This document shows, in pieces, positions 1-64,000 of a stretch of DNA of 64,000 bases. Below the pieces are notes generated by a model. That model worked only from the letters and a program-made list of their open reading frames with translations, did not search any database and was not told the DNA's origin. The position numbers were made by a program, and so were the translations under genes. Source of the stretch: Saccharopolyspora endophytica. GTDB lineage: Bacteria; Actinomycetota; Actinomycetes; Mycobacteriales; Pseudonocardiaceae. Positions within the stretch are counted from its first letter, which is position 1. Each line of letters starts with the position of its first letter. The stretch is taken from assembly GCF_018070075.1 (NCBI RefSeq), contig NZ_JAGPXE010000019.1, forward strand, positions 1 to 64,000, read 5' to 3'.

Positions 1-668
1 GAATACCCGCACAACTCCCCCACGAAAAAACCGTTGTTCAGGATGTTGTGATGCGACAACGTCGCACCCTTCGGAAAACCCGTCGTCCCCGACGTGTACT
101 GAATGTTGATCGCATCATCCGCCGACAACGTCGACTGCACCGATCGGACGCGCTCACGATCGGCCAGGCGCCCCGCATCCAGCAACCGCTGCCAGCTCGG
201 GTCGTCGAAGTACACGACCTCGTCCAGGGCCGCGCACCTGCCGCGCACCTCCTCCACGATGGCCACGTAGTCCGAGCTCTTGAACGACTTGGCCGACACC
301 AGCATCCGAACCCCGGCCTGGTTGAGCACGAACTCCAGCTCGTGCGACCGGTACGCGGGGTTGATGTTGACCAGGATCGCGCCGATCCGCGCCGTCGCGT
401 ACTGGGTCAGCGTCCACTCGGCGCGGTTGGGACCCCAGATCCCGACCCGGTCGCCCTTGACGACGCCCGCTTCGAGCAGACCGGCCGCGACGACGTCGAC
501 CTCCGCCAGGAACTCCTGATAGGTCCAGCGACGACCCGTGGACACCTCCACCAGCGCGTCCTGGTCGGGGAAGCGGGCGGCCGTGCGTTCGAGGTTCTCC
601 CCGATGGTGTCGCCCAGCAACGGCACGTCCGAAACCCCGGACGCGTAGGACAGCTCGACCGCAGGCAC
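1..668 (-). CDS. AMP-forming acyl-CoA synthetase, N-terminal part (runs off the left edge)
   Basis: This is the first 222 codons of an acyl-activating enzyme, which adenylates a carboxylic acid and transfers it to CoA. The AMP-binding P-loop YTSGTTGFPKGA is visible near residues 190-201 and is followed by SHHNILNN, typical of medium/long-chain FadD-type ligases. The start is GTG at 668 because GGGAGG lies 5 bases upstream; an overlapping antisense frame is a shadow. The gene lies in the same direction as the LuxR regulator (764-1681) and sits just behind a candidate operator (736-753), so it may be a target of that regulator. Substrate cannot be told from this fragment. The family call is firm. 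Confidence 0.92.
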   Translation of the reverse strand, partial: MPAVELSYASGVSDVPLLGDTIGENLERTAARFPDQDALVEVSTGRRWTYQEFLAEVDVVAAGLLEAGVVKGDRVGIWGPNRAEWTLTQYATARIGAILVNINPAYRSHELEFVLNQAGVRMLVSAKSFKSSDYVAIVEEVRGRCAALDEVVYFDDPSWQRLLDAGRLADRERVRSVQSTLSADDAINIQYTSGTTGFPKGATLSHHNILNNGFFVGELCGY

Positions 669-735
669 GTTTTCCTCCCGGCAGGTGGCGTGTGTTCGTG
701 ACCGCACACAGTAGGGACCGGCAACGTGCCCGCGT

Positions 736-753
736 TACACCCGAATTGGGGTA
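736..753. promoter_or_regulatory. Candidate operator, copy 1 (TACACCCGAATTGGGGTA)
   Basis: An 18-bp imperfect palindrome of the form TAC-N-CC...GG-N-GTA lies 68 bp upstream of the acyl-CoA synthetase start. Two similar sites flank the other side of the LuxR gene (1821-1838 and 1960-1977). The site is read directly; binding by the LuxR protein is an inference. Confidence 0.4.
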
Positions 754-763
754 GGCCCGGGTG

Positions 764-1681
764 TCACGGCAGCAGCCAGGCGGATCGCGCGCGCACGACG
801 GCCTCGTGCCGGGTGCGCGCCCCGAGCCTGCGCATCGCCGCGCGCAAGTACGCCTTCACCGTCTCGGGCGCGAGCGAAAGCCGTTCCGCCACTTCGACGT
901 TGGTGCAGCCGAGCGCCACCTGCGAGAGGACGTCGATCTCCCGCCGGGACAACCGGAGCTGCGGTGCCGGCGCGGTCTCGCCCGACCGCAGGTCGGTGAG
1001 GCGCTGCGCGACCTCGTACATCCGGGTCCGCAGGTTCGCGTCCTCCACCGACCCGGCGATCGCGCACAGCTCGGAGTGCACCGACCGCAGCTCTTCCAGG
1101 TCGGCCACGTCGGCGACGTCGGGGCGCCGGGTGGCCGCGACCGCCTCGGCCATCGACATCCGCCGGTCGACCTCGTCGCGGACCGCCAGTTCGGCGGCCA
1201 GGCGCCGCCCGGCCGCGACCAGCGAATCCCGCGCCCGGTCACCGACGGCGACCCGCTGGCGGATCGCTCCGTAGAGGACGGCGCGGCACTTCCCGCGCAC
1301 CCGCACGGGGACCGCGAGCACCGCCGACAGCCGTTCGGCCATGACCGGGCCGTCGTAGTCGTGGGTGATGTGCCGGGCGGCTCCGTAGTCGACGACGCCG
1401 ATGGGCCTGCCGAACGCCAGCGCCTGGCCGCCGACTCCCCTGCCCTCGTGCACCTCCAGGTCGCGCAGGCGCGTGGTCAAGGTGCCGAAGCACTCGGTGA
1501 GCCGGACGCTGGAGCTGGTGACCTCGCCGCCGAAGGCGACCGGGAAGTCCGATTCGGACGACACCGAGCGCAGTTCAGCGCGCAGCGCGTCGCGATCGTC
1601 GGGCCGCAGACGCGCTTCGCCGTTCGTCCGGTCGTCAGGTCTCCGCGTCACGGCGCCGTTGCCGTTTCCGCTGCCGGCCAT
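764..1681 (-). CDS. LuxR-family transcriptional regulator with GAF-like sensor domain
   Basis: A 305-residue protein. The last about 65 residues form a LuxR/FixJ-type helix-turn-helix (LSRREIDVLSQVALG, then NVEVAERLSLAPETVKAYLR). The centre (about residues 50-180) reads like a GAF-type small-molecule sensor (GVGGQALAFGRPIGVVDY, LAVPVRVRGKC), and no receiver aspartate domain is present, so it is probably a ligand-sensing regulator. I place the start at ATG 1681, which has GGAGG 9 bases upstream; the frame stays open to 1807 but has no better ribosome site. It is divergent from the molybdenum hydroxylase genes and codirectional with the acyl-CoA synthetase. Targets are inferred from three similar palindromes around it. 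Confidence 0.85.
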   Translation of the reverse strand: MAGSGNGNGAVTRRPDDRTNGEARLRPDDRDALRAELRSVSSESDFPVAFGGEVTSSSVRLTECFGTLTTRLRDLEVHEGRGVGGQALAFGRPIGVVDYGAARHITHDYDGPVMAERLSAVLAVPVRVRGKCRAVLYGAIRQRVAVGDRARDSLVAAGRRLAAELAVRDEVDRRMSMAEAVAATRRPDVADVADLEELRSVHSELCAIAGSVEDANLRTRMYEVAQRLTDLRSGETAPAPQLRLSRREIDVLSQVALGCTNVEVAERLSLAPETVKAYLRAAMRRLGARTRHEAVVRARSAWLLP

Positions 1682-1820
1682 AGTGTCCGTCCTCCATCGG
1701 CTGATCGACGCGTTCCGGTTCCGCGCCGAAGACACCCACCCCGTAGTGGCACTGAGTTGCACGACTATACCCGCCATTCGGCCGCTGAAACGATTCCCTC
1801 CGCGCACAACACGCCCCGCC

Positions 1821-1838
1821 TACCCACTTACGGGGGCA
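1821..1838. promoter_or_regulatory. Candidate operator, copy 2
   Basis: TACCCACTTACGGGGGCA; its reverse complement matches copy 3 (1960-1977) at 12 of 18 positions. It lies in the 443-bp divergent gap between the LuxR gene and the molybdoenzyme genes, about 140 bp upstream of the regulator, so autoregulation is possible. I see no gene in the rest of that gap (1682-2124). Confidence 0.3.
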
Positions 1839-1959
1839 TCCATACGGGTGGTTGTTCGAGCACTTCGCGTAACGAAATCATGACGCCGGTCACAGCCCCG
1901 TACCCCTGACCTCCGGTGATCCGGTTCCGCCTCCTCGGCACTGTCCGTGACCTCCCGAT

Positions 1960-1977
1960 CACCCCATCTCGGGGGTA
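1960..1977. promoter_or_regulatory. Candidate operator, copy 3
   Basis: On the minus strand this reads TACCCCCGAGATGGGGTG and agrees with copy 1 (736-753) at 14 of 18 positions. It sits about 150 bp upstream of the molybdenum hydroxylase start. Together the three copies suggest one regulator controlling itself, the hydroxylase and the acyl-CoA synthetase; this is inference from sequence similarity alone. Confidence 0.35.
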
Positions 1978-2124
1978 TTGGAAGCGGAATCCGGTCCTGC
2001 AACATGACTCGCCAACCGACTCGCAGCGACGAGTACGCACCAGGCGGAAATACCACCGCGACACCGAGTTTCCCGAACCTCGCGACGCTTCCGAACTGAC
2101 AAGCCCGTCGAAAGGTTGAGCCCC

Positions 2125-4494
2125 ATGCGCTCCAGTCGCACGGACACCACCGCACCCGGCGCCACCAGCCCCAGCAGGCGCCGCTTCCTGGGATACCTGC
2201 TGGCGGCGCCCACGCTGGTGGCCGCCGCCGAGCTCGGCGGCGGATCCCTCCTCGGCCCCGCGGCAGCCGCCGCGACCGGCGCGGGCGTTCCACCGACCCC
2301 GCAGGTCGCCGACCACGTCGACCTCACCGACGGACTGGTCTACGCCGCGCGCCCCACCGCGAACCTCATCTCCATCCAGCTCAACGAGGACGGCTCGGCC
2401 ACCTTCGCGCTCCACCGCACCGAGGTCGGTCAGGGCCTGAGCACGGCGATCGCGATGCTCATCGCCGAGGAGCTCGAGTTACCCCTGGAAAAGGTGCACA
2501 TCACCCTCGCCGACGCCCGGCCCGAGCTGGTGTTCAACCAGCTCACCGGTGGTTCGGCCTCGATCAGCGCGCTGTACTGGCCGGTGCGCACCGCGGCCGC
2601 GATCGCCAAGGGCCGGCTGCTGGAGGCCGCGAGCCACGTCCTCGGCGAGCAGGCGGACCTGCTCACCGCCAAGCTCGGGACGATCACCTCGGCGGCGGGC
2701 AACGCCATCCCCTACGGCGACCTCGTGCACAAGGCCGCCAGCGACACGACCACCGAGGTCCAGGTGGACCTCAAGCCCGAGTCGGAGTTCAAGGTCGTCG
2801 GCAAGCCGACCAGGCGCATCGACGCGCTGGAGGCGGTCACCGGGCGCAAGAAGTTCACCACCGACCTCCAGGTCCCCGGCGCGAAGCCGACGATGGTCTG
2901 CCGCCCGCCGACGATCAACGGCACCGTGCGCGCGGTGAACAACATCGACCAGGTGCGCACGATGCCGGGCGTCACCGACGTCGTGCAGATCAGCAGCGGT
3001 GTCGCCGTGCGCGGCGAGACCTTCGGCCAGTGCATCGACGCGGTCAACGCGCTGGACGTGTCGTGGGGACCGGGACCGGTCGACGACGAGTCCGACGCGA
3101 CCGTCGAGCAGAAGCTCAAGGCCGCGACACCGCCCCCGGTGATCCCGCCGACGCCGGCCACCCAGACCTTGGAGCGCCAGTACACCTTCGGCTTCGTCAA
3201 CGGCAGCGCGCTGGGCGTCAACTCCGCGATCGCCGACGTCCGGCCCGACCGGGCCGAGATCTGGTCGACGGTGAAGGTCCCGATCGTCGCGCAGGCGGCC
3301 ATCGCCCAAGAGCTCGGGCTCGCGCAGCCCCAGGTGACGGTGCACGTGGTGCCCGGTGGCGGTTCGTTCGGCCGCTGCCTGTTCCACGACGCCGCGTCCG
3401 AGGCCGCCGAGATCTCCCAGAAGCTCGGCAAGCCGGTCAAGCTCATGTGGCACCGCGCCGACGACTGCAGGCAGGGCCGCGTCCACCCGATGTCGGTGGG
3501 CACGATCCGGGCGTCGTTCACCAACGACGTGATCAGCCTGGAGCAGCACCTCGCCGGTGTGCGCACCGACTTCAGCCACGGCTTCGGCGAAGCGCTGACG
3601 TCCACGGCGAGCCGCCTGCCGCTGGGAGGGTACTCGATCTCCGAGGTCATCTTCACGCTGACCACGCCGTCGCTGTACAACTTCGGCGTCACCAAGACGC
3701 TGCTGACCGAGACGCACCAGAGCCCGGCCAACAACCAGAAGCGCGGCGGTTTCAACACCGGCAGCACGCGCAACGTGTACTCGCCGGACGTGGCGACCAC
3801 GAGGGAGCTGTTCGTCGACGAGCTCGCCGAGACGATGGGCATGAACCCGTACGACTTCCGGCGCAAGTACGTCAAGAACGAGAACCTGCTGAAGGTCCTG
3901 GACAAGGCCGCTGAGGTCGGCGGGTGGGGGCAGCCCACGCCGGACGGCGTCGGCCACGGGATCGCGCTGCACCACGAGTACAAGAACACGATGGCCTGCT
4001 TCGTGGAGATCGACTGCCGCCCGGAGACGGTCAACCGGCCGGTCCGCGACGGGGTCACCGGACCGAGGGTGACGCGGGGCGTGCTCGTCACGATCCCCGG
4101 GCACATCGTGGTCAACCCGCTCGGGCTCGAAGCCATGATGCAGGGCGGCTTCATCGACGGTCTCGCGCAGGCGCTGACCGCCAGCGTCCACCTCAACGAG
4201 GGCCGCATCGCCGAGGCCAGCTGGGACAACTTCTTCTACTGCCGGCAGTGGAACCTGCCGTTCGAGTTCACGCCGGTGATCCTGCCCGCCGAGGAGAGCG
4301 AGATGCCCTCCGGTGGCGGCGAGATGGGCGTCGCTCCCGCGTTCGCGGCCACCGCCTGCGCCTACCGCGCGGCCACCGGCAAGACCCCGACGTACTTCCC
4401 GATCAACCACAACGACCCGCTCGCGTTCGAGCCCTACCCGCACGTCCCGCCGTTGCCGCCGTCGCCGACCAACGGCCTGGACCACACCTACTGA
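2125..4494 (+). CDS. Molybdopterin-binding large subunit of an exported aldehyde/isoquinoline-type hydroxylase
   Basis: A 789-residue xanthine-dehydrogenase-family catalytic subunit of the IorB subclass, in which the two halves of the molybdopterin domain lie in one chain. The N-terminus has a twin-arginine signal (SRRRFLGYLLAAPTLVAAA, residues about 14-32), so the enzyme is expected to be folded with its cofactor and then exported. Family motifs include RTEVGQGLSTAIAMLIAEEL, GGGSFGR, and the Glu-bearing SGGGEMGV near residue 733, where the catalytic glutamate of this family sits. The start is ATG 2125 with GAAAGG upstream; a TTG 9 bases earlier abuts the ribosome site. It is followed after 9 bp by its 2Fe-2S partner. 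These enzymes hydroxylate aldehydes or N-heterocycles; the substrate here is unknown. Confidence 0.9.
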   Translation: MRSSRTDTTAPGATSPSRRRFLGYLLAAPTLVAAAELGGGSLLGPAAAAATGAGVPPTPQVADHVDLTDGLVYAARPTANLISIQLNEDGSATFALHRTEVGQGLSTAIAMLIAEELELPLEKVHITLADARPELVFNQLTGGSASISALYWPVRTAAAIAKGRLLEAASHVLGEQADLLTAKLGTITSAAGNAIPYGDLVHKAASDTTTEVQVDLKPESEFKVVGKPTRRIDALEAVTGRKKFTTDLQVPGAKPTMVCRPPTINGTVRAVNNIDQVRTMPGVTDVVQISSGVAVRGETFGQCIDAVNALDVSWGPGPVDDESDATVEQKLKAATPPPVIPPTPATQTLERQYTFGFVNGSALGVNSAIADVRPDRAEIWSTVKVPIVAQAAIAQELGLAQPQVTVHVVPGGGSFGRCLFHDAASEAAEISQKLGKPVKLMWHRADDCRQGRVHPMSVGTIRASFTNDVISLEQHLAGVRTDFSHGFGEALTSTASRLPLGGYSISEVIFTLTTPSLYNFGVTKTLLTETHQSPANNQKRGGFNTGSTRNVYSPDVATTRELFVDELAETMGMNPYDFRRKYVKNENLLKVLDKAAEVGGWGQPTPDGVGHGIALHHEYKNTMACFVEIDCRPETVNRPVRDGVTGPRVTRGVLVTIPGHIVVNPLGLEAMMQGGFIDGLAQALTASVHLNEGRIAEASWDNFFYCRQWNLPFEFTPVILPAEESEMPSGGGEMGVAPAFAATACAYRAATGKTPTYFPINHNDPLAFEPYPHVPPLPPSPTNGLDHTY

Positions 4495-4503
4495 GGAGGC
4501 AGA

Positions 4504-4980
4504 ATGCCCGAGCACACCTTCAAGCTGAACGGCAAGCAGATCACGGTGGACGTCGAGGACGACGTGCGGCTGCTGTGGGTCATCCGCGACCTGCTCGGCG
4601 TCACGGGTCCGAAGTACGGGTGCGGGATCAACGTCTGCAAGGCCTGCACCAGCCACATCAACGGCAAGGCGTTCAACCCCTGCTCGGTGCAGGTCAAGGA
4701 CGTCGAAGCCTCCGATGAGATCACCACGATCGAGGGCCTGCCGGACACCGTCGGCGAGGAGCTGCACCCCATGCAGGAGGCGTGGCTCGACCACGACGTC
4801 GTGCAGTGCGGCTACTGCCAGCCGGGCCAGATCATGGCGGCGGTGGCCAAGGTGAAGCAGGCCCAGGCGAAGGGCCGGGAGATCACCGACGCCGACATCG
4901 AGGAGATCCGCAACGTGTGCCGCTGCGGCACCTACTTCCGGATCCGGGAGGCCATCAAGGACGGCTCCACCAGGATGTGA
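4504..4980 (+). CDS. 2Fe-2S electron-transfer subunit of the molybdenum hydroxylase (IorA type)
   Basis: A 158-residue small subunit with both expected clusters: a plant-ferredoxin-type site (Cys40, Cys45, Cys48, Cys60) and an alpha-helical 2Fe-2S site (Cys102, Cys105, Cys139, Cys141, including the usual CRCGTY motif). It passes electrons from the molybdenum centre of the upstream subunit to an acceptor. The 9-bp gap with GAGGAG just before ATG 4504 indicates an operon. No medium FAD subunit is present, which is normal for the two-subunit IorAB class. It lacks its own signal, so it would be exported by riding on the twin-arginine signal of the partner. Confidence 0.92.
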   Translation: MPEHTFKLNGKQITVDVEDDVRLLWVIRDLLGVTGPKYGCGINVCKACTSHINGKAFNPCSVQVKDVEASDEITTIEGLPDTVGEELHPMQEAWLDHDVVQCGYCQPGQIMAAVAKVKQAQAKGREITDADIEEIRNVCRCGTYFRIREAIKDGSTRM

Positions 4981-4985
4981 CCCCA

Positions 4986-5024
4986 TCGCGAAGGGCCGCG
5001 CGCGGTGCGTGCGGCCCTTCGCGA
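4986..5024. terminator. Bidirectional stem-loop terminator
   Basis: TCGCGAAGGGCCGC (4986-4999) pairs perfectly with GCGGCCCTTCGCGA (5011-5024), giving a 14-bp stem with an 11-base loop. It lies between two convergent genes, 6 bp after the hydroxylase operon and 4 bp from the stop of the minus-strand molybdoenzyme, so it can serve both. Confidence 0.85.
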
Positions 5025-5027
5025 GCG

Positions 5028-7319
<2,292 letters not shown>

Positions 7320-7584
7320 GCTGCGGCCGTTCCCCTGTTCATCCCTCGCGCACCGTTGCGCCACTGTGGAATCGCGACTCCCGCCAGCTAATGCCGATCT
7401 CGAACCGAAGTCAAAGAACCGACACCTATGGGTCGATAACCACCTCTTCTCGACCTGCCCCGAAACCCCGAGATTCCGCGAACCAGCAGGTCACAGCACC
7501 GCTGCGTCCCACATTCCGATTCCCGCACGAACCCGGACTGTGCCCGGCATCACTCCGGCAACCGACACCCCGCGAGCACGCGCA

Positions 7585-7632
7585 CCCCGATTTCAGTGGA
7601 ATTCCGGAGTCGGATTTCCACTGAAATCGGGG
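7585..7632. repeat. Palindromic intergenic repeat, CACT/AGTG core, 2 units
   Basis: CCCCGATTTCAGTGGAA (7585-7601) is an exact inverted repeat of 7616-7632 with a 14-bp loop. Each half is itself a small hairpin (GATTTC-AGTG-GAAATC type), and the unit centres are 24 bp apart. Related units occur at 30937-31005 and 40684-40757. It lies in the 729-bp gene-free gap 7320-8048, just beyond the end of the decayed tetR. Confidence 0.75.
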
Positions 7633-7644
7633 ACGGATTCGCGG

Positions 7645-7868
7645 GGCCCGGATCGGCGTTACCGAGCCCGCAGGTGCTGTAGCTGCGGAGCACCCGGAGG
7701 AAGAGCTGGCGCTGTCGCTGAACGCCGCGTACAGGCTGCCCTTGCCGAGCCCGGTGGCCCGCATCAGGTCTCCAGCGAGGTCGCGGCGCAACCGGCGTCC
7801 CAGAACTGATCGCGGACCGCGTTCAGCACCTGCTGCTCGTTCGCCGCAGGCGTCGTCCTCCTCGCCAG
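7645..7868 (-). pseudogene. Decayed TetR-family regulator, N-terminal fragment with two frameshifts
   Basis: Read on the minus strand across frames, the segment gives ARRTTPAANEQQVLNAVRDQ, then FWDAGCAATSLE, a frame change, DLMRATGLGKGSLYAAFSD, a second frame change, and RQLFLRVLRS. This is the DNA-binding head of a TetR protein. The start codon position holds CTG (7866-7868) with GGAGG 8 bases upstream, suggesting a lost ATG or GTG. The ligand-binding C-terminus is absent. The fragment cannot encode a working regulator, and neither neighbour is obviously its former target. Confidence 0.7.
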
Positions 7869-7997
7869 CCCGCAGGCCTCCTACGTCACCGGCTCAGCGC
7901 TTCGCGCCAGGCCGATTGATCCGCGAAAGATCCGGTGCACGGCGTTAACGATGGTCGTCGGGACTCCTGCGCGCTTGGGCACGCGCGCACGTGAACC

Positions 7998-8041
7998 GTG
8001 CTTCGCGGTCCCGGACCCCGTTGCCCGGGACCGCGAAGCAC
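7998..8041. terminator. Strong stem-loop terminator of the transporter operon
   Basis: GTGCTTCGCGGTCCCGG (7998-8014) pairs perfectly with 8025-8041, a 17-bp stem and 10-base loop, starting 8 bp downstream of the minus-strand transporter stop. It marks the end of the four-gene operon that begins at 12383. Confidence 0.88.
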
Positions 8042-8048
8042 GTGGGGA

Positions 8049-9428
8049 TCAGCCGGCGAGGGCGCCCGCGATGCTGGCGCACAGCTCGTAGGTGGCCCAG
8101 AGCCCGACCCCACCGATGAGGGCGAGGATCGTGGTCTCCCACCACTTGTTGGCGTAACCGTCGGTCATCAGGGAGCGCTTGGTGGTCATCACGATGAGCC
8201 CGACGATGATCATGGGCACGGTCAGCACGTTCACCGAGTTGCCGAGCAGGGTGATGATCACCATGCCGGGCATTCCGGGCAGCGAGAACACGATCGGCAC
8301 GGTCATGATCACCGTGAGGATGGCCCAAAACAACGGGTCGTAGGAGAACGCCTCCTTGTCCGCCACGCCGGCCAGGTCGCGGTGGGCGCGCAGTCGTTCC
8401 AACCGATCGGGACGGGACTTGTGCAACGACTCCACGAACATGCGCACGAACACGCGTGGCTGGGTGACGATGTTGTTGAACACGGTGAAGAAGATCGCCA
8501 GCCACATGATCGGCGGCCCGGCCGGTCCGATCGCCTTCTCCATCATGCTCGCGAGCCCGTCCGCGGAGGACACGCTTTCGCCGGTCCCGTGCAGGGTCTC
8601 GGCCGCGACCACCCACACCGCCAGCACCAGGCCGAACATCACGAAGCTGCCGAAGCGCAGGTCCAGCCGCTGCAACTTGAGATATCCGGGTCCGCGCCAG
8701 CCCTTCTCGTGCATCAGGTACGGGTAGAGCAGGTTGGCCGCCGAGCCGCCGACAGCACCGATGAGACCGACCGCTGTGCTCGCCGCCGTGATGTACCCGG
8801 CTTCACCGGGTGGCATCTCGAACAGCAACCCGCCGAACAGCTTCGGCACGTCCAGGCCGGTGCCGATCAACGCCAGCAGGAAGCAGACCACGAGCACTGC
8901 CATGGTGATCTGGGCGACGATCTCGAGCCCGCGGAAGTGCCCCTTGCGCCGTGCCGCCAGCGCGTAGGCCACGGCGGTGGTGAACACGGCCCACAGCGGG
9001 ATGCCCCAGCTGCCCAGCGGCAGGATCGGCCGAAATAGGGCGTCGAGCGCGGTCGCCGCGGCCAGGGTCAGGAAGGAGACGTAGACGAACCCGAGCACGC
9101 AGGTGGTGGCCCCGATGAACATCGGGAAGCCCTTCCACACCCTGCCGTAGCCGTCCAGGATGGTCTCGTCGCCCACCGAGTTGCACAGCTGGTACTTCGA
9201 CATCGCCGAGACGATGAAGTACCGGGAGAAGGTGGCGACCACCAGCGTCCAGATCAGCGCGTAGCCGAAGGTGGAGCCGGAGACCGAGGCACTGATGAAA
9301 TCGCCCGTCCCCAGCCAGGACATCACCACGACGATGCCCGGCCCCATGCTCCTGAGGAAACCGGACCAGGTCTCGGGGGGTCCGGGGTGCTTCACCGCCG
9401 CGGTATTCGCGTTGACTTCACTAGCCAT
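8049..9428 (-). CDS. Nramp-fold membrane transporter lacking the metal-ligand motifs
   Basis: A 459-residue protein with about 11 hydrophobic segments and the Nramp (SLC11) layout. The helix-1 stretch GPGIVVVMSWLGTGDFIS aligns with the canonical DPGN region, but that position reads GTGD. In helix 6, where metal transporters carry the MPH motif, the sequence is GGSAANLLYPYLMHEKGW. The Asp, Asn and Met that hold Mn/Fe in canonical Nramps are therefore not at their places. It is the last gene of a sugar-acid operon, 26 bp after the sialidase-like gene, and has a strong terminator behind it. By context it may carry an organic acid or another ion instead. Start ATG 9428. Family is firm, substrate unknown. 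Confidence 0.85.
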   Translation of the reverse strand: MASEVNANTAAVKHPGPPETWSGFLRSMGPGIVVVMSWLGTGDFISASVSGSTFGYALIWTLVVATFSRYFIVSAMSKYQLCNSVGDETILDGYGRVWKGFPMFIGATTCVLGFVYVSFLTLAAATALDALFRPILPLGSWGIPLWAVFTTAVAYALAARRKGHFRGLEIVAQITMAVLVVCFLLALIGTGLDVPKLFGGLLFEMPPGEAGYITAASTAVGLIGAVGGSAANLLYPYLMHEKGWRGPGYLKLQRLDLRFGSFVMFGLVLAVWVVAAETLHGTGESVSSADGLASMMEKAIGPAGPPIMWLAIFFTVFNNIVTQPRVFVRMFVESLHKSRPDRLERLRAHRDLAGVADKEAFSYDPLFWAILTVIMTVPIVFSLPGMPGMVIITLLGNSVNVLTVPMIIVGLIVMTTKRSLMTDGYANKWWETTILALIGGVGLWATYELCASIAGALAG

Positions 9429-9454
9429 GGTTGCTCCGTTGCAAAGGCCGAGTT

Positions 9455-10615
9455 TCAGCCGCCGAACCAGGAGGGCGACACGCGAACGTGCTTGATGGCC
9501 CGGCGGAAGTGGGTGAAGGCGACGTGCAGGTCGCCGTCGTCGGTCTGGGTGATCGAGGGGTAGGACAGCTCTCGGTTGAGGCCGTCGCGGGAGTTGTTGG
9601 TCAGGCAGTAGCCGTCGCCGACCTCCACGTCGCGGCGAACCGGCCAGCTGCGCCCGCCGTCGGCGGACAGGGCCACGGTCAGCGGGGCGCGCGGGGCGCC
9701 CCAGAACGCGGTTCCGGGCGGTCGGTCCTCCGCCGCGGCTGGGTCGGTGATCGCGTCGCCGTCGATCTCGTCGTAGAGGGAGGCGCGGCGCTCGGTGGCG
9801 TCCGCGGCGCTGCTGTGGTTGTAGGCCAGCGCGAGACGCCCATCGCGCAGTGCGGTGATCTGGATCGATGAGTTGTTGTTGGGCAGCTCGGTCGGTTCGG
9901 GTTCGCTCCAGGCGATGCCGTCGGTGGACCGGCTGGCGAAGATGGCGTCGGCCTGACGGCGTCGGAACAGCGCGAGCAGTCCTCCCTCGGCCAGGGGCAC
10001 CACGTTCATGTGCACGCACCCGGTGCTGCCCGGGACCTCGTGGTGCGACCAAGTGGCGCCCTGGTCGTCGGAGACCAGCACCGCGCTGGTGTCCTCGTCT
10101 CCGCGCCACCGGCCCGTCTCCGGACGCACGCAGTGGAAGACCGGAAGCAGCCAGCGGCCGGATTCCAGCACCACAACGGGTTGCCGGACGAACACACCAC
10201 CGGTGTCCGAAGCGGGGACGAGGGTGCGCGGCGAACTCCAGCTGCGTCCCTCGTCAGCGGAGACGACGAGGCGCACCTCGGCGGTGTCCTGGTCCCCGGA
10301 GTGCTGCGCGGTGTACAGCAACCAGAGATCGCCACCGGGCGCGGGGAAGAGGACCGGATTCTGCTCGGAGCGCTCGGGGTCGGCCGAAACCTGGACAGGT
10401 TCGCTCCAGCGCCCCGCGCGATCGAGGCGGGCGAACCAGACGTTGATGTCGGAGAGCCCTTCCTGCGTCCCGGCGAACCAGGCGCAGCCTAGCTCGCCGC
10501 TGGCCAGCGGCATGAGGTTGGCGGCGTGCGATTGCGCGGTGCCCGCGCTCAGGTAGGCCTCGAACCGGCTCGGCTCGACTTCGCGGAGCACGCCGTCGAC
10601 GATCAGGTCGGTCAT
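9455..10615 (-). CDS. Sialidase/BNR-fold beta-propeller protein
   Basis: A 386-residue protein of the sialidase-like superfamily. Asp-box type turns recur (SADEGRSWSSPR, SDDQGATWSHHE, STDGIAWSE, SADGGRSWPVRR), one per propeller blade, and an early Arg plus NPVLFPAPGGDLWLLYTA fits the GH33-like pfam family of putative neuraminidases. No signal peptide or membrane anchor is visible, so it should act in the cytoplasm, unlike secreted sialidases. Its ATG (10613-10615) overlaps the aldolase stop in an ATGA, showing tight coupling in the operon. In sugar-acid loci such proteins may be lyases or lactonases rather than true sialidases; the reaction is not known. Confidence 0.75.
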   Translation of the reverse strand: MTDLIVDGVLREVEPSRFEAYLSAGTAQSHAANLMPLASGELGCAWFAGTQEGLSDINVWFARLDRAGRWSEPVQVSADPERSEQNPVLFPAPGGDLWLLYTAQHSGDQDTAEVRLVVSADEGRSWSSPRTLVPASDTGGVFVRQPVVVLESGRWLLPVFHCVRPETGRWRGDEDTSAVLVSDDQGATWSHHEVPGSTGCVHMNVVPLAEGGLLALFRRRQADAIFASRSTDGIAWSEPEPTELPNNNSSIQITALRDGRLALAYNHSSAADATERRASLYDEIDGDAITDPAAAEDRPPGTAFWGAPRAPLTVALSADGGRSWPVRRDVEVGDGYCLTNNSRDGLNRELSYPSITQTDDGDLHVAFTHFRRAIKHVRVSPSWFGG

Positions 10616-11373
10616 GACTTCGCCGCCTCCAAGTGCTCGCCCGCCACCCGTTCCAGGTGCACCAAATCGCAGGCGACGCTGGCGAACGTGTAGCCCTGTT
10701 CCAGCCTGCGCGCAGCGGACGCGCCATCGGGCGTGTGGATGCCGGCCGCGATTCCCGCTTCGGCTGCCGCGTCCTTGATGTCCGCCACCGCCTGCTCGAA
10801 TTCCTCGGCCACGGCCGGGTCGCCCGGGAACGCTCCGCCGACGGCCAAGCACAGGTCCGATGGGCCCACGTAGACGCCGTCGATCCCCTCGGTCGCGCAG
10901 ATCTCGCGGAGGTTGGCGAGGCCTTGCGGGGTTTCGATCATCGCCAGCAGCACGGTGCTCTCGTCGGCATCAGCCGGGCGCGGTCCGATCCGCAGTCCCG
11001 AGCGCATCGGGCCGTAGGAGCGTCGTCCGCGCGGCGGGTAGCGCGTGGCGGCCACGGCCGCACGGGCGTCCTCGGCCGAGTCGACCAGCGGGACGATGAT
11101 CCCACCCGAACCCGCGTCGAGGGCGTGCCCGATGGCAGCGGGATCGTTGGCTTCCACCCGGGTGAGACCGACGGACCCACCACCGGCGTCGATGGCCATC
11201 ATGGCGTTGAGCAGCCCGGAGTAGCCGAGCAGGCCGTGCTGGGCGTCGACGGCGACGTAGTCGTAGCCGAGCCGGGCGATGCGCTCGGTGCCGATCGGGT
11301 TGTCGAGCACGACCCAGTACCCGACGACCCTCTCGCGGGCGCGCAGCTTGCGCGCGAATTCCGCTGCGGACAA
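10612..11373 (-). CDS. HpcH/HpaI-family class II aldolase
   Basis: A 253-residue metal-dependent aldolase of the HpaI/GarL type, which cleaves 2-keto-3-deoxy sugar acids to pyruvate and an aldehyde. Visible family features are VDAQHGLLGY with the catalytic His, GGIIVPLVDSAEDARAAV, the metal-binding Glu in MIETPQGL and the metal-binding Asp in GVYVGPSDLCLA. It overlaps the downstream sialidase-fold gene by 4 bp and follows the aldo/keto reductase by 26 bp. In this operon it probably splits a keto-acid formed from the imported compound. Confidence 0.88.
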   Translation of the reverse strand: MSAAEFARKLRARERVVGYWVVLDNPIGTERIARLGYDYVAVDAQHGLLGYSGLLNAMMAIDAGGGSVGLTRVEANDPAAIGHALDAGSGGIIVPLVDSAEDARAAVAATRYPPRGRRSYGPMRSGLRIGPRPADADESTVLLAMIETPQGLANLREICATEGIDGVYVGPSDLCLAVGGAFPGDPAVAEEFEQAVADIKDAAAEAGIAAGIHTPDGASAARRLEQGYTFASVACDLVHLERVAGEHLEAAKS

Positions 11374-11399
11374 GGGTTTTCCTTTCGTTTGCGACGATC

Positions 11400-12383
11400 T
11401 CAGCGGTTGTATGCGGGCATCGGACCGCGCAGGAGCTCACCGACGGAGTCGCACGCCTCGACCACGTCCGACGGGAGCGGTCCGGCCCCCAGCGCAGCGA
11501 TGTTGGATTCGAGCTGGTCGACCTTGGAGCCGCCGAGCAGCACGGCCGAGGTGGCCGATTTGCTGAGCACCCAGCGAAGCGAGAGCTCCACCAGTGGGAT
11601 CGCGGCGTCCTCGGCGACGCTGTGGAGGCGTTCGATCGCACCGAAGAGCCGCTCGTCCCAGTAGCGCTTCCGGTACATCTCGGCGAGCCGCGAGTCTGCG
11701 AAGCGTCCCGAGGAGGGATCGCGCTCGAAGCTGTGCCTGCCGGTGAGCAGTCCGCCGGCCAGCGGGTTGTAGACCACGGTCAGCAGACCTGTCGTGTCGG
11801 CGAACTCGACGTACTCGTCCTCGACGCGACGGGCCAGCAGGTTGTACAGCTGCTGGGCGATGACCGGGCGCGGTGCGCCGACCTCGTCAGCGACGTGGTT
11901 GAGCTCGGCGATCTGCCAGGCGGCGAAGTTGGAGACGCCGAGGGCACCGATCTTCCCCTCGTCGACCAGGCTCGCGACCGTGGTGAGCGTGTCGGCGAGC
12001 GAGGCCGCGCGGTCGGGCTGGTGCAGGTAGAACAGGTCGATTCGCTCCGCGCCGAGCCGCGAGAGACTCCCGTCGACGCTGGCCCGCAGGCCCTCGGGCG
12101 ACAGCGGCGAGTGGTCGCCCGCGTCCGGGTGCGGCATGCCCGCCTTGGTGGCCAGCGAGATGCGGTCGCGCCGAGCCGGTAGGAGCTCACCGAGGATGCG
12201 CTCGGTCTCGCCGCCCGCGTATCCGTTGGCCGTGTCCACCGCGGTGATGCCCGCGTCGAGCGCGGTGTCGAGCATCTTCGCCGCTCCGGCAGCATCGACG
12301 GTGTCGCCGAACGTCATCGTCCCGAGCACGAGGGACGACATGGGCACCTCGACGCCAGGCACCTCCAAATGCGAAAAGTTCAT
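11400..12383 (-). CDS. Aldo/keto reductase
   Basis: A 327-residue NADPH-type aldo/keto reductase. The tetrad is in place: Asp and Tyr in VDTANGYAGG, Lys in SLATKAG and His in DLFYLHQPD; the cofactor loop near the C-terminus reads AVLLGGSKVDQLESN. Start is ATG 12383 with GAGGAG 7 bases upstream. It is the first gene of the minus-strand sugar-acid operon and is divergent from the DUF1537 kinase, with the inverted repeat at 12454-12481 between them. It likely reduces or oxidises a sugar aldehyde or keto intermediate. Confidence 0.87.
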   Translation of the reverse strand: MNFSHLEVPGVEVPMSSLVLGTMTFGDTVDAAGAAKMLDTALDAGITAVDTANGYAGGETERILGELLPARRDRISLATKAGMPHPDAGDHSPLSPEGLRASVDGSLSRLGAERIDLFYLHQPDRAASLADTLTTVASLVDEGKIGALGVSNFAAWQIAELNHVADEVGAPRPVIAQQLYNLLARRVEDEYVEFADTTGLLTVVYNPLAGGLLTGRHSFERDPSSGRFADSRLAEMYRKRYWDERLFGAIERLHSVAEDAAIPLVELSLRWVLSKSATSAVLLGGSKVDQLESNIAALGAGPLPSDVVEACDSVGELLRGPMPAYNR

Positions 12384-12453
12384 GCGGGGACTCCTCGGGG
12401 GAATGCGGTGGCCACCCGGCCTCGTTGCGTGGATCACCATCGCAGGACTGCGC

Positions 12454-12481
12454 GTTTCGCGCAATAGCGATGGCGCGAAAC
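12454..12481. promoter_or_regulatory. Operator between divergent sugar-acid operons
   Basis: GTTTCGCGC (12454-12462) and GCGCGAAAC (12473-12481) form a perfect 9-bp inverted repeat with a 10-bp spacer. It is 70 bp from one start and 90 bp from the other. The DeoR-family protein encoded at 14789-15565 is the obvious candidate to bind it. Confidence 0.6.
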
Positions 12482-12570
12482 ACGCAATTCCGCTAGCGTG
12501 GCCACCAAGTCGCACGACCGACCCCGGACAAGCCGCAAGCACCGCGCTGAACTACGACGAGGAGCCGGAA

Positions 12571-13773
12571 TTGCTGGAAAACGGACTTCTCGCACTGGCC
12601 GACGACCTGTCCGGAGCCGTGGAGACAGCTGCGTGCCTACGAGCCCTCGGCCAGTCCACGACGGTCGAACTCGCGCGGCAGGACTCTTCCCCAACTGCGC
12701 ACAACGCGCAGTCCGTGGTCGCGGTGGACCTCGACATCCGCTCGCTCCCCGCCGCCACGGCGGGTCGGATCACCTCCACCGCCCTGCGTGGTGCGGGGGA
12801 CCGCGGCGTTTTCGTCAAGATCGATTCGCAGCTTCGCGGCAACGTCGGCGCGGTGCTGACCGCCGCCGCGGATCGACCGCTGGTCGTCGCACCCGCACTG
12901 CCCGCTCTGCACCGGTCCGTGGTCGGCGGTGTCGCGCACCTGCACGGCGTCCCGCTGCACCGCTCGGCCGCGTGGCAGGTCGAGGGCGCGTCTCCGCCGC
13001 GCAGCATCGCCGAGGCCCTCGCGCCGCTCCCCTGCCGCACCATCCCGCTGGGGACGGTCCGCTCGGCATCGCTCCGCGCCGCCTTGGCCGAATGCATCGC
13101 CACGGATGAGGTTCCGATCTGCGACGGTGAGGTGGACGCCGACCTCGACGCCGTGGTGGCCGCAGCTCCGGATGGGGCTCGACTGGCCGGTTCAGGTGGC
13201 CTGGCCGCGGCCATCGGGCGCACCGCGCCAGCACCCGCCGACGAAACTCCGATCACAGCAACGGGAAACCCGCTGCTCCTCGTGGTCGGAACGGCTTCAC
13301 CCGAGGCCGCCGGGCAGTTGCGCGTCGCCGAGCTGCGCGGAATGCGCACCGTGACCTGCGGCACCGCCGACCTCGTCGGTCAGGGCATCAGCGAGTCCGC
13401 TCTCTCCCGCGCGCTCGTCGCACTCGAACGCGGACCGACCGCCCTGCGCATCGACCCGTCCGAGCCGGTCGCACCCGGGTGGTCGCGAAAACTGGCCCGG
13501 GGGCTGGCTTCCACTGCCGCGGGTGTCGTCGAACGCCAACCCGGCCCGGTCGACGTCGTTCTCACCGGCGGTGAGACCGCTCGGCTGGTGCTCGACGCGC
13601 TCGGCGTGCGCACGCTGGTCCCGGTCGGCCAGATCCACCACGGTGCCGTGCACAGCCGCACCCCCGCCGGTACGTCCGTGGTGACGCGTCCCGGCAGCTT
13701 CGGCGAGAGCGACAGCCTCGCCCGGATCGTTGAACACCTCCGTCCCGCTGTAATCGAAAGGTCGCCCAAGTGA
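12571..13773 (+). CDS. Four-carbon acid sugar kinase (DUF1537 family)
   Basis: A 400-residue DUF1537 protein; characterised members phosphorylate D-threonate, L-threonate, D-erythronate or 3-oxo-tetronate at C4. The N-terminal substrate domain opens with LALADDLSGAVETA and contains FVKIDSQLRGNVGAV, the usual DS-(T/L)-RG motif; the C-terminal nucleotide domain carries VVLTGGETARLVLDALG and PVGQIHHGAV. I chose TTG 12571 because GAGGAG lies 6 bases upstream and the family starts just before the LADDLSG motif; upstream in-frame ATGs would run through the operator. It overlaps the next gene and feeds it a 4-phospho sugar acid. Confidence 0.85.
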   Translation: MLENGLLALADDLSGAVETAACLRALGQSTTVELARQDSSPTAHNAQSVVAVDLDIRSLPAATAGRITSTALRGAGDRGVFVKIDSQLRGNVGAVLTAAADRPLVVAPALPALHRSVVGGVAHLHGVPLHRSAAWQVEGASPPRSIAEALAPLPCRTIPLGTVRSASLRAALAECIATDEVPICDGEVDADLDAVVAAAPDGARLAGSGGLAAAIGRTAPAPADETPITATGNPLLLVVGTASPEAAGQLRVAELRGMRTVTCGTADLVGQGISESALSRALVALERGPTALRIDPSEPVAPGWSRKLARGLASTAAGVVERQPGPVDVVLTGGETARLVLDALGVRTLVPVGQIHHGAVHSRTPAGTSVVTRPGSFGESDSLARIVEHLRPAVIERSPK

Positions 13774-14768
13774 ACAGTGCCTCCACCACACCCGTGATCG
13801 CCGTGACGATGGGCGACGGGGCCGGAATCGGGCCCGAGGTCACCGTCGGGGCGCTCCTCGACGAGGCCACCGCCGGTCGGTGCCGTCCCATCGTGATCGG
13901 CGACGCCGGCCGCTTGCGGAAAGCCGCCCGCATTCTCGGTGTCGACACCGAGGTGGTCGCGGTCGACTCCGTCGACGACGCGGTCTTCACCCCGGGCCGG
14001 ATCAACGTCATCGACCTCGGCCTGCTGCCCGCTGACCTCCCGTGGGGCGCGGTGTCCTCGGTCGCCGGTGACGCCGCCTACCACTACATCCGGGTGGCGA
14101 GCGAGCTGGCGACGAGCGGTGCGGCGCAGGCCATCTGCACCGCACCCCTGAACAAGGAGGCGCTGCACGCCGCCGGGCACGTCTTCCCGGGCCACACCGA
14201 GCTGCTCGCGCACCTCACCGGCACCGGCGAGGTGTCGATGATGCTGGCGACCCCGGCGATGAAGGTCATCCACGTGACCACCCACATCGGGCTGATCGAC
14301 GCCGTCGCCGCGATCGAGCCCGGCATCGTCGAGCGCACCGTGCGCCGCGGTGACCGAACGCTGCGCGACTCGGGCATCGAGTTCCCGCGCATCGGCGTCT
14401 GCGGCATCAACCCGCATGCCGGCGAGAACGGCCTGTTCGGCTACGGCGAGGAGGACGAGAAGATCGTCCCCGCGCTGGAGAAGCTGCGCGCCGACGGCAT
14501 CGACGCCCAGGGCCCGCTGCCCGCCGACACCGCGTTCTTCCTCGCCACGCGTGGCGAGTACGACCTCATCGTCGCGATGTACCACGACCAGGGCCATGGG
14601 CCGGTGAAGGTGCTCGGCATCGAGACCGGCGTGAACATCACCGTCGGCCTGCCCGTCATCCGAACCTCGGTCGACCACGGCACGGCCTTCGACATCGCGG
14701 GTACCGGCAAGGCAAGCAGCGAAAGCATGGTCGAAGCCATCCGCCAGGCCGCGAACCTGTGCGCGTGA
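13770..14768 (+). CDS. pdxA2: PdxA2-type 4-phospho-tetronate dehydrogenase
   Basis: A 332-residue PdxA-family NAD-dependent dehydrogenase. The start motif ITxxMGDGAGIGPE appears as VIAVTMGDGAGIGPEV, and the three metal-binding His regions are present: PGHTELLAHL (about residue 141), VTTHIGLID (170) and MYHDQGHGPVKVLG (271). Next to a DUF1537 kinase, PdxA2 enzymes oxidise 4-phospho-D-threonate or -erythronate, which then loses CO2 to give dihydroxyacetone phosphate; the pairing argues against a role in vitamin B6 synthesis. The GTG start at 13770 overlaps the kinase stop and has GAAAGG 8 bases upstream. Confidence 0.9.
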   Translation: MNSASTTPVIAVTMGDGAGIGPEVTVGALLDEATAGRCRPIVIGDAGRLRKAARILGVDTEVVAVDSVDDAVFTPGRINVIDLGLLPADLPWGAVSSVAGDAAYHYIRVASELATSGAAQAICTAPLNKEALHAAGHVFPGHTELLAHLTGTGEVSMMLATPAMKVIHVTTHIGLIDAVAAIEPGIVERTVRRGDRTLRDSGIEFPRIGVCGINPHAGENGLFGYGEEDEKIVPALEKLRADGIDAQGPLPADTAFFLATRGEYDLIVAMYHDQGHGPVKVLGIETGVNITVGLPVIRTSVDHGTAFDIAGTGKASSESMVEAIRQAANLCA

Positions 14769-14788
14769 GCTGAACGGGGGACGAAGCG

Positions 14789-15565
14789 ATGTCCTACGGT
14801 GCACGGGAGCGCAGGGCCGCGATCCTGCGCTTGGCCGGCTCCTCAGGTTTGACCAGCGTCGACGAACTGTCGAGCACGTTCGGAGTGACGGCTTCGACGA
14901 TCCGGCGAGACCTCGCGCAGCTGCAGGCCGCAGGCAGGCTGGCCCGGACCTACGGCGGCGCGATGCCGCTGGCGCACGAAGCGTCACTGCGGCAGCGCAA
15001 CGGCGAGGCGACCGAAGCCAAGCAGGCCATCGCCCGTTGGGCGGCCGATCAGGTGCAGTCCGGCGAAACCGTTCTGCTCGACTCCGGCAGCACCACCACG
15101 GCCCTCGCCCGCGAGCTGTCGCACCGCAGCGACCTGGTGGTCGTCACCACGGCGATCACGGTGCTTCACGAGCTCGCCCACGCAGATCTGCACGTCGAAT
15201 GCCTGGGCGGGGCGTTGCGGCAGCTCAGCCAGGGGTTCGTCGGTCCGCTGACCGAGGCCGCCCTGGAACGCCGGACGTTCGACCGCGCGTTCCTGGGCGC
15301 CGACGGCGTCACCGCCGAGCACGGCATCTGCGAGGCGGATCTGGAGCAGACCCGCCTCAAGGAACTCATGGCGCAGCGAGCCGACCACGTCTACGTCCTG
15401 GTGCACGCCGACAAGCTCGGCCAGCGGCCCTTCCGCGCGCACACCCCGTTGAGCCCGCAGTGGACCCTCGTCACCGACGACTCGGTCAGCCCCGGGACCT
15501 CAGCCCACTTCCACGCCCAGGGCCTCAACGTGGTCGTCGCCTCAATCAGCTCGCCTTCGGGGTGA
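14789..15565 (+). CDS. DeoR/GlpR-family transcriptional repressor
   Basis: A 258-residue regulator: an N-terminal winged helix (RRAAILRLAGSS, then FGVTASTIRRDLAQLQAAGRL, residues about 8-55) followed by the DeoR sensor domain with LLDSGSTTTALAREL and FLGADGVTAEHGICEADLEQ. DeoR proteins sense phosphorylated sugars, which suits a locus with a sugar-acid kinase. It is the third gene of the plus-strand operon, 20 bp after pdxA2. It probably represses both divergent operons through the repeat at 12454-12481. Its 3' end overlaps the P450 gene on the other strand by 20 bp. Confidence 0.88.
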   Translation: MSYGARERRAAILRLAGSSGLTSVDELSSTFGVTASTIRRDLAQLQAAGRLARTYGGAMPLAHEASLRQRNGEATEAKQAIARWAADQVQSGETVLLDSGSTTTALARELSHRSDLVVVTTAITVLHELAHADLHVECLGGALRQLSQGFVGPLTEAALERRTFDRAFLGADGVTAEHGICEADLEQTRLKELMAQRADHVYVLVHADKLGQRPFRAHTPLSPQWTLVTDDSVSPGTSAHFHAQGLNVVVASISSPSG

Positions 15566-16751
15566 GGACGACCGGGAGGGTGCGCGGGGCGTGGACGTGG
15601 ACGCTGCGGCGGTAGGTGAGCTCGGACGGGTCGGCGACGACGCGCAGGTTCGGGTGGCGGCGGAACAGGGCCTCCAGGGCGACTTCGCCCTCCAAGCGCA
15701 CCAGGGCCGCGCCGAGGCAGCGGTGGATGCCGTGGCCGAAGGCGACGTGGCCGCCGGTGTCGCGGTCGGGGTCCAGGACGTCCGGATCCGGGTAGCGGTC
15801 CGGGTCGCGGTTGGCCGCGCCGGTGGACAGCGTCACCGACTCGCCCCTGGCGATCTTCACCCCGCCGATCTCCACGTCCTCGGTGGCGAAGCGCAACGAG
15901 GCGTTGAGCGCCGGTGACAGCCAGCGCAGCAGCTCCTCGACCAGCGAGGGCACCTTCGCGGGGTCGGCGAGGCGGGCGCGGGCGGAGTCGTCGTCGACCA
16001 GCGCCCGGACGCTGTTGGTGATGAACACGGCGGTCGTCTCGTGGCCCGCCATCAGCAGCAGCATGGCCATCGCGACGATCTCCAGGTCGGAGAGCCGGTC
16101 GCCCTCGTCGGAGGCGGAGATCAGCGCGGACAGCAGGGCGTCGTCGGGCGCGGCACGCTTGGCGGCGACCAGACCTTCCAGGTAGGTGGCCATCTGCGCG
16201 GACGCTCGGGCGAGCTCGTCGTCCGGGCACTCGTCGATGAGCACTGTGGACAGTCGGGCGAACTCCTCGCGGTCGATCTCCGGGACGCCCAGGAGTTCGC
16301 TGATCACCACCATCGGCAGCACGATCGCGAAGCGGGCCACCAGGTCGACCGGTTCGTCCTGCGGCAGCTCCGCCAGCAGTTCCTCGGCGAGGGATTCCAC
16401 GCGCGGGCGCAGCGTGGCGATGCGGCGGGCGGTGAACGCCTGGGTGACCAGGCTGCGCAACCGGGTGTGCTCCGGCGGGTCGAGCGAGGTCAGCATGTGC
16501 GACATCGGGGCGGGCAGCCCGGGCGGGGCGGAGGCGCGCTCCTCGGCGGGCAGGCTGGAGCGCCAGTCCTTGGCCAGGCGTTCGTCGGTGAGCCCGGCCT
16601 TCACCTCGTCGTAGCGGGTGACCAGCCAGCTGCGCCCGCCCTCGAAGTCGACCTCCTGGACGGGGCAGGTCCGGCGCGCTTCGGCGAAGGCCGCGTGCGG
16701 GTCCTGCCAGTACTGCTCGGTGAAGGAATCCTTCTGCGTCGCACCGGTCAT
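15546..16751 (-). CDS. Cytochrome P450
   Basis: A 401-residue soluble bacterial P450. Key motifs: I-helix AGHETT (about residue 237), the ExxR glutamate in LVEELLRWLSPAL, and the haem-ligand loop FGHGIHRCLG (about residues 335-345) with the proximal Cys. The size and sequence fit the actinobacterial CYP105/107-like tailoring enzymes. ATG 16751 has GGAG upstream; ATG 16763 in frame is the alternative. It follows the cyclase gene by 29 bp in the same direction, so the two are probably cotranscribed, and it likely oxidises the cyclised terpenoid. No ferredoxin or reductase gene is close. Confidence 0.92.
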   Translation of the reverse strand: MTGATQKDSFTEQYWQDPHAAFAEARRTCPVQEVDFEGGRSWLVTRYDEVKAGLTDERLAKDWRSSLPAEERASAPPGLPAPMSHMLTSLDPPEHTRLRSLVTQAFTARRIATLRPRVESLAEELLAELPQDEPVDLVARFAIVLPMVVISELLGVPEIDREEFARLSTVLIDECPDDELARASAQMATYLEGLVAAKRAAPDDALLSALISASDEGDRLSDLEIVAMAMLLLMAGHETTAVFITNSVRALVDDDSARARLADPAKVPSLVEELLRWLSPALNASLRFATEDVEIGGVKIARGESVTLSTGAANRDPDRYPDPDVLDPDRDTGGHVAFGHGIHRCLGAALVRLEGEVALEALFRRHPNLRVVADPSELTYRRSVHVHAPRTLPVVLTPKAS

Positions 16752-16780
16752 CGGGTTCTCCATTCCGTGAAGTGCCGCGG

Positions 16781-18445
16781 TCAGCGCAGGGCGTCGCGGT
16801 AGCGGCCGAGCGCGCGCAGCGCCATGCCCTGCGCCAGCGCCGGGTTGCTGTAGCGGCTGACGTGCCGGACGTACTCGTTGACGCTCTCCGAAGGCCATCC
16901 GCCGCCGGGTTCGCGCTGGTCGAGCAGCCAGTTCAGCCCGTCGCGCACCGACTCCGGGGAGGCGCCGGCGGCGAGCAGCCCCGAGATCGCCCAGCCGGTC
17001 TCCTCGACGGTGGCGGGCGCGCCGTGCCCGTCGCCCCACGAGCCGTCGGCGTGGCGGGCCTGCTCAAGCCACGCCTTCGCGCGCCGAGCCGGTTCCTCCT
17101 CGGCGCGACCCGCCTTGGAGAAGGTTTCGAGCACGGCGGCGGTGGCCATCGTGTGGTGGCGGTACCAGACCGATTCGAACGAGCCGTCCGGCAGCTGGGC
17201 CTGGGCGAGCCAGCTCAGCGCGCGGCGAACCCTGCGGTCGTCGGCCGGGATTCCGGAGTCCAGCAGCGCGTCGACGGCCTGCACGGTGGTCATCGGGCAC
17301 GGCCCGCTGTTGGCGACCTTGGTGTTGCGCACGCACAGCCCCCACGAGCCGCGCGAGTCCTGCAGCCGGGTCAGCCAGTCCACACCCAGCTCGATCGACT
17401 TCGCCTGCGCGTCACCGGGCATCCGGCACAGCACGGACAGGATCTCGCTGGTCTCCAGCGTCGACGGCCAGCCCGCGGTCCCGGCCCAGCCCCAGTAGCC
17501 GGGCGGGCAGCCGAAGGCCAGGAACGGCCGGTGCTGCTGCAACCGCACGAACAGCTCGGTGGACGCCGCCAGCCTCGGGTCGTCGGCGTAGCCGGCTTCG
17601 GCGAGACCGCGCGCGGCGTACATGGTCCACGCCGCGTCGAGCGGGCCGGTCTGCCACCACCCGTCGGGGTCCATGGTCGTGCGGAACCACTTCACCGCGG
17701 CGTCGACGAGGTCCGGCGCCAGCTCCGCGCGGGCCAGCCCGGTGCACACCAGTCCGGTGACCCAGGCGTTCTCGCACCAGGCACCGGTCGAGCCCTCGTG
17801 CTCGTGGACCTGCCGGATCGCCTTGAGCGCGTTGGCCTCTCCCAGCTTGGCCAGCAGGCGGTGGAAGCGGTTGAGCGGCTTGTGCTTGGCCTGGGCCAGG
17901 CCCAGCGCGAACGCCATCGGGATCCGCAGGTCGAACAGCTTGCGGTACAGGCTCGGGACGAGCGCCACTTCCAGCGGGAACCGGCGCATCTCCTCGTGCG
18001 ACAGCCAGCCGACGAAGCCGTAGTACTGGCGGCACCACGAGACGACCTCGGGGTGCGGAATCGCGTCCAGGCCACCGAAGTCGGCCATCCAGCGCTGACC
18101 GGATCTCACGGCCTCGGCGCTGCCCTCCGGGTCCACCAGGTGCAGCACCGCCGAGCTCACCGCCGTCGGCCCGGCTTCGCTGTCCAGCCCCGGCACCATC
18201 GCCCAGCCGCCGTCGGCGTTCTGGGTGCGCCGCAGCCATCCGGCACCGGCCTCGATCAGGTCGGCGCTGTCCCGCGGGTCGGCGTGGTGCAGCGCGGACA
18301 GCGCGCCGACCGTGCCCAGCGTGGAGGTCAGGTTGTCCTCGCAGTAGTCGAACACGCCGTCGGCGCGCTGGGCGAGGAACAGCGCCTCCGCGCCCTCGCT
18401 GATCGCCTGGTCGAGGACGTCGGGCTCGGGCTGCACCGTCGTCAT
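16781..18445 (-). CDS. Squalene-cyclase-fold (class II terpene cyclase-like) enzyme with unusual catalytic motif
   Basis: A 554-residue all-alpha (alpha/alpha barrel) protein built of QW-type repeats such as QNADGGWAMVPG, DSRGSWGLCV, LPDGSFESVW, HADGSWGDGH and REPGGGWPSE. This is the fold of squalene-hopene and oxidosqualene cyclases, but it is about 80 residues shorter. The segment GWPSTLETSEIL (about residues 322-333) aligns with oxidosqualene cyclase GWPISDCTAEGL and with the DVDDTA motif of hopene cyclases; the protonating Asp is Leu here and the following Glu could replace it. Start ATG 18445 has GGAGGA upstream. It begins a two-gene operon with the P450 and is divergent from the prenyl-chain genes. 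The role is probably cyclisation of a prenyl or epoxyprenyl chain. Confidence 0.8.
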   Translation of the reverse strand: MTTVQPEPDVLDQAISEGAEALFLAQRADGVFDYCEDNLTSTLGTVGALSALHHADPRDSADLIEAGAGWLRRTQNADGGWAMVPGLDSEAGPTAVSSAVLHLVDPEGSAEAVRSGQRWMADFGGLDAIPHPEVVSWCRQYYGFVGWLSHEEMRRFPLEVALVPSLYRKLFDLRIPMAFALGLAQAKHKPLNRFHRLLAKLGEANALKAIRQVHEHEGSTGAWCENAWVTGLVCTGLARAELAPDLVDAAVKWFRTTMDPDGWWQTGPLDAAWTMYAARGLAEAGYADDPRLAASTELFVRLQQHRPFLAFGCPPGYWGWAGTAGWPSTLETSEILSVLCRMPGDAQAKSIELGVDWLTRLQDSRGSWGLCVRNTKVANSGPCPMTTVQAVDALLDSGIPADDRRVRRALSWLAQAQLPDGSFESVWYRHHTMATAAVLETFSKAGRAEEEPARRAKAWLEQARHADGSWGDGHGAPATVEETGWAISGLLAAGASPESVRDGLNWLLDQREPGGGWPSESVNEYVRHVSRYSNPALAQGMALRALGRYRDALR

Positions 18446-18948
18446 GCGGATTCCTCCAGTCCGACCGCGCACGAACCGGGCACGGCCTCCTCCTCAAGGA
18501 TGTCGCCGAATGCGCGGCTGCGGATCGCTTGATGAGATTCGTTGCCCGCTGGACCGTTTCGGCTGGCCGGACTCTACGCGAGCAGATCGCGTTTCGACCA
18601 TATCCGCAGACCTGCCACGACGAATTTCCACGAGATTCCGGCAATTTCCCGGATAGCCGGTAAATTCTCGCCCCGCCCACGGTGAACCGTTCTCGACCCC
18701 GCGGACGTGATCTTCGGATTTTCCCGGTATTCCCGAGAACGGGTTTCTGATAAGCCTTTTCTCAGCGACGATTCGTTGACAAGCGCGAGGACGAGGAATG
18801 AAGATCGTCCTCGTCAGGCCATCGGCGAGAGAAGGACGCACTCGGACCCGCCGGTCCGTTCCGCCTGATTCCGGTCTTCCAACTTCCGCGTCGAGCCCGC
18901 GCGCTCGCCGGAACAATGCGTGCGCACGTCAGGAACGGAGATCAGCCT
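18446..18948. other. 503-bp divergent promoter region of the terpenoid cluster, with degenerate palindromes
   Basis: This gap separates the cyclase and aminotransferase operons. At 18622-18641 it holds a unit resembling the CACT-core repeat (GAATTTCCACGAGATTCCGG) with a weaker unit centred about 24 bp later. A TTGACA hexamer lies at 18775-18780 and could be the -35 of the rightward operon. A short frame from ATG 18798 has ordinary upstream sequence and no recognisable product, so I do not call it a gene. Confidence 0.4.
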
Positions 18949-19977
18949 GTGCCCACCATTCGGCACCAGTTGTCCCTCAACGAGAACTTCGCGGCACCCC
19001 TGCCCGGCGTGCGCGAGGCCATCGTGCACAGCTCCGACCGGGCCAACCTGACGCTCGACGCGATGTCGGCGGGGCTGACGCGCACCATCGCCGAGCACGT
19101 CGGGCTGGACTCCACCGAGGTGTTCGTCGGCCCGGGTTCGGGGGCGCTGCTCCAGCAGTTCCTCACGACCTTCGCCGGTGGCGGCGAGATCGTCCACGCC
19201 TGGCCCTCGTTCGAGATGTACCCGCTGCTGGTGCGCTGCGCAGGCGCGACGCCGGTCGCGGTGCCGCTGCGCGATGACGCCCACGACCTGGCCGCGATGG
19301 CCGACGCCGTCACCGACCGCACCAAGATCGTGCTGCTGTGCAACCCGAACAACCCGACGGGCACGGTGTTCGGGGACGACGAGGTGCGCGCGTTCCTCGA
19401 CCGGATCCCCTCGGGCGTGCGGGTTCTCATCGACGAGGCCTACGCGGACTTCGCCGATCGGTCCGCGATCGCCCGCGGCATCGATCTGGCCGCCGAGGAC
19501 CCCCGGGTGTCGGTGGTGCGCACGTTCTCCAAGTCCCACGGGCTGCTGGGGCTGCGGGTCGGCTACCTCGTCGCCAACGAGGCGGTGGTCAGCGCGCTCA
19601 CGCCGGGCTCGTACTTCTTCCGGGTCAGCACCGTGGCGCAGGACGCCGCGCTGGCCGCGCTGCGGGCCGAGGACGTCATGCGCGAGCAGTGCGCGGAGGT
19701 CGCCGCGCAGCGCGACCGGGTGCACACCGGGTTCACCGGGCTGGGCCTGGACGTCCCGCGAAGCCACGGCAACTTCCACTGGCTGCGCTTCGGCGAGGCC
19801 AACGACGAGTTCGTGCGGTTCTGCGACGAGTTCGGCGTGCAGGTGCGCACTCTCGCCGACGGCGCCGGCGTCCGGGTGACCGTCGGCACCGCCGAGGCCA
19901 ACGATCTGGTGCTGGACCTGACCCGGCGCTTCCTCGCCGGTGACAGGGCCGGCGCCCCGCAAACGGGTAGCGCGTGA
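18949..19977 (+). CDS. PLP-dependent aminotransferase, histidinol-phosphate-aminotransferase-like
   Basis: A 342-residue fold-type I aminotransferase of the HisC/CobC group. It opens with IRHQLSLNENFAAPLPG, has the CNPNNPTGTVF motif and DEAYADFAD, and holds the PLP-binding Lys near residue 194 in RTFSKSHGLLGLRVGY. Start GTG 18949 has GGAG 8 bases upstream; the in-frame ATG 33 bases earlier has no ribosome site. It leads an operon with a polyprenyl synthase, UbiA and an FAD monooxygenase, so it is unlikely to be the housekeeping histidine enzyme. It may supply or remove an amino group on the aromatic or amino-acid unit that is prenylated. Confidence 0.85.
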   Translation: MPTIRHQLSLNENFAAPLPGVREAIVHSSDRANLTLDAMSAGLTRTIAEHVGLDSTEVFVGPGSGALLQQFLTTFAGGGEIVHAWPSFEMYPLLVRCAGATPVAVPLRDDAHDLAAMADAVTDRTKIVLLCNPNNPTGTVFGDDEVRAFLDRIPSGVRVLIDEAYADFADRSAIARGIDLAAEDPRVSVVRTFSKSHGLLGLRVGYLVANEAVVSALTPGSYFFRVSTVAQDAALAALRAEDVMREQCAEVAAQRDRVHTGFTGLGLDVPRSHGNFHWLRFGEANDEFVRFCDEFGVQVRTLADGAGVRVTVGTAEANDLVLDLTRRFLAGDRAGAPQTGSA

Positions 19978-19978
19978 G

Positions 19979-20962
19979 ATGACCGACGACACCGGAATCG
20001 GCTCGCCGGAATGGGTGGAGCTGCTCAGCCGCGAGATGGGCAAGCGGTGGTCGGCGGTCGCCGATCGCACCGAGCAGATGGCCGGGCACGCGCTGCTGGC
20101 GCCGGGCAAGATGCTGCGGCCCGTGCTGCTGCTCACCTCCGCCGAGGCCACGGGCGGTGACAGCGCCCAGCTGCTCCCGGCCGCGCTGGCCGTGGAGTAC
20201 CTGCACGTGGCCACCCTGGTGCACGACGACATCATCGACGACGACCGGCTGCGCCGTGGCCGTCCCACCGTGCACGCCGAGTACGGCATGGCCGACGCGC
20301 TGGTCACCGGTGACTTCCTGATCCTGAACATGGTCACCTCCCTCTCGGAGTGCACGGCCGTACCGCCCGCGGCGGTGCTCGAAGCGGCGCGGGTGCTGGC
20401 CGGGGCGGGTTCCGACGTGTGCCGCGGCCAGGTCCGGGAGGCCGAGATGGCCGGTGACCTGAGCTGTCCGGTGAGCGACTACCTGGAGATGGCGGCGCTG
20501 AAGACGGGCGCGCTGTTCCGGGGCGCCTGCCGGGCCGGGGCGGTGCTGGCCGGAGCCACCGGCGAGCACGCCGACGCCGTCACGCGCTACGCCGAGCACC
20601 TGGGCGTGGGGTTCCAGATCTTCGACGATCTCCTTCCCTACCTGGGTGATTCGACCGGGAAGCCGGCCACCAGCGATGTCGCCAACCTGCGTCCCACCCA
20701 TCCGGTGCTCGTCGGCCACGAGGTCGCCGACGACGAGGGCAGGGAGCGGTTCGCCGAGGCGCTGTCGGGCCGCTTGCCCGCCGAGGAGTCCCACGCGCTG
20801 ATGCGCGAGCTGCTGATCGCCACCGGGGCGTTGGAGCGGAGCAGGCGGCGCGCGGCCGAGGAGATCGCGGCGGCGCGGGACAGCCTGGACGGTCTGCCGG
20901 GTGCGGCGGCGGTCGAGCAGATGCGCGGGATCGCCGAGCTGGCCATCGACCGGAGCCGGTAG
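19979..20962 (+). CDS. Polyprenyl diphosphate synthase (trans-IPPS)
   Basis: A 327-residue trans-prenyltransferase that extends allylic diphosphates with IPP. The first aspartate-rich motif HDDIIDDDRLRRGRP (about residues 81-95) is intact, as is the chain-binding ALKTGALFRGAC. The second motif, normally DDxxD, reads FDDLLPYLGD near residue 214, so its last Asp is Pro. Product length cannot be read off with confidence. ATG 19979 begins one base after the stop of the aminotransferase, implying translational coupling. It should make the prenyl donor for the adjacent UbiA enzyme or the substrate of the cyclase. Confidence 0.9.
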   Translation: MTDDTGIGSPEWVELLSREMGKRWSAVADRTEQMAGHALLAPGKMLRPVLLLTSAEATGGDSAQLLPAALAVEYLHVATLVHDDIIDDDRLRRGRPTVHAEYGMADALVTGDFLILNMVTSLSECTAVPPAAVLEAARVLAGAGSDVCRGQVREAEMAGDLSCPVSDYLEMAALKTGALFRGACRAGAVLAGATGEHADAVTRYAEHLGVGFQIFDDLLPYLGDSTGKPATSDVANLRPTHPVLVGHEVADDEGRERFAEALSGRLPAEESHALMRELLIATGALERSRRRAAEEIAAARDSLDGLPGAAAVEQMRGIAELAIDRSR

Positions 20963-20965
20963 GCC

Positions 20966-21943
20966 ATGCGCGACCGCTGGGCGCGCACGCGCCGAACCCT
21001 CTGGGCGCACGTGCAGACCTTCCGCCCGTACACGCTGTGCTACCCGGTGCTGGTGGGCGTGGCGGGCGCGGGCGTGACCGGTGAGGCCGGGCTCGCGGAG
21101 TTCGTCATCGCCGGGTTCGGCACGGCGTTCGGCTGGCTCGCCGCGCACTACCTCGGCGACTACTTCGACCGCGAGCTGGACCGGGTCGCCAAGCCGCAGC
21201 GGCCGATCCCGTCGGGCCGGCTGGCACCGGGCACCGCTCTCGCCTGCGGGATCGGTCTCGCCGTCGCCGCGACCGCCCTGCTGACCTGGGCGAACTTCCG
21301 GGCGCTGCCGCTGGTCGCGGTCGCGCTGTCGGGCGTGATCGCCTACAGCCGGTTCTGCAAGGCTCGGGGGCTGTCGGGGAACCTGGTGCGCGGTCTGATC
21401 ACGGCCACGGCGTTCCTCATCGGCGCGATGGTGGCCGCTCCCCTGCCCGGGTGGACCGCGCTCGGGCTGTCGCTGGTCTTCCTGCTGCACGACACGGCGT
21501 CGAACCTGGTCGGCACGATGCGCGACGTCGACGGCGACCGCGCGGCCGGGTACCGGTCGGTGCCGGTCCAACGCGGCCAGCGCTACGCCGCCCGGCTGTC
21601 GGTGCTGCTCTACGTCTCGGCGATCGGCATCGCCGCGCTGGCTCTCGCGCTGCCGCACCGGACCGGGTACCCGGTGCTGCTGGCGGTGGCGGGCTGCGCC
21701 GGGCTGATCGCGGTGCTGCCGCTGCTGCGGCTCGCGCCGACGCTGAGCCAGGCCCGCGCTCTGCGGGCCCACGAGGTGCTGGTCGCCGAACGCCTGGTGC
21801 TCGCCGCAGCGGTCCTCGCCGTCACCGTTCCCGTTGTCCCCGTGGTCGCGCTGCTGCTGCCGGTGCTGGTGTTCAGCGTCTGGACGCAGGCGGCGATGCG
21901 CTCGCGCCACGAGATCGCCGAGAAGGAGGCCCTGCCGACATGA
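20966..21943 (+). CDS. UbiA-family membrane prenyltransferase
   Basis: A 325-residue integral membrane protein with about nine hydrophobic segments. The two Mg-diphosphate motifs are present: HYLGDYFDRELDRVAKPQRP (about residues 61-80) and MRDVDGDRAAGYRS (about 182-195). UbiA enzymes move a prenyl chain onto an aromatic ring or glycerol, and some act as terpene cyclases. It starts 3 bp after the polyprenyl synthase and overlaps the FAD monooxygenase by ATGA. Together they suggest prenylation followed by epoxidation. The acceptor is not encoded by any obvious aromatic pathway in the window. Confidence 0.9.
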   Translation: MRDRWARTRRTLWAHVQTFRPYTLCYPVLVGVAGAGVTGEAGLAEFVIAGFGTAFGWLAAHYLGDYFDRELDRVAKPQRPIPSGRLAPGTALACGIGLAVAATALLTWANFRALPLVAVALSGVIAYSRFCKARGLSGNLVRGLITATAFLIGAMVAAPLPGWTALGLSLVFLLHDTASNLVGTMRDVDGDRAAGYRSVPVQRGQRYAARLSVLLYVSAIGIAALALALPHRTGYPVLLAVAGCAGLIAVLPLLRLAPTLSQARALRAHEVLVAERLVLAAAVLAVTVPVVPVVALLLPVLVFSVWTQAAMRSRHEIAEKEALPT

Positions 21944-23190
21944 GTTCCCCTGCCGCGGAGCGCGCGGACGTCGTGGTGTGCGGGGCGGGTGTGGGCGGCC
22001 TGGCCGCCGCGCACGCGCTCGGATCGCTGGGCCTGCGGGTCGTGGTCGCCGAGAAGCGCCCGACGGTGCCCAGGATCCCGAAGGGCGAGGTCCTGCAGCC
22101 CGGCGCGCTGCGGATCCTGGATGACTGGGGCATCAGCGAGGTCCTGGAAGACCGCGGCGCGGTGCGCCTCTCGTCGCTGGTCGCCGTGGAGGCCAAGGGC
22201 CGGATGGCGCTGGACTACGCGCAGCTGCCGGAGGGTTCGAACTGGCTGCTGTCGGCCGACCACGAGTCGATCCTGATGGCTCTGGCCGACCACCTGCCCG
22301 ACACCGTCGACCTCCGCCGGGCAACCCCGGTGCAGGACGTGGTCCGCGACGACGCCGGGCGCATCGCGGGAGTGGCGCTGAAGGGCTCGGGCGAGGTCTG
22401 GGCACCGCTGGTGGTGGCGGCCGACGGGGTGTCCTCGCGGTTGCGCCGGGCCGCGGGCATCGAGGCCGACCGCCAGGACTACCCGCACCGGCTCGTCGCG
22501 CTGGAGATCCCCGACGTCCCCGACGCCGCCCGCGAGGTCGTCGCCTACACCACCTCGCGCGGGCTGCGGATGCGCTACCCGCTGCCGGGCGACCGGGTCC
22601 GGCTCTACGTCCAGATCGAACCGGACGAGTTCCGGGGCGTGGGCCACGACGCGGTGCTGCGCTGGACCGACGAGCTGATCGCCGAACTGCCCGACCTGGC
22701 GGACTTCGGGGACCAGCTGAGGACGTGCGTGGCGGACCGGCAGACGCTCCCGGTGTCGCACTTCGAGGCCTCCGGGCTGTCGGCGCCGGGCATCGCGCTG
22801 GTCGGCGAATCGGCGCACTCGGTGCACCCGATGGCCGCGCAGGGCATGAACAGCGCCATCTACGACGCGCGCGCCCTGAGCGCCTGCCTCGCTGCGGAGT
22901 CCGATGTGGACACCGCGTTGCGCGAGTACGAGTCCCGACGCCTGCCCGAGATCAACCAGATCGGCACCATCAGCCACAACGCGGCGCGGATGCTCACCGA
23001 CCTGTCGTGGGTGGGTCGCACGATCGGACGTCGGGCGCTGCGCAACACCGGCGCCAACCAGCGGCTCAGCTTCACCGTCATGCACAACCTGTCCGGTCTG
23101 GGCCTGCACCCGCTGTCGCCGTTCGATCGGCTCTGCCAGCTCGGACTGCTGCCCGACCCGCGGTCGCGGCGCCGGCCCCGATGGGCATGA
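21940..23190 (+). CDS. FAD-dependent monooxygenase (UbiH/PHBH class), possible prenyl epoxidase
   Basis: A 416-residue group A flavoprotein monooxygenase. It has the Rossmann GAGVGGLAAAHALG near the N-terminus, the central VVAADGVSSRLRR (DG motif) and the C-terminal GESAHSVHPMAAQGMNSAIYDA (GD-type motif, about residue 288). ATG 21940 overlaps the UbiA stop. Given its neighbours (prenyl synthase, UbiA, cyclase-fold enzyme) it may epoxidise the terminal double bond of a prenyl chain before cyclisation, as in known meroterpenoid pathways; ring hydroxylation is the alternative. It ends 20 bp from the convergent methyltransferase gene. Confidence 0.88.
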   Translation: MSSPAAERADVVVCGAGVGGLAAAHALGSLGLRVVVAEKRPTVPRIPKGEVLQPGALRILDDWGISEVLEDRGAVRLSSLVAVEAKGRMALDYAQLPEGSNWLLSADHESILMALADHLPDTVDLRRATPVQDVVRDDAGRIAGVALKGSGEVWAPLVVAADGVSSRLRRAAGIEADRQDYPHRLVALEIPDVPDAAREVVAYTTSRGLRMRYPLPGDRVRLYVQIEPDEFRGVGHDAVLRWTDELIAELPDLADFGDQLRTCVADRQTLPVSHFEASGLSAPGIALVGESAHSVHPMAAQGMNSAIYDARALSACLAAESDVDTALREYESRRLPEINQIGTISHNAARMLTDLSWVGRTIGRRALRNTGANQRLSFTVMHNLSGLGLHPLSPFDRLCQLGLLPDPRSRRRPRWA

Positions 23191-23203
23191 GGACCGGCGC
23201 CGC

Positions 23204-23221
23204 GCAGGCCTCAGGGCCTGC
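23204..23221. terminator. Short stem-loop across the methyltransferase stop codon
   Basis: GCAGGCC-TCAG-GGCCTGC forms a perfect 7-bp stem with a tetraloop between convergent genes. It contains the minus-strand stop (23211-23213). A weak bidirectional terminator is plausible. Confidence 0.4.
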
Positions 23222-24224
23222 CGCACTCCACGACGACGAGGCCACCCGGCCAGGTCCGGGTCTCGATCACCTTCAGGCCCGCCTCGCCGGCCAGCACCTC
23301 GAAGTCGGCGACCGTGCGCTCCTGACCTCCCAGCAGCACCAGCGACTGCAGGTCGAAGGAGGTGTTCTGCTGGGCGTGGGCGTCGCCCGCGAGGACCTCC
23401 ACGATGACGACGCGACCGTCACCGGCGGCCTCGGCGCAGCGCCGCAGGATCGCGGCCGCGTTCTCGTCGTTCCAGTCCGTCAGCACGCGGGAGACGAGGT
23501 AGACGTCCCGGCCCTCCGGCAGCGCGTCGAAGAAGCTGCCCGGGACGAACCTGGCCCGCTCCGCGACCCCGGCCTCGGCCAGGAACACGTCGGCCTCCGC
23601 GGCGACCGCGGGCAGGTCGAGGACCTCGCCGTCCAGGTGCGGGTTGGCGCGGACGATCTCGGACAGCAGCGCACCCTGCCCGCCGCCGACGTCGATGACG
23701 CTGCGCACCGGCGCCCAGTCGAACTCCGCGGCCAGCACCGGCCCGGTCTGCCACGCGTAGGCGACCATGACGTCGCCGAAGAAGCGCCGCAGGTCGTCGT
23801 TGCGCTGGTAATCGTCCCAGAACGGGGTGCCGTGAACCGTTCCGTAGGCCGAGTTGCCGGTGCGGACGGAGTGCAGCATCCCGCTGAAGGCCATGTCCAT
23901 CCGGGCGCCCGGGCCGTCCAGGACCAGCCAGTCCTTGAGCCACGTGCCGTCCTCGGCCAGCAGCCGGCGCGACAGCGGCGTCAGCCCGTAGGAGCCCTCG
24001 CCGGTCTCGGCGAACAGGCCGATGCTCACGAGGTGGCGCAGCAGCCGTTCGAGGGATTCGCGGTGCGCGCCGGATTCGGTCGCGAGCGGGCCGATCTCGG
24101 TCGTGCCGCCGGCGATCAGCTCCGGCAGCCGCAGCGTCACCGCGACGCGGATGGCGAAAGGTGTTGCCAGGTCGATGAGCTTGGCGAGTTCGAGACTCGT
24201 TTCGCGCGATTCCTCGGAATCCAT
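23211..24224 (-). CDS. O-methyltransferase-fold protein (AdoMet class I, COMT/DnrK-like) without the catalytic His
   Basis: A 337-residue protein of the acetylserotonin/caffeate O-methyltransferase family: an N-terminal winged-helix dimerisation domain (LIDLATPFAIRVAVTLRLPELI, GLTPLSRRLL) followed by a Rossmann AdoMet domain with VIDVGGGQGALLSEI (about residue 176). The catalytic His, usually in LHDWDDE, is replaced: the sequence reads VLTDWNDENAAAIL. In this family such changes occur in members that have left O-methylation, for example the hydroxylase RdmB. Start ATG 24224. It is divergent from the TauD gene and lies inside the terpenoid cluster, so it is probably a tailoring enzyme with uncertain reaction. 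Confidence 0.85.
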   Translation of the reverse strand: MDSEESRETSLELAKLIDLATPFAIRVAVTLRLPELIAGGTTEIGPLATESGAHRESLERLLRHLVSIGLFAETGEGSYGLTPLSRRLLAEDGTWLKDWLVLDGPGARMDMAFSGMLHSVRTGNSAYGTVHGTPFWDDYQRNDDLRRFFGDVMVAYAWQTGPVLAAEFDWAPVRSVIDVGGGQGALLSEIVRANPHLDGEVLDLPAVAAEADVFLAEAGVAERARFVPGSFFDALPEGRDVYLVSRVLTDWNDENAAAILRRCAEAAGDGRVVIVEVLAGDAHAQQNTSFDLQSLVLLGGQERTVADFEVLAGEAGLKVIETRTWPGGLVVVECGRP

Positions 24225-24408
24225 GGATCTCTGCTTTCTTCCGGATTGAAGACCCGTCCGCCTCCGTGCTTTTCATCCTTACCGACCGCCGAACACCGCG
24301 TCAACGACAGCGGCGAGAACACGTCCGCACGCCGGGGAAACCGGCACGCGTTGGCGCGAGCCTGCACGAAAACCCTTGAGCACGAACGGAAGTTGAGGTG
24401 ACCGTCCC

Positions 24409-25245
24409 ATGACGAGCATCGACGTACGTCCCGCCTCCGGCGCGCTGGGCGCCGAGGTGCGCGGACTTGACCTGGAGTCGCTGACCGAGGACTCCTTCGC
24501 GCAGCTGCACGCGCTGCTGGTGGAGAACCTCGTGCTGTTCTTCCCCGAGGCCGAACAGCTCTCCCCCGAGGCGCACAAGGCGTTCGGCCGGTTCCTCGGC
24601 GAGCTGGAGGTGCACCCGTTCCTGCCCAAGCTGGACGGTCACGACGAGATCGTCGTCCTCGACTCCGATCAGGGCGCGAAGGCCGACGTCTGGCACACCG
24701 ACGTGACCTTCCAGGCGAGCCCGCCGATCGCCTCCATCCTGCAGATCGTGCAGTGCCCGCCGCGCGGCGGCGACACGATGTGGAGCAACCAGCACCTCGC
24801 CTACGAGAACCTCTCGGCACCGCTGCGGGACTTCCTCGAAGGGCTCACGGCCGTGCACGCCTTCACCCACCCCAACGGCACCGTCTTCGAGGCCGAGCAC
24901 CCGGTGGTCCGCGCTCACCCGGTCACCGGCAGGCGCTCCCTGTACGTCAACCGCATGTTCACCCTGCGCATCCCGCAGCTGCGCCGCGCCGAGAGCGACG
25001 CGCTGCTGGGCCACCTGTTCAGCTCCTCGGAACGCCCGGAAAACGTCTGCCGGTTCAGCTGGAAGCCCGGCGCGATCGCCATGTGGGACAACAGGGCGAC
25101 GCAGCACTACGCGGTCAACGACTACACCGAGCGCCGCGTCGGCCGCCGGGTCACCATCCTCGGCGACGTGCCGAAGGGCGAAGAACCGCGCTGGCCACAC
25201 CTGACCGACGCGACCACGGCGGCGGACTTCCGCAAGGACTCCTGA
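24409..25245 (+). CDS. TauD/TfdA-family Fe(II)/2-oxoglutarate dioxygenase
   Basis: A 278-residue non-haem iron oxygenase. The iron facial triad can be read as His and Asp in VWHTDVTF (about residues 95-97) and the distal His in RATQHYAVNDY (about 232); an Arg for 2-oxoglutarate follows in RRVGRRVTILG. Start ATG 24409 has GAGGTGA 7 bases upstream. Its closest family-wide features (FFPEAEQLSPEAHKAFGRF, CPPRGGDTMWSNQ) match taurine-dioxygenase-like proteins, but in this cluster it more likely hydroxylates or desaturates the terpenoid. It is followed by a strong terminator that closes the cluster. Confidence 0.9.
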   Translation: MTSIDVRPASGALGAEVRGLDLESLTEDSFAQLHALLVENLVLFFPEAEQLSPEAHKAFGRFLGELEVHPFLPKLDGHDEIVVLDSDQGAKADVWHTDVTFQASPPIASILQIVQCPPRGGDTMWSNQHLAYENLSAPLRDFLEGLTAVHAFTHPNGTVFEAEHPVVRAHPVTGRRSLYVNRMFTLRIPQLRRAESDALLGHLFSSSERPENVCRFSWKPGAIAMWDNRATQHYAVNDYTERRVGRRVTILGDVPKGEEPRWPHLTDATTAADFRKDS

Positions 25246-25251
25246 CCCGCG

Positions 25252-25280
25252 CGCTCCCCGGGCACCGCGCCCGGGGAGCG
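25252..25280 (+). terminator. Stem-loop terminator after the TauD gene
   Basis: CGCTCCCCGGG (25252-25262) pairs perfectly with CCCGGGGAGCG (25270-25280) around a 7-base loop, 7 bp after the stop codon. It separates the biosynthetic cluster from the next gene. Confidence 0.88.
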
Positions 25281-25304
25281 ATCGGGCGTGACCGGATCGG
25301 CGCA

Positions 25305-25334
25305 TTGTCACGCTCACCCCACCGCGGCTACGCT
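25305..25334 (+). promoter_or_regulatory. Probable sigma70-type promoter of the 928-residue membrane protein
   Basis: TTGTCA (25305-25310) and TACGCT (25329-25334) are separated by 18 bp and stand about 48 bp before the chosen start codon. Confidence 0.5.
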
Positions 25335-25381
25335 CGTCGCTTCTTCGTCTGCCTTAGTGCGCAATGTGGGGATTGGGCTTT

Positions 25382-28168
25382 ATGAGCAGAACTCTCGCTT
25401 CGGTGAAGGACGACGGTCCGCCGTCGTTACCGCTGTTCCACGGGGTCGTGCAGGTCCTGGAACTCATCCGCGCGCTCTACGGGCGACGGCACGAGCGGAC
25501 CAGCGACAGCGGCGGCGGTCTGCCGATGCTGTGCCTGGTCAGGCCGCGGGAGCTGGAGGGCCTGCTGCCGGCGATCGGCGAACGGCTCAAGAGCGCCGAA
25601 CCGCACCGGGTTCCGCACGCCTACATCCGCCTGGCGCCCGCCGCGGCCGATCCCAGGGACGCCGACCACACCGCGCAGACACCGCTGCCACCGCCCGAGG
25701 TCGACACCGTCCGGGGCCTGCTCGCCGACATCGCCGAGCAGCTCAACGGCCCGCTCAACGCCCAAGCCGGTCGGATGCGCTTCCCCCGGTTCAGCCTGGC
25801 GCTGTGGTTGATGCGGCAGGACCTGTCCGGAACCGAGATCCCGAGGCGGGAAGCCGAGCTGCGCAAGCGGCTGTGGCGGCGCGACCCCGCGCAGCGGATC
25901 GCGGAGCTGATCAACACCAACACCGCCGACGCCCCGGACCGGACGGTCTGGTCGGTACTCAAGGTGCTCGCCCTGGTGCCGTGGCTGTGGTTCCAGCTCA
26001 AGATGCACTGGCGGCTGCCGCTGATCGGCGGCTACCGGTGGTTCCGGCGGCAGAGCTACCTGGCACCCGAAGTACCCGGGAACTTCCTCGGGTTCGCCGA
26101 GCGGCTCACCGAGAACGAGTGGAACAAGGAGGTTCCCGAGCAGGTCGCGAAGTTCCTGATCAACACGCTGCTGGAGGACCTGCGCCGTTCCTACCGCCGC
26201 TTCCCCTGGCGGTTGCGCGGCAAGTGGCGCACGACCTACACGACGGTGCTGCTGGACAACGTCACCCGCTCCAACGGCGGCTACGCGCTGCTCAAGCTGG
26301 TCAACGACATCCGCAACGAGACCGGCCTGGTCGATCCGCTGCTGCTGATCACCACGAGCTCGCTGGTCCCGCCGCACGCCGTCGAGCCGACGGTGGACAA
26401 CGTCCAGGACGTCGTGTCGCAAGCGCACGAGGCCGACGAGCAGGGTTACCGCGCGTGGCGGCACAAGCTCGACGAGGCGCGGCGGGCGCGCACCGACATG
26501 ACCTGGTACCTGCCGGTCGAGATTCCCCCGGCGGCGACCGGGGATTCCCGCAAGAGCGAGATCCGGCGACATCTGGCCGCAGCCGACAAGTACACGCTGC
26601 CTCCCCCGCCGTGGTGGTCGCGGCGAACCCTGCCGGTCGCACTGCTGCTGGGGCTGGCGGGCGTGGGGGTCTACGCGTACTCCGCGTTCAGCACCGCGCA
26701 CTGCGGCATCCTGTTCCAGCCGCCCTGGTACTGGCTCGGCACCGCACCCGGGCTGACCAGCATGGAGAACGAGGCGGGCGAGTGCGTCGGCGTCACCGAC
26801 GGCACCTTCCTCGCGGAGTTCATCGACGACGCACCACCCGGCCAGACCCAGCAGGCCGCGCAGGAGGCCGATCCGATCCTGACCGGCCTGCGCGCCATCG
26901 GTGACACGATCGCGCAGCAGAACCAGTTGGCGCTGGACAAGGCCGCGGAAACGGGCCGACCGGTCCTCACGCTGGTCTACCTGGGCGATCTGTCCCCGGG
27001 AGCGGGCGCGTTCAACCTCTCGGCCCAGCACGAGACGCTCGCCGGCATCGCGGTGGCCCAGTACGACCAGAACTTCGAGCCCAACACGCCGCTGGCCCGG
27101 GTGCTCATCGCCAACGGCGGCAAGGACATGGGTCACGGCGTGGAGGTCGTCGACCGGCAGATCGCCGAGCTCGCCAAGCGGGATCCCGGCATCATCGGCG
27201 TGATCGGCCTCAACTACAGCCGCGAGGAGACCTTCGAGGTCATCGAAAGGCTCGGTGCCGCAGGGCTTCCGACGGTCGCGTCGACGCTGTCCTACGACCA
27301 CATCCCCGACCGCTCACCGCTGTACTTCCAGGTCTCGCCGCAGAACGTCACGCAGGCCCGGCGAGCCGTCGAGTTCGCGGGCGAGCAGGGCCGCACCGCC
27401 GGGGTCAAGATCTACAGCGACGGCGTCGACCCCTACAGCCGCAACCTCGGGACCGACGTCGAGAACGAGTTCCGCCGCGTCCACCCCGGGGCGACGGTCC
27501 AGTGGCTCAACGAGGACCCGCACACCGCCGGCCGGGAGACCTGCAAGGCGTCGCAGGACGAGCTGGTGTACTACGCCGGGCGCGGCACCGAGTTCCGGGA
27601 GTTCCTGGACGGCGTGGGCAGCGGCTGCCCGACCGACGTCCCGCCCATGATCCTGGGCAGCGATGACGTGGCCAGCCACGTCGCCAACCGGGCGGCGCGC
27701 TTCGCCAAGATCGGCATCCCGTACTACTACCAGTCGTTCGCGGTGGCCCCGAGCACGCCGGACCCGAACGACTCCGGGCGCACCGTGGTCGGCCCGGCGC
27801 TGGACTTCTACTGCACGCTCAACATCATCATCGCCGGGGACGATCCGGCGATGCCTCCCGACGAATGCCCGCCCAGGGAGGGGAACCTGTCCCTGGACGG
27901 GCACGCCGCGCTCGCCCACGACGCCGCGAGCGTCCTGCTCAGGGCCGCCAACCAGCTCGACCGAGGTGGCCCGATCCCGATCACCGCCGGCACCGTGTGG
28001 CGTCAGATCAACGCCAACCAGCACCAGACCGACGAAGACCTGCCGTCGAAGTACGGGCTGGTGACGGGCCAGATCGACTTCGGCAGCGACACCAACAACC
28101 GCGTCCCGAAGGACAAGACGGTCTGGACCCTGCACGTGGACCAAGCAGGTCAGGTCTCGGTGCCGTAG
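25382..28168 (+). CDS. Large single-pass membrane protein: cytoplasmic domain plus extracellular periplasmic-binding-protein domain
   Basis: A 928-residue protein. Residues 1 to about 410 look cytoplasmic and contain TVLLDNVTRSNGGYALLKL followed by PLLLITTSSLVPP, which recall a Walker-B-like and sensor-like strand, although I find no Walker A loop. One membrane segment (TLPVALLLGLAGVGVYAY, about 416-434) follows. The remaining about 490 residues resemble type 1 periplasmic binding proteins of the LivJ/ANF-receptor kind (VIGLNYSREETFEVIERL, GLPTVASTLSYDHIP, YFQVSPQNVTQARRAVEFA). ATG 25382 is chosen because GGGGA lies 9 bases upstream; ATG 25364 has none. No permease or ATPase is adjacent, so it may be a receptor rather than a transporter part. 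Confidence 0.72.
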   Translation: MSRTLASVKDDGPPSLPLFHGVVQVLELIRALYGRRHERTSDSGGGLPMLCLVRPRELEGLLPAIGERLKSAEPHRVPHAYIRLAPAAADPRDADHTAQTPLPPPEVDTVRGLLADIAEQLNGPLNAQAGRMRFPRFSLALWLMRQDLSGTEIPRREAELRKRLWRRDPAQRIAELINTNTADAPDRTVWSVLKVLALVPWLWFQLKMHWRLPLIGGYRWFRRQSYLAPEVPGNFLGFAERLTENEWNKEVPEQVAKFLINTLLEDLRRSYRRFPWRLRGKWRTTYTTVLLDNVTRSNGGYALLKLVNDIRNETGLVDPLLLITTSSLVPPHAVEPTVDNVQDVVSQAHEADEQGYRAWRHKLDEARRARTDMTWYLPVEIPPAATGDSRKSEIRRHLAAADKYTLPPPPWWSRRTLPVALLLGLAGVGVYAYSAFSTAHCGILFQPPWYWLGTAPGLTSMENEAGECVGVTDGTFLAEFIDDAPPGQTQQAAQEADPILTGLRAIGDTIAQQNQLALDKAAETGRPVLTLVYLGDLSPGAGAFNLSAQHETLAGIAVAQYDQNFEPNTPLARVLIANGGKDMGHGVEVVDRQIAELAKRDPGIIGVIGLNYSREETFEVIERLGAAGLPTVASTLSYDHIPDRSPLYFQVSPQNVTQARRAVEFAGEQGRTAGVKIYSDGVDPYSRNLGTDVENEFRRVHPGATVQWLNEDPHTAGRETCKASQDELVYYAGRGTEFREFLDGVGSGCPTDVPPMILGSDDVASHVANRAARFAKIGIPYYYQSFAVAPSTPDPNDSGRTVVGPALDFYCTLNIIIAGDDPAMPPDECPPREGNLSLDGHAALAHDAASVLLRAANQLDRGGPIPITAGTVWRQINANQHQTDEDLPSKYGLVTGQIDFGSDTNNRVPKDKTVWTLHVDQAGQVSVP

Positions 28169-28171
28169 CTG

Positions 28172-29476
28172 TCACGCGTCCCGGCGCTGGACGTAGACGC
28201 GGTTGCCCTCGGGACCGGTCCACTCCATGCGGACCACACCCGCCACGGCGGCGTGCGGGAGCTTGTCGGGTTCGTGCCAGTGACCCGCGACCGGGTTCCG
28301 GAAGAACGTGGCCCACAGCTGCCCGTCGGCGTCGACGAACAGGTTGTTGTGGCCCGCGCCGATGCCGCCGGTCCAGCGCTTCGAGTAGGGCCCTTCGAAG
28401 TGGTCCGAGACCGCGATGATCGCGTCGTACTGGTCCCGCTCGCCGTCGGGCGTGTAGGCGTGCCGCAGGGTGTCGCCGCTTCCCGTGGTCTTGTTCCAGG
28501 CCGCGTGCACGAGGAAGTACTTCCCGCCGTGCTTGATCACGTGCGCGCCTTCGAGGTAGGGCTCGGGTTCGTAGCGCGTCTGCTGGAACTTCGGGAGGTT
28601 CGTCTTCTGGACGATGTCCTCCATGTCGTCCTGGAACTCGGCGTAGAGGTCGTTGTGCAGCACCAGCCAGGCCTTGCCGTCTTCGGCGTAGAGGCCGCCG
28701 TCGATGTGGTAGTAGACGTTCGGGTCGACGCCGTCGGGCGCACCGGGGTTGAGCTCGCCGAAGGGCTTGTCGAGGTTGCCCTCCACGACCCGGTACGGGC
28801 CTTCGACGCCGCCGTCGCTGACGAGCATGAACGAGCCGACCTTGCGCGAGTGGTCGCCCATGCACGCCACGACGTACCAGGACCCGCGGAAGTGGTGCAC
28901 CTCCGGCGCCCACACGTCGCCGCGCTTGTCGGCGCCCTCGCCCGCGTAGCGCTGCCACGGCGCGACCACGGTCCGCCCGGGTTCGTTCTCGCCGACGAAC
29001 TCCGGCGACCACACCTTGCCCTTCTCCGCGTCGGGCCGGATTCCGGTGGTGTCCACCAGCTTCCACGGCCCGTCCAGGGATTCCGCGGTCCACACGAAGA
29101 TGCCGTCGTTCCACGGCGACGCGGCAGGCAGGCCGGGGACCCGGGTGGTGCCGGTGGCGACGTAGACGGGCCGGCCGTCGACGACGAAGCAGTTGACGTA
29201 GGTGTCGCGAATCCAGACCCGGCCCAGCTCCTCGTCCCGAGGGCGGAGTTCGAGGTCGAGGATCCGGGAGTTGTCGTCCCTGGGCTCCAGGTCCAGGCGG
29301 GTGTCGGCGGTTCCGTAGGGCTCCATCGGAGGCCAGTTCGGCGGGTGTTCCCGCTGAGACGCCCGTTCCCGGCCCCATCCGGTCGCGGGCAGGAAGGTCG
29401 CCATCCCCAGTGCACCGGCGGTCCCGAGCAGCATGGACCGCCGGTTCAAAGACGGGCCGGTCGCGGAATCGGACAT
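28172..29476 (-). CDS. Exported GH43-like five-bladed beta-propeller glycosidase
   Basis: A 434-residue protein with a twin-arginine signal (NRRSMLLGTAGALGMATFLP, about residues 11-30). The body matches family 43 style glycosidases: WNDGIFVWTAESLDGPWKLV, the DVWAPEVHHFRGSWYVVAC blade with the central Asp/Glu region, and EPYLEGAHVIKHGGKYFLVH, where family 43 keeps its acid Glu. Such enzymes remove arabinose or xylose from plant polymers. Start ATG 29476 has GAGGGG 7 bases upstream; earlier in-frame starts are not supported by a ribosome site. A CRP-like palindrome lies about 150 bp upstream. It converges on the 928-residue membrane protein gene with a 3-bp gap. Confidence 0.82.
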   Translation of the reverse strand: MSDSATGPSLNRRSMLLGTAGALGMATFLPATGWGRERASQREHPPNWPPMEPYGTADTRLDLEPRDDNSRILDLELRPRDEELGRVWIRDTYVNCFVVDGRPVYVATGTTRVPGLPAASPWNDGIFVWTAESLDGPWKLVDTTGIRPDAEKGKVWSPEFVGENEPGRTVVAPWQRYAGEGADKRGDVWAPEVHHFRGSWYVVACMGDHSRKVGSFMLVSDGGVEGPYRVVEGNLDKPFGELNPGAPDGVDPNVYYHIDGGLYAEDGKAWLVLHNDLYAEFQDDMEDIVQKTNLPKFQQTRYEPEPYLEGAHVIKHGGKYFLVHAAWNKTTGSGDTLRHAYTPDGERDQYDAIIAVSDHFEGPYSKRWTGGIGAGHNNLFVDADGQLWATFFRNPVAGHWHEPDKLPHAAVAGVVRMEWTGPEGNRVYVQRRDA

Positions 29477-29622
29477 GCGCATTCCCCTCGTCGTCGCACG
29501 CATCTGACCGACTTCCCCCATCGGCCACGTGATCGACGCTACTGCGACTCACCGGTTTCGGAAGGGAAAACGGAGGTCCCGGCGCACATCGGTTCGCGCT
29601 CACACGAACGGAGGTTGCTTCG

Positions 29623-29640
29623 ACGTGACCTAGATCACGT
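29623..29640. promoter_or_regulatory. CRP/FNR-like palindrome upstream of the GH43 gene
   Basis: ACGTGA-CCTAGA-TCACGT has perfect 6-bp arms and contains GTGA-N6-TCAC, the core of CRP-family sites (TGTGA-N6-TCACA). It lies about 147 bp before the glycosidase start and overlaps the stop codon of the ARMT1-like gene. Binding is inferred. Confidence 0.4.
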
Positions 29641-30786
29641 AACCGGTGTGCTCTGGATGAGGGCGTGGGAGCCCTGCGTCCGCCACGCCTCACCTGAGGC
29701 GTCCAGCGAAGCCACGACGTCGGCGGGAAGTCCCACGACGACTTCGGACTTCAGCACCCGCAGGCTCACCACCGGACCCGGCAGTCGCACCGCGACGTCG
29801 TCGAACGCCGTGGTCGGCTGCCAGTGGCGGTCTCCGACGAGTCGTCGGTAGTTGAGGTCGCCCTTGAAGATCGTGACCGCGGCCGAGGCGAGCTCGGCGC
29901 GCAGGTCCTCCGGCATGGCACCGAATTCCTTCGGCCCGCAGAAGAACGGGTGCGCCCGCACCCCGATCCGGCCCTCGCGCAACGCGTTCTGGACGCGTTC
30001 GCCCACCGCTCCCGCTTCACCGGGCAGATCGCGCAGGTGGTGCAGGACTTCCAGCACATCGGTCGGGGTGGCGTCGGAGACGTAGTAGGGGCCGGGCTTG
30101 ACGTGCAGGACGACCCGGTCGGCACGCCCGGTGGTGAGCAGCCGGTCGATGAGCACGAGGTCGGCGGCGAGCTCACCCGCCGAGTTGTCGGCGACGAGGT
30201 GGACGACCCCGGGCTCGCCGAACAACGACCAGAACTCCTCGGGCGAACCCGCGACCAGTCCCGAGGTGGCACCGCTCGCGTCGGTGGACAGCTGGAACGC
30301 CAGGTCGGCCTGGTTGCCCCACACCGCGGCCTGGACCACGGCGGCGTCCCGGTCGGCGTCGCCGAGGTGCGGGAGCTCGTCGAGGGCCTTGAGCGTCTCG
30401 GCGGTGGCCGCGTTGTGCAGCTCGGCCCGCTTCATCGGCGCGAACGGGTCCACACCCCGCCAAGGCCCCGGAGCGAAGAACCCGGTCGCGGCCAGCAGCT
30501 TCCGGAAGAAGTAGCTCTCAGCCCACAGGAACGAGGTCTCCGCCCACGGCCGGCCGACCTGGCCGGCGATCCAGCCCGCCCACACCCCGTGATCCGGCGC
30601 GTCGTCCTCCAACGGCTCGACCACGCCCCCGGTCGACTCCCGCAACAACGCGGACAACGCCTCCCGCACGTCCGGCCCGAACGGGGTCGCGGCGCACAAC
30701 CGCTCGATCATCACCGGATGCCGCTCGTGGAACACCCGCCACCCGAACGACCCGACCTCCCCGATCCCGATCTCCGACGCGTCCAC
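29635..30786 (-). CDS. ARMT1-like damage-control phosphatase (DUF89)
   Basis: A 383-residue DUF89 protein. Recognisable elements are the N-terminal helical part (PWAETSFLWAESYFFRKLL), the metal-binding Asp-Asn in HLVADNSAGELAADLVLID, VVLHVKPGPYYVSDAT, and the C-terminal TIFKGDLNYRRLVGD with SLRVLKSEVVVG. Characterised relatives are Mn/Co-dependent phosphatases that remove abnormal sugar phosphates. I place the start at GTG 30786, which has GGGAGG 7 bases upstream; GTG 30801 is in frame. It stands alone in the minus direction ahead of the glycosidase gene, with a 158-bp gap. Confidence 0.87.
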   Translation of the reverse strand: MDASEIGIGEVGSFGWRVFHERHPVMIERLCAATPFGPDVREALSALLRESTGGVVEPLEDDAPDHGVWAGWIAGQVGRPWAETSFLWAESYFFRKLLAATGFFAPGPWRGVDPFAPMKRAELHNAATAETLKALDELPHLGDADRDAAVVQAAVWGNQADLAFQLSTDASGATSGLVAGSPEEFWSLFGEPGVVHLVADNSAGELAADLVLIDRLLTTGRADRVVLHVKPGPYYVSDATPTDVLEVLHHLRDLPGEAGAVGERVQNALREGRIGVRAHPFFCGPKEFGAMPEDLRAELASAAVTIFKGDLNYRRLVGDRHWQPTTAFDDVAVRLPGPVVSLRVLKSEVVVGLPADVVASLDASGEAWRTQGSHALIQSTPVT

Positions 30787-30936
30787 CGAACCGCCTCCCA
30801 CCAGAACCGCAAGACCACCTCAACCGGGCAGCGACCCTACCAACGCAGCACCCCACAACCCCGCAACCACACCCGGCGGTGCGGGGCAGGGGGTATCGAG
30901 TGTCCGTGCAAGTGGTCGCGTCTCCACCCGGGTTTC

Positions 30937-31005
30937 CCGATTTCAGTGGAGATCCTCCGTCGAATTTCAGTGGAAATCGGAACCTGGATTTCCACTGAGA
31001 TCCGG
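30937..31005. repeat. Palindromic intergenic repeat, CACT/AGTG core, 3 units
   Basis: Three units of the GATTTC-AGTG-GAAATC type have centres at about 30946.5, 30970.5 and 30994.5, exactly 24 bp apart; the third is in the opposite orientation (CACT). Each can form a 6- to 8-bp hairpin. They fill much of the 265-bp gap between the ARMT1-like gene and the small acidic protein gene; nothing else is seen there. Confidence 0.75.
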
Positions 31006-31051
31006 GAAGGTGGGTGACCACCGCGCGTCTGGACGGCCCCCGGGGCAGTGG

Positions 31052-31294
31052 TCAGGGGTCAGTGCGGTCCGCTTCGTCCAGGTATGCCTTGATGCGGTAG
31101 TCGACCTGGATGTCGTGGTAGGTCACGTGCGGTCGGACCGGGCTCGGGAGGTGGGTGCGGTCGCTTCCGGAGGTGGAGCGGTCATCGGCGTCCCCGGGGA
31201 AGTCGACGCTGGTGTCGGGCACCTCGCTGAAGGTGATCTCGTCGGCTCGCACGGTGCTCGTGAAGGTCACGTCCGGTTCGTCCTCGGTGGTCAT
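31052..31294 (-). CDS. Small acidic hypothetical protein, coupled to the 11-mer repeat protein
   Basis: An 80-residue, very acidic protein with no family I recognise. It has no signal or membrane segment. The C-terminal part (VTYHDIQVDYRIKAYLDE) may form a short strand-helix unit; the N-terminal half is probably disordered. Its ATG overlaps the stop of the upstream 355-residue gene in an ATGA, so it is translated with it and likely shares its function. Context points to the gas-vesicle-accessory-like module that lies divergently at 32666-34235. Confidence 0.6.
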   Translation of the reverse strand: MTTEDEPDVTFTSTVRADEITFSEVPDTSVDFPGDADDRSTSGSDRTHLPSPVRPHVTYHDIQVDYRIKAYLDEADRTDP

Positions 31295-32358
31295 CGGCGT
31301 CGTTCCCTTCTGGACGGACGCGATGTGGTGTCTCGGTTGGTGCGACGGGTCCTGCGCTCGGATTCCCCTGTCGCGCGGCGCTTTCGAGGCGGTGGCTTCT
31401 CGGATTCGCCCTCCTCGTCGGAACTCCCGCCGCCGACGACCTCGCGCGCTCCCTTGCCGGCTTCTTCAGCGGTGCTCCCGACGTCCTCGACGGCCTCACC
31501 GGCTCCGCTCCCGACCTGCTCGGCAGCCTCACCGGCTCCGCTCCCCACCTGCTCAGCAGCTTCGCCAGCACCACTGCCGACCTGCTCAGCAGCCTCACCT
31601 GCGCCTTCGCCGACGCTCTCGACCGCGCTTCCGGCGCCCGACCCGACCTCCTCGGCCGCCGAGCCCGCGCCCTCACCCACGCTCTGAACCGCACCACCGG
31701 CACCGGAGCCGACGTCCTTCACCGCGGACCCCGCGCCCTCACCCACGTTCTCCACCGCACCACCAGCACCAGCGCCGACCTCCTCGACCGCGGACCCGGC
31801 GCCCTCGCCGACGCTCTCCACGGCACTACCGGCACCGGAGCCGACGTCCTTGACCGCCGACCGCGCACCTTCACCCACGTCCTCGACGGCCTCGCCGGCA
31901 CCCGCGCCGACGTCCTTCACCGCGGACCCGGCACCTTCACCGACGTCCTCCACGGCGCGTCCGAGGCTCTTGGTGAGGTTCTCCAGGATCTGGGGGTTGC
32001 GGTCGATCGTCGTCAGGACCCGGTCGAGGACGTTGGCGACGTTGTCCAGGCGGACGTTGAGGTGGGCCTGCGCTTCCACACCCTTGATCTGCAGCGCGAC
32101 GCGGCCGAGCTCGGCGTCGACACCGACGTTGAGCTTGAGCAGGTCGAGGACCTCGGCTTGCAGGGAGACCCGCGCGCGGAGGTTCTCCACCTCCAAGCTG
32201 ATCTCGTCGACCTTGACCATCGGGATGTCGAGGTAGACGTCCGGGTACTCGTCCTTGCGCCCGCCAGCGGACGCGGACACCCGTTCGCCCTCGGTGCCGG
32301 CTTCCACCAGCTCGGCGTCGTACTGGCCCTCGCCCTGCTGCTCGTCCCTGTCGGCCAT
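31291..32358 (-). CDS. Protein with a conserved N-terminal domain and fifteen 11-residue amphipathic repeats
   Basis: A 355-residue protein in three parts. Residues about 39-127 (VYLDIPMVKVDEISLEVENL to RVLTTIDRNPQIL) form a beta/alpha domain I associate with hypothetical proteins near actinobacterial gas-vesicle genes. Residues 139-303 are fifteen near-perfect 11-mers of the form VGxGAGxAVxx (for example VGEGAGSAVKD), the periodicity of 11/3 amphipathic helices in LEA group 3, synuclein and perilipin-like proteins that lie on interfaces. Residues about 305-355 are a basic tail (RRTRRTNRDTTSRPSRRERRR). Start ATG 32358 has GAGGGGA 7 bases upstream. It overlaps the following small gene by 4 bp and is divergent from a helix-rich protein and an SRPBCC protein. 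Confidence 0.7.
   Translation of the reverse strand: MADRDEQQGEGQYDAELVEAGTEGERVSASAGGRKDEYPDVYLDIPMVKVDEISLEVENLRARVSLQAEVLDLLKLNVGVDAELGRVALQIKGVEAQAHLNVRLDNVANVLDRVLTTIDRNPQILENLTKSLGRAVEDVGEGAGSAVKDVGAGAGEAVEDVGEGARSAVKDVGSGAGSAVESVGEGAGSAVEEVGAGAGGAVENVGEGAGSAVKDVGSGAGGAVQSVGEGAGSAAEEVGSGAGSAVESVGEGAGEAAEQVGSGAGEAAEQVGSGAGEAAEQVGSGAGEAVEDVGSTAEEAGKGAREVVGGGSSDEEGESEKPPPRKRRATGESERRTRRTNRDTTSRPSRRERRR
31450..31944 (-). repeat. Coding tandem repeat, 15 units of 33 bp
   Basis: The 33-bp units encode the 11-residue repeats of the gene at 31291-32358. Units differ at synonymous and polar positions but are continuous without indels, so the array expanded in whole 11-residue steps and the reading frame has been kept. 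Confidence 0.85.
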
Positions 32359-32665
32359 CGTCGAATCCCCTCACTCCTGCGTGGTGGGCAGGCGCGGTCC
32401 ACGCTCGTCCAGCCTTGGTCGTGGGGGGCTCGGCGGAGAAGAGGACTTCGACTCTACGAACCGCGGCAGCGCGCTCCTAGGTTCGGTTGGGAGCACCTGA
32501 CTTGGCCGCATCACGCGATCATGGGGTTGACCAGCGCCAACGTCGTGGCTGCTCGCACCTGGACGATCAGCGGTGCCGATGTGTGCGCGTATTCGTCCGG
32601 GGGTACGTCTGACTCGGACTGCACTTCGCAGCCCGAGGATCTCATCGCTCCAGCAGGAGGTCGGG

Positions 32666-33268
32666 ATGAAGCAGGGACCTCAGATGGCGACGGCTGTGGC
32701 GCTCGGCTACGCCCTCGGTCGCAGCCGCCGGATGAAACTGGCGCTCATGGTCGGCGGGGTCGTTCTCGGACGCCGCATGGGCGATCCCAAGGAGCTGCTC
32801 GCGAAGGCCGGCGGAGCGGTGGACCCCTCCGGCGAAGTCGGCGGCGCGCTCCGCGACCGGCTCGTCGAAGCGGCCAGGACGGCGGCCATCGCCGCGGCGA
32901 GCAACGAGATCGAGTCCATGAGCGACAACCTCTCCGAACGAGCCGCGAAACTCCGCTCCCCGCAGTCGGATTCCTCGGAATCCTCGGAATCCGAAGAAGA
33001 CGAACAGGAATCGGCCTCCTCGGAGGAACCGAAGGCTCCGCAACAGCGCTCCTCGACCGAGGACGACCAGGAATCGACCTCGTCGAAGTCCGAGGACGAG
33101 CAGGAATCGGCGTCTTCGGAGACCGAGGACGACCAGGTGAGCGAGTCGAACCAGCGCACTCGCGCACCGCGCAAGCCCTCCGCCCCGCGTGCGGCCACCC
33201 CGAGGAAGAAGACCTCGGCGGCGTCGTCCAGCGGATCGAACCGCAGGTCAGGTGGGAACGATGGCTGA
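32666..33268 (+). CDS. Gas-vesicle-accessory-like (GvpY-type?) protein with an acidic low-complexity tail
   Basis: A 200-residue protein. The N-terminus MKQGPQMATAVALGYALGRS with RRMKLALMVGGVVLGRR is a glycine-rich hydrophobic stretch; a helical part follows (LRDRLVEAARTAAIAAASNEIESM). From about residue 90 the chain is Ser/Glu/Asp-rich with repeated ESASSE-like blocks and a basic end (RKPSAPRAATPRKK). Short proteins with this head, often misnamed DNA primase, sit beside gas-vesicle genes in Streptomyces; I recall this from memory and could not check. Start ATG 32666 has AGGAGG 5-6 bases upstream. It overlaps the SRPBCC gene by 8 bp. The 307-bp gap before it (32359-32665) is a divergent promoter region. 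Confidence 0.6.
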   Translation: MKQGPQMATAVALGYALGRSRRMKLALMVGGVVLGRRMGDPKELLAKAGGAVDPSGEVGGALRDRLVEAARTAAIAAASNEIESMSDNLSERAAKLRSPQSDSSESSESEEDEQESASSEEPKAPQQRSSTEDDQESTSSKSEDEQESASSETEDDQVSESNQRTRAPRKPSAPRAATPRKKTSAASSSGSNRRSGGNDG

Positions 33269-34235
33269 GACCGATCAGCGCGACAAGAGCCTGGCGGACG
33301 AGCTCCCGCTCGACCGCCTCAAGGACGCCGGGCAGGAACTCCTCGAAGCGGTGGTCTCCCGGGCGGTCGGCTCGGTCACCGGCAAGGTCACCGGCCTCAC
33401 CGACAGGCTGACCGGCGTCGCCGACAACGGCGGTTCCGGCCTGACCGCAGCGCTCACCGGCGCCAAGGACCTCGCCGAGGGCAAGTCTCCGCTGAAGTCC
33501 GCGCTCGGTGCCGGAGTGGCCGGGGCGAAGGACAAGGTCAAGCAAGCCGTCGGCGGAGGCGGCAGTGGCGGTGGCGGCAGCAGCGACGCGAAGGTCGTCA
33601 ACATCATCGAGGAGTTCGACGTCGGCATCCCGCTCCGCGTCGCCTACAACCAGTGGACCACGTTCGAGGACTTCCCCAGCTTCACCAGGAAGGTCGAGAA
33701 GGTCGAGCAGGAGTCCGACGAGAAGATCAGCTGGCGGGCCCAGATCTTCTTCTCCCACCGCGACTGGGAATCCACCATCATCGAGCAGGTCCCGGACGAG
33801 CGGATCGTGTGGAAGTCGACCGGGGCCAAGGGCTACGTCGACGGCGCCGTGACCTTCCACGAGCTCGCCCCGACGATGACGCGCATCCTGCTCGTCCTCG
33901 AGTACTACCCGCAGGGGTTCTTCGAGAAGACCGCCAACCTCTGGCGCGCCCAAGGTCGACGCGTGCGGTCGGATTTCAAGCACATCAAGCGGCACATGAT
34001 GACCCGCACGATCCTCGACCAGGACGAGGCCGAGGGCTGGCGCGGCGAGATCCGGGACGAGGAGGTCGTCAAGACCCACGAGGAAGCGCTCGACGAGGAG
34101 GAGAAGGCGGACCAGGACGAAGAGACGGACGAGGACTTCGAAGACGAAGACGAGACCGAAGACGAGACCGATGAGGAAGACGAGGAGGAAGACGAGGAGG
34201 AGCGGGTACCCGCTCAGGCCTCGCGGTCCAAGTGA
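33261..34235 (+). CDS. SRPBCC-family (polyketide cyclase/START-like) protein, GvpZ-like
   Basis: A 324-residue protein. Residues about 115-250 form an SRPBCC lipid-binding-like domain (NIIEEFDVGIPLRVAYNQWT, FEDFPSFTRKVEKVEQ, ISWRAQIFFSHRDWESTII, DERIVWKSTGAKGYVDGAVTF). Before it is a helical region and a Gly/Ser linker (GGGGSGGGGSS); after it comes a long Glu/Asp tail (about residues 265-315). ATG 33261 overlaps the preceding stop as ATGGCTGA. SRPBCC proteins of this kind accompany gas-vesicle loci in actinomycetes, where they may help assembly; no gvpA shell gene is present in this window. Confidence 0.75.
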   Translation: MAETDQRDKSLADELPLDRLKDAGQELLEAVVSRAVGSVTGKVTGLTDRLTGVADNGGSGLTAALTGAKDLAEGKSPLKSALGAGVAGAKDKVKQAVGGGGSGGGGSSDAKVVNIIEEFDVGIPLRVAYNQWTTFEDFPSFTRKVEKVEQESDEKISWRAQIFFSHRDWESTIIEQVPDERIVWKSTGAKGYVDGAVTFHELAPTMTRILLVLEYYPQGFFEKTANLWRAQGRRVRSDFKHIKRHMMTRTILDQDEAEGWRGEIRDEEVVKTHEEALDEEEKADQDEETDEDFEDEDETEDETDEEDEEEDEEERVPAQASRSK

Positions 34236-34342
34236 ACCGCTTCTCGTGATCAGGACCACGTCGATTCCGCGCACGGCTGTGTCAACATCGGTGAACCATC
34301 CCGCCTGCGCAGGGTCCACGACCCGACCACGAGGAGACGAGT

Positions 34343-35224
34343 GTGCAACTGAGCACCATCAGCCACGACGTCACCGACGGCGTCCTCGTCGTCACGCTCA
34401 ACCGCCCCGACCAGCTCAACGCCTTCACCCCCACCATGGCCGACGAGCTGGAGGAGACGTTCGTCCAGGTCAACGACGATGACTCCATCCGGGCGGTCGT
34501 CGTGACCGGCGCGGGGCGGGCGTTCTGCGCGGGGATGGACCTCAGCAGCGAGGGCAACGTCTTCGGCCTCGACGAGTCGCAGTCGCCCGCGCTCGCCGAC
34601 ATGCAGGACCTCTCCGCCCCTGAGCTCCGCCGCATCCGCGACACCGGCGGCCGGGTCACGCTGGCCGTCCACGACTGCCGCAAGCCGGTCATCGCCGCCA
34701 TCAACGGCGCCGCCGTGGGCATCGGCGCGACGATGACGCTGGCCATGGACGCGCGCCTGATGTCGAGCAAGGCGCGGTTCGGCCTGGTCTTCGGCCGGCT
34801 GGGCATCGTGCCCGAGGCCGCGTCGACGTGGTTCCTGCCGCGCATCGTCGGCATGCCGAAGGCGCTCGACCTCGCCTACCGCGCCGAGATCCTCGACTCG
34901 GCGGCCGCTGCGGAGGCCGGGCTCGCCGACGCCGTCCACGCGCCCGAATCCCTGCTGGAGGCCGCGCTGGAGCTCGCCGACGCCTGGACCAAGGGCAAGT
35001 CGCCGGTCGCCACGGCGCTCACCCGCCAGATGATGCGCCGCAACAGCGCCCTCGACCACCCCCGCGACGCGCACCGGATCGATTCGCTGGCGATGTTCTA
35101 CACGAGCATCGGCGACGGCGCGGAAGGCGTCGCGGCCTTCACCGAGAAGCGCGACCCGCAGTTCCGCGGCCAGGCCTCGGACCTCCCCGCCTTCTACGAC
35201 GAGTGGCTGCACGGCGACCGCTGA
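34343..35224 (+). CDS. Crotonase-family enoyl-CoA hydratase/isomerase
   Basis: A 293-residue crotonase. It has the N-terminal VTLNRPDQLNAFTP, the oxyanion-hole loops AGRAFCAGMDLSSEG and AAINGAAVGIGATMTLAMD, and FGRLGIVPEAASTWFLPRIVG, the form seen in the actinobacterial EchA subgroup with Glu in PEAAS. The QPE glutamate of rat hydratase is not present. These enzymes act on unsaturated acyl-CoAs in fatty-acid or sterol breakdown; the exact substrate is open. GTG 34343 has GAGGAG 6 bases upstream. It appears to be a single gene; direct repeats of CGTTCCCAG follow it at 35229-35263. Confidence 0.88.
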   Translation: MQLSTISHDVTDGVLVVTLNRPDQLNAFTPTMADELEETFVQVNDDDSIRAVVVTGAGRAFCAGMDLSSEGNVFGLDESQSPALADMQDLSAPELRRIRDTGGRVTLAVHDCRKPVIAAINGAAVGIGATMTLAMDARLMSSKARFGLVFGRLGIVPEAASTWFLPRIVGMPKALDLAYRAEILDSAAAAEAGLADAVHAPESLLEAALELADAWTKGKSPVATALTRQMMRRNSALDHPRDAHRIDSLAMFYTSIGDGAEGVAAFTEKRDPQFRGQASDLPAFYDEWLHGDR

Positions 35225-35324
35225 CCCAACGTTCCCAGCTCGTTCCCAGGTCGTTCACCGGGAACGCCCGCATCCCGCACCTATCGTGGTGATCGGAACG
35301 GTGCGCGGCGAGGGAGGGCGGGTC

Positions 35325-35804
35325 ATGGGCGGTCACCGCAGGCGAGCCGCGGAGCCGCTGAGGGGGTTCCGCGGCCACGTCGTCGGCCAGGCCGCGATGT
35401 TCACCGCGGTCGGTGCCGTGACCACGCTGGCCAACGTCGTGCTCTACGTGCTGATGCGCGGCACGTTCAGCGCCGAGATCTCCAACGTCCTGTCGGTGCT
35501 GATCACAACGGTCGCCAGCAGCATCGCGCACCGGCGGTGGGTGTTCTCCGACCGCGACGAGCACCCGATGCGGATGCACCTGCAGACCTTCGCGGTGATG
35601 CTCTACTACTGCGGGTCGAACCAGATCGCGTTGTGGCTGCTCGGTCTCGCCGTCGAAGCCCCGTCGAGCACGGCCGAGGCCACGGCCGTCGTCGCGATGG
35701 CCCTCTTCGGCGGCACCAGCAGATTCCTGGCGCTGCGCCTCTGGGTCTTCACCCGCCGAACGAGGTCGACACCTCCGCTCAACACCGAGACCCCGGTGAG
35801 CTGA
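35325..35804 (+). CDS. GtrA-like membrane protein
   Basis: A 159-residue protein with four predicted membrane helices (QAAMFTAVGAVTTLANVVLY, then NVLSVLITTVASSIAHRRWVF, the TFAVMLYYCGSN helix, and a last helix before LWVFTRR). The RRWVF motif after helix 2 is typical of the GtrA family. GtrA proteins are thought to flip lipid-linked sugars in cell-wall or O-antigen modification. ATG 35325 has GGAGGG upstream; an earlier in-frame start at 35286 is less likely. It converges on the Pycsar-effector-like gene. Confidence 0.85.
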   Translation: MGGHRRRAAEPLRGFRGHVVGQAAMFTAVGAVTTLANVVLYVLMRGTFSAEISNVLSVLITTVASSIAHRRWVFSDRDEHPMRMHLQTFAVMLYYCGSNQIALWLLGLAVEAPSSTAEATAVVAMALFGGTSRFLALRLWVFTRRTRSTPPLNTETPVS

Positions 35805-35826
35805 GCGACCGACTCTCGCTGTGGCG

Positions 35827-36321
35827 TCACCACTGCGATGAGGCCACGGCGAGGACTGCTGTGATCATGCCTGTGCCGATGAGGGCGGTTGCCAGTCGGA
35901 CTCTGCGGAACTTCGTCGCGCCGAGTCGGGAGATGGTGAGCAGCTGCTGGCGGTACCAGCGCTGCGGGTCCTCGACGATGCGCTCGACGAAGCCCGTCAT
36001 CTCCTCGTCGGTCATCCGCCTGCTGTCGTGGAACCCGCTGCCGCGCAGCTGCGGTCGCACCACGGCGAGCAGGAGCAGGACGGCCAGCAGCATCAGCACC
36101 AGCGCGCCCCACAGCGCCATCCGCCCGGGCGCGGGCAGCGGGATCCGCTGGACCGCCGCCGCACCCACCGTCACGATCGGCCCGAAGACCGCGAGCAGCA
36201 CGCTCGCCTTCGTGTCGGTGCGGGCGATCGCGGCATCCGCCCTCGCCAGCTCCGCACGCAGAACCTCCAGCGCGGCCTCGCCGATGTCCCGCTCATCGTC
36301 GGCCACAGCGCTCACGTTCAC
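35827..36321 (-). CDS. Pycsar-effector-like membrane protein (DUF5706 type)
   Basis: A 164-residue protein starting with GTG. The motif LRAELARADAAIARTDTKASVLLAVFG matches the head of PycTM-type effectors of the Pycsar cyclic-nucleotide anti-phage system, in which a cCMP/cUMP signal triggers membrane damage. Hydrophobic stretches lie at about residues 44-62, 71-91 and 145-163. The usual partner, a uridylate/cytidylate cyclase, is not encoded nearby, so it may be an orphan or have another role. Both neighbours are unrelated. The function is inferred from family resemblance only. Confidence 0.65.
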   Translation of the reverse strand: MNVSAVADDERDIGEAALEVLRAELARADAAIARTDTKASVLLAVFGPIVTVGAAAVQRIPLPAPGRMALWGALVLMLLAVLLLLAVVRPQLRGSGFHDSRRMTDEEMTGFVERIVEDPQRWYRQQLLTISRLGATKFRRVRLATALIGTGMITAVLAVASSQW

Positions 36322-36388
36322 ACCCCGTTCTCGATCACCACCGCACGGCGACGATACGGCGAGGAACAGCCCGGGGTGCGGGGGTGTC

Positions 36389-36444
36389 GAATTTCGCGCG
36401 AAATTCGAGTGCCGAAGTTCGGGCTCGAATTTCGCGCGAAATTC
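36389..36444. repeat. Twin palindrome element, GCGC core, copy 1
   Basis: GAATTTCGCGCGAAATTC, a perfect 18-bp palindrome, occurs at 36389-36406 and again at 36427-36444 (38 bp apart) with a 20-bp linker that contains the smaller palindrome CCGAAGTTCGG. A second element of the same build and spacing lies at 40556-40611. Confidence 0.85.
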
Positions 36445-36472
36445 GACACCCCCGGCACCGCCGAGGACGGGA

Positions 36473-37786
36473 CTAGGCGTTCAGGTCGGCTCCGCGGGGT
36501 TCGCGGACCATGGTGACGGCGATGATCGAGATGACGCTGAGCACCATGATGTACGCGCCGACGGAGTAGGCGCTGCCGGTGGCCTGGGTCAGCGCTTCGG
36601 CGATGGTGGGCGCGAACGCTCCGCCGAGGATGGCGCCGAAGGCGTAGCCGATGGACACGCCGGAGTAGCGCACCTTGGCCGGGAACATCTCGGCGTACAT
36701 CGCCGACATCGGCCCGTAGGACAGCCCGATGCCGAACGACAGCACGACGATGGCCAGCGCGAACAGCACGCCGCTGCCCGTTCCCATCATGAGGAACATC
36801 GGCAGCATCCACACGAACACGGCCGCGTAGCCGATCTGGAACGTGCGCACCCGCCCGATCCGGTCGGACAGAGCACCGGAGTAGACGGTGAACACCAGCC
36901 ACCCGACGGCGCCGACGATCGTCGCCAGCAGCACGGTCGGCCGGGACAGCCCAAGGGTCTTGCCGTAGCTGAGGAAGTAGGCGATGACCAGGTAACCGGC
37001 GGCGTTGTTGGCGACGAAGATCAGCGCGGCCAGCACGACGTTGCGGGTGTTGCTGCGGAACAGCTCCTGCAGCGGCGCCGAGGAGTGGGCCTTGCGATCC
37101 AGCATCTCCTGGAACACCGGGCTCTCCTCGACCAGGCGGCGCACCAGGTAGCCGAACACGATGAGCACGACCGACACCAGGAACGGAATCCGCCAGCCCC
37201 AGGCGAGGAACTGCTCCTCGCTGGTCGACGAGCTGATCACCCACAGCACCCCGGTGGCCAGGATCAACCCGAGCGGCACGCCGGTCTGCGGGTAGGAGCC
37301 GAAGTAGCCGCGCTTGCCGAGCGGGGCGTGCTCGACCGCCATCAGCGCCGCACCACCCCATTCCCCGCCTGCGGAGAAGCCCTGCACGACGCGCAGCACG
37401 ATGAGCAGGATCGGCGCCGCGACCCCGATCTGGGCGTAGGTGGGCAGCAGCCCGATCAGCGCGGTCGCCGCACCCATCATGATCAGCGTCATGACCAGCA
37501 TCGCCTTGCGCCCGAGCCGGTCACCGAACCGCCCGGCGACGACCGCTCCGAGCGGCCGGAACAGGAAGCTGATGCCGATGGTCGCCAGCGACAGCAGGCT
37601 GGCGACCCCCGGTGCGTCGGCGCTCAGGGGCTTGAAGAAGTGCGGCGCGAACACCAGGCTCGCCGCCTGCGCGTAGATGAAGAAGTCGTACCACTCGATG
37701 GTCGTCCCGACGAGCGTGCTGGCGAGCAACCGCTTCTCATCCCGGGTGCGACCAGCGCCCGCAGCGTGCTGCACGGAGTCCGACAT
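36473..37786 (-). CDS. MFS transporter, metabolite:H+ symporter (MHS) family
   Basis: A 437-residue 12-helix transporter of the MHS/ShiA/ProP group. It has the opening TTIEWYDFFIYAQAASLVF, the loop motif GRFGDRLGRKAMLV between helices 2 and 3, VVQGFSAGGEWGGAALMAVEHA and the C-terminal FPAKVRYSGVSIGYAFG. MHS carriers import organic acids or osmolytes with protons; the substrate is unknown. Start ATG 37786 has CGAGGT about 7 bases upstream; the longer frame to 37867 has no ribosome site. It is a single gene. The 203-bp gap after its start holds nothing else that I recognise. Confidence 0.9.
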   Translation of the reverse strand: MSDSVQHAAGAGRTRDEKRLLASTLVGTTIEWYDFFIYAQAASLVFAPHFFKPLSADAPGVASLLSLATIGISFLFRPLGAVVAGRFGDRLGRKAMLVMTLIMMGAATALIGLLPTYAQIGVAAPILLIVLRVVQGFSAGGEWGGAALMAVEHAPLGKRGYFGSYPQTGVPLGLILATGVLWVISSSTSEEQFLAWGWRIPFLVSVVLIVFGYLVRRLVEESPVFQEMLDRKAHSSAPLQELFRSNTRNVVLAALIFVANNAAGYLVIAYFLSYGKTLGLSRPTVLLATIVGAVGWLVFTVYSGALSDRIGRVRTFQIGYAAVFVWMLPMFLMMGTGSGVLFALAIVVLSFGIGLSYGPMSAMYAEMFPAKVRYSGVSIGYAFGAILGGAFAPTIAEALTQATGSAYSVGAYIMVLSVISIIAVTMVREPRGADLNA

Positions 37787-37989
37787 GGCTGAACCTCGTT
37801 GTTCCGTCGTCCTTGTGTTGGGTGTCTGTCTAGTCGGGACGACGCGCCAGGTCGAGTGCTCACGCACAACGATTCACGGCGAATCCGGCCGGCACCCACA
37901 GCCCGGAAGATCCGATTCAGGCGAAATGGCTTTCCGTGTTCACTTCCATACTCTCCGTAGCACTGCGGCCCACCGTGCCTGCGGCGCCC

Positions 37990-38244
37990 TCAGAGCGAGA
38001 ACCGGTCGCCCTTCACCGCATCGAGGAACGTCTCCCACTGCAACGGCGTCGCGGTGAAGTACCCCGCGCCCGGCGCCTTCGAATCACGCACCGCGGCGTG
38101 ACCGGATAACTCCCCCACCTCGACGCAGTCGCCGTTGGGGTGACTGAAGCTGGACTTCCGCCAGCCGACCACGCGACCAACCTCCACGCAGTTCCCATTT
38201 GGGTGGCTGTGCGAGGACTTCCGCCAACCCTGGATCTCACTCAT
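37990..38244 (-). CDS. DUF397 protein with an internal duplication
   Basis: An 84-residue DUF397 protein. Normal members are about 60 residues with one WRKSSYS...CVEV block; this one has two in tandem: GWRKSSHSHPNGNCVEVGRVV then GWRKSSFSHPNGDCVEVGELSG, a 21-residue (63-bp) duplication, followed by the usual AVRDSKAPGAGYFTATPLQWETFLDAVK end. Its ATG overlaps the stop of the XRE-DUF5753 gene (ATGA). Such pairs act as regulatory modules or toxin/antitoxin-like couples in actinomycetes, for example the BldB/WhiJ-type systems. Confidence 0.88.
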   Translation of the reverse strand: MSEIQGWRKSSHSHPNGNCVEVGRVVGWRKSSFSHPNGDCVEVGELSGHAAVRDSKAPGAGYFTATPLQWETFLDAVKGDRFSL

Positions 38245-39098
38245 CCCTCGTTCCCCTTCTCCTCCGCGATACTTCGTATGAGCTCCGCACTAGCTTCAGG
38301 GCTCAGAGCCAGCTTGCCGATCGCGTCGATCGCTTGTCGATACTCCTGCACATCAACGACATCGACGACGAAGGCACCAGAGCTGTAGTGCTCGAAGTGC
38401 ACCGTCGCCGGGGAGTCGGGGAACTCGTACAGGATGAACGGCCCGACCAGCCCTGGATGCCAGCCGACGAAGGATGGAACCACCTGAATCGTCACGTTCT
38501 CACGACCGGCCAGATCTCGGAGGTGCACGAGTTGATCGGCCATGACTTCGGCGGTGCCGATCTGGTCGCGGAGTGCGTATTCACCGATCAAAGCGTGGAA
38601 CCGCAACGGAGACCTGCGGGTGAGCAGCTCACGTCGTGACGCCCTCACCATGGCTCGGGTTTCGACCTCGTTCGCCGGCAGATCCGCTGCGACCGAGGCT
38701 GCGCGAGCATATTCAGAAATCTGCAGCAGCCCGGGAACCACCATTGGCGACCATTCAATAGCCGTTGAAGCAGCTCGTTCGCATTCCACCACTCCCGCGA
38801 GCTGCTGCGGAATACCGGGAATGCCGACAGCGAGCCAGTTGGGCTCGCTGGCATGCCGGGCGAGGTCGACGAGTCGCCGCCTCTCCTCCCCTGTCACCCC
38901 GGCGACCGCCAGCAGCGATGCCACGTCCTCCGGCGCCGGCACTCTTCGGCCGGTCTCCCAGTGCGAGATCGTTCCGTGGCTCATTCCGAGCCGCTTGCTC
39001 AGCTCTCTTCCGCTGATCCCGGATTCTTCCCGAACCGTTCGGATTGCTGCCGCGAGCGCCCGCGCTCGCGGCGTCACGGCACTAACGTCTACAGGCAC
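38241..39098 (-). CDS. XRE-family regulator with DUF5753 domain (WhiJ-like)
   Basis: A 285-residue protein. The N-terminal helix-turn-helix spans about residues 10-65 (ALAAAIRTVREESGISGREL, LGMSHGTISHWETGRRVP), and the rest is DUF5753 (VPGLLQISEYARAASV, FHALIGEYALRDQIG, NVTIQVVPSFVGWHPG). It is coupled to the DUF397 gene by a 4-bp overlap, the standard pair. I place the start at GTG 39098: a TACGAT -10 box ends 7 bases before it, so the mRNA is probably leaderless. The frame is open to GTG 39140 but that would lie upstream of the predicted transcript. Confidence 0.88.
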   Translation of the reverse strand: MPVDVSAVTPRARALAAAIRTVREESGISGRELSKRLGMSHGTISHWETGRRVPAPEDVASLLAVAGVTGEERRRLVDLARHASEPNWLAVGIPGIPQQLAGVVECERAASTAIEWSPMVVPGLLQISEYARAASVAADLPANEVETRAMVRASRRELLTRRSPLRFHALIGEYALRDQIGTAEVMADQLVHLRDLAGRENVTIQVVPSFVGWHPGLVGPFILYEFPDSPATVHFEHYSSGAFVVDVVDVQEYRQAIDAIGKLALSPEASAELIRSIAEEKGNEG

Positions 39099-39111
39099 GA
39101 GACAGATCGTA
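39098..39111 (-). promoter_or_regulatory. -10 box of a leaderless transcript (XRE-DUF5753 gene)
   Basis: TACGAT at 39111-39106 is followed by CTGTCTC and then the GTG start, so transcription should begin at or next to the start codon. No ribosome binding site precedes GTG, in line with leaderless initiation. Confidence 0.5.
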
Positions 39112-39219
39112 TGGCCGTCTACCTGGTATATCCATCCCACGATTAGGTAATTGATCAGTGGCTACTAGACGTCGATTCTGGATTTGACAGCATCGACATC
39201 GAATTTCCTGGGGGTTGCG

Positions 39220-39438
39220 ATGTACAAGTTCTACTGGGTTCCGGCGAACTCAGCGCGACATGCGAGCACCGACCGACGGCCGGAAGGCGCGTTGGTCTAT
39301 CCGAGCGGGACCGCGGTCACAACGTTGTGCGGCGAGGTCGACCTGGTCGCGGACAACTCCGAGCTCGCATGGCTGTGGGCGACGTGCCCGGAGTGCTATC
39401 GAGTGGCGTTGCGGATAGCGAGGGCAGCAGACGGATGA
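39220..39438 (+). CDS. Small zinc-finger-like protein
   Basis: A 72-residue protein with a possible zinc site: His in SARHAST, Cys in TTLCGE, and CPEC in WATCPECYRVALR. A run of G residues precedes ATG 39220 as a ribosome site. Similar short proteins (opening with a Tyr/Trp-Val-Pro stretch and ending with a CxxC helix) often lie next to XRE/DUF397 genes in Saccharopolyspora-like genomes; this is from memory. It is divergent from the XRE regulator and may be part of the same regulatory unit. Confidence 0.7.
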   Translation: MYKFYWVPANSARHASTDRRPEGALVYPSGTAVTTLCGEVDLVADNSELAWLWATCPECYRVALRIARAADG

Positions 39439-39560
39439 CGAAACGCCCCTGAATCAGGAACCGCTCGGCCGGACCCCACACCGAGACCGGTTCCAGGTCG
39501 GCCGGTGCTCCTTCCCCTCCCCCAGCACCGGCCGGCCATCCCCCGATCCAGAACGCGCGG

Positions 39561-39863
39561 CTACGCCCCCAACGCGGTGGTGGTCGAGGCTCCGATCATG
39601 ACGACGAGGAAGAAGAGGAAGACCATCGCCCACACCGCCAGGACCACGTACCCCAGCACCAGCCCGGCGATCGCCATGCCGTACCCGGACTGCGGCGGGT
39701 TGTTCCTGATGTCGCGCGCGGCGAGGTGACCGAAGATCACTGCCAGCGGCGCGATCCCGAGAATGCCCAGGACCAGCGCGGCCACCGACATGCCGTTGGT
39801 GGGCGCTGGGGACGTCATCGCGGGTGGCACGGGTCGCGGGTAGTACGGCTGTTCGGCGGTCAT
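39561..39863 (-). CDS. DUF4190-type membrane protein
   Basis: A 100-residue protein: a Pro-rich cytoplasmic head (PYYPRPVPPAMTSPAP), then two membrane helices (SVAALVLGILGIAPLAVIFG and IAGLVLGYVVLAVWAMVFLF) joined by the signature HLAARDIRNNPPQSGYGMAIAG. The GH-A-x-x-x-I and G-x-G-M-A-x-x-G-L pattern is that of DUF4190. Function of the family is unknown; it is common in actinobacterial envelopes. It is a single gene with no coupled neighbour. Confidence 0.87.
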   Translation of the reverse strand: MTAEQPYYPRPVPPAMTSPAPTNGMSVAALVLGILGIAPLAVIFGHLAARDIRNNPPQSGYGMAIAGLVLGYVVLAVWAMVFLFFLVVMIGASTTTALGA

Positions 39864-40007
39864 GTTCGAATCCCCCTCAGGCTGTTGTCCGGCTGCAGTA
39901 CGGAAGGGTGCCGGTGGGTCTTCCCAGCAGGCAGGGGCGAAAGGCCCGGGCGCGGGTGCTGACGACTCGCCTCACCAGCCGCGACGCAGGCCGATAGTGT
40001 CGGCCGC

Positions 40008-40517
40008 ATGGCAGATCCACTCGGAGCGCTGGCGTCGTTGCGGGCCACCCGGTGGTTCACCGATGCCGCGGTCGGCGACGACGTGCTGCGGCCGGTGTTG
40101 GAGGCCGGGCGGTGGACGGGGTCCGCGCGCAATCGCCAGCCCTGGCGGTTCCACACCGTGCGGAGTCCGGACACGCGCGCGGAGCTGAGTCGCTGCGGCG
40201 CTTACGCGGCGCACCTGCGGGCGGCGCCCGTGGTGCTGCTGCTCGCCCTCGACCTCAGCTGGAGCGACGCCGCGTTCGACTGCGGACGGGTGGCGCAGAA
40301 CATCATGCTGGCCGCGCACGCGCTCGGGCTCGGCTCGTGCCCGGTGACGTTCTTCCCGGAGGACAACGTCGAGCGGGTCACCGCCCTCGCGGGCTTCTCC
40401 GCCCCGTGGCAGGTCCGCACCGGGATCGCGCTCGGGCACCCCGCCCCGACCCCGGCAGGCCGATCGGCGATCCCCACCGGCCGACTCCCGCTCGACGAGC
40501 TCTGGACCTCCGACTAA
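40008..40517 (+). CDS. Nitroreductase-family protein
   Basis: A 169-residue FMN/flavin reductase-fold protein. The N-terminus LASLRATRWFTDAAVGDDVL and WTGSARNRQPWRFHTV are the FMN phosphate-binding region of nitroreductases (Arg and Asn/Gln-Pro-Trp), followed by DCGRVAQNIMLAAHALGLGS and a helix. Members reduce nitro groups, quinones or other acceptors with NAD(P)H; the substrate here is unknown. The gene is short but has all core elements. It is a single gene between repeats and the DUF4190 gene. Confidence 0.87.
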   Translation: MADPLGALASLRATRWFTDAAVGDDVLRPVLEAGRWTGSARNRQPWRFHTVRSPDTRAELSRCGAYAAHLRAAPVVLLLALDLSWSDAAFDCGRVAQNIMLAAHALGLGSCPVTFFPEDNVERVTALAGFSAPWQVRTGIALGHPAPTPAGRSAIPTGRLPLDELWTSD

Positions 40518-40555
40518 CACGCCCCGACGAACGTTCGCTCACGGCGTGAAATTTC

Positions 40556-40611
40556 GAATTTCGCGCGAAATTCGAGTCGAAACTTTGCCGGTCGAATTTC
40601 GCGCGAAATTC
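40556..40611. repeat. Twin palindrome element, GCGC core, copy 2
   Basis: GAATTTCGCGCGAAATTC recurs at 40556-40573 and 40594-40611, again 38 bp apart, with a different 20-bp linker that also begins GAGT and ends in TC. The perfect conservation of both palindromes and of the spacing against a changed linker suggests selection or recent copying from the 36389-36444 element. Confidence 0.85.
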
Positions 40612-40683
40612 GAATCCTGCCCACTACGGCAGCACCAGGGCGCACGTCGGAACCACGGCCCGGAGGCTCTGGGGAATCCGGTG

Positions 40684-40757
40684 CCGGACTTCCACTGAAA
40701 TCGGGGGGCGGGTTTCCACTGGAGTTCGGGGGGCGGGTTTCCACTGGAGTTCGGAGC
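40684..40757. repeat. Palindromic intergenic repeat, CACT core, 3 units
   Basis: Three units of the TTTCCACTG(A/G)A(A/G)(A/T)TCGG type lie at 24- and 25-bp spacing (CACT centres about 40694.5, 40718.5, 40743.5). The last two are identical over 20 bp. Together with the GCGC twin element just before it, repeats account for most of the 330-bp gap 40518-40847. Confidence 0.7.
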
Positions 40758-40785
40758 TTGGAGCTCGGGGCGGGGTGGGCCGTTC

Positions 40786-40832
40786 TTGACCTGGGGGGAT
40801 CGGGGTCGTAGCTTGCCTAGCAAGCGCTTGGT
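40786..40832 (+). promoter_or_regulatory. Promoter with KstR2-like TetR operator
   Basis: TTGACC (40786-40791) and TAGCTT (40809-40814) form a -35/-10 pair with a 17-bp spacer. AGCAAGCGCTTGGT (40819-40832) fits the published KstR2 motif AnCAAGnnCTTGnT exactly, and GCTTGC-CTA-GCAAGC overlaps it. The operator covers the -10 end and start of transcription, as expected for a repressor. It is 16 bp before the start codon of the transporter gene. The promoter and motif are read directly; identity of the repressor is inferred. Confidence 0.65.
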
Positions 40833-40847
40833 TCGGCGGAGGAAGTG

Positions 40848-42167
40848 GTGTCAGTGGCGATGCCGGGGTCGGTTCCTGTTGCGGAGGCGGTGGACGGCCG
40901 CCAGGTGCGGAAGGTGGCGTTGTCCGGGCTGCTGGGCACGGTCATCGAGTACTACGACTTCCTGCTCTACTCGACGATGGCCGCGCTGGTGTTCGGGACG
41001 TTGTACTTCCCCGGGTCCAACCCCGCCGTGTCCACCATCGCCGCGTTCGGGACGCTGGCCGCGGGGTACGTCGCGCGGCCGCTCGGCGGGTTGATCTTCG
41101 GGCACTTCGGCGACAAGCTCGGGCGCAAGTCCGCGCTGGTCATGAGCATGGTGCTGATGGGTGTGGCGAGCGTGCTCATCGGCGTGCTGCCCACGTACTC
41201 GTCGATCGGGTTGACCGCCCCGGTCCTGCTGGTGCTGCTGCGCTGCGTTCAGGGGATCGCGGTGGGCGGTGAGTACGGCGGTGCGGCGCTGATGGTCATC
41301 GAGCACGCCGATGCGCGTCGCCGCGGAGCGTGGGTCGGCGTCATGCAGGCGGGTTCGCCGCTGGGGTCGCTGCTGTCGAACGGGGCCGTCGCGCTGGTGA
41401 CGTTGCTGCCACGGGAGGACTTCGTGTCCTGGGGATGGCGGATCCCGTTCCTGGCCAGCGCGATCCTGCTGATCATCGGCCTGTACGTCCGGTTGAGCGT
41501 GGTGGAGAGCCCGCTGTTCCGGCAGGCGATGGCGAAGGCGGGTGAGCGGGAGTCGTTGCCGCTGCTGCGGGTGCTGCGGCGTCCGCGCGCGGTGCTGCTG
41601 GCGTGCGCTGCGGGGATCGGGCCGTTCGCGATGACGGCGCTGATCGGCTCGCACAGCGTCGCCTACGCCAAGGGGCTCGGCTACGACCTGCCGGACATCA
41701 TGCGCGCACACCTGCTGATCAGCCTGACCGGCCTGATCGGGATCCCGATCTTCTCCGCCCTCTCCGACCGCATCGGCCGACGCCGGGTGCTGCTGATCGG
41801 CGCGTCCGGGGCGGTGCTGTTCGCGTTCCCGATGTACGCCCTGCTGGAAGCGCGGACCGTGCCGGCGATGATCGCGGCGCTGGTGGTCGCGCAGATCTTC
41901 CAGAACCTCATGTACGCGCCGCTGGCACCGATGCTGTCGGAGATGTTCGGGACCCGCGTGCGCTACACCGGGGTGTCGCTGGGGTACCAGATGGCGAGCC
42001 TGCTCGGCGCAGGCTTCACCCCGATGATCGCGGCGACGCTGGTGGCCGGCACGGGCGGGTCGAGCCTCCCGTTGAGCTGCATCATCGTGGGTGCGGTCGG
42101 TATTTCGATCGTCTCGGTCCTGCTGATCTCCGAGACCCGGGGCCGGGATCTCGGTGAGGAGCGGTGA
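40848..42167 (+). CDS. MFS transporter, MHS family, coupled to a CoA ligase
   Basis: A 439-residue 12-helix MHS-type carrier with GTVIEYYDFLLYSTMAALVF, the GHFGDKLGRKSALV loop, CVQGIAVGGEYGGAALMVIEHA and FGTRVRYTGVSLGYQMA. Start is taken as GTG 40848 with GGAGG 5 bases upstream; GTG 40845, GTG 40854 and ATG 40860 are all in frame. Its stop overlaps the start of the downstream acyl-CoA ligase as GTGA, so the two likely import and then activate the same carboxylic acid. The KstR2-like operator in front suggests control by a CoA-thioester-responsive TetR repressor. Confidence 0.88.
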   Translation: MSVAMPGSVPVAEAVDGRQVRKVALSGLLGTVIEYYDFLLYSTMAALVFGTLYFPGSNPAVSTIAAFGTLAAGYVARPLGGLIFGHFGDKLGRKSALVMSMVLMGVASVLIGVLPTYSSIGLTAPVLLVLLRCVQGIAVGGEYGGAALMVIEHADARRRGAWVGVMQAGSPLGSLLSNGAVALVTLLPREDFVSWGWRIPFLASAILLIIGLYVRLSVVESPLFRQAMAKAGERESLPLLRVLRRPRAVLLACAAGIGPFAMTALIGSHSVAYAKGLGYDLPDIMRAHLLISLTGLIGIPIFSALSDRIGRRRVLLIGASGAVLFAFPMYALLEARTVPAMIAALVVAQIFQNLMYAPLAPMLSEMFGTRVRYTGVSLGYQMASLLGAGFTPMIAATLVAGTGGSSLPLSCIIVGAVGISIVSVLLISETRGRDLGEER

Positions 42168-43801
42168 GCACGTTCGCCGAGGTCGTGCGCTCGCGGGCCG
42201 GCGACGAGCGGGTCGGGCTGCGCTTCGAGGAGCGGTCGTGGACGTGGGCGCAGGTCGTCGCCGAAGGGGCGCGGCGCGCGGCATGGCTTCGCAACGCACG
42301 TGTTCGGCACGTCGGGTTGCTGCTGGAGAACGTGCCCGACCACGTGTTCTGGATCGTCGCCGCCGCGCTGGAGGGCGTGGTCGTGGTGGGCATCAACCCG
42401 ACCCGGCGGGGCGCCGGTCTCGCCCGCGACATCCGGCACACCGAGTGCGAGGTCGTCGTCACCGAGACGCGCTTGGCGGGACTGCTCGACGGGATCGACC
42501 ACGGAGCATCGGTTTTCAACGTCGACAGCGACCTCAACCTGCTTCCCGAACGCGCTGACCTGCCATCGGTTTCACCGGAACCGGACCGGACGTTGTTGCT
42601 GCTGTTCAGCTCCGGGTCGACCGGGGCGCCGAAGGCGGTGATCTGCTCGCAGGGCCGGTTGGGTGCGCTCGCGGAGTCGCTGGCCGTGCGCACCGAGCTC
42701 ACGCGGGACTCGGTGTCGTACCTGTGCATGCCGTTGTTCCACGGCAACTCGGCGATGATGAACCTTGCACCGGCGATGCACGTCGGGTCGACTGTGTGCC
42801 TGGCCCGGAAGTTCTCCGCGTCCGGCTTCGCGCGCGACATCCACCGCTACGGCGTCACCTTCGTCAACTACGTGGGACGCACGCTCGCCTACGTCCTCGC
42901 GCGGCCGGAGACCGATGCCGACCGGCGCAGCACGCTGCGGCTCGCCGTCGGTACCGAAGCCTCACCGGCCGACGCCGAACGGTTCGCGGAGCGCTTCGGC
43001 TGCCGGGTCTCCGAGGGGTACGGGATGAGCGAGGGCGTGCTGCGGATCAACCGGACCGCCGACAGCCCACCGGACTCGCTCGGTCTGCCGGTGGGCGGGC
43101 TCGACGTCCGGGTGCTGCGGGAGGACACCGGAACCGAATGCCCGCCCGGGGTGTTCGACGAGCACGGGCGGTTGAGCAACGCCGAGGAGGCCATCGGGCA
43201 GATCGTCGCCCTCGGGCAGGCTGCCGCGTTCGAGGGCTACTACAACAACCCCGAGGCCCAGGCCGAGCGCGTGCGCGGCGAGGACTTCTGGACCGGCGAC
43301 CTCGCCTACCGCGACGCCGACGGGTTCTTCTACTTCGCCGGGCGCACCGCCGACCGGCTCCGCGTCGACGGCGAGAACTTCGCCGCGGCGTCGGTGGAAC
43401 GAATCCTCCAGCGCTGGGAGCCGGTCGAAGCGGTGGCGGTCTACCCGGTGCCGGACCCCCGCACCGGCGACCAGGTCATGTGCGCCCTCCAACTCCGGGG
43501 CGAGTTCGATCCGGTGGCCTTCGCGGATTTCCTCGCCGCTCAGCCCGATCTGGGCACCAAGTGGCTCCCCCGCTTCGTCCGCATCACCGGCGAGATCCCC
43601 CTCACCGCCAGCAACAAGACGACCAAAACCCCCTTGCGCCACGCGGCCTGGCGCACCGACGACACCGTCTACCACCGCCCGACGGCCGAGCTCCGGTACG
43701 ACCGCTTCGCAGCGGAAGACCTGCACCGCTGGGAGAGCGCCTTCATCACCCACGCTCGCGCAGCGCTGCTACCACCGGAACCCGGCTCACCACGCCGCTG
43801 A
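42164..43801 (+). CDS. AMP-forming acyl-CoA synthetase (FadD17-like)
   Basis: A 545-residue ANL-family ligase that makes acyl-CoA from a carboxylic acid, ATP and CoA. Motifs: LLLFSSGSTGAPKAVICSQG (A3, about residues 145-164), EGYGMSEGVLRIN (A5), WTGDLAYRDADGFFYFAGR (A7/A8), and the C-terminal catalytic Lys region SNKTTKTPLRH. The GTG start overlaps the transporter stop. Overall it resembles mycobacterial FadD17/FadD1-type enzymes of steroid side-chain or branched-acid activation; that resemblance and the KstR2-like site agree, but the substrate is not shown. Confidence 0.88.
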   Translation: MSTFAEVVRSRAGDERVGLRFEERSWTWAQVVAEGARRAAWLRNARVRHVGLLLENVPDHVFWIVAAALEGVVVVGINPTRRGAGLARDIRHTECEVVVTETRLAGLLDGIDHGASVFNVDSDLNLLPERADLPSVSPEPDRTLLLLFSSGSTGAPKAVICSQGRLGALAESLAVRTELTRDSVSYLCMPLFHGNSAMMNLAPAMHVGSTVCLARKFSASGFARDIHRYGVTFVNYVGRTLAYVLARPETDADRRSTLRLAVGTEASPADAERFAERFGCRVSEGYGMSEGVLRINRTADSPPDSLGLPVGGLDVRVLREDTGTECPPGVFDEHGRLSNAEEAIGQIVALGQAAAFEGYYNNPEAQAERVRGEDFWTGDLAYRDADGFFYFAGRTADRLRVDGENFAAASVERILQRWEPVEAVAVYPVPDPRTGDQVMCALQLRGEFDPVAFADFLAAQPDLGTKWLPRFVRITGEIPLTASNKTTKTPLRHAAWRTDDTVYHRPTAELRYDRFAAEDLHRWESAFITHARAALLPPEPGSPRR

Positions 43802-43808
43802 GGGCGGA

Positions 43809-43823
43809 TCTGCTCAGGGCAGC
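43809..43823. promoter_or_regulatory. PopR-like operator upstream of the clpP pair
   Basis: TCTGCT-CAG-GGCAGC agrees with the S. lividans PopR box TCTGCC-3N-GGCAGA at 10 of 12 defined positions and lies 42 bp before the first clpP start. The consensus is quoted from memory. The convergent XRE gene at 45072-45407 is the candidate binder. Confidence 0.5.
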
Positions 43824-43864
43824 GCGGGGCTTCGCGAGCGGGGTGGCGGGGGCATGGTCGGGTC

Positions 43865-44488
43865 ATGGCCAACGATGAGAAGCAGCCGATGTTCGACCAC
43901 CGGCTTCGCGAGAGGTTCTACGACCAGCGGGTTCTGGTGCTCGACGGTCCGCTCGAAGACGACAACGGGACGGTGCTGATCACGCAGATGCTGTCCCTCG
44001 CCCACTCCGATCCCGGCAAGGACATCGCGCTGTGGATCCACTCCCCCGGCGGCTCGGTGCCGGCGATGCTCGCGATCCGCGACGTGATGCGGCTCGTGCC
44101 GTGCGACGTGTCCACGCTCGCGCTCGGACTCGCGTGCAGCGCGGGCCAGTTCCTGCTGTCGGCGGGCACTCCCGGCAAGCGCTTCGCTCTGCCGCACGCG
44201 CGAATCCTGATGCACCAGGGTTCGGCCGGGATCAGCGGTTCGGCCGTCGAGGTGGAGGTGCAGGCCGATGACCTGCGCTACACGCGGGACACGGTGCTCG
44301 GCCTGATCGCCGAGGACACCGGGCAGCCCGTCGAGCGGGTCTTCGCCGACTCGCTGCACGACCGCTGGTTCAGCAGCGAGCAGGCCCGCGAGTACGGGTT
44401 CGTCGACCACATCGTCGACGGTCTGGGTCAGGTGATGCCGATGCGGACGCCCATGGGCCTCAGCGCGGAGACGGGAGTTCGGGCATGA
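43865..44488 (+). CDS. clpP: ClpP protease subunit, ClpP1-like, catalytic triad intact
   Basis: A 207-residue Clp protease proteolytic subunit. The triad is complete: Ser in [14 protein letters not shown], His in [13 protein letters not shown] and Asp in [20 protein letters not shown]. The body is close to ClpP1 of mycobacteria. It forms 14-mer chambers that are fed by ClpX or ClpC. It overlaps the second clpP by 4 bp, and the two probably form a mixed complex like the accessory ClpP3/ClpP4 of Streptomyces. A PopR-like box precedes it. As the main clpP1P2 pair normally sits with tig and clpX, this is likely the accessory, inducible pair. Confidence 0.92.
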
Positions 44489-45075
44489 CCAGCTACACCA
44501 TCCCCAACGTCATCACCCGCAGCTCCCACGGCGAGCGGATCATGGACGTCTACTCGCACCTGCTCGCCGAACGCATCGTCTACCTCGGCACGCCCATCGA
44601 CTCCGGTGTCGCCAACGCGCTGATCGCCCAGCTGCTGCACCTGGAGGCCGACAGCCCGGATCGGGAGATCAACCTCTACATCAACTCCGAGGGCGGTGAC
44701 CCGTCCGCGATGCTCGCGCTCTACGACACCGTCCGCTACATCAAGGCTCCGGTCGCCACGACCTGCGTGGGCCAAGCTGTCGCGGCCAGTGCGGTGCTGC
44801 TCGCGGCAGGAGCACCCGGCCGTCGCGCCGTGCTGCCGCACACGCGGGTGGTGCTGCACCAGCCGGCCGCGCAGGGCCGCGGCACCATCCCGGACCTGAT
44901 CCTGCAGGCGGACGAGGTGATCCGGGTCCGCACCCAGCTGGAGGAGATCCTGTCTCGGCACACCGGCCAGGAGGTGCCGACGCTGCGCCACGACACCGAC
45001 CGCGACCGGGTCTTCGACGCGCCGGAGGCGGTCGCCTACGGCCTCGCCGACCACGTCCTGGAGGAGCGGGGTTAG
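44485..45075 (+). CDS. ClpP-family subunit, ClpP2-like, with the catalytic serine replaced by alanine
   Basis: A 196-residue ClpP homologue. Compared with ClpP2 (CTGQAASAAAVLLAAG), the matching stretch is [16 protein letters not shown], so the nucleophile position is Ala and a Ser occurs two residues later. The His ([10 protein letters not shown]) and Asp ([20 protein letters not shown]) are kept. It is probably an inactive or altered ring partner of the upstream ClpP, comparable in kind to cyanobacterial/plastid ClpR. ATG 44485 overlaps the upstream stop. Its last 4 bases overlap the stop of the convergent XRE gene. Confidence 0.88.
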
Positions 45076-45407
45076 GCCGCGATCAGCAGCGGGCCGGCCG
45101 GGCGACCGACGGGAGCGGGAGCCGCGGGCCGGCTGCGCCGGACCTGCCCGGCGATGCTGCCGAGCAGATCGGCGAGGTCGATGCCGAGCGCTCCGGTGAC
45201 CGCGGCGATCATCTCGCTGGAGGGTTCCTTGCGGCCCCGCTCGATCTCGGAGAGGTACTGGGGTGAGACACCGGCTCGCTCGGCGACGTCGACGAGCCGG
45301 TCACCCCGGTCTTCCCTGATGGCGCGCAGGCTGCGGCCGAGCTCCTCGCGCCACAGCGGCTCGGGCTCGGTCTCGCGCCTGGGCCTGAACTCAACGACGT
45401 CCGCCAT
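45072..45407 (-). CDS. XRE-family regulator with a C-terminal Ala-Ala (PopR/ClgR-like)
   Basis: A 111-residue protein. The helix-turn-helix is at about residues 20-75 ([38 protein letters not shown]), close in style to ClgR/PopR, the activators of actinobacterial clp genes. The chain ends LLIAA; the C-terminal Ala-Ala of PopR and ClgR is known to mark them for ClpP-dependent breakdown. It lies convergently against the clpP pair with a 4-bp overlap of stop codons. It probably activates the pair through the box at 43809-43823 and is in turn degraded by Clp protease. Start ATG 45407 has AGGA 8 bases upstream. Confidence 0.8.
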
Positions 45408-45507
45408 GCGCCAATCCTGACACCGTCCAGCCACCCGGGAAGCCCGTTCCGCTGACGGCGGAACCGATCAACCCGCCGCCAAGTCCTGCTGGATCATGGC
45501 GGTGGGG

Positions 45508-46368
45508 TCACGAGTTCTGCTCGGCGGGGTCGTAGGACTTCAGGAACTCCTCGAGCGCGGTGAGGTGATCGGTGTTGATCTGGTCGACGTCGGCGTCGAC
45601 GAGTTCGCGCCAGACCGCTTCCCGGGCGCCGGGTTCGATGTCCGGGGTGGCCCAGAAGCGCACCTCGTGGCCCTCGGCGTGGGCGCGATCGACGAGCTCG
45701 TGCAGCTTCTGCCGCTCGTGCTCCGGCATGGGTCCGATGCCCTGCCAGGTGAACAGGCGGGTCCAGTTCTCGGAGAGGACCACGAGGTCGGCGCTGGTGG
45801 CATCGGCCGGCGGCGGAGTGGCGATGCGGCCGTCTCCGGACGCCCAGCGGACCGGGTCGTCGAAGGTCTGGTTGGCCAGCTGGCCGGAGACGACGACCTC
45901 GACGGCGCGGGTGGTCTCGCGGTCGTTCGCCCACGAGCTGACCAGCTGGGGGCGGTCGTCGAGCTGGTCGGCGAGCACGTCCCACACCGCCTGGCCGCCG
46001 TCCTTGACGTCGACGTAGAGGCGCAGCGGCTCGGTGGCACCGTCGTAGATCTCGCCGCCGTTGGCACCGGCGATCTCGGCCAGGGGTTCGAGGTAGAGCG
46101 ACTCCAGGGTGCGGCTGCAGTCGGGCGCGTCGTGGCCGATGCACAGCTCGCCGTTCACCAGCCAGACATCGGCCTCGACGCTCCGGAAACCGTGCGCGAG
46201 CGCGTCGAACAGCGGCCGCGGGTGCTCGTAGTCGTTGTGAGCGTGGGCTCTCTCCAACGGCTGCACCCCGTCGGTGGGGCCCGCCACCGGTTCCGCGTGG
46301 GCGCTGATCGGCACGAAGAGCGCGAGAGCGGTCTGGGCGGTCAGGAAGAATGTCCGAGATGCACGCAT
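45508..46368 (-). CDS. Secreted PI-PLC/glycerophosphodiester-phosphodiesterase-like protein (AIM6-like)
   Basis: A 286-residue protein with an N-terminal signal peptide (about residues 5-25, TFFLTAQTALALFVPISAHA, cut after AHA). The mature part has the TIM-barrel phosphodiesterase motifs RAHAHNDYEHPRPLFDAL, SVEADVWLVNGELCIGHD and ends VDADVDQINTDHLTALEEFL. This is the group that NCBI calls phosphatidylinositol-specific phospholipase C/glycerophosphodiester phosphodiesterase family. The conserved His, Glu and Asp near the N-terminus are the likely metal and acid/base residues. Substrate unknown. It is a single gene. Confidence 0.82.
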   Translation of the reverse strand: MRASRTFFLTAQTALALFVPISAHAEPVAGPTDGVQPLERAHAHNDYEHPRPLFDALAHGFRSVEADVWLVNGELCIGHDAPDCSRTLESLYLEPLAEIAGANGGEIYDGATEPLRLYVDVKDGGQAVWDVLADQLDDRPQLVSSWANDRETTRAVEVVVSGQLANQTFDDPVRWASGDGRIATPPPADATSADLVVLSENWTRLFTWQGIGPMPEHERQKLHELVDRAHAEGHEVRFWATPDIEPGAREAVWRELVDADVDQINTDHLTALEEFLKSYDPAEQNS

Positions 46369-46475
46369 GCGCGCTATCCGAGCAGCGCTAGCGGACGCCG
46401 AGGTGGCCTGTCGGTTGCGGATGGGCCGCGCCCGGTCGACTGCGGCACGAACTCCACCACCGGAGGTTCGCGCGA

Positions 46476-47129
46476 TCAGTCCCGGACGAGGCGGCGGGTG
46501 TACCCGGCGGCCAGCAGGCGCTGATAGGCCGCTTCGACCTCGGCGGGCACGTCTTGCGGAACGGCGAAGCCGCGCTCGGCGTAGAGGGTGATGCGCTGGG
46601 TGTCGCCGACGAGCATGTCGATGACGCGGTCGGCGTCACCGATGGCGCGGACGTAGTCGTCCAGCGGGGTGCGCTGCGAGCTGCAGACGATGTCCGCCTC
46701 GGGCCAGACCTTCTTCGCCGTGGCGAAGGCGCGTCGCTGCTGGTACGGCTTGGACACCAGCAGCAGGGACTCGGTCTCCCGGCCGGCGAGGGCCTGGCGG
46801 GTGAACTCGATGTTCTCGGCGGTGTTGGTGGCTTTCGGCTCGACGACGATCGCCGCGCCCGGAACGCCGCGCCCGATCGCGTGCTCGCGGTAGTGCACGG
46901 CCTCGCCGCGCGGGAAGCGCTCGACGGTCGTCGGGGCGTTGGCGCCGGTGAACACGACCAGCGGGAACCACCCGCTTCCGTAGAGCTCGACGATGTGGTC
47001 GGCGACGCCGAGATCGTGGCTGCCCAGCCCGACTCCGACGTCGCAACGCCGCAGCTCGTGACCCATGTCGTGGTAGTCCCACAACAGCTCCGCGTCGGCG
47101 CGGTGCTCCTCCGGAACGGCAGTCCCCAT
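46476..47129 (-). CDS. YdcF-family (DUF218, SanA/ElyC-like) protein
   Basis: A 217-residue DUF218 protein. The core is recognisable: VGVGLGSHDLGVADHIVELY, VVFTGANAPTTV, FPRGEAVHYREHAIGRGVP, IVVEPKATNTAENIEFTRQ and LLLVSKPYQQRRAFATAKK, the usual Rossmann-like order with the Glu-x-x-(S/A)-x-(N/T)-T-x-E-N motif. No membrane helix is present, as in E. coli YdcF, which binds AdoMet. The function in envelope or metabolite handling is unknown. It runs in the same direction as the HtrA gene, 50 bp behind it, and may be cotranscribed. Confidence 0.85.
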   Translation of the reverse strand: MGTAVPEEHRADAELLWDYHDMGHELRRCDVGVGLGSHDLGVADHIVELYGSGWFPLVVFTGANAPTTVERFPRGEAVHYREHAIGRGVPGAAIVVEPKATNTAENIEFTRQALAGRETESLLLVSKPYQQRRAFATAKKVWPEADIVCSSQRTPLDDYVRAIGDADRVIDMLVGDTQRITLYAERGFAVPQDVPAEVEAAYQRLLAAGYTRRLVRD

Positions 47130-47179
47130 CGACGCCTCACCTCCACAGCTCGGACCGATCCGGCGAACCTATCCTCCGG

Positions 47180-48142
47180 TCAGGCCGCCGCGTCCTGGAG
47201 CTCGGTGGGTTCTGCGATGACGTCGACCATCGCGCCGTTGCGGGTGACGGTGATCTGCAGCGGCTTGCCGATGGCTTCGGCGAACATGAGCCGTTGCAGC
47301 CCCTGGGCGTTGCGGACCGGCTCGCCCGCGGCGGTCAGCACGAGGTCGCCGGGGTGGAGGCCGGCGCGGTCGGCCGGGCTGCGGCGCACGACGTCGACGA
47401 CCCGCAGACCGGTGCGCTGGTCGATCCGCCGCGCCAGCTCCTCCGGCAGCGGCGCGGGCGTGGTGACCAGGCCGAGGTAGGCGCGGCGAACCCGCCCGGT
47501 GCGCATCAGCGAGTAGATGATCCGGCGGGTCGTCGAGTTGATCGGAATCGCCAGCCCCACGCCGATCCCGGCCACGGCCGTGTTGATCCCGACCACGACG
47601 CCTCGTGCGTCGGCGAGGGCACCGCCCGAGTTGCCGGGGTTGAGCGCGGCGTCGGTCTGGATGACGTCCTCGATCATGCGAGCGGCGTGACCGCCACCCG
47701 AGGGCATCGACCGTCCGAGGCCGCTGACGACGCCTGCCGTGACCGAGCCGGTCAGGCCGAGCGGATTGCCCACCGCCACCACCAGCTGGCCCACGACGAG
47801 CTCGTCGCTGTCGCCGAGCTCCACCGGTTTCGGCGTCTGCCCGTCCGCGCGGACGACCGCCAGGTCCGACAGCGGATCGGCGCCCACCAAGGACATCTCG
47901 GCGCTGGTGCCGTCGGCGAAGTAAGCGGTCCCGCCGCGCGAACCGCCGAGGACGTGCGCGTTGGTCAGCATGAAACCGTCCGCGGTGAACACCACCGCCG
48001 ACCCCTTGGCCTCGCCCCACGCTCCGCGGGTGCGCAGGCTGGCCACGCTGGGCGTGATCTCCGCGGCCACCGAGCTCACGGTGCGCGAATAGGCATCCAT
48101 CGCCCCCGCGTCGGACGATTCGGGAGCTCCGTGCTCAGCCAT
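47180..48142 (-). CDS. HtrA/DegP-type serine protease with one PDZ domain, apparently cytoplasmic
   Basis: A 320-residue trypsin-like protease plus PDZ. The triad is His63 (LTNAHV), Asp93 (SDLAVV) and Ser172 (NPGNSGGAL); the PDZ domain follows from about residue 215 (YLGLVTTPAPLPEELARRI, VVRRSPADRAGLHPGDLVL). The oxyanion and loop regions look normal. Unlike most HtrA proteins there is no signal peptide or membrane helix at the N-terminus. ATG 48142 has GGGGAGG 5 bases upstream, so a missed upstream signal is unlikely. It may act inside the cell or leave it another way. Confidence 0.88.
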   Translation of the reverse strand: MAEHGAPESSDAGAMDAYSRTVSSVAAEITPSVASLRTRGAWGEAKGSAVVFTADGFMLTNAHVLGGSRGGTAYFADGTSAEMSLVGADPLSDLAVVRADGQTPKPVELGDSDELVVGQLVVAVGNPLGLTGSVTAGVVSGLGRSMPSGGGHAARMIEDVIQTDAALNPGNSGGALADARGVVVGINTAVAGIGVGLAIPINSTTRRIIYSLMRTGRVRRAYLGLVTTPAPLPEELARRIDQRTGLRVVDVVRRSPADRAGLHPGDLVLTAAGEPVRNAQGLQRLMFAEAIGKPLQITVTRNGAMVDVIAEPTELQDAAA

Positions 48143-48210
48143 CTCGACCTCCCCGCCTCAAGCCGTTGCCGGGATAACACCGCCCCACCACCGGGACATT
48201 CCCGGAACGA

Positions 48211-48846
48211 TCAGCGGTAGGCGCGGAGGAAGGCGTCGACCCCGTCGGCGATGAGGGCGTGGAGCTCTCCGGTGTTGCGGGCCAGATCCGGGTCCTCGTC
48301 GATGACGTCGAGGGCCAGGCGCATGGTCAGGGCGATGAAGTGCTGGACCGCGCGGCGCGGGTCGGGGACGTGCAGGTCTCCCCTGTCGGCGTAGCGGGTG
48401 AAGCGCTGCTCCAGGGAGCGTTCCGGCTCGTCGTCGAGCCCGTCGGGCAGTCGCGGAGCCGGTGGCGCCTGGGCGTTGAGGCGGCGGAAGTTGACGTAGA
48501 CCGAGGACGGGAAGGTCTCGGTGGTGACCCGCTGCGCGAAGGCGTGCAGTGCTTCGCGCAGGTCCCGGTCTTCGGTGAGCTCCTCGTCGATGGCCGCGCG
48601 GATGGTGGTCAGCAGGACGTCGCCGGAGCGCTCCAGGACCCCTTGGAACAGGGCGCGCTTGTCGCCGAAGTGGTCGTAGACCGTGCGCTTGGAGACCTCG
48701 GCGCGGGTCGCGATCGCGTCGACGCTGGTGACCTCGAAGCCTTCGGAGACGAACAGCTCCTCGGCCGCGTCCAGGATGGCCGCGCGCTTCATCTCGGTCC
48801 GCTTGCGCCGGCCGGGTGACTGCGGGGCCGTCCTGGGTGTCGCCAT
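48211..48846 (-). CDS. TetR-family repressor of the adjacent efflux operon
   Basis: A 211-residue TetR regulator: helix-turn-helix at about residues 25-70 (ILDAAEELFVSEGFEVTSVD, AIATRAEVSKRTVYDHFGDK), then a helical ligand-binding domain that ends in a TetR_C-type region. It is divergent from an MFS exporter, and the 17-bp palindrome 48875-48891 in the shared gap is the likely operator, 28 bp from its start and 46 bp from the exporter start. The ligand is probably an exported toxic compound. Confidence 0.88.
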   Translation of the reverse strand: MATPRTAPQSPGRRKRTEMKRAAILDAAEELFVSEGFEVTSVDAIATRAEVSKRTVYDHFGDKRALFQGVLERSGDVLLTTIRAAIDEELTEDRDLREALHAFAQRVTTETFPSSVYVNFRRLNAQAPPAPRLPDGLDDEPERSLEQRFTRYADRGDLHVPDPRRAVQHFIALTMRLALDVIDEDPDLARNTGELHALIADGVDAFLRAYR

Positions 48847-48874
48847 GGTTCACATCCTATTCTCAGCCAATTCA

Positions 48875-48891
48875 CACTACACCGTGTAGTG
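48875..48891. promoter_or_regulatory. TetR operator between the repressor and MFS genes
   Basis: CACTACAC-C-GTGTAGTG is a perfect 8-bp inverted repeat about a single base, in the middle of the 90-bp divergent gap. Size and symmetry fit a TetR dimer site controlling both directions. Confidence 0.75.
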
Positions 48892-48936
48892 TAGTTTTCA
48901 CCGGGGCAAGCGCACACCGAACGCGAGGAGCGGTTC

Positions 48937-50358
48937 ATGCAAGCCGTAGACGGCGCCGAAGCCGCACTGCACACCAGGTGGAACGGGCGACTCATAGGCC
49001 TGGTGGCGGTGCTGGTCCTGGTCAACTTCATGGTCGACACGGCCATCTCAGCACCCCTGATCGTGCTGCCGGAGATGCTCGACCACTTCGGCACCGACCA
49101 GGCCGCGTGGCTCAACGCCAGCGCGATGCTGGCCGGAGCGATGTGGGCTCCCCTGCTCGGCAAGAGCGCCGACGTGCACGGCAAGCGTCGGATCCTGGTG
49201 CTGACGCTGCTGATCAGCTGCGCGGGCGCGCTGGTGTGCGCGGTGGCGCCCAACGTGTGGATCTTCGTGATCGGCAGGCTCATGCAGGGCTCGGCCGTGG
49301 CCGCGCTGTTCCTGACCGTCGCGATCGTGCGCGACGTCTGCGCACCGCGCCTGTCCATGGTCGTGGTCGGCATCGTGACCTCGGGATCGGCCGTGCTCAA
49401 CATCGGTTCGCGCTTCGCGGCCGAGAAACTGGCCGCTGAGAACGGCTTTCAGATCATCTTCGTCATCTCGGCCGCGGTGGCGGCGGCGATGGCGCTGATG
49501 GTGCGCGGAGTCGTGTCCGAATCCCCGGTCACCACGCCCGGCCGGATCGACTTCGGCGGAGCCGCGCTGCTCGGCGGCGGACTGATCGGCGTGCTCAGCT
49601 ACATCAGCCTCGGGTCCGAGATCGGCTGGCTGGAGATCGGGCCGATCGCCCTGTTGATCGCCGGCGCAGCGGCACTGGCCCGGTGGTGGATCGCCTCCGG
49701 CCGCACCCCGGAACCGCTGATCGACGTGCGCCGGCTGGGCGGTCCGCTGCTGCTCACGCTGCTCATCATCGTGCTGTCCACCGGCTCGTACCAGAGCATG
49801 CTGCAGCTGCTGCCGCTCGTCGGCGAGGTCCCGCTGAGCCAGGGGCTCGGCTACGGCCTCGGCGGGCAGGGGTCGCTGGCGATGCTGCTGGCCGCGCCCG
49901 CCATCGGCGTCATGATCGGCGGCCCGCTCGCGGGGGCGCTGGCCGGGCGCTTCGGCCCGGTGGTGACGCTGGCCGGGGCCGTGGGTCTCGGAACCGTCGG
50001 CACCCTCGGCATGTTCGCCGGTGTCGCGTCCTTCCCGGCCGCCCTCGTGTTCGCGCTGCTGCTCGGGTTCACCGTCGGCGCGCTCGGCACCTCGGGGTTC
50101 AACGTGGCGGGAAGCCTCGCTCCCGCGAGCCAGCAGGCAACGGTGTCGAGCCTGGTCATGGTCATGGTCGCGGTCGGCTCGGTGGTGCTCAACTTCGTGG
50201 GATCGGCGGTCCTGCACTCCACGGCCCTGCCCGCAGGTGGCGGAACCGTCAACTCGGGACTGGGGGTCTTCAGCTACCTCACGATCGCCGCCGTCGCGTT
50301 CGGGCTGTCCACGGTGACCGCCGTCGTCCTGACCCGTCGGCAGAAATCCATCAAGTGA
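48937..50358 (+). CDS. MFS multidrug exporter, 14-helix DHA2 type
   Basis: A 473-residue transporter. The N-terminal half has VLVNFMVDTAISAPLIVLPEM, the loop LLGKSADVHGKRRILV (motif A) and GRLMQGSAVAALFLTVAIVRD (motif C-like region), with a total of about 14 hydrophobic segments, as in EmrB/QacA exporters. Regulation by the adjacent TetR through the palindrome at 48875 is likely. Eleven base pairs downstream begins an FAD monooxygenase with a strong ribosome site, suggesting an operon that modifies and pumps out one compound. Substrate unknown. Confidence 0.88.
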   Translation: MQAVDGAEAALHTRWNGRLIGLVAVLVLVNFMVDTAISAPLIVLPEMLDHFGTDQAAWLNASAMLAGAMWAPLLGKSADVHGKRRILVLTLLISCAGALVCAVAPNVWIFVIGRLMQGSAVAALFLTVAIVRDVCAPRLSMVVVGIVTSGSAVLNIGSRFAAEKLAAENGFQIIFVISAAVAAAMALMVRGVVSESPVTTPGRIDFGGAALLGGGLIGVLSYISLGSEIGWLEIGPIALLIAGAAALARWWIASGRTPEPLIDVRRLGGPLLLTLLIIVLSTGSYQSMLQLLPLVGEVPLSQGLGYGLGGQGSLAMLLAAPAIGVMIGGPLAGALAGRFGPVVTLAGAVGLGTVGTLGMFAGVASFPAALVFALLLGFTVGALGTSGFNVAGSLAPASQQATVSSLVMVMVAVGSVVLNFVGSAVLHSTALPAGGGTVNSGLGVFSYLTIAAVAFGLSTVTAVVLTRRQKSIK

Positions 50359-50369
50359 AGGAGGAAGAC

Positions 50370-51542
50370 GTGCGAGTTCTGGTTTCAGGTGCGAGCATCG
50401 CGGGCCCGGCGGTCGCGTTCTGGTTGCACCGCAACGGGTTCGACGTGACCGTCGTCGAGAAGGCCGCATCGGTGCGCAACGGCGGGTATCCGATCGACGT
50501 GCGCGGAACCGCCCTGGAAGTCGCCCGCCGGATGGGAATCCTGCCGCAGCTGCGGCAGGCCGACATCAAGACGCAGCGGCTGACGTTCCTCGACGCCGAC
50601 GGATCCGTCGCGGCCTCCGTGCACCCCCAGCACGTCGTGGGCGGCGTCGACGGGCAGGACCTGGAGGTCCGCCGCGGCGACCTGACCCAGGTGCTCTACG
50701 AAGCCGTTCGCGACGACGTGGAGTTCGTGTTCCACGACTCCATCGACGTGCTCGACGAGCATGGGGACGGCGTGCGCGTCACCTTCCGCAGCGGTGCGCA
50801 GCGGGAGTTCGACCTCGTGGTGGGCGCCGACGGGCTGCACTCCCGGACCCGCGAGCTCATCTTCGGGCCCGAGCTCCAGTTCCACCGCTACCTGGGGTTC
50901 TGCTTCGCCGGGTTCACCACGCCCAACACCTTCGGGCTCTCCCACGAGGGCATCATGTGGAACACGCCAGGCAAGGCGGCGGCGCTCTACGGCGTCCGGG
51001 ACAGCGACGAGCTGCACGGCTTCCTCAACATCGCCCGCCCGCAGCCCCCGCTGGAGCTGCTGCGCGATCCCGACGCGCAGCGAGAGCTGGTGGCCGACGC
51101 GTTCGCCGGGGAGGGCTGGGAGATCCCGAACCTGGTCAAGGCGATGCGCGAAGCCGACGACCTGTTCTTCGACACGGTCAGCCAGATCCACCTGCCCGCG
51201 TGGTCGCGCGGCCGGGTCGCCCTGGTCGGCGACGCGGCCCACGCCCCGTCCTTCCTGACCGGCCAGGGTTCCAGCATCGCGCTGGTCAGCGCCTACATGC
51301 TCGCCGACGCGCTGGCCGCCCACACCGACCACACCGAGGCCTTCGCCGCCTACGAGGCCGGCACCCGCGAGTTCGTCGAGCTCAACCAAGCCCTCGTCGG
51401 CGAAGGCGACGCAGCCCTGTTCCCCACCACCCGGGAAGCGCTGGAGAAGCGCAACGCGGGCCTGCGCGCGCTCGCCGAGATGCCACCCGCGACCGGAAGG
51501 CCGGAGCACTCGGCGTTGGTCCTGCCCGCTCCCAGGCGCTGA
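50370..51542 (+). CDS. FAD-dependent monooxygenase (TetX/RebC-like)
   Basis: A 390-residue group A flavoprotein with VLVSGASIAGPAVAFWLHRN (Rossmann), VVGADGLHSRTRELIFG (DG motif) and RVALVGDAAHAPSFLTGQGSSIALVSAYMLADAL (GD motif, read in parts). The sequence resembles the tetracycline-oxidising and related antibiotic-modifying monooxygenases. GTG 50370 has AGGAGG upstream, while the much longer open frame starting at 49683 lies inside the exporter gene and is an artefact. Context suggests inactivation or hydroxylation of an exported compound; that is inference. Confidence 0.88.
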   Translation: MRVLVSGASIAGPAVAFWLHRNGFDVTVVEKAASVRNGGYPIDVRGTALEVARRMGILPQLRQADIKTQRLTFLDADGSVAASVHPQHVVGGVDGQDLEVRRGDLTQVLYEAVRDDVEFVFHDSIDVLDEHGDGVRVTFRSGAQREFDLVVGADGLHSRTRELIFGPELQFHRYLGFCFAGFTTPNTFGLSHEGIMWNTPGKAAALYGVRDSDELHGFLNIARPQPPLELLRDPDAQRELVADAFAGEGWEIPNLVKAMREADDLFFDTVSQIHLPAWSRGRVALVGDAAHAPSFLTGQGSSIALVSAYMLADALAAHTDHTEAFAAYEAGTREFVELNQALVGEGDAALFPTTREALEKRNAGLRALAEMPPATGRPEHSALVLPAPRR

Positions 51543-51547
51543 CCAGG

Positions 51548-52306
51548 TCACGCCTGGTGCGCGGCCGGGCGGGTGACCAGACCGCGCGCGACGATCTCCA
51601 GCACGGCCGCGATCGCCACCGCCTCCACCGCCAGCAGCCCGACCAGCACGAACAGCTGCACGGCCCCGGCCTGGAGCGGGCCGGCACCGCCCAGCAGCAT
51701 GCCGACGAACGCGCCCGGCAGGGTCACCATGCCCACGGTGCGGGTCTGGTCGAGCGCGGGAACCAGCGCGGTTCCGGCCACGGGACGGGCGATTTCGAGC
51801 CGCGCGTCGCGTTCGGACAGACCCAGCGACAACGCCGCCTCCACCTCCCCGCGGCGCTGCGCCAGCTCGTCGAGAAGTCGACGACCGGCCAGCGCCGTGG
51901 CGGTCAGCGCTCCCCCGATCAGCTGGCCGATCAGCGGGATCAGCACCAACCCGGTCAGCGGCACCGCCCGAGACACCAGCAGCAGTCCGGCGACCGGCGC
52001 GACACCGGCGGCGATGGGCACGGCCGCCCACCACCACGTCCGGTTGCCGGTGATGCGCCGTCCCGCCGTGCGCGCCGCGATCGCGAACATCACCACGATG
52101 AACGCCACCACCAGCCACGACCAGCGCACCACGGAGGTGATGATCAGCGACACCAGCAGCAGCTGCGCCGCACCGCGCAGCCCTGCGGTGATCACGGCCC
52201 AGTGCCGGGCGAACCCGCCCAGGCGCACCACCGCGGCGGCCGCGACCAGCAGCAGCACGACCACGGCACCGAGCACCGGCGTCACCGGAATCGTCCCAGA
52301 ACCCAC
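51548..52306 (-). CDS. UPF0014 (FetB-like) membrane permease
   Basis: A 252-residue integral membrane protein with about six or seven helices. The signature of the FetB/UPF0014 family is visible in VGMVTLPGAFVGMLLGGAGPLQAG, and the helices (LGAVVVLLLVAAAAVVRLGG, LLLVSLIITSVVRWSWLVVA) fit. In E. coli FetB pairs with the ATPase FetA in iron export. No FetA-type ATPase is adjacent here, so either it lies elsewhere or this permease acts differently. It converges on the FAD monooxygenase gene with a 5-bp gap. Confidence 0.85.
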   Translation of the reverse strand: MGSGTIPVTPVLGAVVVLLLVAAAAVVRLGGFARHWAVITAGLRGAAQLLLVSLIITSVVRWSWLVVAFIVVMFAIAARTAGRRITGNRTWWWAAVPIAAGVAPVAGLLLVSRAVPLTGLVLIPLIGQLIGGALTATALAGRRLLDELAQRRGEVEAALSLGLSERDARLEIARPVAGTALVPALDQTRTVGMVTLPGAFVGMLLGGAGPLQAGAVQLFVLVGLLAVEAVAIAAVLEIVARGLVTRPAAHQA

Positions 52307-52343
52307 CCGGCGACCTTACGGCCCGGCGGTGCCCGTCGCGTCC

Positions 52344-53348
52344 CTAACCGAGCAGTTCCTCGCGGGCGGCCCGGGCCATGTCGGCCGCGTGGCGCAGACC
52401 GCTCTCGGTGAACCGGGCCTGCAGATCGCGCAGGTCGGCGTCGACCTTCTCCGGCGAGGCACCTTGGCGGGCTTGGCTCTTCACCAGTCCGAGCCGCGCC
52501 AGGGCTTCGCCTCGTGGCTCGGAGATGCGGGTGAACTCCTCGACGGTGTCGCGGTAGACGCGCTCGGCCTCGGCGTAGCGGCCCGCGCGGTAGAGAACGT
52601 TGCCGCGCATCTTGTGGTTGTAGGCCAGGGCCGCTTCCAAGCGCATGTCCCGGCACGTGCGTTCGGCGTCGGCCAGCAGGTCCAGGGCCTCGGCGGGTTC
52701 GCCGCGCAGCGACGTGAGGTCGGCGATGCCGCGCAGCGCCCAGGCGCGTCCCCGCTGGTCGTCGCCGTCGGTGGCGATCTGGCAGGCCTCGGTGAACAGG
52801 GCCAGGGCGGTGTCGTGGTCGCCCCCGTGCCGGTGGATCTGCGCGATCCCCTCCAGCGCCCACACGACGTGCCTCGGCTGACCGACCTCCCTAGCTTCAG
52901 CCAGCAGCTGCTCGTGGAGCCGCAACGTTCCGGCGAAATCCCCCTGCACGCGGCCGGTTTCGGCGAGCCCGGCCAGCGCGTACCCCCGCGCCATGGGATC
53001 GGTGCCGCGCTCGGCGGCCTCGACCGCGCGGGTCAGCAGGCGGTGCGCCAGCACGTAGCGACCCCGCTGCCGGGCGAGGGTGCCACCGCTCCACAGCGCC
53101 CAGGCCATCGCGTCCTGGTCGACGGCGTCCCGCGCGGTGCGGTAGCTGGCGCGCCAGGCGCGTTCAGCGCGCTCCACCCTGCCCAGCCGCCTGCACGCCT
53201 CGGCGATGGCCAGCAGCGCACCCGCGCGTTCACCCGGCGTGGTCGCCGCCGCGTCGTGCCGTTCGGCCTGTTCGAGCACCTCGTCCAGCGACGCGTTCAC
53301 CGACAACGCCGCGAGGCCACCCCGGTACTCATCCGCCTTGGCGTGCAT
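52344..53348 (-). CDS. TPR-repeat protein
   Basis: A 334-residue all-helical protein made of tetratricopeptide repeats (for example GALLAIAEACRRLGRVERAE, YALAGLAETGRVQGDFAG, WALEGIAQIHRHGGDHDTAL, WALRGIADLTSLRGEPAEAL, HKMRGNVLYRAGRYAEAERV). The repeats cover most of the chain, as in the C-terminal part of SARP or STAND regulators, but there is no DNA-binding or NTPase domain, so it is a free-standing scaffold. Start ATG 53348 has GGAGGG 7 bases upstream. Its partner is unknown. A 471-bp gap with repeats separates it from the LysR gene. Confidence 0.82.
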   Translation of the reverse strand: MHAKADEYRGGLAALSVNASLDEVLEQAERHDAAATTPGERAGALLAIAEACRRLGRVERAERAWRASYRTARDAVDQDAMAWALWSGGTLARQRGRYVLAHRLLTRAVEAAERGTDPMARGYALAGLAETGRVQGDFAGTLRLHEQLLAEAREVGQPRHVVWALEGIAQIHRHGGDHDTALALFTEACQIATDGDDQRGRAWALRGIADLTSLRGEPAEALDLLADAERTCRDMRLEAALAYNHKMRGNVLYRAGRYAEAERVYRDTVEEFTRISEPRGEALARLGLVKSQARQGASPEKVDADLRDLQARFTESGLRHAADMARAAREELLG

Positions 53349-53598
53349 GGAACTCCCTCCAGTAGACCGACCACACCGGTCCGCCAGGGAGGACGGCATG
53401 ATCATTTCCACTGAGGACGCTACGGAGGAAGCGGAACCGAAACCTCAGGTCTCACCCCGGAAACAGTCCCCGAGCACCCCTAGGGGCCGTCCCGTACGTC
53501 AAAAGTCGGTCACCCCCTACCACTCCCCTCCACCCACAACCGAAGAAGTCCCCACCGAAGAACCCCACCTCCGCCCCACCCGGAGACACCCCAACCCG

Positions 53599-53760
53599 GA
53601 ATACCGCCGCAATCCGGCACCCGATTACCGCCGTAATCCGTCCACCCACCCCGGCCGCGACCCGTCCACCGGCCTCTACAGCACTCCGGACACCGATTAC
53701 GGCCGTAATCCGGTTCCCGAATACGGCAGTAATCCGTCCTCCGATTGCGGCGGTTTTCCG
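53599..53760. repeat. Tandem 24-bp palindromic array, ACSGCSGT core, 7 units (5 clear)
   Basis: Units of the type GATTACSGCSGTAATCCG plus a 6-bp spacer occur at 53599, 53623, 53695, 53719 and 53743; two degenerate units at 53647 and 53671 fill the phase, so the period is 24 bp throughout. One unit holds the perfect palindrome GATTACGGCCGTAATC. The array lies in the 471-bp gap 53349-53819. On the plus strand it would encode an 8-residue repeat (PDYRRNPS-like) within a 141-codon open frame from ATG 53398 that has GGGAGG upstream and ends overlapping the LysR start. I cannot decide whether that frame is translated. Confidence 0.75.
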
Positions 53761-53819
53761 GGAACAGGGGGTGGGTGCGGGGTGTTCAGGTCTGGTGGGG
53801 GTCGTGTGAGGGGAAGTCG

Positions 53820-54716
53820 ATGAGTCTTCGTCAGTTCGAGTACGCCTTGGCCGTTGCCGAGGAGGGGTCGGTGACGGCTGCCGCCGAGTCGTTGCGCGTC
53901 GCCCAGCCATCGGTGTCGCAGCAGATCCGGGGGTTGGAGCGCGAGCTCGGCGTGACGCTGTTCGCCCGCACCCCGAGCGGCCTGGTGCCGACCACGGCCG
54001 GTCGGGCGTTCCTGCGGGAGGCCGAGGTCGCCGTGGTCGCAGCGCGGCGCGCGAGGGCCACGGCGCGAGCAGGTGGCGAGGAGCTCGTGGGCGAGCTGGT
54101 GGTCGCCGCGCAACTGGGCTTCGGCACGCGGCAGCTGCCCAGCGCGCTGGGAGCGCTGGCGCGGCGGTTCCCGCGCGTGGAGGTCACGGTCTTCGAGGAA
54201 CCGAATTCCGCCGAGCTGGAGCGGTTGTGCCGGCGCGGTTCCCTGGACCTCTCGCTGATGGCGGCGTGCGAGCGGAGCCCCGAGCGCGCGCACCACCTCG
54301 GTGACGAGGAGTTCGTGGTGGTGCTCGGTGAAGAGCATCCGCTGCTCGCCGCAGACGAGGTCGATCTCCAGGACCTGGCGGGCGATCCGTGGCTGCGGTT
54401 CGACCGCGACAGCGCTCTCGACGGCGTCCTGCACGGCGTCCTGCGCGACAACGACCTGACCCCGACCACAGCGGCCCGCGTGAGCCAGACCGCGACGGCC
54501 GTCCGCTGGGCCGCCCACGGCCTGGGCGTCGCGCTCGTGCCCGCCTCGGCGGTGCCCGACGGATACGAGCACCTGATCCGCCCGGCCTCGCCGGTGGTCG
54601 CGCAGCCCGTCATCGCGGTGCTGCGCCCCACCCCGGGCCCGGCGGAGTCGGCCCTGCTCGACCTCCTCCGCCAGGAGACCTGGCACTCCGCGACCCCGCT
54701 GCTCAGAGCTGGGTGA
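53820..54716 (+). CDS. LysR-family transcriptional regulator
   Basis: A 298-residue LysR protein. The N-terminal winged helix ([40 protein letters not shown]) is followed by a substrate-binding domain ([40 protein letters not shown]). Start ATG 53820 has GAGGGGA 5-6 bases upstream. It converges with an SDR remnant (overlap 14 bp) and an intact SDR. The palindrome at 55797-55813, upstream of the intact SDR, may be its target. Inducer unknown. Confidence 0.88.
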
Positions 54717-54893
54717 GCCCGCCGTCGACCGGGAGCTCCACGCCGGTGGTGAACGTGGCGTCGAAGGCCAGGAACGCGGCGGCCCTGGCGATCTCCTCGG
54801 GCCTGCCGAACCGAGCCATCGGGTTGTCGGCCATCACCTGGGTCTTGATCCGGTCGGCTTCCTCCTGGCTCTCGAGTAGTCGACCACGTTCTT
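54703..54893 (-). pseudogene. C-terminal remnant of a short-chain dehydrogenase
   Basis: The minus strand reads [40 protein letters not shown] and [18 protein letters not shown] before a stop: the last about 55 residues of an SDR, including the usual GRPEEIA and PVDGG motifs. Everything upstream (Rossmann glycines, Ser, Tyr-x3-Lys) is missing; the frame runs into the 3' end region of the intact SDR gene. This is a truncated gene beside a different intact SDR, not a duplicated end of it. Confidence 0.8.
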
Positions 54894-54904
54894 CCCCTCC
54901 GTTC

Positions 54905-55660
54905 TCAGCCGCGGTGGAATTCGCCGCCGTCGGCGATCAACTTGCTCCCGGTGACCCAATTCGCGCGGTCCGAGGCGAAGAAGAGAACCGCGTTCGCGAT
55001 GTCCTCGGGCTTTCCGTCGCGACCCAGCGGAACCGCCGCACCGTCCTGCCCCGGCTCCAGCCGCGCCCACTGCTGCCGCGTCTGCTCGCCACCGGGAGTG
55101 GCGACTCGCCCGGGAGTGACGGTGTTGACGCGGACCCCGTGCGGAGCCAGGTCCGAGGCGAGCCCGCGGCTGTAGGTCTCCAACGCCATCTTCGCGGCCG
55201 CGTAGTGCAGGAACTGCGGTGGCGGGCTGTAGATCGCCGCCGAGGAGATGTGCACGATCGACCCCGAACGCCGCTCCCGCATCCCCGGCACGAGCAGGGC
55301 GTCCAGGCGCACCGCGGCGAGGAAGTTCAGGTCCAGCGCGTCCTGCCACTCCTCGTCGGGGATGGCCGTGGCGTCCTCGTGCGGCTGCGCCCCGCCGACG
55401 TTGTCGACCAGCACGTCCACTCCGCCCAGCACGTCCAGCGCCGCGTCCGCGAGCTGCTGCGCGCCCGCGCGGGTGCGCAGGTCGGCGGTGATGAGCGTGG
55501 CCCCGTCCGGTCCTCTGGTGGCCGTCCGTGCGGTCGTGACCACCTGCGCTCCGGCGTCGAGGAGACCGCGCACGACGGCTTCCCCGATCCCGCGAGAACC
55601 ACCCGTGACCAGAGCCCGCTTGCCCTTGAACTCCTGAATTCCACTGTCGAACGCAGTCAT
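54905..55660 (-). CDS. Short-chain dehydrogenase/reductase
   Basis: A 251-residue classical SDR. The cofactor motif is [13 protein letters not shown], the NNAG-equivalent is LVDNVGGA, the catalytic Ser is in [10 protein letters not shown] and the Tyr/Lys pair in [10 protein letters not shown]. The C-terminus has [20 protein letters not shown] and DGG. It oxidises or reduces an alcohol/ketone with NAD(P)H. Start ATG 55660 has GAGAGG 9 bases upstream; the open frame to 55747 is not supported. A 479-bp gap (55661-56139) follows and holds a palindrome (55797-55813) but no gene. Confidence 0.88.
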
Positions 55661-55796
55661 GCCGACGGACCTCTCATGAGTGAAATTGACTCGACGAATC
55701 CGGGTTCGCGTGGATTTCATCGGGAACACCGCGTCGAGTGATGTCACGCTACGTCCGGAAAAGCGGTGGAATCAAAGACGAAAATGCAGCAGAGGC

Positions 55797-55813
55797 CATA
55801 GGCATGCCCTATG
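55797..55813. promoter_or_regulatory. Candidate LysR-type operator upstream of the SDR
   Basis: CATAGG-CATGC-CCTATG is a perfect 6-bp inverted repeat about 5 bases, flanked by a looser AGAG...CTCT extension. It lies 137 bp before the SDR start, and no other repeat of this strength occurs in the gap. Confidence 0.4.
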
Positions 55814-56139
55814 CTCTCCGGAAATCAGCCCGCTCTGCCCGAGCCGCCCATGATCGATGACCGTTGCGCCCGGTCAGTGCAGGCGCGGATTTCTGGGCAG
55901 CCGGGTGGGTAGCCGTGTCGTCGTTCGGATCTCGGTCAGGACTCTTCGCATGGTGCGGCCTGGCGAGTTGCGGTTTCCGCGCAGCGCTGCGGACGTGGGT
56001 GTCGGCAGGTCGGCAACGGGCGAAAGGAATTTTCCAGAATCACTCTTTTGCCCAGCGCACAGGCATTCGGCATCCGTTGACCGGTGCACGACAGGACATT
56101 ACGTTCGAAGCGTCGACCGCGGTGGGGGAGGTACCTGAG

Positions 56140-57033
56140 ATGCGGCGCTTCGACCGCCTGAAGACGATCCTCGCGATGGACCCGGAGAAGGACTGCGACG
56201 AGATCTACCGCCTGCTCTCCCAGCTCGAATTCCCCTGGGACTTCACGCGCTCCCTGGAACTCGCGCTGTTCCGCACCTACGCGGTCCCGACGATCGGCCG
56301 GCTGCTCGACCGCACCGGCGAGTTCACCCGCTGCACCCAGAAGCGCTACGACGACACCGTCCTGGTGCTCTACGAGATCCTCATCCCGGACTCCGAACGC
56401 TCGCGCGAGCAGGCGCTCGACCACCTCAACCAGATCCACTGGCGCTACCGGATCAGCAACGACGATTACCTCTACACGCTGGCGACGTTCGCGGTCATGC
56501 CGGTGCGCTGGATCAACGAGTTCGGCTGGCGCGAGCTGCACCCCCACGAGATCCGGGCGCTGACGGCGGTGTGGCGCCGGATGGGCGAGGGGATGCGGAT
56601 CGAGGGGATCCCGGCGACCTACGAGGAGTTCGAGCGCCTGCTCGACGACTACGAGCGCGACCGCTTCGTCTTCGACGAAGGTGGCAGACGCGTCGCCGAC
56701 TCCACGATGCGCCTGTTCGGCTCCTGGTTCCCGCGTCCGCTGTCAGGTCCGGTCAGCGACGCGACCCGCCTCCTGATGGACCCGCACCTGCTCGACGCCC
56801 TGAACCTCCCCCGACCTCCCGGAGCCGCCCGCCGAGCCGTCCGGCTCGCCCTCAAGGCTCGGGGCCGGCTCCTCCGCCTCGGCCCTCCCCGCCCGGACTC
56901 CCAGCCCGTCATCCCCCGACCGGCCACCTACCCCGACGGCTACCGCCTCGAAGATCTCGGACCGGATTCCTTCCGCCGCAACGGTTCCCGACGCGACGCC
57001 CCACCTCCGGCGGCCTGCCCGGCCACCCGGTGA
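56140..57033 (+). CDS. Oxygenase MpaB-family protein (DUF2236)
   Basis: A 297-residue DUF2236 protein. The family core is plain: TRCTQKRYDDTVLVLYEIL, ALDHLNQIHWRYRISNDDYL, YTLATFAVMPVRWINEFGWR and IEGIPATYEEFERLL. Members include the fungal meroterpenoid oxygenase MpaB and are related to latex-clearing proteins, which carry haem; conserved His and Arg residues in these stretches are candidates for haem or substrate binding. The C-terminal 60 residues are Pro/Arg-rich and probably disordered. ATG 56140 has GGGGAGG 8 bases upstream; the open frame extending left to 55864 is not supported. Substrate unknown. Confidence 0.85.
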   Translation: MRRFDRLKTILAMDPEKDCDEIYRLLSQLEFPWDFTRSLELALFRTYAVPTIGRLLDRTGEFTRCTQKRYDDTVLVLYEILIPDSERSREQALDHLNQIHWRYRISNDDYLYTLATFAVMPVRWINEFGWRELHPHEIRALTAVWRRMGEGMRIEGIPATYEEFERLLDDYERDRFVFDEGGRRVADSTMRLFGSWFPRPLSGPVSDATRLLMDPHLLDALNLPRPPGAARRAVRLALKARGRLLRLGPPRPDSQPVIPRPATYPDGYRLEDLGPDSFRRNGSRRDAPPPAACPATR

Positions 57034-57052
57034 CACAGCATCGGGCCGGCCC

Positions 57053-57712
57053 TCACGCGAGGAGCTTTCGGATGAGGGTGGGGAGGTCGTCGGCTGTGGC
57101 GTCGGCTGGGTCGAAGGTGGGGTTGTAGCGGCCTTCGAGGCGGCTGACCCAGCCCGTTCGCAGGCCTGCCCTCTTGGCGCCGTGGCAGTCCCAGGCGTGG
57201 GCGGCGACCAGTGCGACCTGGTCCGGGTCGAGGTCCAGCCAGGTCGTGGCGTAGCGGTACGCGGCGGGGGCGGGTTTCCACGCGCCGACGTCGGCGCAGG
57301 ACAGGACCGCTTCGACGTGATCGGACAGTCCGCTGCGGGCGAAGAAGCCGCTGATGACCTCGGCGGATCCGGTGGTCAGGCCGATGACGCGCACTCCGGC
57401 CGCGCGGAGCTCTTCCAGCGCCGGGAGGACGTCGTCGTGCGCGGGGAAGCGGTCCCACCCGCCCAGCACGTGGTCGATCGTCGCCTGGTCGACCTCCTCG
57501 CCGGTGATGTCGCGCAACGCCGCGGCGCAGATCTCGTCGAAGGTGCGGTAGCCGCCCGCAGCGGCGAGCGCCATGCCGTCGCGCACCGCGCGGGTGAACC
57601 ACGGGCCGAAGAGGCCTGCGGGATAACCGCGTTCAGCGAGGCGACCCGGAACCTCCTCCAGCGACATCAGGGTTTCGACGACGTCGAACGCGACGGCCTT
57701 GAGCTCGGGCAC
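57053..57712 (-). CDS. HAD-superfamily haloacid-dehalogenase-like hydrolase (type II)
   Basis: A 219-residue HAD hydrolase. The nucleophile Asp is in VAFDVVETL, the Thr/Ser motif in IGLTTGS, the Lys in VGAWKPAPAAYRYA and the last acidic motif region in AAHAWDCHGAKRAG, which together match L-2-haloacid dehalogenases more than phosphatases. A cap domain lies between residues about 15 and 95. It is divergent from a TetR regulator, and the operator-like repeats at 57728-57751 lie in the 56-bp gap, so it may be under that control. The natural substrate is unknown. Confidence 0.86.
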   Translation of the reverse strand: MPELKAVAFDVVETLMSLEEVPGRLAERGYPAGLFGPWFTRAVRDGMALAAAGGYRTFDEICAAALRDITGEEVDQATIDHVLGGWDRFPAHDDVLPALEELRAAGVRVIGLTTGSAEVISGFFARSGLSDHVEAVLSCADVGAWKPAPAAYRYATTWLDLDPDQVALVAAHAWDCHGAKRAGLRTGWVSRLEGRYNPTFDPADATADDLPTLIRKLLA

Positions 57713-57727
57713 GACCCCTCCTTCAGC

Positions 57728-57762
57728 AGAACGTTCGTTCTAGGTAGAACGTCCGTTACACT
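57728..57762. promoter_or_regulatory. Overlapping TetR operators and leaderless -10 box
   Basis: AGAACG-TT-CGTTCT (57728-57741) and CGTTCTA-GG-TAGAACG (57736-57751) are two overlapping perfect palindromes. TACACT (57757-57762) is followed by six bases and the GTG start of the TetR gene, which fits a leaderless transcript. The sites lie in the gap shared with the HAD gene. Confidence 0.65.
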
Positions 57763-57768
57763 AGCTCC

Positions 57769-58326
57769 GTGATCGCGACACCGGCAACCCCGGCGCGGGA
57801 GCGCCTGCTCGCGGCGGCGGACGAGCTCTTCTACGCGCGCGGCATCAACGCCACCGGCATCGACGCGATCGTCGAGCGCGCGGGCGTGGCGCTGGCGACC
57901 TGCTACAAGCACTTCGGCGGCAAGGACAGGCTCGTCGCCGCCTACCTCGCCCAGCGCGACGAGCAGTGGCGAGCCGACTGGGAAGCGGCCATCGTCGAGA
58001 GCGACGCTCCCCTGCTGTCCCTGTTCGACGCCCTGGAGCGGTGGTGGACCACCACCGGCCACCGGCGCGGCTGCGCGCACGTGGACGCGACGGTGGAGCT
58101 CACCGACCCGGATCACCCCGCGCTCGCCGTGGTCGCCGAGCACAAGCGCCACCTGCTCGACCGGCTCACCGAACTCGCTGCGGCCGAGGGATTTTCAGAC
58201 CCCGGAGAAATCGCCGCGGACCTCCTCCTGATCTACGAGGGCACGCTCAGCGCACTCCTGCTGAACATCACCCCGGACCCCTTCGCGCAGGCCCGGCGCC
58301 TCGCCGCAGCACGCACCTCACGCTGA
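57769..58326 (+). CDS. TetR-family regulator
   Basis: A 185-residue TetR regulator: helix-turn-helix at about residues 9-55 (RERLLAAADELFYARGINAT, IVERAGVALATCYKHFGGKD), followed by a helical C-terminal domain (LLSLFDALERWWTTTGHRRG, CAHVDATVELTDPDHPALAV). The GTG start at 57769 lies 6 bases after a TACACT -10 box, pointing to leaderless translation. It probably represses itself and the divergent HAD gene through the overlapping palindromes. It overlaps the end of the convergent MFS gene by 9 bp. Confidence 0.88.
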   Translation: MIATPATPARERLLAAADELFYARGINATGIDAIVERAGVALATCYKHFGGKDRLVAAYLAQRDEQWRADWEAAIVESDAPLLSLFDALERWWTTTGHRRGCAHVDATVELTDPDHPALAVVAEHKRHLLDRLTELAAAEGFSDPGEIAADLLLIYEGTLSALLLNITPDPFAQARRLAAARTSR

Positions 58327-59490
58327 CTGCGCGACGCGGACTTCCGCGGACGCGGCACGCGTGCGGGGACGCGTCATCAGGAAGGCGATCAGGCCGAGCG
58401 CCGTCATCGCCGCTCCGACCAGCGCCAGCACCGGGTAGTCGGGCGTGCGGGCCAGGACGCCGCCACCGACGGCCGAGCCGAAGGCGACCCCGAAGTTGAA
58501 CGCGGCCGCCGCCAGCGCCGAGACCAGCGCGGACGCCGTTCCGGCGACCTGCAGGACGTAGGACTGCAGCGGCGGCACCATGCCGAAACCGGTCCCGCCG
58601 AGCAGCACCAGCAGCACGATCACGGCGGGCAGCAACGAACCCAGCGCCCACAGCGCCAGCAGCGACCCGACGAGCCCACCGAGGATCACCACGACCGCGC
58701 GCGTCACCGACCGGTCCGCGTACCGGCCGCCGAGGGCGTTGCCGACGATCAGCCCCGCGCCGAACAGCAGCAACAGCCAGGTCACCGAACCCTGCGACAC
58801 GCCGGTCACCGAGGTCAGGTAGGGCGCGACGTAGGTGTAGACGACGAACAAGCCGCCGTAACCGAGCGAGATCGCCAGGAACGCCGTCCACAGGCGACCG
58901 TTGCGCAGGACGCCGAAACCGCGGTCCTCCGCCTCTCCCCCGCCGGGTGCGTCGGGCAGCACCAGCCACATCGCGACGGCCCCGACGGCGGCGAGGACCG
59001 ATACGAGCCAGAACGCGGCCGACCACCCCATCGCACGGCCGGCGAGGTTGCCGATCGGCACGGCGATCACGTTGGACACGGTGAACCCGGTGAACACCAC
59101 GGCGATGGCGGAACCCTGCCGGGAAGGGGCGACGAGACCGCGGGCCACGGTGATCGCGGTGCCGAGGAAGCCGCCGAGCATGGCGCCCGCCAGCGCCCGC
59201 GACAGCGACACCACCAGCAACGATCCGCTGCTCGCGGTGACGGCGTTGGCGACCAGGAACACCAGCGTCAGGCCGATGACCAGGGGTTTGCGGGGCAGGC
59301 GCAGGGTGGCGGCGGCCACGAGCGGGCCGCCGATCACCGCGCCGAGCGCGAAGCTCGTGGTCACCCAGCCCGCCACGGGCACCGAGATTCCGAGGTCACC
59401 GCTGATGAGCGGGAGCAGACCGTTGGGCACGAGCTCGGCCGTGCCCAGCGCGAACGCGGTGAGGGCCAGAGCGACGATCGGGATTGGCAT
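58318..59490 (-). CDS. MFS efflux transporter (12-helix, DHA1/arabinose-efflux type)
   Basis: A 390-residue transporter of the AraJ/CynX-like DHA1 group, with LALTAFALGTAELVPNGLLP, SRALAGAMLGGFLGTAITVA, SAAFWLVSVLAAVGAVAMWL and a helix-rich C-half. Start is placed at ATG 59490; GTG 59511 is also in frame and neither has a clear ribosome site. It is divergent from the truncated XRE gene, which may once have regulated it. Typical roles are export of drugs, sugars or amino-acid derivatives; the substrate is not evident. Confidence 0.86.
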   Translation of the reverse strand: MPIPIVALALTAFALGTAELVPNGLLPLISGDLGISVPVAGWVTTSFALGAVIGGPLVAAATLRLPRKPLVIGLTLVFLVANAVTASSGSLLVVSLSRALAGAMLGGFLGTAITVARGLVAPSRQGSAIAVVFTGFTVSNVIAVPIGNLAGRAMGWSAAFWLVSVLAAVGAVAMWLVLPDAPGGGEAEDRGFGVLRNGRLWTAFLAISLGYGGLFVVYTYVAPYLTSVTGVSQGSVTWLLLLFGAGLIVGNALGGRYADRSVTRAVVVILGGLVGSLLALWALGSLLPAVIVLLVLLGGTGFGMVPPLQSYVLQVAGTASALVSALAAAAFNFGVAFGSAVGGGVLARTPDYPVLALVGAAMTALGLIAFLMTRPRTRAASAEVRVAQSA

Positions 59491-59607
59491 GCCCACGACA
59501 CTGCGCGGCACCGCGGACGGCCACCAGATCCCGGTTGTGCGCTCCCCGCCGTGGGTGGCACCAGCGGGGATACCCTCGCACTCCCCGAACCGAGCTACCG
59601 TTGAAGC

Positions 59608-59757
59608 GTGAACGATCCGGGTGAGCTGGGAGTCTTCCTGCGGGGCAAGCGCGCCTCGCTGCCGCCGGAGGCCACCCCGCTGAACGGCTTCGGGGTGCGC
59701 AGGCGCGTCCCCGGGCTGCGCCGGGAGGAGGTGGCTCAGCTCGCCGGCGTCAGCGTG
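59608..59757 (+). pseudogene. XRE-family regulator, truncated after about 50 codons
   Basis: The frame begins GELGVFLRGKRASLPPEATP and [20 protein letters not shown], then AGVSV, the head of the common actinobacterial MmyB-like XRE family. Normally DYYVRLEQG would follow, but here the sequence turns into the reverse strand of a zinc-binding-protein gene. The start is GTG 59608, 6 bases after TACCGT, so it was probably leaderless. More than 80 percent of the protein is missing. The break lies near 59757. Confidence 0.8.
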
Positions 59758-59960
59758 ATCCCGAACGAGTGCGGATCGGCTCCGGGCGTCATCAGCACCG
59801 ACACCGGCACGTCATCGCCGACGATCTGCCGCGTGATGTCGCCGAGGATGTTGGTCGTCACGACCACGTGGGGACGCTGCTGCGCCCCGGCGGAGCAGGC
59901 GGTCAGCGTCAGCAGCGCGGTGATCAGCGCGAGGACGGCGCGGGTCGCGGTGCGCTTCAT
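59751..59960 (-). pseudogene. aztC: Truncated zinc ABC transporter binding protein (aztC fragment)
   Basis: The start reads MKRTATRAVLALITALLTLT with a lipobox Cys at residue 22, then HVVVTTNILGDITRQIVGDD, VPVSVLMTPGADPHSFGI, and stops after a few foreign residues at 59736. Family members are about 300 residues and continue past DPHSFEP with the remaining metal ligands. The ATG overlaps the stop of the aztD gene. The His in DPHSF is the only ligand left, so the product cannot bind zinc normally. The gene was cut by the same junction that truncated the XRE gene. Confidence 0.85.
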
Positions 59961-61120
59961 CGGCCGGTCTCCACCACGTGCGCGGCCTGTCCGCCCAGCC
60001 GGAAGCTGCGGGCGATGCGCAGGCCGTCGTTGTAGTCGATCTCGTGCACGGTTCCCGCGGCGACGTCGTTGACGTACGCCCGCGACGTGTCGACCTGGAT
60101 GCTCGGCGGCGGGCCGCCGGGCGGGATGACCTGGTTGCGGGCGATCTCGGTGCCGTCCTCCCGGTAGGCGCGCATCGTCCCGTCGGTGCCGACGGCCAGC
60201 AGCGAACCGCCCGCTCCGACGGCGTTGACCGCCGCCACCGGGCCGGTGGGCACGTGCGTCCAGGACCGCTTCGACAGGTCCAGCAGCCACGCGCCGTCCT
60301 CGCCCGCGAGCGCGGCCAGGGTGTCGCTGCCGGGGCGCTGGTGGAACTCGCTCGCGCGAGGTGCCGCAGCCGGCGGGTAGGCGATCTTCTCGCCGCGGAA
60401 CGGCCCGTCGTCGGCGGTGACGAGCAGCGCTCCGTCGGCGCACCCGAACACCACGCCGCGACGCGTCACCGCGGTTCCGGCGGGTTCGGGGCACGGCTCG
60501 GGGAGGCGGGCGGTTTCGGCGCCCGCCCGGTCCAGGACGCGCACCGCGTCGCCGGAGAGGGCGAGGACGTGCTGCTCGAAGGGCACGGCGGCGGTCCCCG
60601 GCTCGACGCGCAGGTCACCCGCCCGCTCGATCCGGCCCTTCTCCAGCGGTTCTCGGTTCAGCAGCACCGTCGCTCCGTCGGCACCGGACAGCGCGACCAG
60701 CACCTTGTCGCTCTGCGCCTGCACCGGTGTGGCGAGCGGGATCTCGCCCACCTCGCGGATCTCCGCGCGGTAGTGGTGGATGTGGTCGCCGTGGTCGACC
60801 GTCCACGCGCCGCTGTCGACGACGTGCACCGAATCGGCGTCCGACACGTAGCCGAAGCGGCCGTCGGTGACGACGTCCCGGATTCCCGGAACGGGTTCGA
60901 GGTCCCGCGTTTCCTCGGTGAGCAGGTCGAGCACGCGCAGCGCTCCGCCGTCCTCGGCGACGATCAGCCGGGACTGCGCTTCGGCGGTTTCCTCGGCGCC
61001 TTCGACGTAGCCGTGCGGCACCGGTGGTGGCGGTGGTGGCGGTGGTGGCGGTTGCGAACAGGCGCCGAGCGCCAACGCGCCCAGTGCGATCGAGAACAGT
61101 CGTAAGCGGCGACGTTTCAC
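59957..61120 (-). CDS. aztD: Zinc metallochaperone AztD-like lipoprotein
   Basis: A 387-residue lipoprotein: signal plus lipobox LGAC (Cys21), a proline run (residues 24-33), then a beta-propeller-like body (repeats of LIVAEDGG, HVLALSGDAVRVLD, LLAVGTDGTMRAY). A His cluster VDHGDHIHHYR (His110, 113, 115, 116) can bind zinc. AztD passes zinc to the AztC binding protein, whose gene follows but is truncated here. The GTG start overlaps the AztB stop. Call rests on gene context and the His cluster. Confidence 0.8.
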   Translation of the reverse strand: MKRRRLRLFSIALGALALGACSQPPPPPPPPPPVPHGYVEGAEETAEAQSRLIVAEDGGALRVLDLLTEETRDLEPVPGIRDVVTDGRFGYVSDADSVHVVDSGAWTVDHGDHIHHYRAEIREVGEIPLATPVQAQSDKVLVALSGADGATVLLNREPLEKGRIERAGDLRVEPGTAAVPFEQHVLALSGDAVRVLDRAGAETARLPEPCPEPAGTAVTRRGVVFGCADGALLVTADDGPFRGEKIAYPPAAAPRASEFHQRPGSDTLAALAGEDGAWLLDLSKRSWTHVPTGPVAAVNAVGAGGSLLAVGTDGTMRAYREDGTEIARNQVIPPGGPPPSIQVDTSRAYVNDVAAGTVHEIDYNDGLRIARSFRLGGQAAHVVETGR

Positions 61121-61989
61121 GCGACCGGCTCCTCTACCTTCGAGACGTGCTCTGCTCGGGTGATCAGCGCCCGTCCCCGGTCGCGCAGCGCGGACAGCAG
61201 GGCGGACAGGAAGAACAGCGCCACCGAGGTGGCGGCGATGCTGGCCCCGGCGGCGGTCCCCCAGTGCCACGAGGCGAGCAGCCCGAGCACCGTCGAGGCG
61301 GCGCCGAAAGCGGCGGCGCCGGCCATCACCAGCGGAACCCGGTTGGCCCACAGGGTCGCGGCGGCGGGCGGGGCGATCAGCAGGCCGAAGACCAGCAAGG
61401 TGCCGACGACCTGGAAGCACATCACCATCGCCAGCGTCACCAGCCCGGTCATCAGCAGACCGGCCAGGCGCGGGCGCATTCCCAGCGTGTGGGCCTTGCG
61501 CGGGTCGAAGGTCAGCGCCAGGAACGGGCGGTAGGCGGCGACCGACACCACGACCGCGACCACCAGGGCGATCGCGAGCCGCACGAGGTCGCCGTCGGTC
61601 ACGGCGAGCACGTCGCCGAACAGGAACCCGGTCAGGTCCACGGCGAAGGACTTCGAATGCGACACGACGATCACACCGGTCGCCAGCATCCCCACGAACA
61701 GCAGCCCGATGCCGGTGTCGCGCGAGAGCCACCGCGATCGGTCCAGCGCCGACACCCCGGCGGCCATCGCACCGGCGCTCAACGCGGCCCCCAGCAGCAG
61801 GTCTCCGCCCAGGACGGACGCGATCGCCACGCCCGGCAGCATGCCGTGCGACATCGCGTCGGTCAGGAAAGCCATTCCCCGCAGCACGACCCAGGTCCCC
61901 GCCAGGGCGCAGATCACCGACACGAGCACACCGGCCCACAGCGCGCGCTCCACGAAGGAGACCCCGAACGGGACTAATAGCCAATCCAT
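61117..61989 (-). CDS. aztB: Zinc ABC transporter permease AztB
   Basis: A 290-residue ABC-3 family permease with about eight or nine helices. Family motifs include WVVLRGMAFLTDAMSHGMLPGVA, LALTFDPRKAHTLGM and VVGTLLVFGLLIAPPAAATLW. Start ATG 61989 lies just past a TATAGA -10 box (62004-61999), leaving at most a few bases of leader. It overlaps aztD by 4 bp. With AztA it would form the zinc import pore, but the binding protein gene is broken, so uptake through this system needs a replacement. Confidence 0.9.
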   Translation of the reverse strand: MDWLLVPFGVSFVERALWAGVLVSVICALAGTWVVLRGMAFLTDAMSHGMLPGVAIASVLGGDLLLGAALSAGAMAAGVSALDRSRWLSRDTGIGLLFVGMLATGVIVVSHSKSFAVDLTGFLFGDVLAVTDGDLVRLAIALVVAVVVSVAAYRPFLALTFDPRKAHTLGMRPRLAGLLMTGLVTLAMVMCFQVVGTLLVFGLLIAPPAAATLWANRVPLVMAGAAAFGAASTVLGLLASWHWGTAAGASIAATSVALFFLSALLSALRDRGRALITRAEHVSKVEEPVA

Positions 61990-62069
61990 GAGGATCAATC
62001 TATAGTGGAAATGAATGTCGTTCTCGACATCGTGGCGTGACTTCGCCCACTGCCCCTGGAGAGGAAATC
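61990..62069. promoter_or_regulatory. Divergent aztB/aztA promoter region, possible Zur site
   Basis: The gap holds TATAGA for the aztB direction, the palindrome ATGTCG-TTCT-CGACAT (62015-62030) and an AT-rich stretch TGGAAATGAATGTCGTTCTC (62005-62024) that only loosely resembles actinobacterial Zur boxes. Control by Zur is expected for a zinc importer, but the match is weak. Confidence 0.35.
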
Positions 62070-62771
62070 GTGAGCAGCGTGCCGCGAACTGCCGTCGCAC
62101 TCAGCCGATTGCAGGCTGGCTATCAGGGAAAACAGGTGCTCGACGTCGAGTCGGCGGAGATCCCGGCGGCCCGGTTGACCGCCGTGGTGGGCCCCAACGG
62201 CGCGGGCAAGTCCACGCTGATGGCCGCGCTCGCGGGCACGCTGCCCAGTAGCGGTGCGCAGCGCAACGACTACGAGGGGCGACCGGCGTTCGTGCCGCAG
62301 CACAGCGCGATCCCGGAAGCCCTGCCCTGCACCGTCTTCGACGCCGTGGCGATGGGCCGGTGGGCCGAGCGCGGACCGTGGCGCAGGCTCAACGCGGCGG
62401 ACCGCGCGGCCATCGAGGACGCGATGGGCCGCCTGGAGGTCAGGCACCTGGCCGAGCAGCGCATGAGCGCGCTCTCCGGCGGTCAGCGGCAGCGCGTCCT
62501 GGTCGCGCAAGGGCTCGCGCAGCGCGCGGAACTGCTGCTGCTCGACGAACCCGACGCGGGCGCCGACCCGAAGGCCCGCGGTCTCATCACCGACGCCGTC
62601 CGAGCCGAAACGCGTTCGGGCCGCACGGTCGTCCAGGTGTCGCACAACCTCACCGAAGCGCGCCGGGCCGACCACTGCGTCCTGCTGCACCGAGGCCGCG
62701 TCCACGCAGCCGGCACCCCGGACGACGTCCTCACCCCCACCACGATCAACGAGGTCTGGGCACCGTCCTGA
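62070..62771 (+). CDS. aztA: Zinc ABC transporter ATPase AztA
   Basis: A 233-residue ABC ATPase: Walker A GPNGAGKST (residues 41-49), Q-loop PQHSAI, signature LSGGQRQRV (about 134-142), Walker B LLLLDEP and the switch His in VSHNL. It belongs to the metal ABC (ZnuC/AztA) subfamily and would power AztB. GTG 62070 has GGAGAGG upstream; an open frame starts at 62037 but lacks a ribosome site. It is divergent from aztB rather than in one operon with it. Confidence 0.9.
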   Translation: MSSVPRTAVALSRLQAGYQGKQVLDVESAEIPAARLTAVVGPNGAGKSTLMAALAGTLPSSGAQRNDYEGRPAFVPQHSAIPEALPCTVFDAVAMGRWAERGPWRRLNAADRAAIEDAMGRLEVRHLAEQRMSALSGGQRQRVLVAQGLAQRAELLLLDEPDAGADPKARGLITDAVRAETRSGRTVVQVSHNLTEARRADHCVLLHRGRVHAAGTPDDVLTPTTINEVWAPS

Positions 62772-62793
62772 TGAGCGCGATCACGGTCGACGA

Positions 62794-63999
62794 TCAACCC
62801 TTCTGGGCGCGTTTGAAGTCTTCCAGCCAGGCGTAGTTGGGGGCGGTCTCGCCGTTGGGTTCGGGCCGCACGGTCGCGGAGGCGTAGATGCTGTTGAGCA
62901 GCCACGGGGTGCTCTTGGCGTTGAAGCCGTCGCCGGACATGGCCGCGTCCTGGCCGATTCCGTAGGTGGCCACGGCGAGCTTGCCGGTGGCGCGGAACTT
63001 CGCCATCTGCTCGCTGAGGTAGTGCTTGTTGTCCTCGAACCAGGGGCTGTCGCGCAGCAGGTCGTACCAGCGCTGCTTCGGGAAGGCCTTGTTCAGCGCG
63101 TTGCGGATGACCTGCCAGATCTCGGTGCCCGCCGGAACCCCGTACTTCTCGGCGTAGGCGGCCGGGATCTTGTCGGAGAGGTGGTCCTTCCACAGGTGCA
63201 CCAGGGAGAACTCGGTGACGAGGAACTTCTTGTCACCGAGCCTGGGCAGGACGTAGTCGAGGTACGCCTGGGCGCCGTCGGGCCGGTCGACGTGCGGGTG
63301 GATGTCGGTGCCCTCGATCTCGGGTGTGTCGCGGACGTAGGTCATCCAGCGCTCGGTACCGCTGTTGATCCAGTCGTCGGGCTGGTCGAGGTGGTTCAGC
63401 GCACCCATGTGGAGGACCGTCTTGCACCCGTGGGGGAAGTTCTTCGCCCGGTGGTCGATGACGTGCTGAGCCACGGTCTCGTAGAAGTCGTTGATCGCGC
63501 CGTTGGTCCAATCGACCTTCGGGCATTCGATGAACGGCTCGTTGCCGATGACGAGAACGTCGATCTTGCCCATCACCTCGGGCAATACCTTGTCAACCCT
63601 GGCCAGGTCCTTTTTCATCTCCTCGCTCCCCGGGCGAGGAATTCTGTCGTGCTTATCCGGAAAATAGGGGAACTTCAGCGACAGCACGGCACCGTACTTG
63701 CGGTCAACCGCCTCCAGCAGAGTTCTGACCGCCCGGTTGTCGGCCGCGGCTTCGTCGTCGAGCTCGGGCATCGCCGCGAAGCCGCGCACCCAGGTCGCCT
63801 CGGCGCGTTCCAGCCCTGACCAGGTCATGATGCTCGGATCACCGTTGAAGTTCGCTCCGAGAGCGCCGGGAGGAGCGCTCATCCGCGCGGCGCCTGCGGC
63901 CGCCTTCTCCGCCGGCCGGATGCCGCAGGACGCGGCGCCGAGAGCGGCGGCACCGGCCGCTGACAATTGGATCAGTCGCCGTCGCGAATAGGAGCTCAT
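62794..63999 (-). CDS. Exported clan-A glycosidase-like lipoprotein
   Basis: A 401-residue protein with a twin-arginine motif (SRRRLIQLSAAG) and a lipobox-like AASC (Cys25), so it is probably a TAT-exported lipoprotein. The catalytic part looks like a TIM-barrel glycoside hydrolase: a GNEP acid/base Glu (Glu154 in VIGNEPF) and a nucleophile-type Glu in FLVTEFSL (Glu263), about the expected distance apart for clan GH-A. I do not recognise the family. ATG 63999 ends at the window edge, so upstream signals cannot be judged. Confidence 0.65.
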   Translation of the reverse strand: MSSYSRRRLIQLSAAGAAALGAASCGIRPAEKAAAGAARMSAPPGALGANFNGDPSIMTWSGLERAEATWVRGFAAMPELDDEAAADNRAVRTLLEAVDRKYGAVLSLKFPYFPDKHDRIPRPGSEEMKKDLARVDKVLPEVMGKIDVLVIGNEPFIECPKVDWTNGAINDFYETVAQHVIDHRAKNFPHGCKTVLHMGALNHLDQPDDWINSGTERWMTYVRDTPEIEGTDIHPHVDRPDGAQAYLDYVLPRLGDKKFLVTEFSLVHLWKDHLSDKIPAAYAEKYGVPAGTEIWQVIRNALNKAFPKQRWYDLLRDSPWFEDNKHYLSEQMAKFRATGKLAVATYGIGQDAAMSGDGFNAKSTPWLLNSIYASATVRPEPNGETAPNYAWLEDFKRAQKG

Positions 64000-64000
64000 G

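Follow-up and report, generated by a model that had tools for sequence, protein, structure and literature searches.

An eight-gene cluster in Saccharopolyspora endophytica, a probable source of an amino-acid-bearing diterpenoid related to phenalinolactone and brasilicardin

The window analysed here, 64,000 nucleotides of a contig of Saccharopolyspora endophytica (NZ_JAGPXE010000019.1), carries a cyclase of the SHC fold close to genes for prenyl transfer, transamination and oxidation. Do these genes form a single pathway, and if so, what would it make? The original prediction saw in them a terpenoid or meroterpenoid cluster of unfamiliar composition. We found that the genes do belong together, and that their composition has close parallels.

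Layout and conservation of the eight genes

All eight open reading frames (ORFs) are present at the predicted places and Pfam searches confirmed the family of each; their strands and spacing are consistent with the four short transcription units that had been proposed. On the minus strand lie an SHC-fold class II cyclase (16781-18445; PF13243/PF13249) and the second gene of its unit, a CYP107-like cytochrome P450 (15546-16763; PF00067). By the gene coordinates, a divergent intergenic region of 470 bp (18446-18915), in which no sigma-70-type promoter match was found, separates this unit from the other main transcription unit. The latter runs on the plus strand through a PLP aminotransferase (AT; Pat/HisC-like, PF00155, 18916-19977), a trans-polyprenyl diphosphate synthase (PPS; PF00348, 19979-20962), a UbiA-family prenyltransferase (PF01040, 20966-21943) and a UbiH-type FAD monooxygenase (FMO; 21940-23190). 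The FMO is the proposed prenyl epoxidase; its Pfam domains (PF01494 and the squalene epoxidase domain PF08491) were found on the longer ORF 21451-23190. The coordinates bear out the tight junctions predicted in this unit, the AT stop at 19977 and the PPS start at 19979 being one base apart and UbiA and FMO sharing four bases. An O-methyltransferase-fold protein (OMT; Dimerisation and Methyltransf_2, PF00891 and PF08100, 23211-24224, minus strand) and a PlaO1-like Fe(II)/alpha-ketoglutarate oxygenase of the TauD family (PF02668, 24409-25245, plus strand) complete the set. At 25252-25280 a closing terminator had been predicted: the GC-rich plus-strand hairpin is there, with a 12-bp stem and a 5-nt loop, and 25246-25290 folds at -37.3 kcal/mol (z -5.0), but its role as a terminator is only plausible because it has no T-run and is not among the terminator-scan results.

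A search of genome contigs returned 14 loci, two of which (L017 and L018, partial matches of 29-30% in Verrucomicrobial/Akkermansiaceae MAGs) were set aside. The remaining 12 are close, with cyclase identities of 79-87%, and every one of them holds all eight genes, across five genera and in two gene orders, with flanks that mostly differ. The grouping therefore goes beyond chance: the eight genes are one biosynthetic cluster. AT and TauD, which the original prediction allowed might turn out to be unrelated neighbours, occur together in 24 of 24 loci with long flanks from the same cyclase clade (clade A), and so belong to the cluster too. Other nearby genes were rejected as members, since among the 12 close loci the DeoR/PdxA/aldolase genes (10612-15565) accompany the cluster in L007 only and the 934-aa gene at 25364 does so in L006 only. 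The cyclase found no match in a plasmid collection. In the larger genome searches described below the best 3, 6 or 9 candidates per genome were scored, and the counts are lower bounds.

Relation to the phenalinolactone, brasilicardin and zigralone clusters

The idea of an unfamiliar composition did not survive comparison with other actinomycete clusters. Loci L107-L109 are taken for the phenalinolactone cluster (pla) of Streptomyces sp. Tu6071 because they carry a 98.9% match to PlaO1 together with sugar and precursor genes; TauD, FMO, SHC and UbiA stand there in a row. The window TauD, FMO (47%), UbiA (209 bits) and SHC-fold cyclase (38%) are homologous to their counterparts on this phenalinolactone-like contig, so that a PlaO1-type TauD is grouped with UbiA, an FAD epoxidase and an SHC-fold cyclase in both. 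The contig's cyclase also lacks DXDD and has an acidic residue one position on (GWPNFLDS). The two differ in what surrounds this core: the contig has an FAA hydrolase beside UbiA and deoxysugar, DXS, GcpE and radical-SAM genes, and neither the AT nor the OMT of the window finds a match on it. The window encodes these two as well as a dedicated P450, and its scanned ORFs include no FAA hydrolase, deoxysugar, DXS or GcpE gene. The L108 synthase reads IHNFSLIHDD before its first Asp motif, against LHVATLVHDD here, so chain length is not transferable from the phenalinolactone-like contig.

Brasilicardin A provides the second parallel. In the accessible parts of the published accounts (PMC7837296, PMC12185567), its cluster in Nocardia terpenica IFM 0406 (bra0-bra12, BGC0000632) consists of a core, bra1-6, with the dioxygenase gene bra0 and bra11 serving methoxylation; the product is a tricyclic diterpene to which an amino-acid side chain is directly attached, and its methoxy group is dioxygenase-dependent. 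As far as those parts go, a six-gene core with a dioxygenase and a second methoxylation gene has been published. The eight window genes correspond in number to bra0-6 plus bra11 and could be paired with them by role, a comparison of published layout rather than of aligned sequences in which the roles of bra1-6 one by one are ones that we infer. The window ORFs scanned differ in having none of the 3-hydroxybenzoate and rhamnose-attachment genes (bra7-bra10) and no SARP regulator gene. Homologues of the window genes are carried by a further genome, G781 (L069-L070), where TauD is divergent from AT-PPS-UbiA-SHC-FMO-P450-acyltransferase-311 aa-OMT, a layout that resembles the bra0 | bra1-11 plan in the accessible text. 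A search of 150 genomes from the genus of G052 found SHC-family matches (E <= 1e-15) in at least 18, strong in three, and TauD matches (E <= 1e-60) in four, strong in two. Three genomes searched for a chorismatase gave a single match, in G770, and none of the eight genes has a match in the region around it.

A third system resembles the window in its proposed front end. In the zig cluster of Micromonospora zingiberis an aminotransferase, a PPS and a UbiA are proposed to assemble prenylated indole pyruvate, and a strain deleted for the aminotransferase gene zigA still produced, which its authors credit to host enzymes (PMC13307353). The window has a corresponding AT, PPS and UbiA set, which would likewise build a prenylated keto acid. 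The later steps differ: zigralone is cyclised by a Pyr4-like membrane enzyme, epoxidised by a P450 and ring-expanded with the help of TPP, where the window has an SHC-fold cyclase and an FAD monooxygenase instead; none of the eight window ORFs falls in the family of the Pyr4-like cyclase or of the two-subunit TPP enzyme. The eight-gene set itself is not described in the literature found, in which subscription journals are thinly represented; the title of a 2024 paper hints at a related cyclase class, and part of the present description may be in print.

The cyclase acid site and the partner enzymes

Class II cyclisation is started by an acid, DXDD in SHC and a single catalytic Asp in OSC. The window cyclase has both the N and the C SQHop domains and its PDB matches include SHC (2sqc) and MstE, but DXDD is missing and STLE stands in that place; in the same comparison the SHC-like relatives L060-L066 read PDTDD. 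One position on is E340 (E331 from the ATG; the higher number counts from a possible GTG start at 18472). All 53 of the cyclases compared have an acidic residue there, a set that excludes the outlier L059 with Asn at that position. We propose that E340 is a candidate shifted general acid, which gives cyclases of this type without DXDD a named residue. The protein was rejected as a true hopanoid cyclase: it has no DXDD, and a separate SHC-family protein (458 bits) is encoded in the same genome at C23:550968-551915.

The best PDB match of the AT is 4r2n, a putative phenylalanine aminotransferase (225 bits), and other AT-family matches in its own genome are at most 39% identical. AT and PPS form one in-frame fused ORF in L011, L012, L013, L015 and L016, that is, in five of the six loci of the Saccharothrix/Umezawaea/Actinokineospora/Actinosynnema group, and four of the six have two AT copies. 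The PPS has the motifs DDIID and FDDLLPYLGD and the UbiA has the Asp motifs GDYFDRELD and RDVDGD, with digeranylgeranylglyceryl phosphate synthase as its best PDB match (62 bits).

The oxygenases keep their expected signatures. These are GAGVGGL, DG and GESAH in the FMO; the heme motif FGHGIHRCLG in the P450, which is 76-93% identical across all 12 close loci and matches a vitamin D hydroxylase best in the PDB (372 bits); and HxD and H in the TauD. The TauD is 57.8% identical to PlaO1 (7qtd, 349 bits), the next PDB match scoring 203. The OMT is less orthodox. Class I SAM O-methyltransferases of the Methyltransf_2 family have a catalytic His in an HDW/HNW motif; the window protein has a SAM motif and its closest PDB entry is an O-methyltransferase (3i53), but Thr (VLTDW) occupies the usual His position in 13 of 13 proteins, in seven further loci and in L030. 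O-methylation is therefore uncertain. The L016 OMT is intact, with its natural end at residue 330. A second reading of the OMT, as a keto-acid C-methyltransferase of the MppJ kind, is conceivable; none of the best 60 of its 95 PDB matches bears the name MppJ.

Acceptor genes and the proposed pathway

Clusters that share the core appear to differ in the gene that would supply the acceptor. An AT is present in all clade-A loci (24/24) and absent from all four pla-type and all four HPPD-type loci. An FAA hydrolase is found in 4/4 pla-type loci, counting L107 from which the query was taken, and in 0/24 AT-type loci; HPPD marks 4/4 loci of the third type. One locus, L071+L072, has the core and none of these three acceptor genes. 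The family thus seems rule-like, with a constant PPS, UbiA, epoxidase and acid-shifted SHC-fold cyclase joined by a type-specific acceptor gene, and, should this rule prove general, one neighbouring gene would be enough to predict what class of non-terpene partner is used.

We rather favour the reading that the eight genes direct the synthesis of a diterpenoid that bears an amino acid and is akin to phenalinolactone and brasilicardin, with a C3 keto acid as the most likely acceptor. The predicted meroterpenoid logic of prenylation, epoxidation and closure by a cyclase fold is supported by the enzymes present, and from these we infer the acceptor, the chain length, the order of steps, the ring system and the product. 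PPS would make a C20, perhaps longer, prenyl diphosphate. UbiA would attach this chain to an alpha-keto acid, most likely one of three carbons, through the enol carbon of the acid. The FMO would epoxidise the distal double bond, and the cyclase would open the epoxide to give a tricycle, with E340, at the position of the last DXDD Asp of SHC, as its shifted acid. AT would convert the keto acid to the amino acid, supply the keto-acid acceptor, or both; the P450 would hydroxylate the ring system and TauD the side chain, where the methyltransferase may then cap the new hydroxyl. Brasilicardin is an immunosuppressant and the phenalinolactones are an antibiotic family. Small, easily expressed clusters of this kind could be a source of their relatives, and the orphan eight-gene set now has a place within an actinomycete cluster family.

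In the PDB the AT is closest to a putative aromatic aminotransferase, a match that is compatible with either an aryl-pyruvate or a C3 acceptor. An aromatic meroterpenoid is accordingly a possible product, at a distinctly lower probability than the C3 route: AT would make indole-3-pyruvate, phenylpyruvate or 4-hydroxyphenylpyruvate, UbiA would prenylate it, and FAD epoxidation and SHC-fold cyclisation would come next, on the pattern of zigralone though with another cyclase. The 4r2n match and the zig proposal of an AT, PPS and UbiA route to prenylated indole pyruvate (PMC13307353) speak for such a product, as do 4/4 HPPD-type sister clusters that have the same FMO/SHC core and point to a homogentisate-like acceptor. 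However, the window UbiA matches all four pla-type loci (182-219 bits) and none of the four HPPD-type loci at E 1e-12, the window TauD is PlaO1-like, and the two enzyme families characteristic of zigralone are not among the eight ORFs. A phenolic meroterpenoid, its acceptor drawn from primary metabolism and its terpene ketone aminated by AT after cyclisation, seems improbable. UbiA enzymes often take phenolic acceptors and a late action of AT is conceivable, but none of the eight genes makes a phenolic acceptor, AT tracks the UbiA/TauD type, and the fusion of AT to PPS in five loci suggests an early role for AT. That AT, OMT or TauD are primary-metabolism genes lying by chance next to a small terpene cluster is very hard to credit, for although the HisC-like and TauD families serve primary metabolism too, the conservation in 12/12 and 24/24 loci amid differing flanks and the presence of further aminotransferases of the AT family elsewhere in the genome argue against it.

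Returning to the C3-derived diterpenoid, the trees of the cyclase conflict with those of five other proteins, which suggests that a cyclase-P450 cassette has been swapped. More tentatively, the window cluster may be a hybrid, a seven-gene amino-acid-diterpenoid pathway that gave up its original cyclase for the cassette of another lineage. Its ring system would then be unlike that of brasilicardin or phenalinolactone, closure would fall to a class II cyclase with a glutamate acid shifted by one residue, and some relatives would channel amino donor and prenyl chain through the fused AT-PPS. The core also recurs in the genus of G220, where at least 16 genomes are TauD-positive and FMO, SHC and UbiA were present in all ten TauD neighbourhoods examined, L029 included.

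Gene content and conservation of the cluster

The eight genes at 15546..25245 were originally predicted to form four transcription units, and this was borne out by gene calling from codon-position GC together with Pfam and NCBIfam searches. The gene for the squalene-hopene-cyclase-fold (SHC-fold) class II cyclase, followed by the P450 gene, forms its own unit on the minus strand; the aminotransferase (AT), polyprenyl synthase (PPS), UbiA and FAD monooxygenase (FMO) genes make up one unit on the plus strand, in which UbiA and FMO overlap; the methyltransferase (OMT) gene, in convergent orientation, and the TauD oxygenase gene are separate units. A GC-rich 12-bp hairpin at 25252-25280 (z -5.0) lacks the T-run typical of a classical terminator. 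In an alignment of 13 copies, the motifs examined in PPS, UbiA, FMO, AT, TauD and P450 were retained with minor substitutions.

A scan of genome contigs with the cyclase as query gave 14 loci, 12 of them close (79-87% identity); two partial matches (29-30%), in MAGs of Verrucomicrobiales and Akkermansiaceae, were set aside. The full set of eight genes occurs in all 12 close loci, which come from six species of Saccharopolyspora, three of Umezawaea and one each of Saccharothrix, Actinokineospora and Actinosynnema. The gene row is TauD, OMT, FMO, UbiA, PPS, AT, SHC, P450 in the six Saccharopolyspora loci and SHC, P450, TauD, OMT, FMO, UbiA, PPS in the other six (the second group), where AT adjoins SHC, is joined to PPS, or both. 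Of the genes flanking the window cluster, those that were compared were matched in only two of the 12 (L006, from S. dendranthemae, and L007). Within the window genus, 11 of 22 genomes have the cyclase (E <= 1e-30, the window's own genome counted), and by coordinates five of these are loci already among the 12. The eight genes are one cluster.

On one side of it, genes for a PdxA-like protein, an HpaI-type aldolase, an aldo/keto reductase and a DeoR regulator (10612-15565) resemble a sugar-acid catabolic set that, among the 12 close loci, is syntenic at the cluster's side only in L007. On the other, a 934-aa protein with good coding statistics (25364-28168, +) had no match in Pfam or NCBIfam and adjoins the cluster in L006 too. 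Elsewhere in the window, a xanthine-dehydrogenase-like molybdenum subunit (2116-4494, +) seems to be permuted in order, residues 86-193 corresponding to model positions 463-570 and residues 227-291 to positions 2-65 of a related model, and two adjacent Clp protease genes (43865-45075, +) lie directly downstream of an AMP-binding enzyme gene.

Relation to known pathways and the choice of acceptor

Cyclase relatives were found in at least 4 of 394 genomes in a class sample (E <= 1e-25) and at least 27 of 397 in an order sample (E <= 1e-40), the window genome counted in each and the best few candidates per genome scored; in a Nocardia-like genus at least 18 of 150 genomes matched (E <= 1e-15), three of them strongly (G770, G781 and G892). 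Of 392 genomes searched in a Streptomyces-like genus, at least 16 have TauD relatives (E <= 1e-80), and FMO, SHC-fold cyclase and UbiA genes adjoin TauD in all nine neighbourhoods taken from those 16 and likewise in a tenth, L029. At one of these loci, L107, a protein is 98.9% identical over 263 residues to PlaO1, the TauD-family oxygenase of the phenalinolactone (pla) cluster, and among ten ORFs scanned on the same contig are members of the NDP-hexose 2,3-dehydratase, nucleotidyltransferase, sugar dehydratase, DXS, GcpE, radical-SAM and FAA hydrolase families. From these matches we take the contig to carry the phenalinolactone cluster itself or one almost identical to it, so that four window proteins very probably have homologues in a cluster of known product. 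The window cluster is itself no phenalinolactone cluster: the window ORFs scanned include neither the FAA hydrolase nor the sugar genes. The FAA hydrolase gene of L107 (14495-15397, -), possibly encoding a keto-enol enzyme for the prenyl acceptor, lies directly upstream of UbiA and has matches in all four pla-type loci.

The original prediction was right about the meroterpenoid logic of prenylation, epoxidation and cyclase-fold closure and wrong in calling the composition unfamiliar: the cluster appears to work like phenalinolactone biosynthesis and, judged from the published description, like that of brasilicardin in Nocardia terpenica, to whose type it is likely, by analogy, to belong. In G781 (L069-L070), TauD is divergent from AT-PPS-UbiA-SHC-FMO-P450-acyltransferase-(311 aa)-OMT, a layout that resembles, as far as the published description goes, the plan of bra0 and bra1-11; chorismatase family PF21168 had no match in G781, so this is probably not brasilicardin itself. 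The parts worth following are the probable cassette exchange, the AT-PPS fusion and the shifted acid.

Acceptor genes were compared in 33 long-flank loci other than the window (tblastn, E <= 1e-12). The 24 AT-type loci (clade A) all have AT and TauD, and 20 have OMT, for which L029, L101, L102 and L103 gave no match at this threshold. All four pla-type loci have FAA hydrolase (one of the four supplied the query) and TauD, and none has AT. In the four loci of a third type an HPPD-like gene is always present (query again from one of the four) with a UbiA of a different kind, and neither AT nor TauD was matched at the same threshold. L071+L072 carries PPS, UbiA, SHC and FMO with none of the three acceptor genes, and the tblastn search found no PPS in L103 and L105. 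A tree built from 55 cyclases (34 rows unlabelled; L056 left out for a stop in frame) has, for each of the three sets full-eight, pla and HPPD, a branch that separates it from the remaining labelled rows. Our reading is that a constant prenylation-epoxidation-cyclisation core is supplied by differing acceptor enzymes. AT and FAA hydrolase enzymes both belong to alpha-keto acid metabolism, which suggests that AT-type and pla-type clusters have a keto-acid acceptor in common; homogentisate would be the acceptor in the HPPD type. Four loci in three genomes of the window genus and one Streptomyces-like genome (L023, L024, L025 and L031) combine an HPPD-like gene and another UbiA with the same FMO/SHC core, L024 having two methyltransferase and two P450 genes in addition, and this cluster type suggests a homogentisate-derived meroterpenoid as product.

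A probable mosaic history and a gene fusion

Trees of 20 taxa were compared for the cyclase and for five concatenated proteins (FMO, UbiA, PPS, OMT and TauD). The five-protein tree joins Saccharopolyspora with G770 (100/97) and then with L099 (96/93), apart from a Saccharothrix/Umezawaea group, whereas the cyclase tree places Saccharopolyspora with Saccharothrix/Umezawaea (100/99). Each data set rejects the whole topology of the other (AU p 1.5e-7 and 7e-38), several other nodes being weak in both trees. Gene layout agrees with the conflict: the cyclase gene lies between UbiA and FMO in G770, L099, L100 and L026-L028; the window cluster differs in that its UbiA and FMO genes overlap and its cyclase gene shares a separate unit with the P450 gene. 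The P450 is 76-81% identical to that of the second group. Together these observations make it probable that lineages have exchanged a cyclase-P450 cassette, in either direction.

AT and PPS form a single open frame with no stop between them in five of the six second-group loci (L011, L012, L013, L015 and L016); in the sixth, L014, PPS has no adjoining AT. Four of the six (L011, L012, L013 and L015) have an extra AT copy at the cyclase, and in a tree of 33 AT sequences the fused and separate copies form two groups (94/100 and 100/99). Such a fusion speaks for a single pathway that includes both transamination and prenyl supply.

The proposed cyclase acid and a proposed pathway

Aligned with AacSHC, the window cyclase has STLE in place of DXDD and, by sequence, is unlike a normal SHC; seven weaker, SHC-like matches from the Nocardia-like genus (L060-L066) have PDTDD there and keep DXDD. 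The position of the last Asp is acidic in all 53 cyclases compared, being Glu in 45/45 of clade A (window counted), Asp in 4/4 of the pla type, and Glu in three and Asp in one of the HPPD type; Cys392 is invariant. This count excludes L076, the window genome's own SHC, and L059, which sits on a long branch and has Asn at the acid position; the dropped L056 has TDD at this site. The general acids are Asp376 in SHC and Asp455 in OSC, and we propose that in the window cyclase Glu340 (GTG numbering; Glu331 counted from ATG) takes this role and opens the epoxide.

In the reading we favour, PPS would make a C20 diphosphate, possibly a longer one: ahead of its first Asp motif stands LHVATLVHDD, a pattern that pla-type L104 and L106 nearly share but that differs from the one in L108, on the phenalinolactone-like contig. 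UbiA would then prenylate a keto acid, FMO would epoxidise and the cyclase close the rings, AT would yield the amino acid and the P450 would oxidise the ring system. TauD and OMT would add a methoxy group by analogy with bra0 and bra11, which published descriptions of brasilicardin report as responsible for its methoxy group (PMC12185567, PMC7837296). Where a catalytic His is usual, the OMT (23211-24224, -) carries Thr (SRVLTDW) in 13/13 aligned cluster copies and 8 more relatives; the enzyme may therefore follow a different chemistry and is perhaps no ordinary O-methyltransferase. Among solved structures, the P450 (15546-16763, -) is nearest to vitamin D3 hydroxylase Vdh (372 bits); we know of no natural substrate for Vdh, and a tricyclic terpenoid of the window-cluster kind is a candidate.
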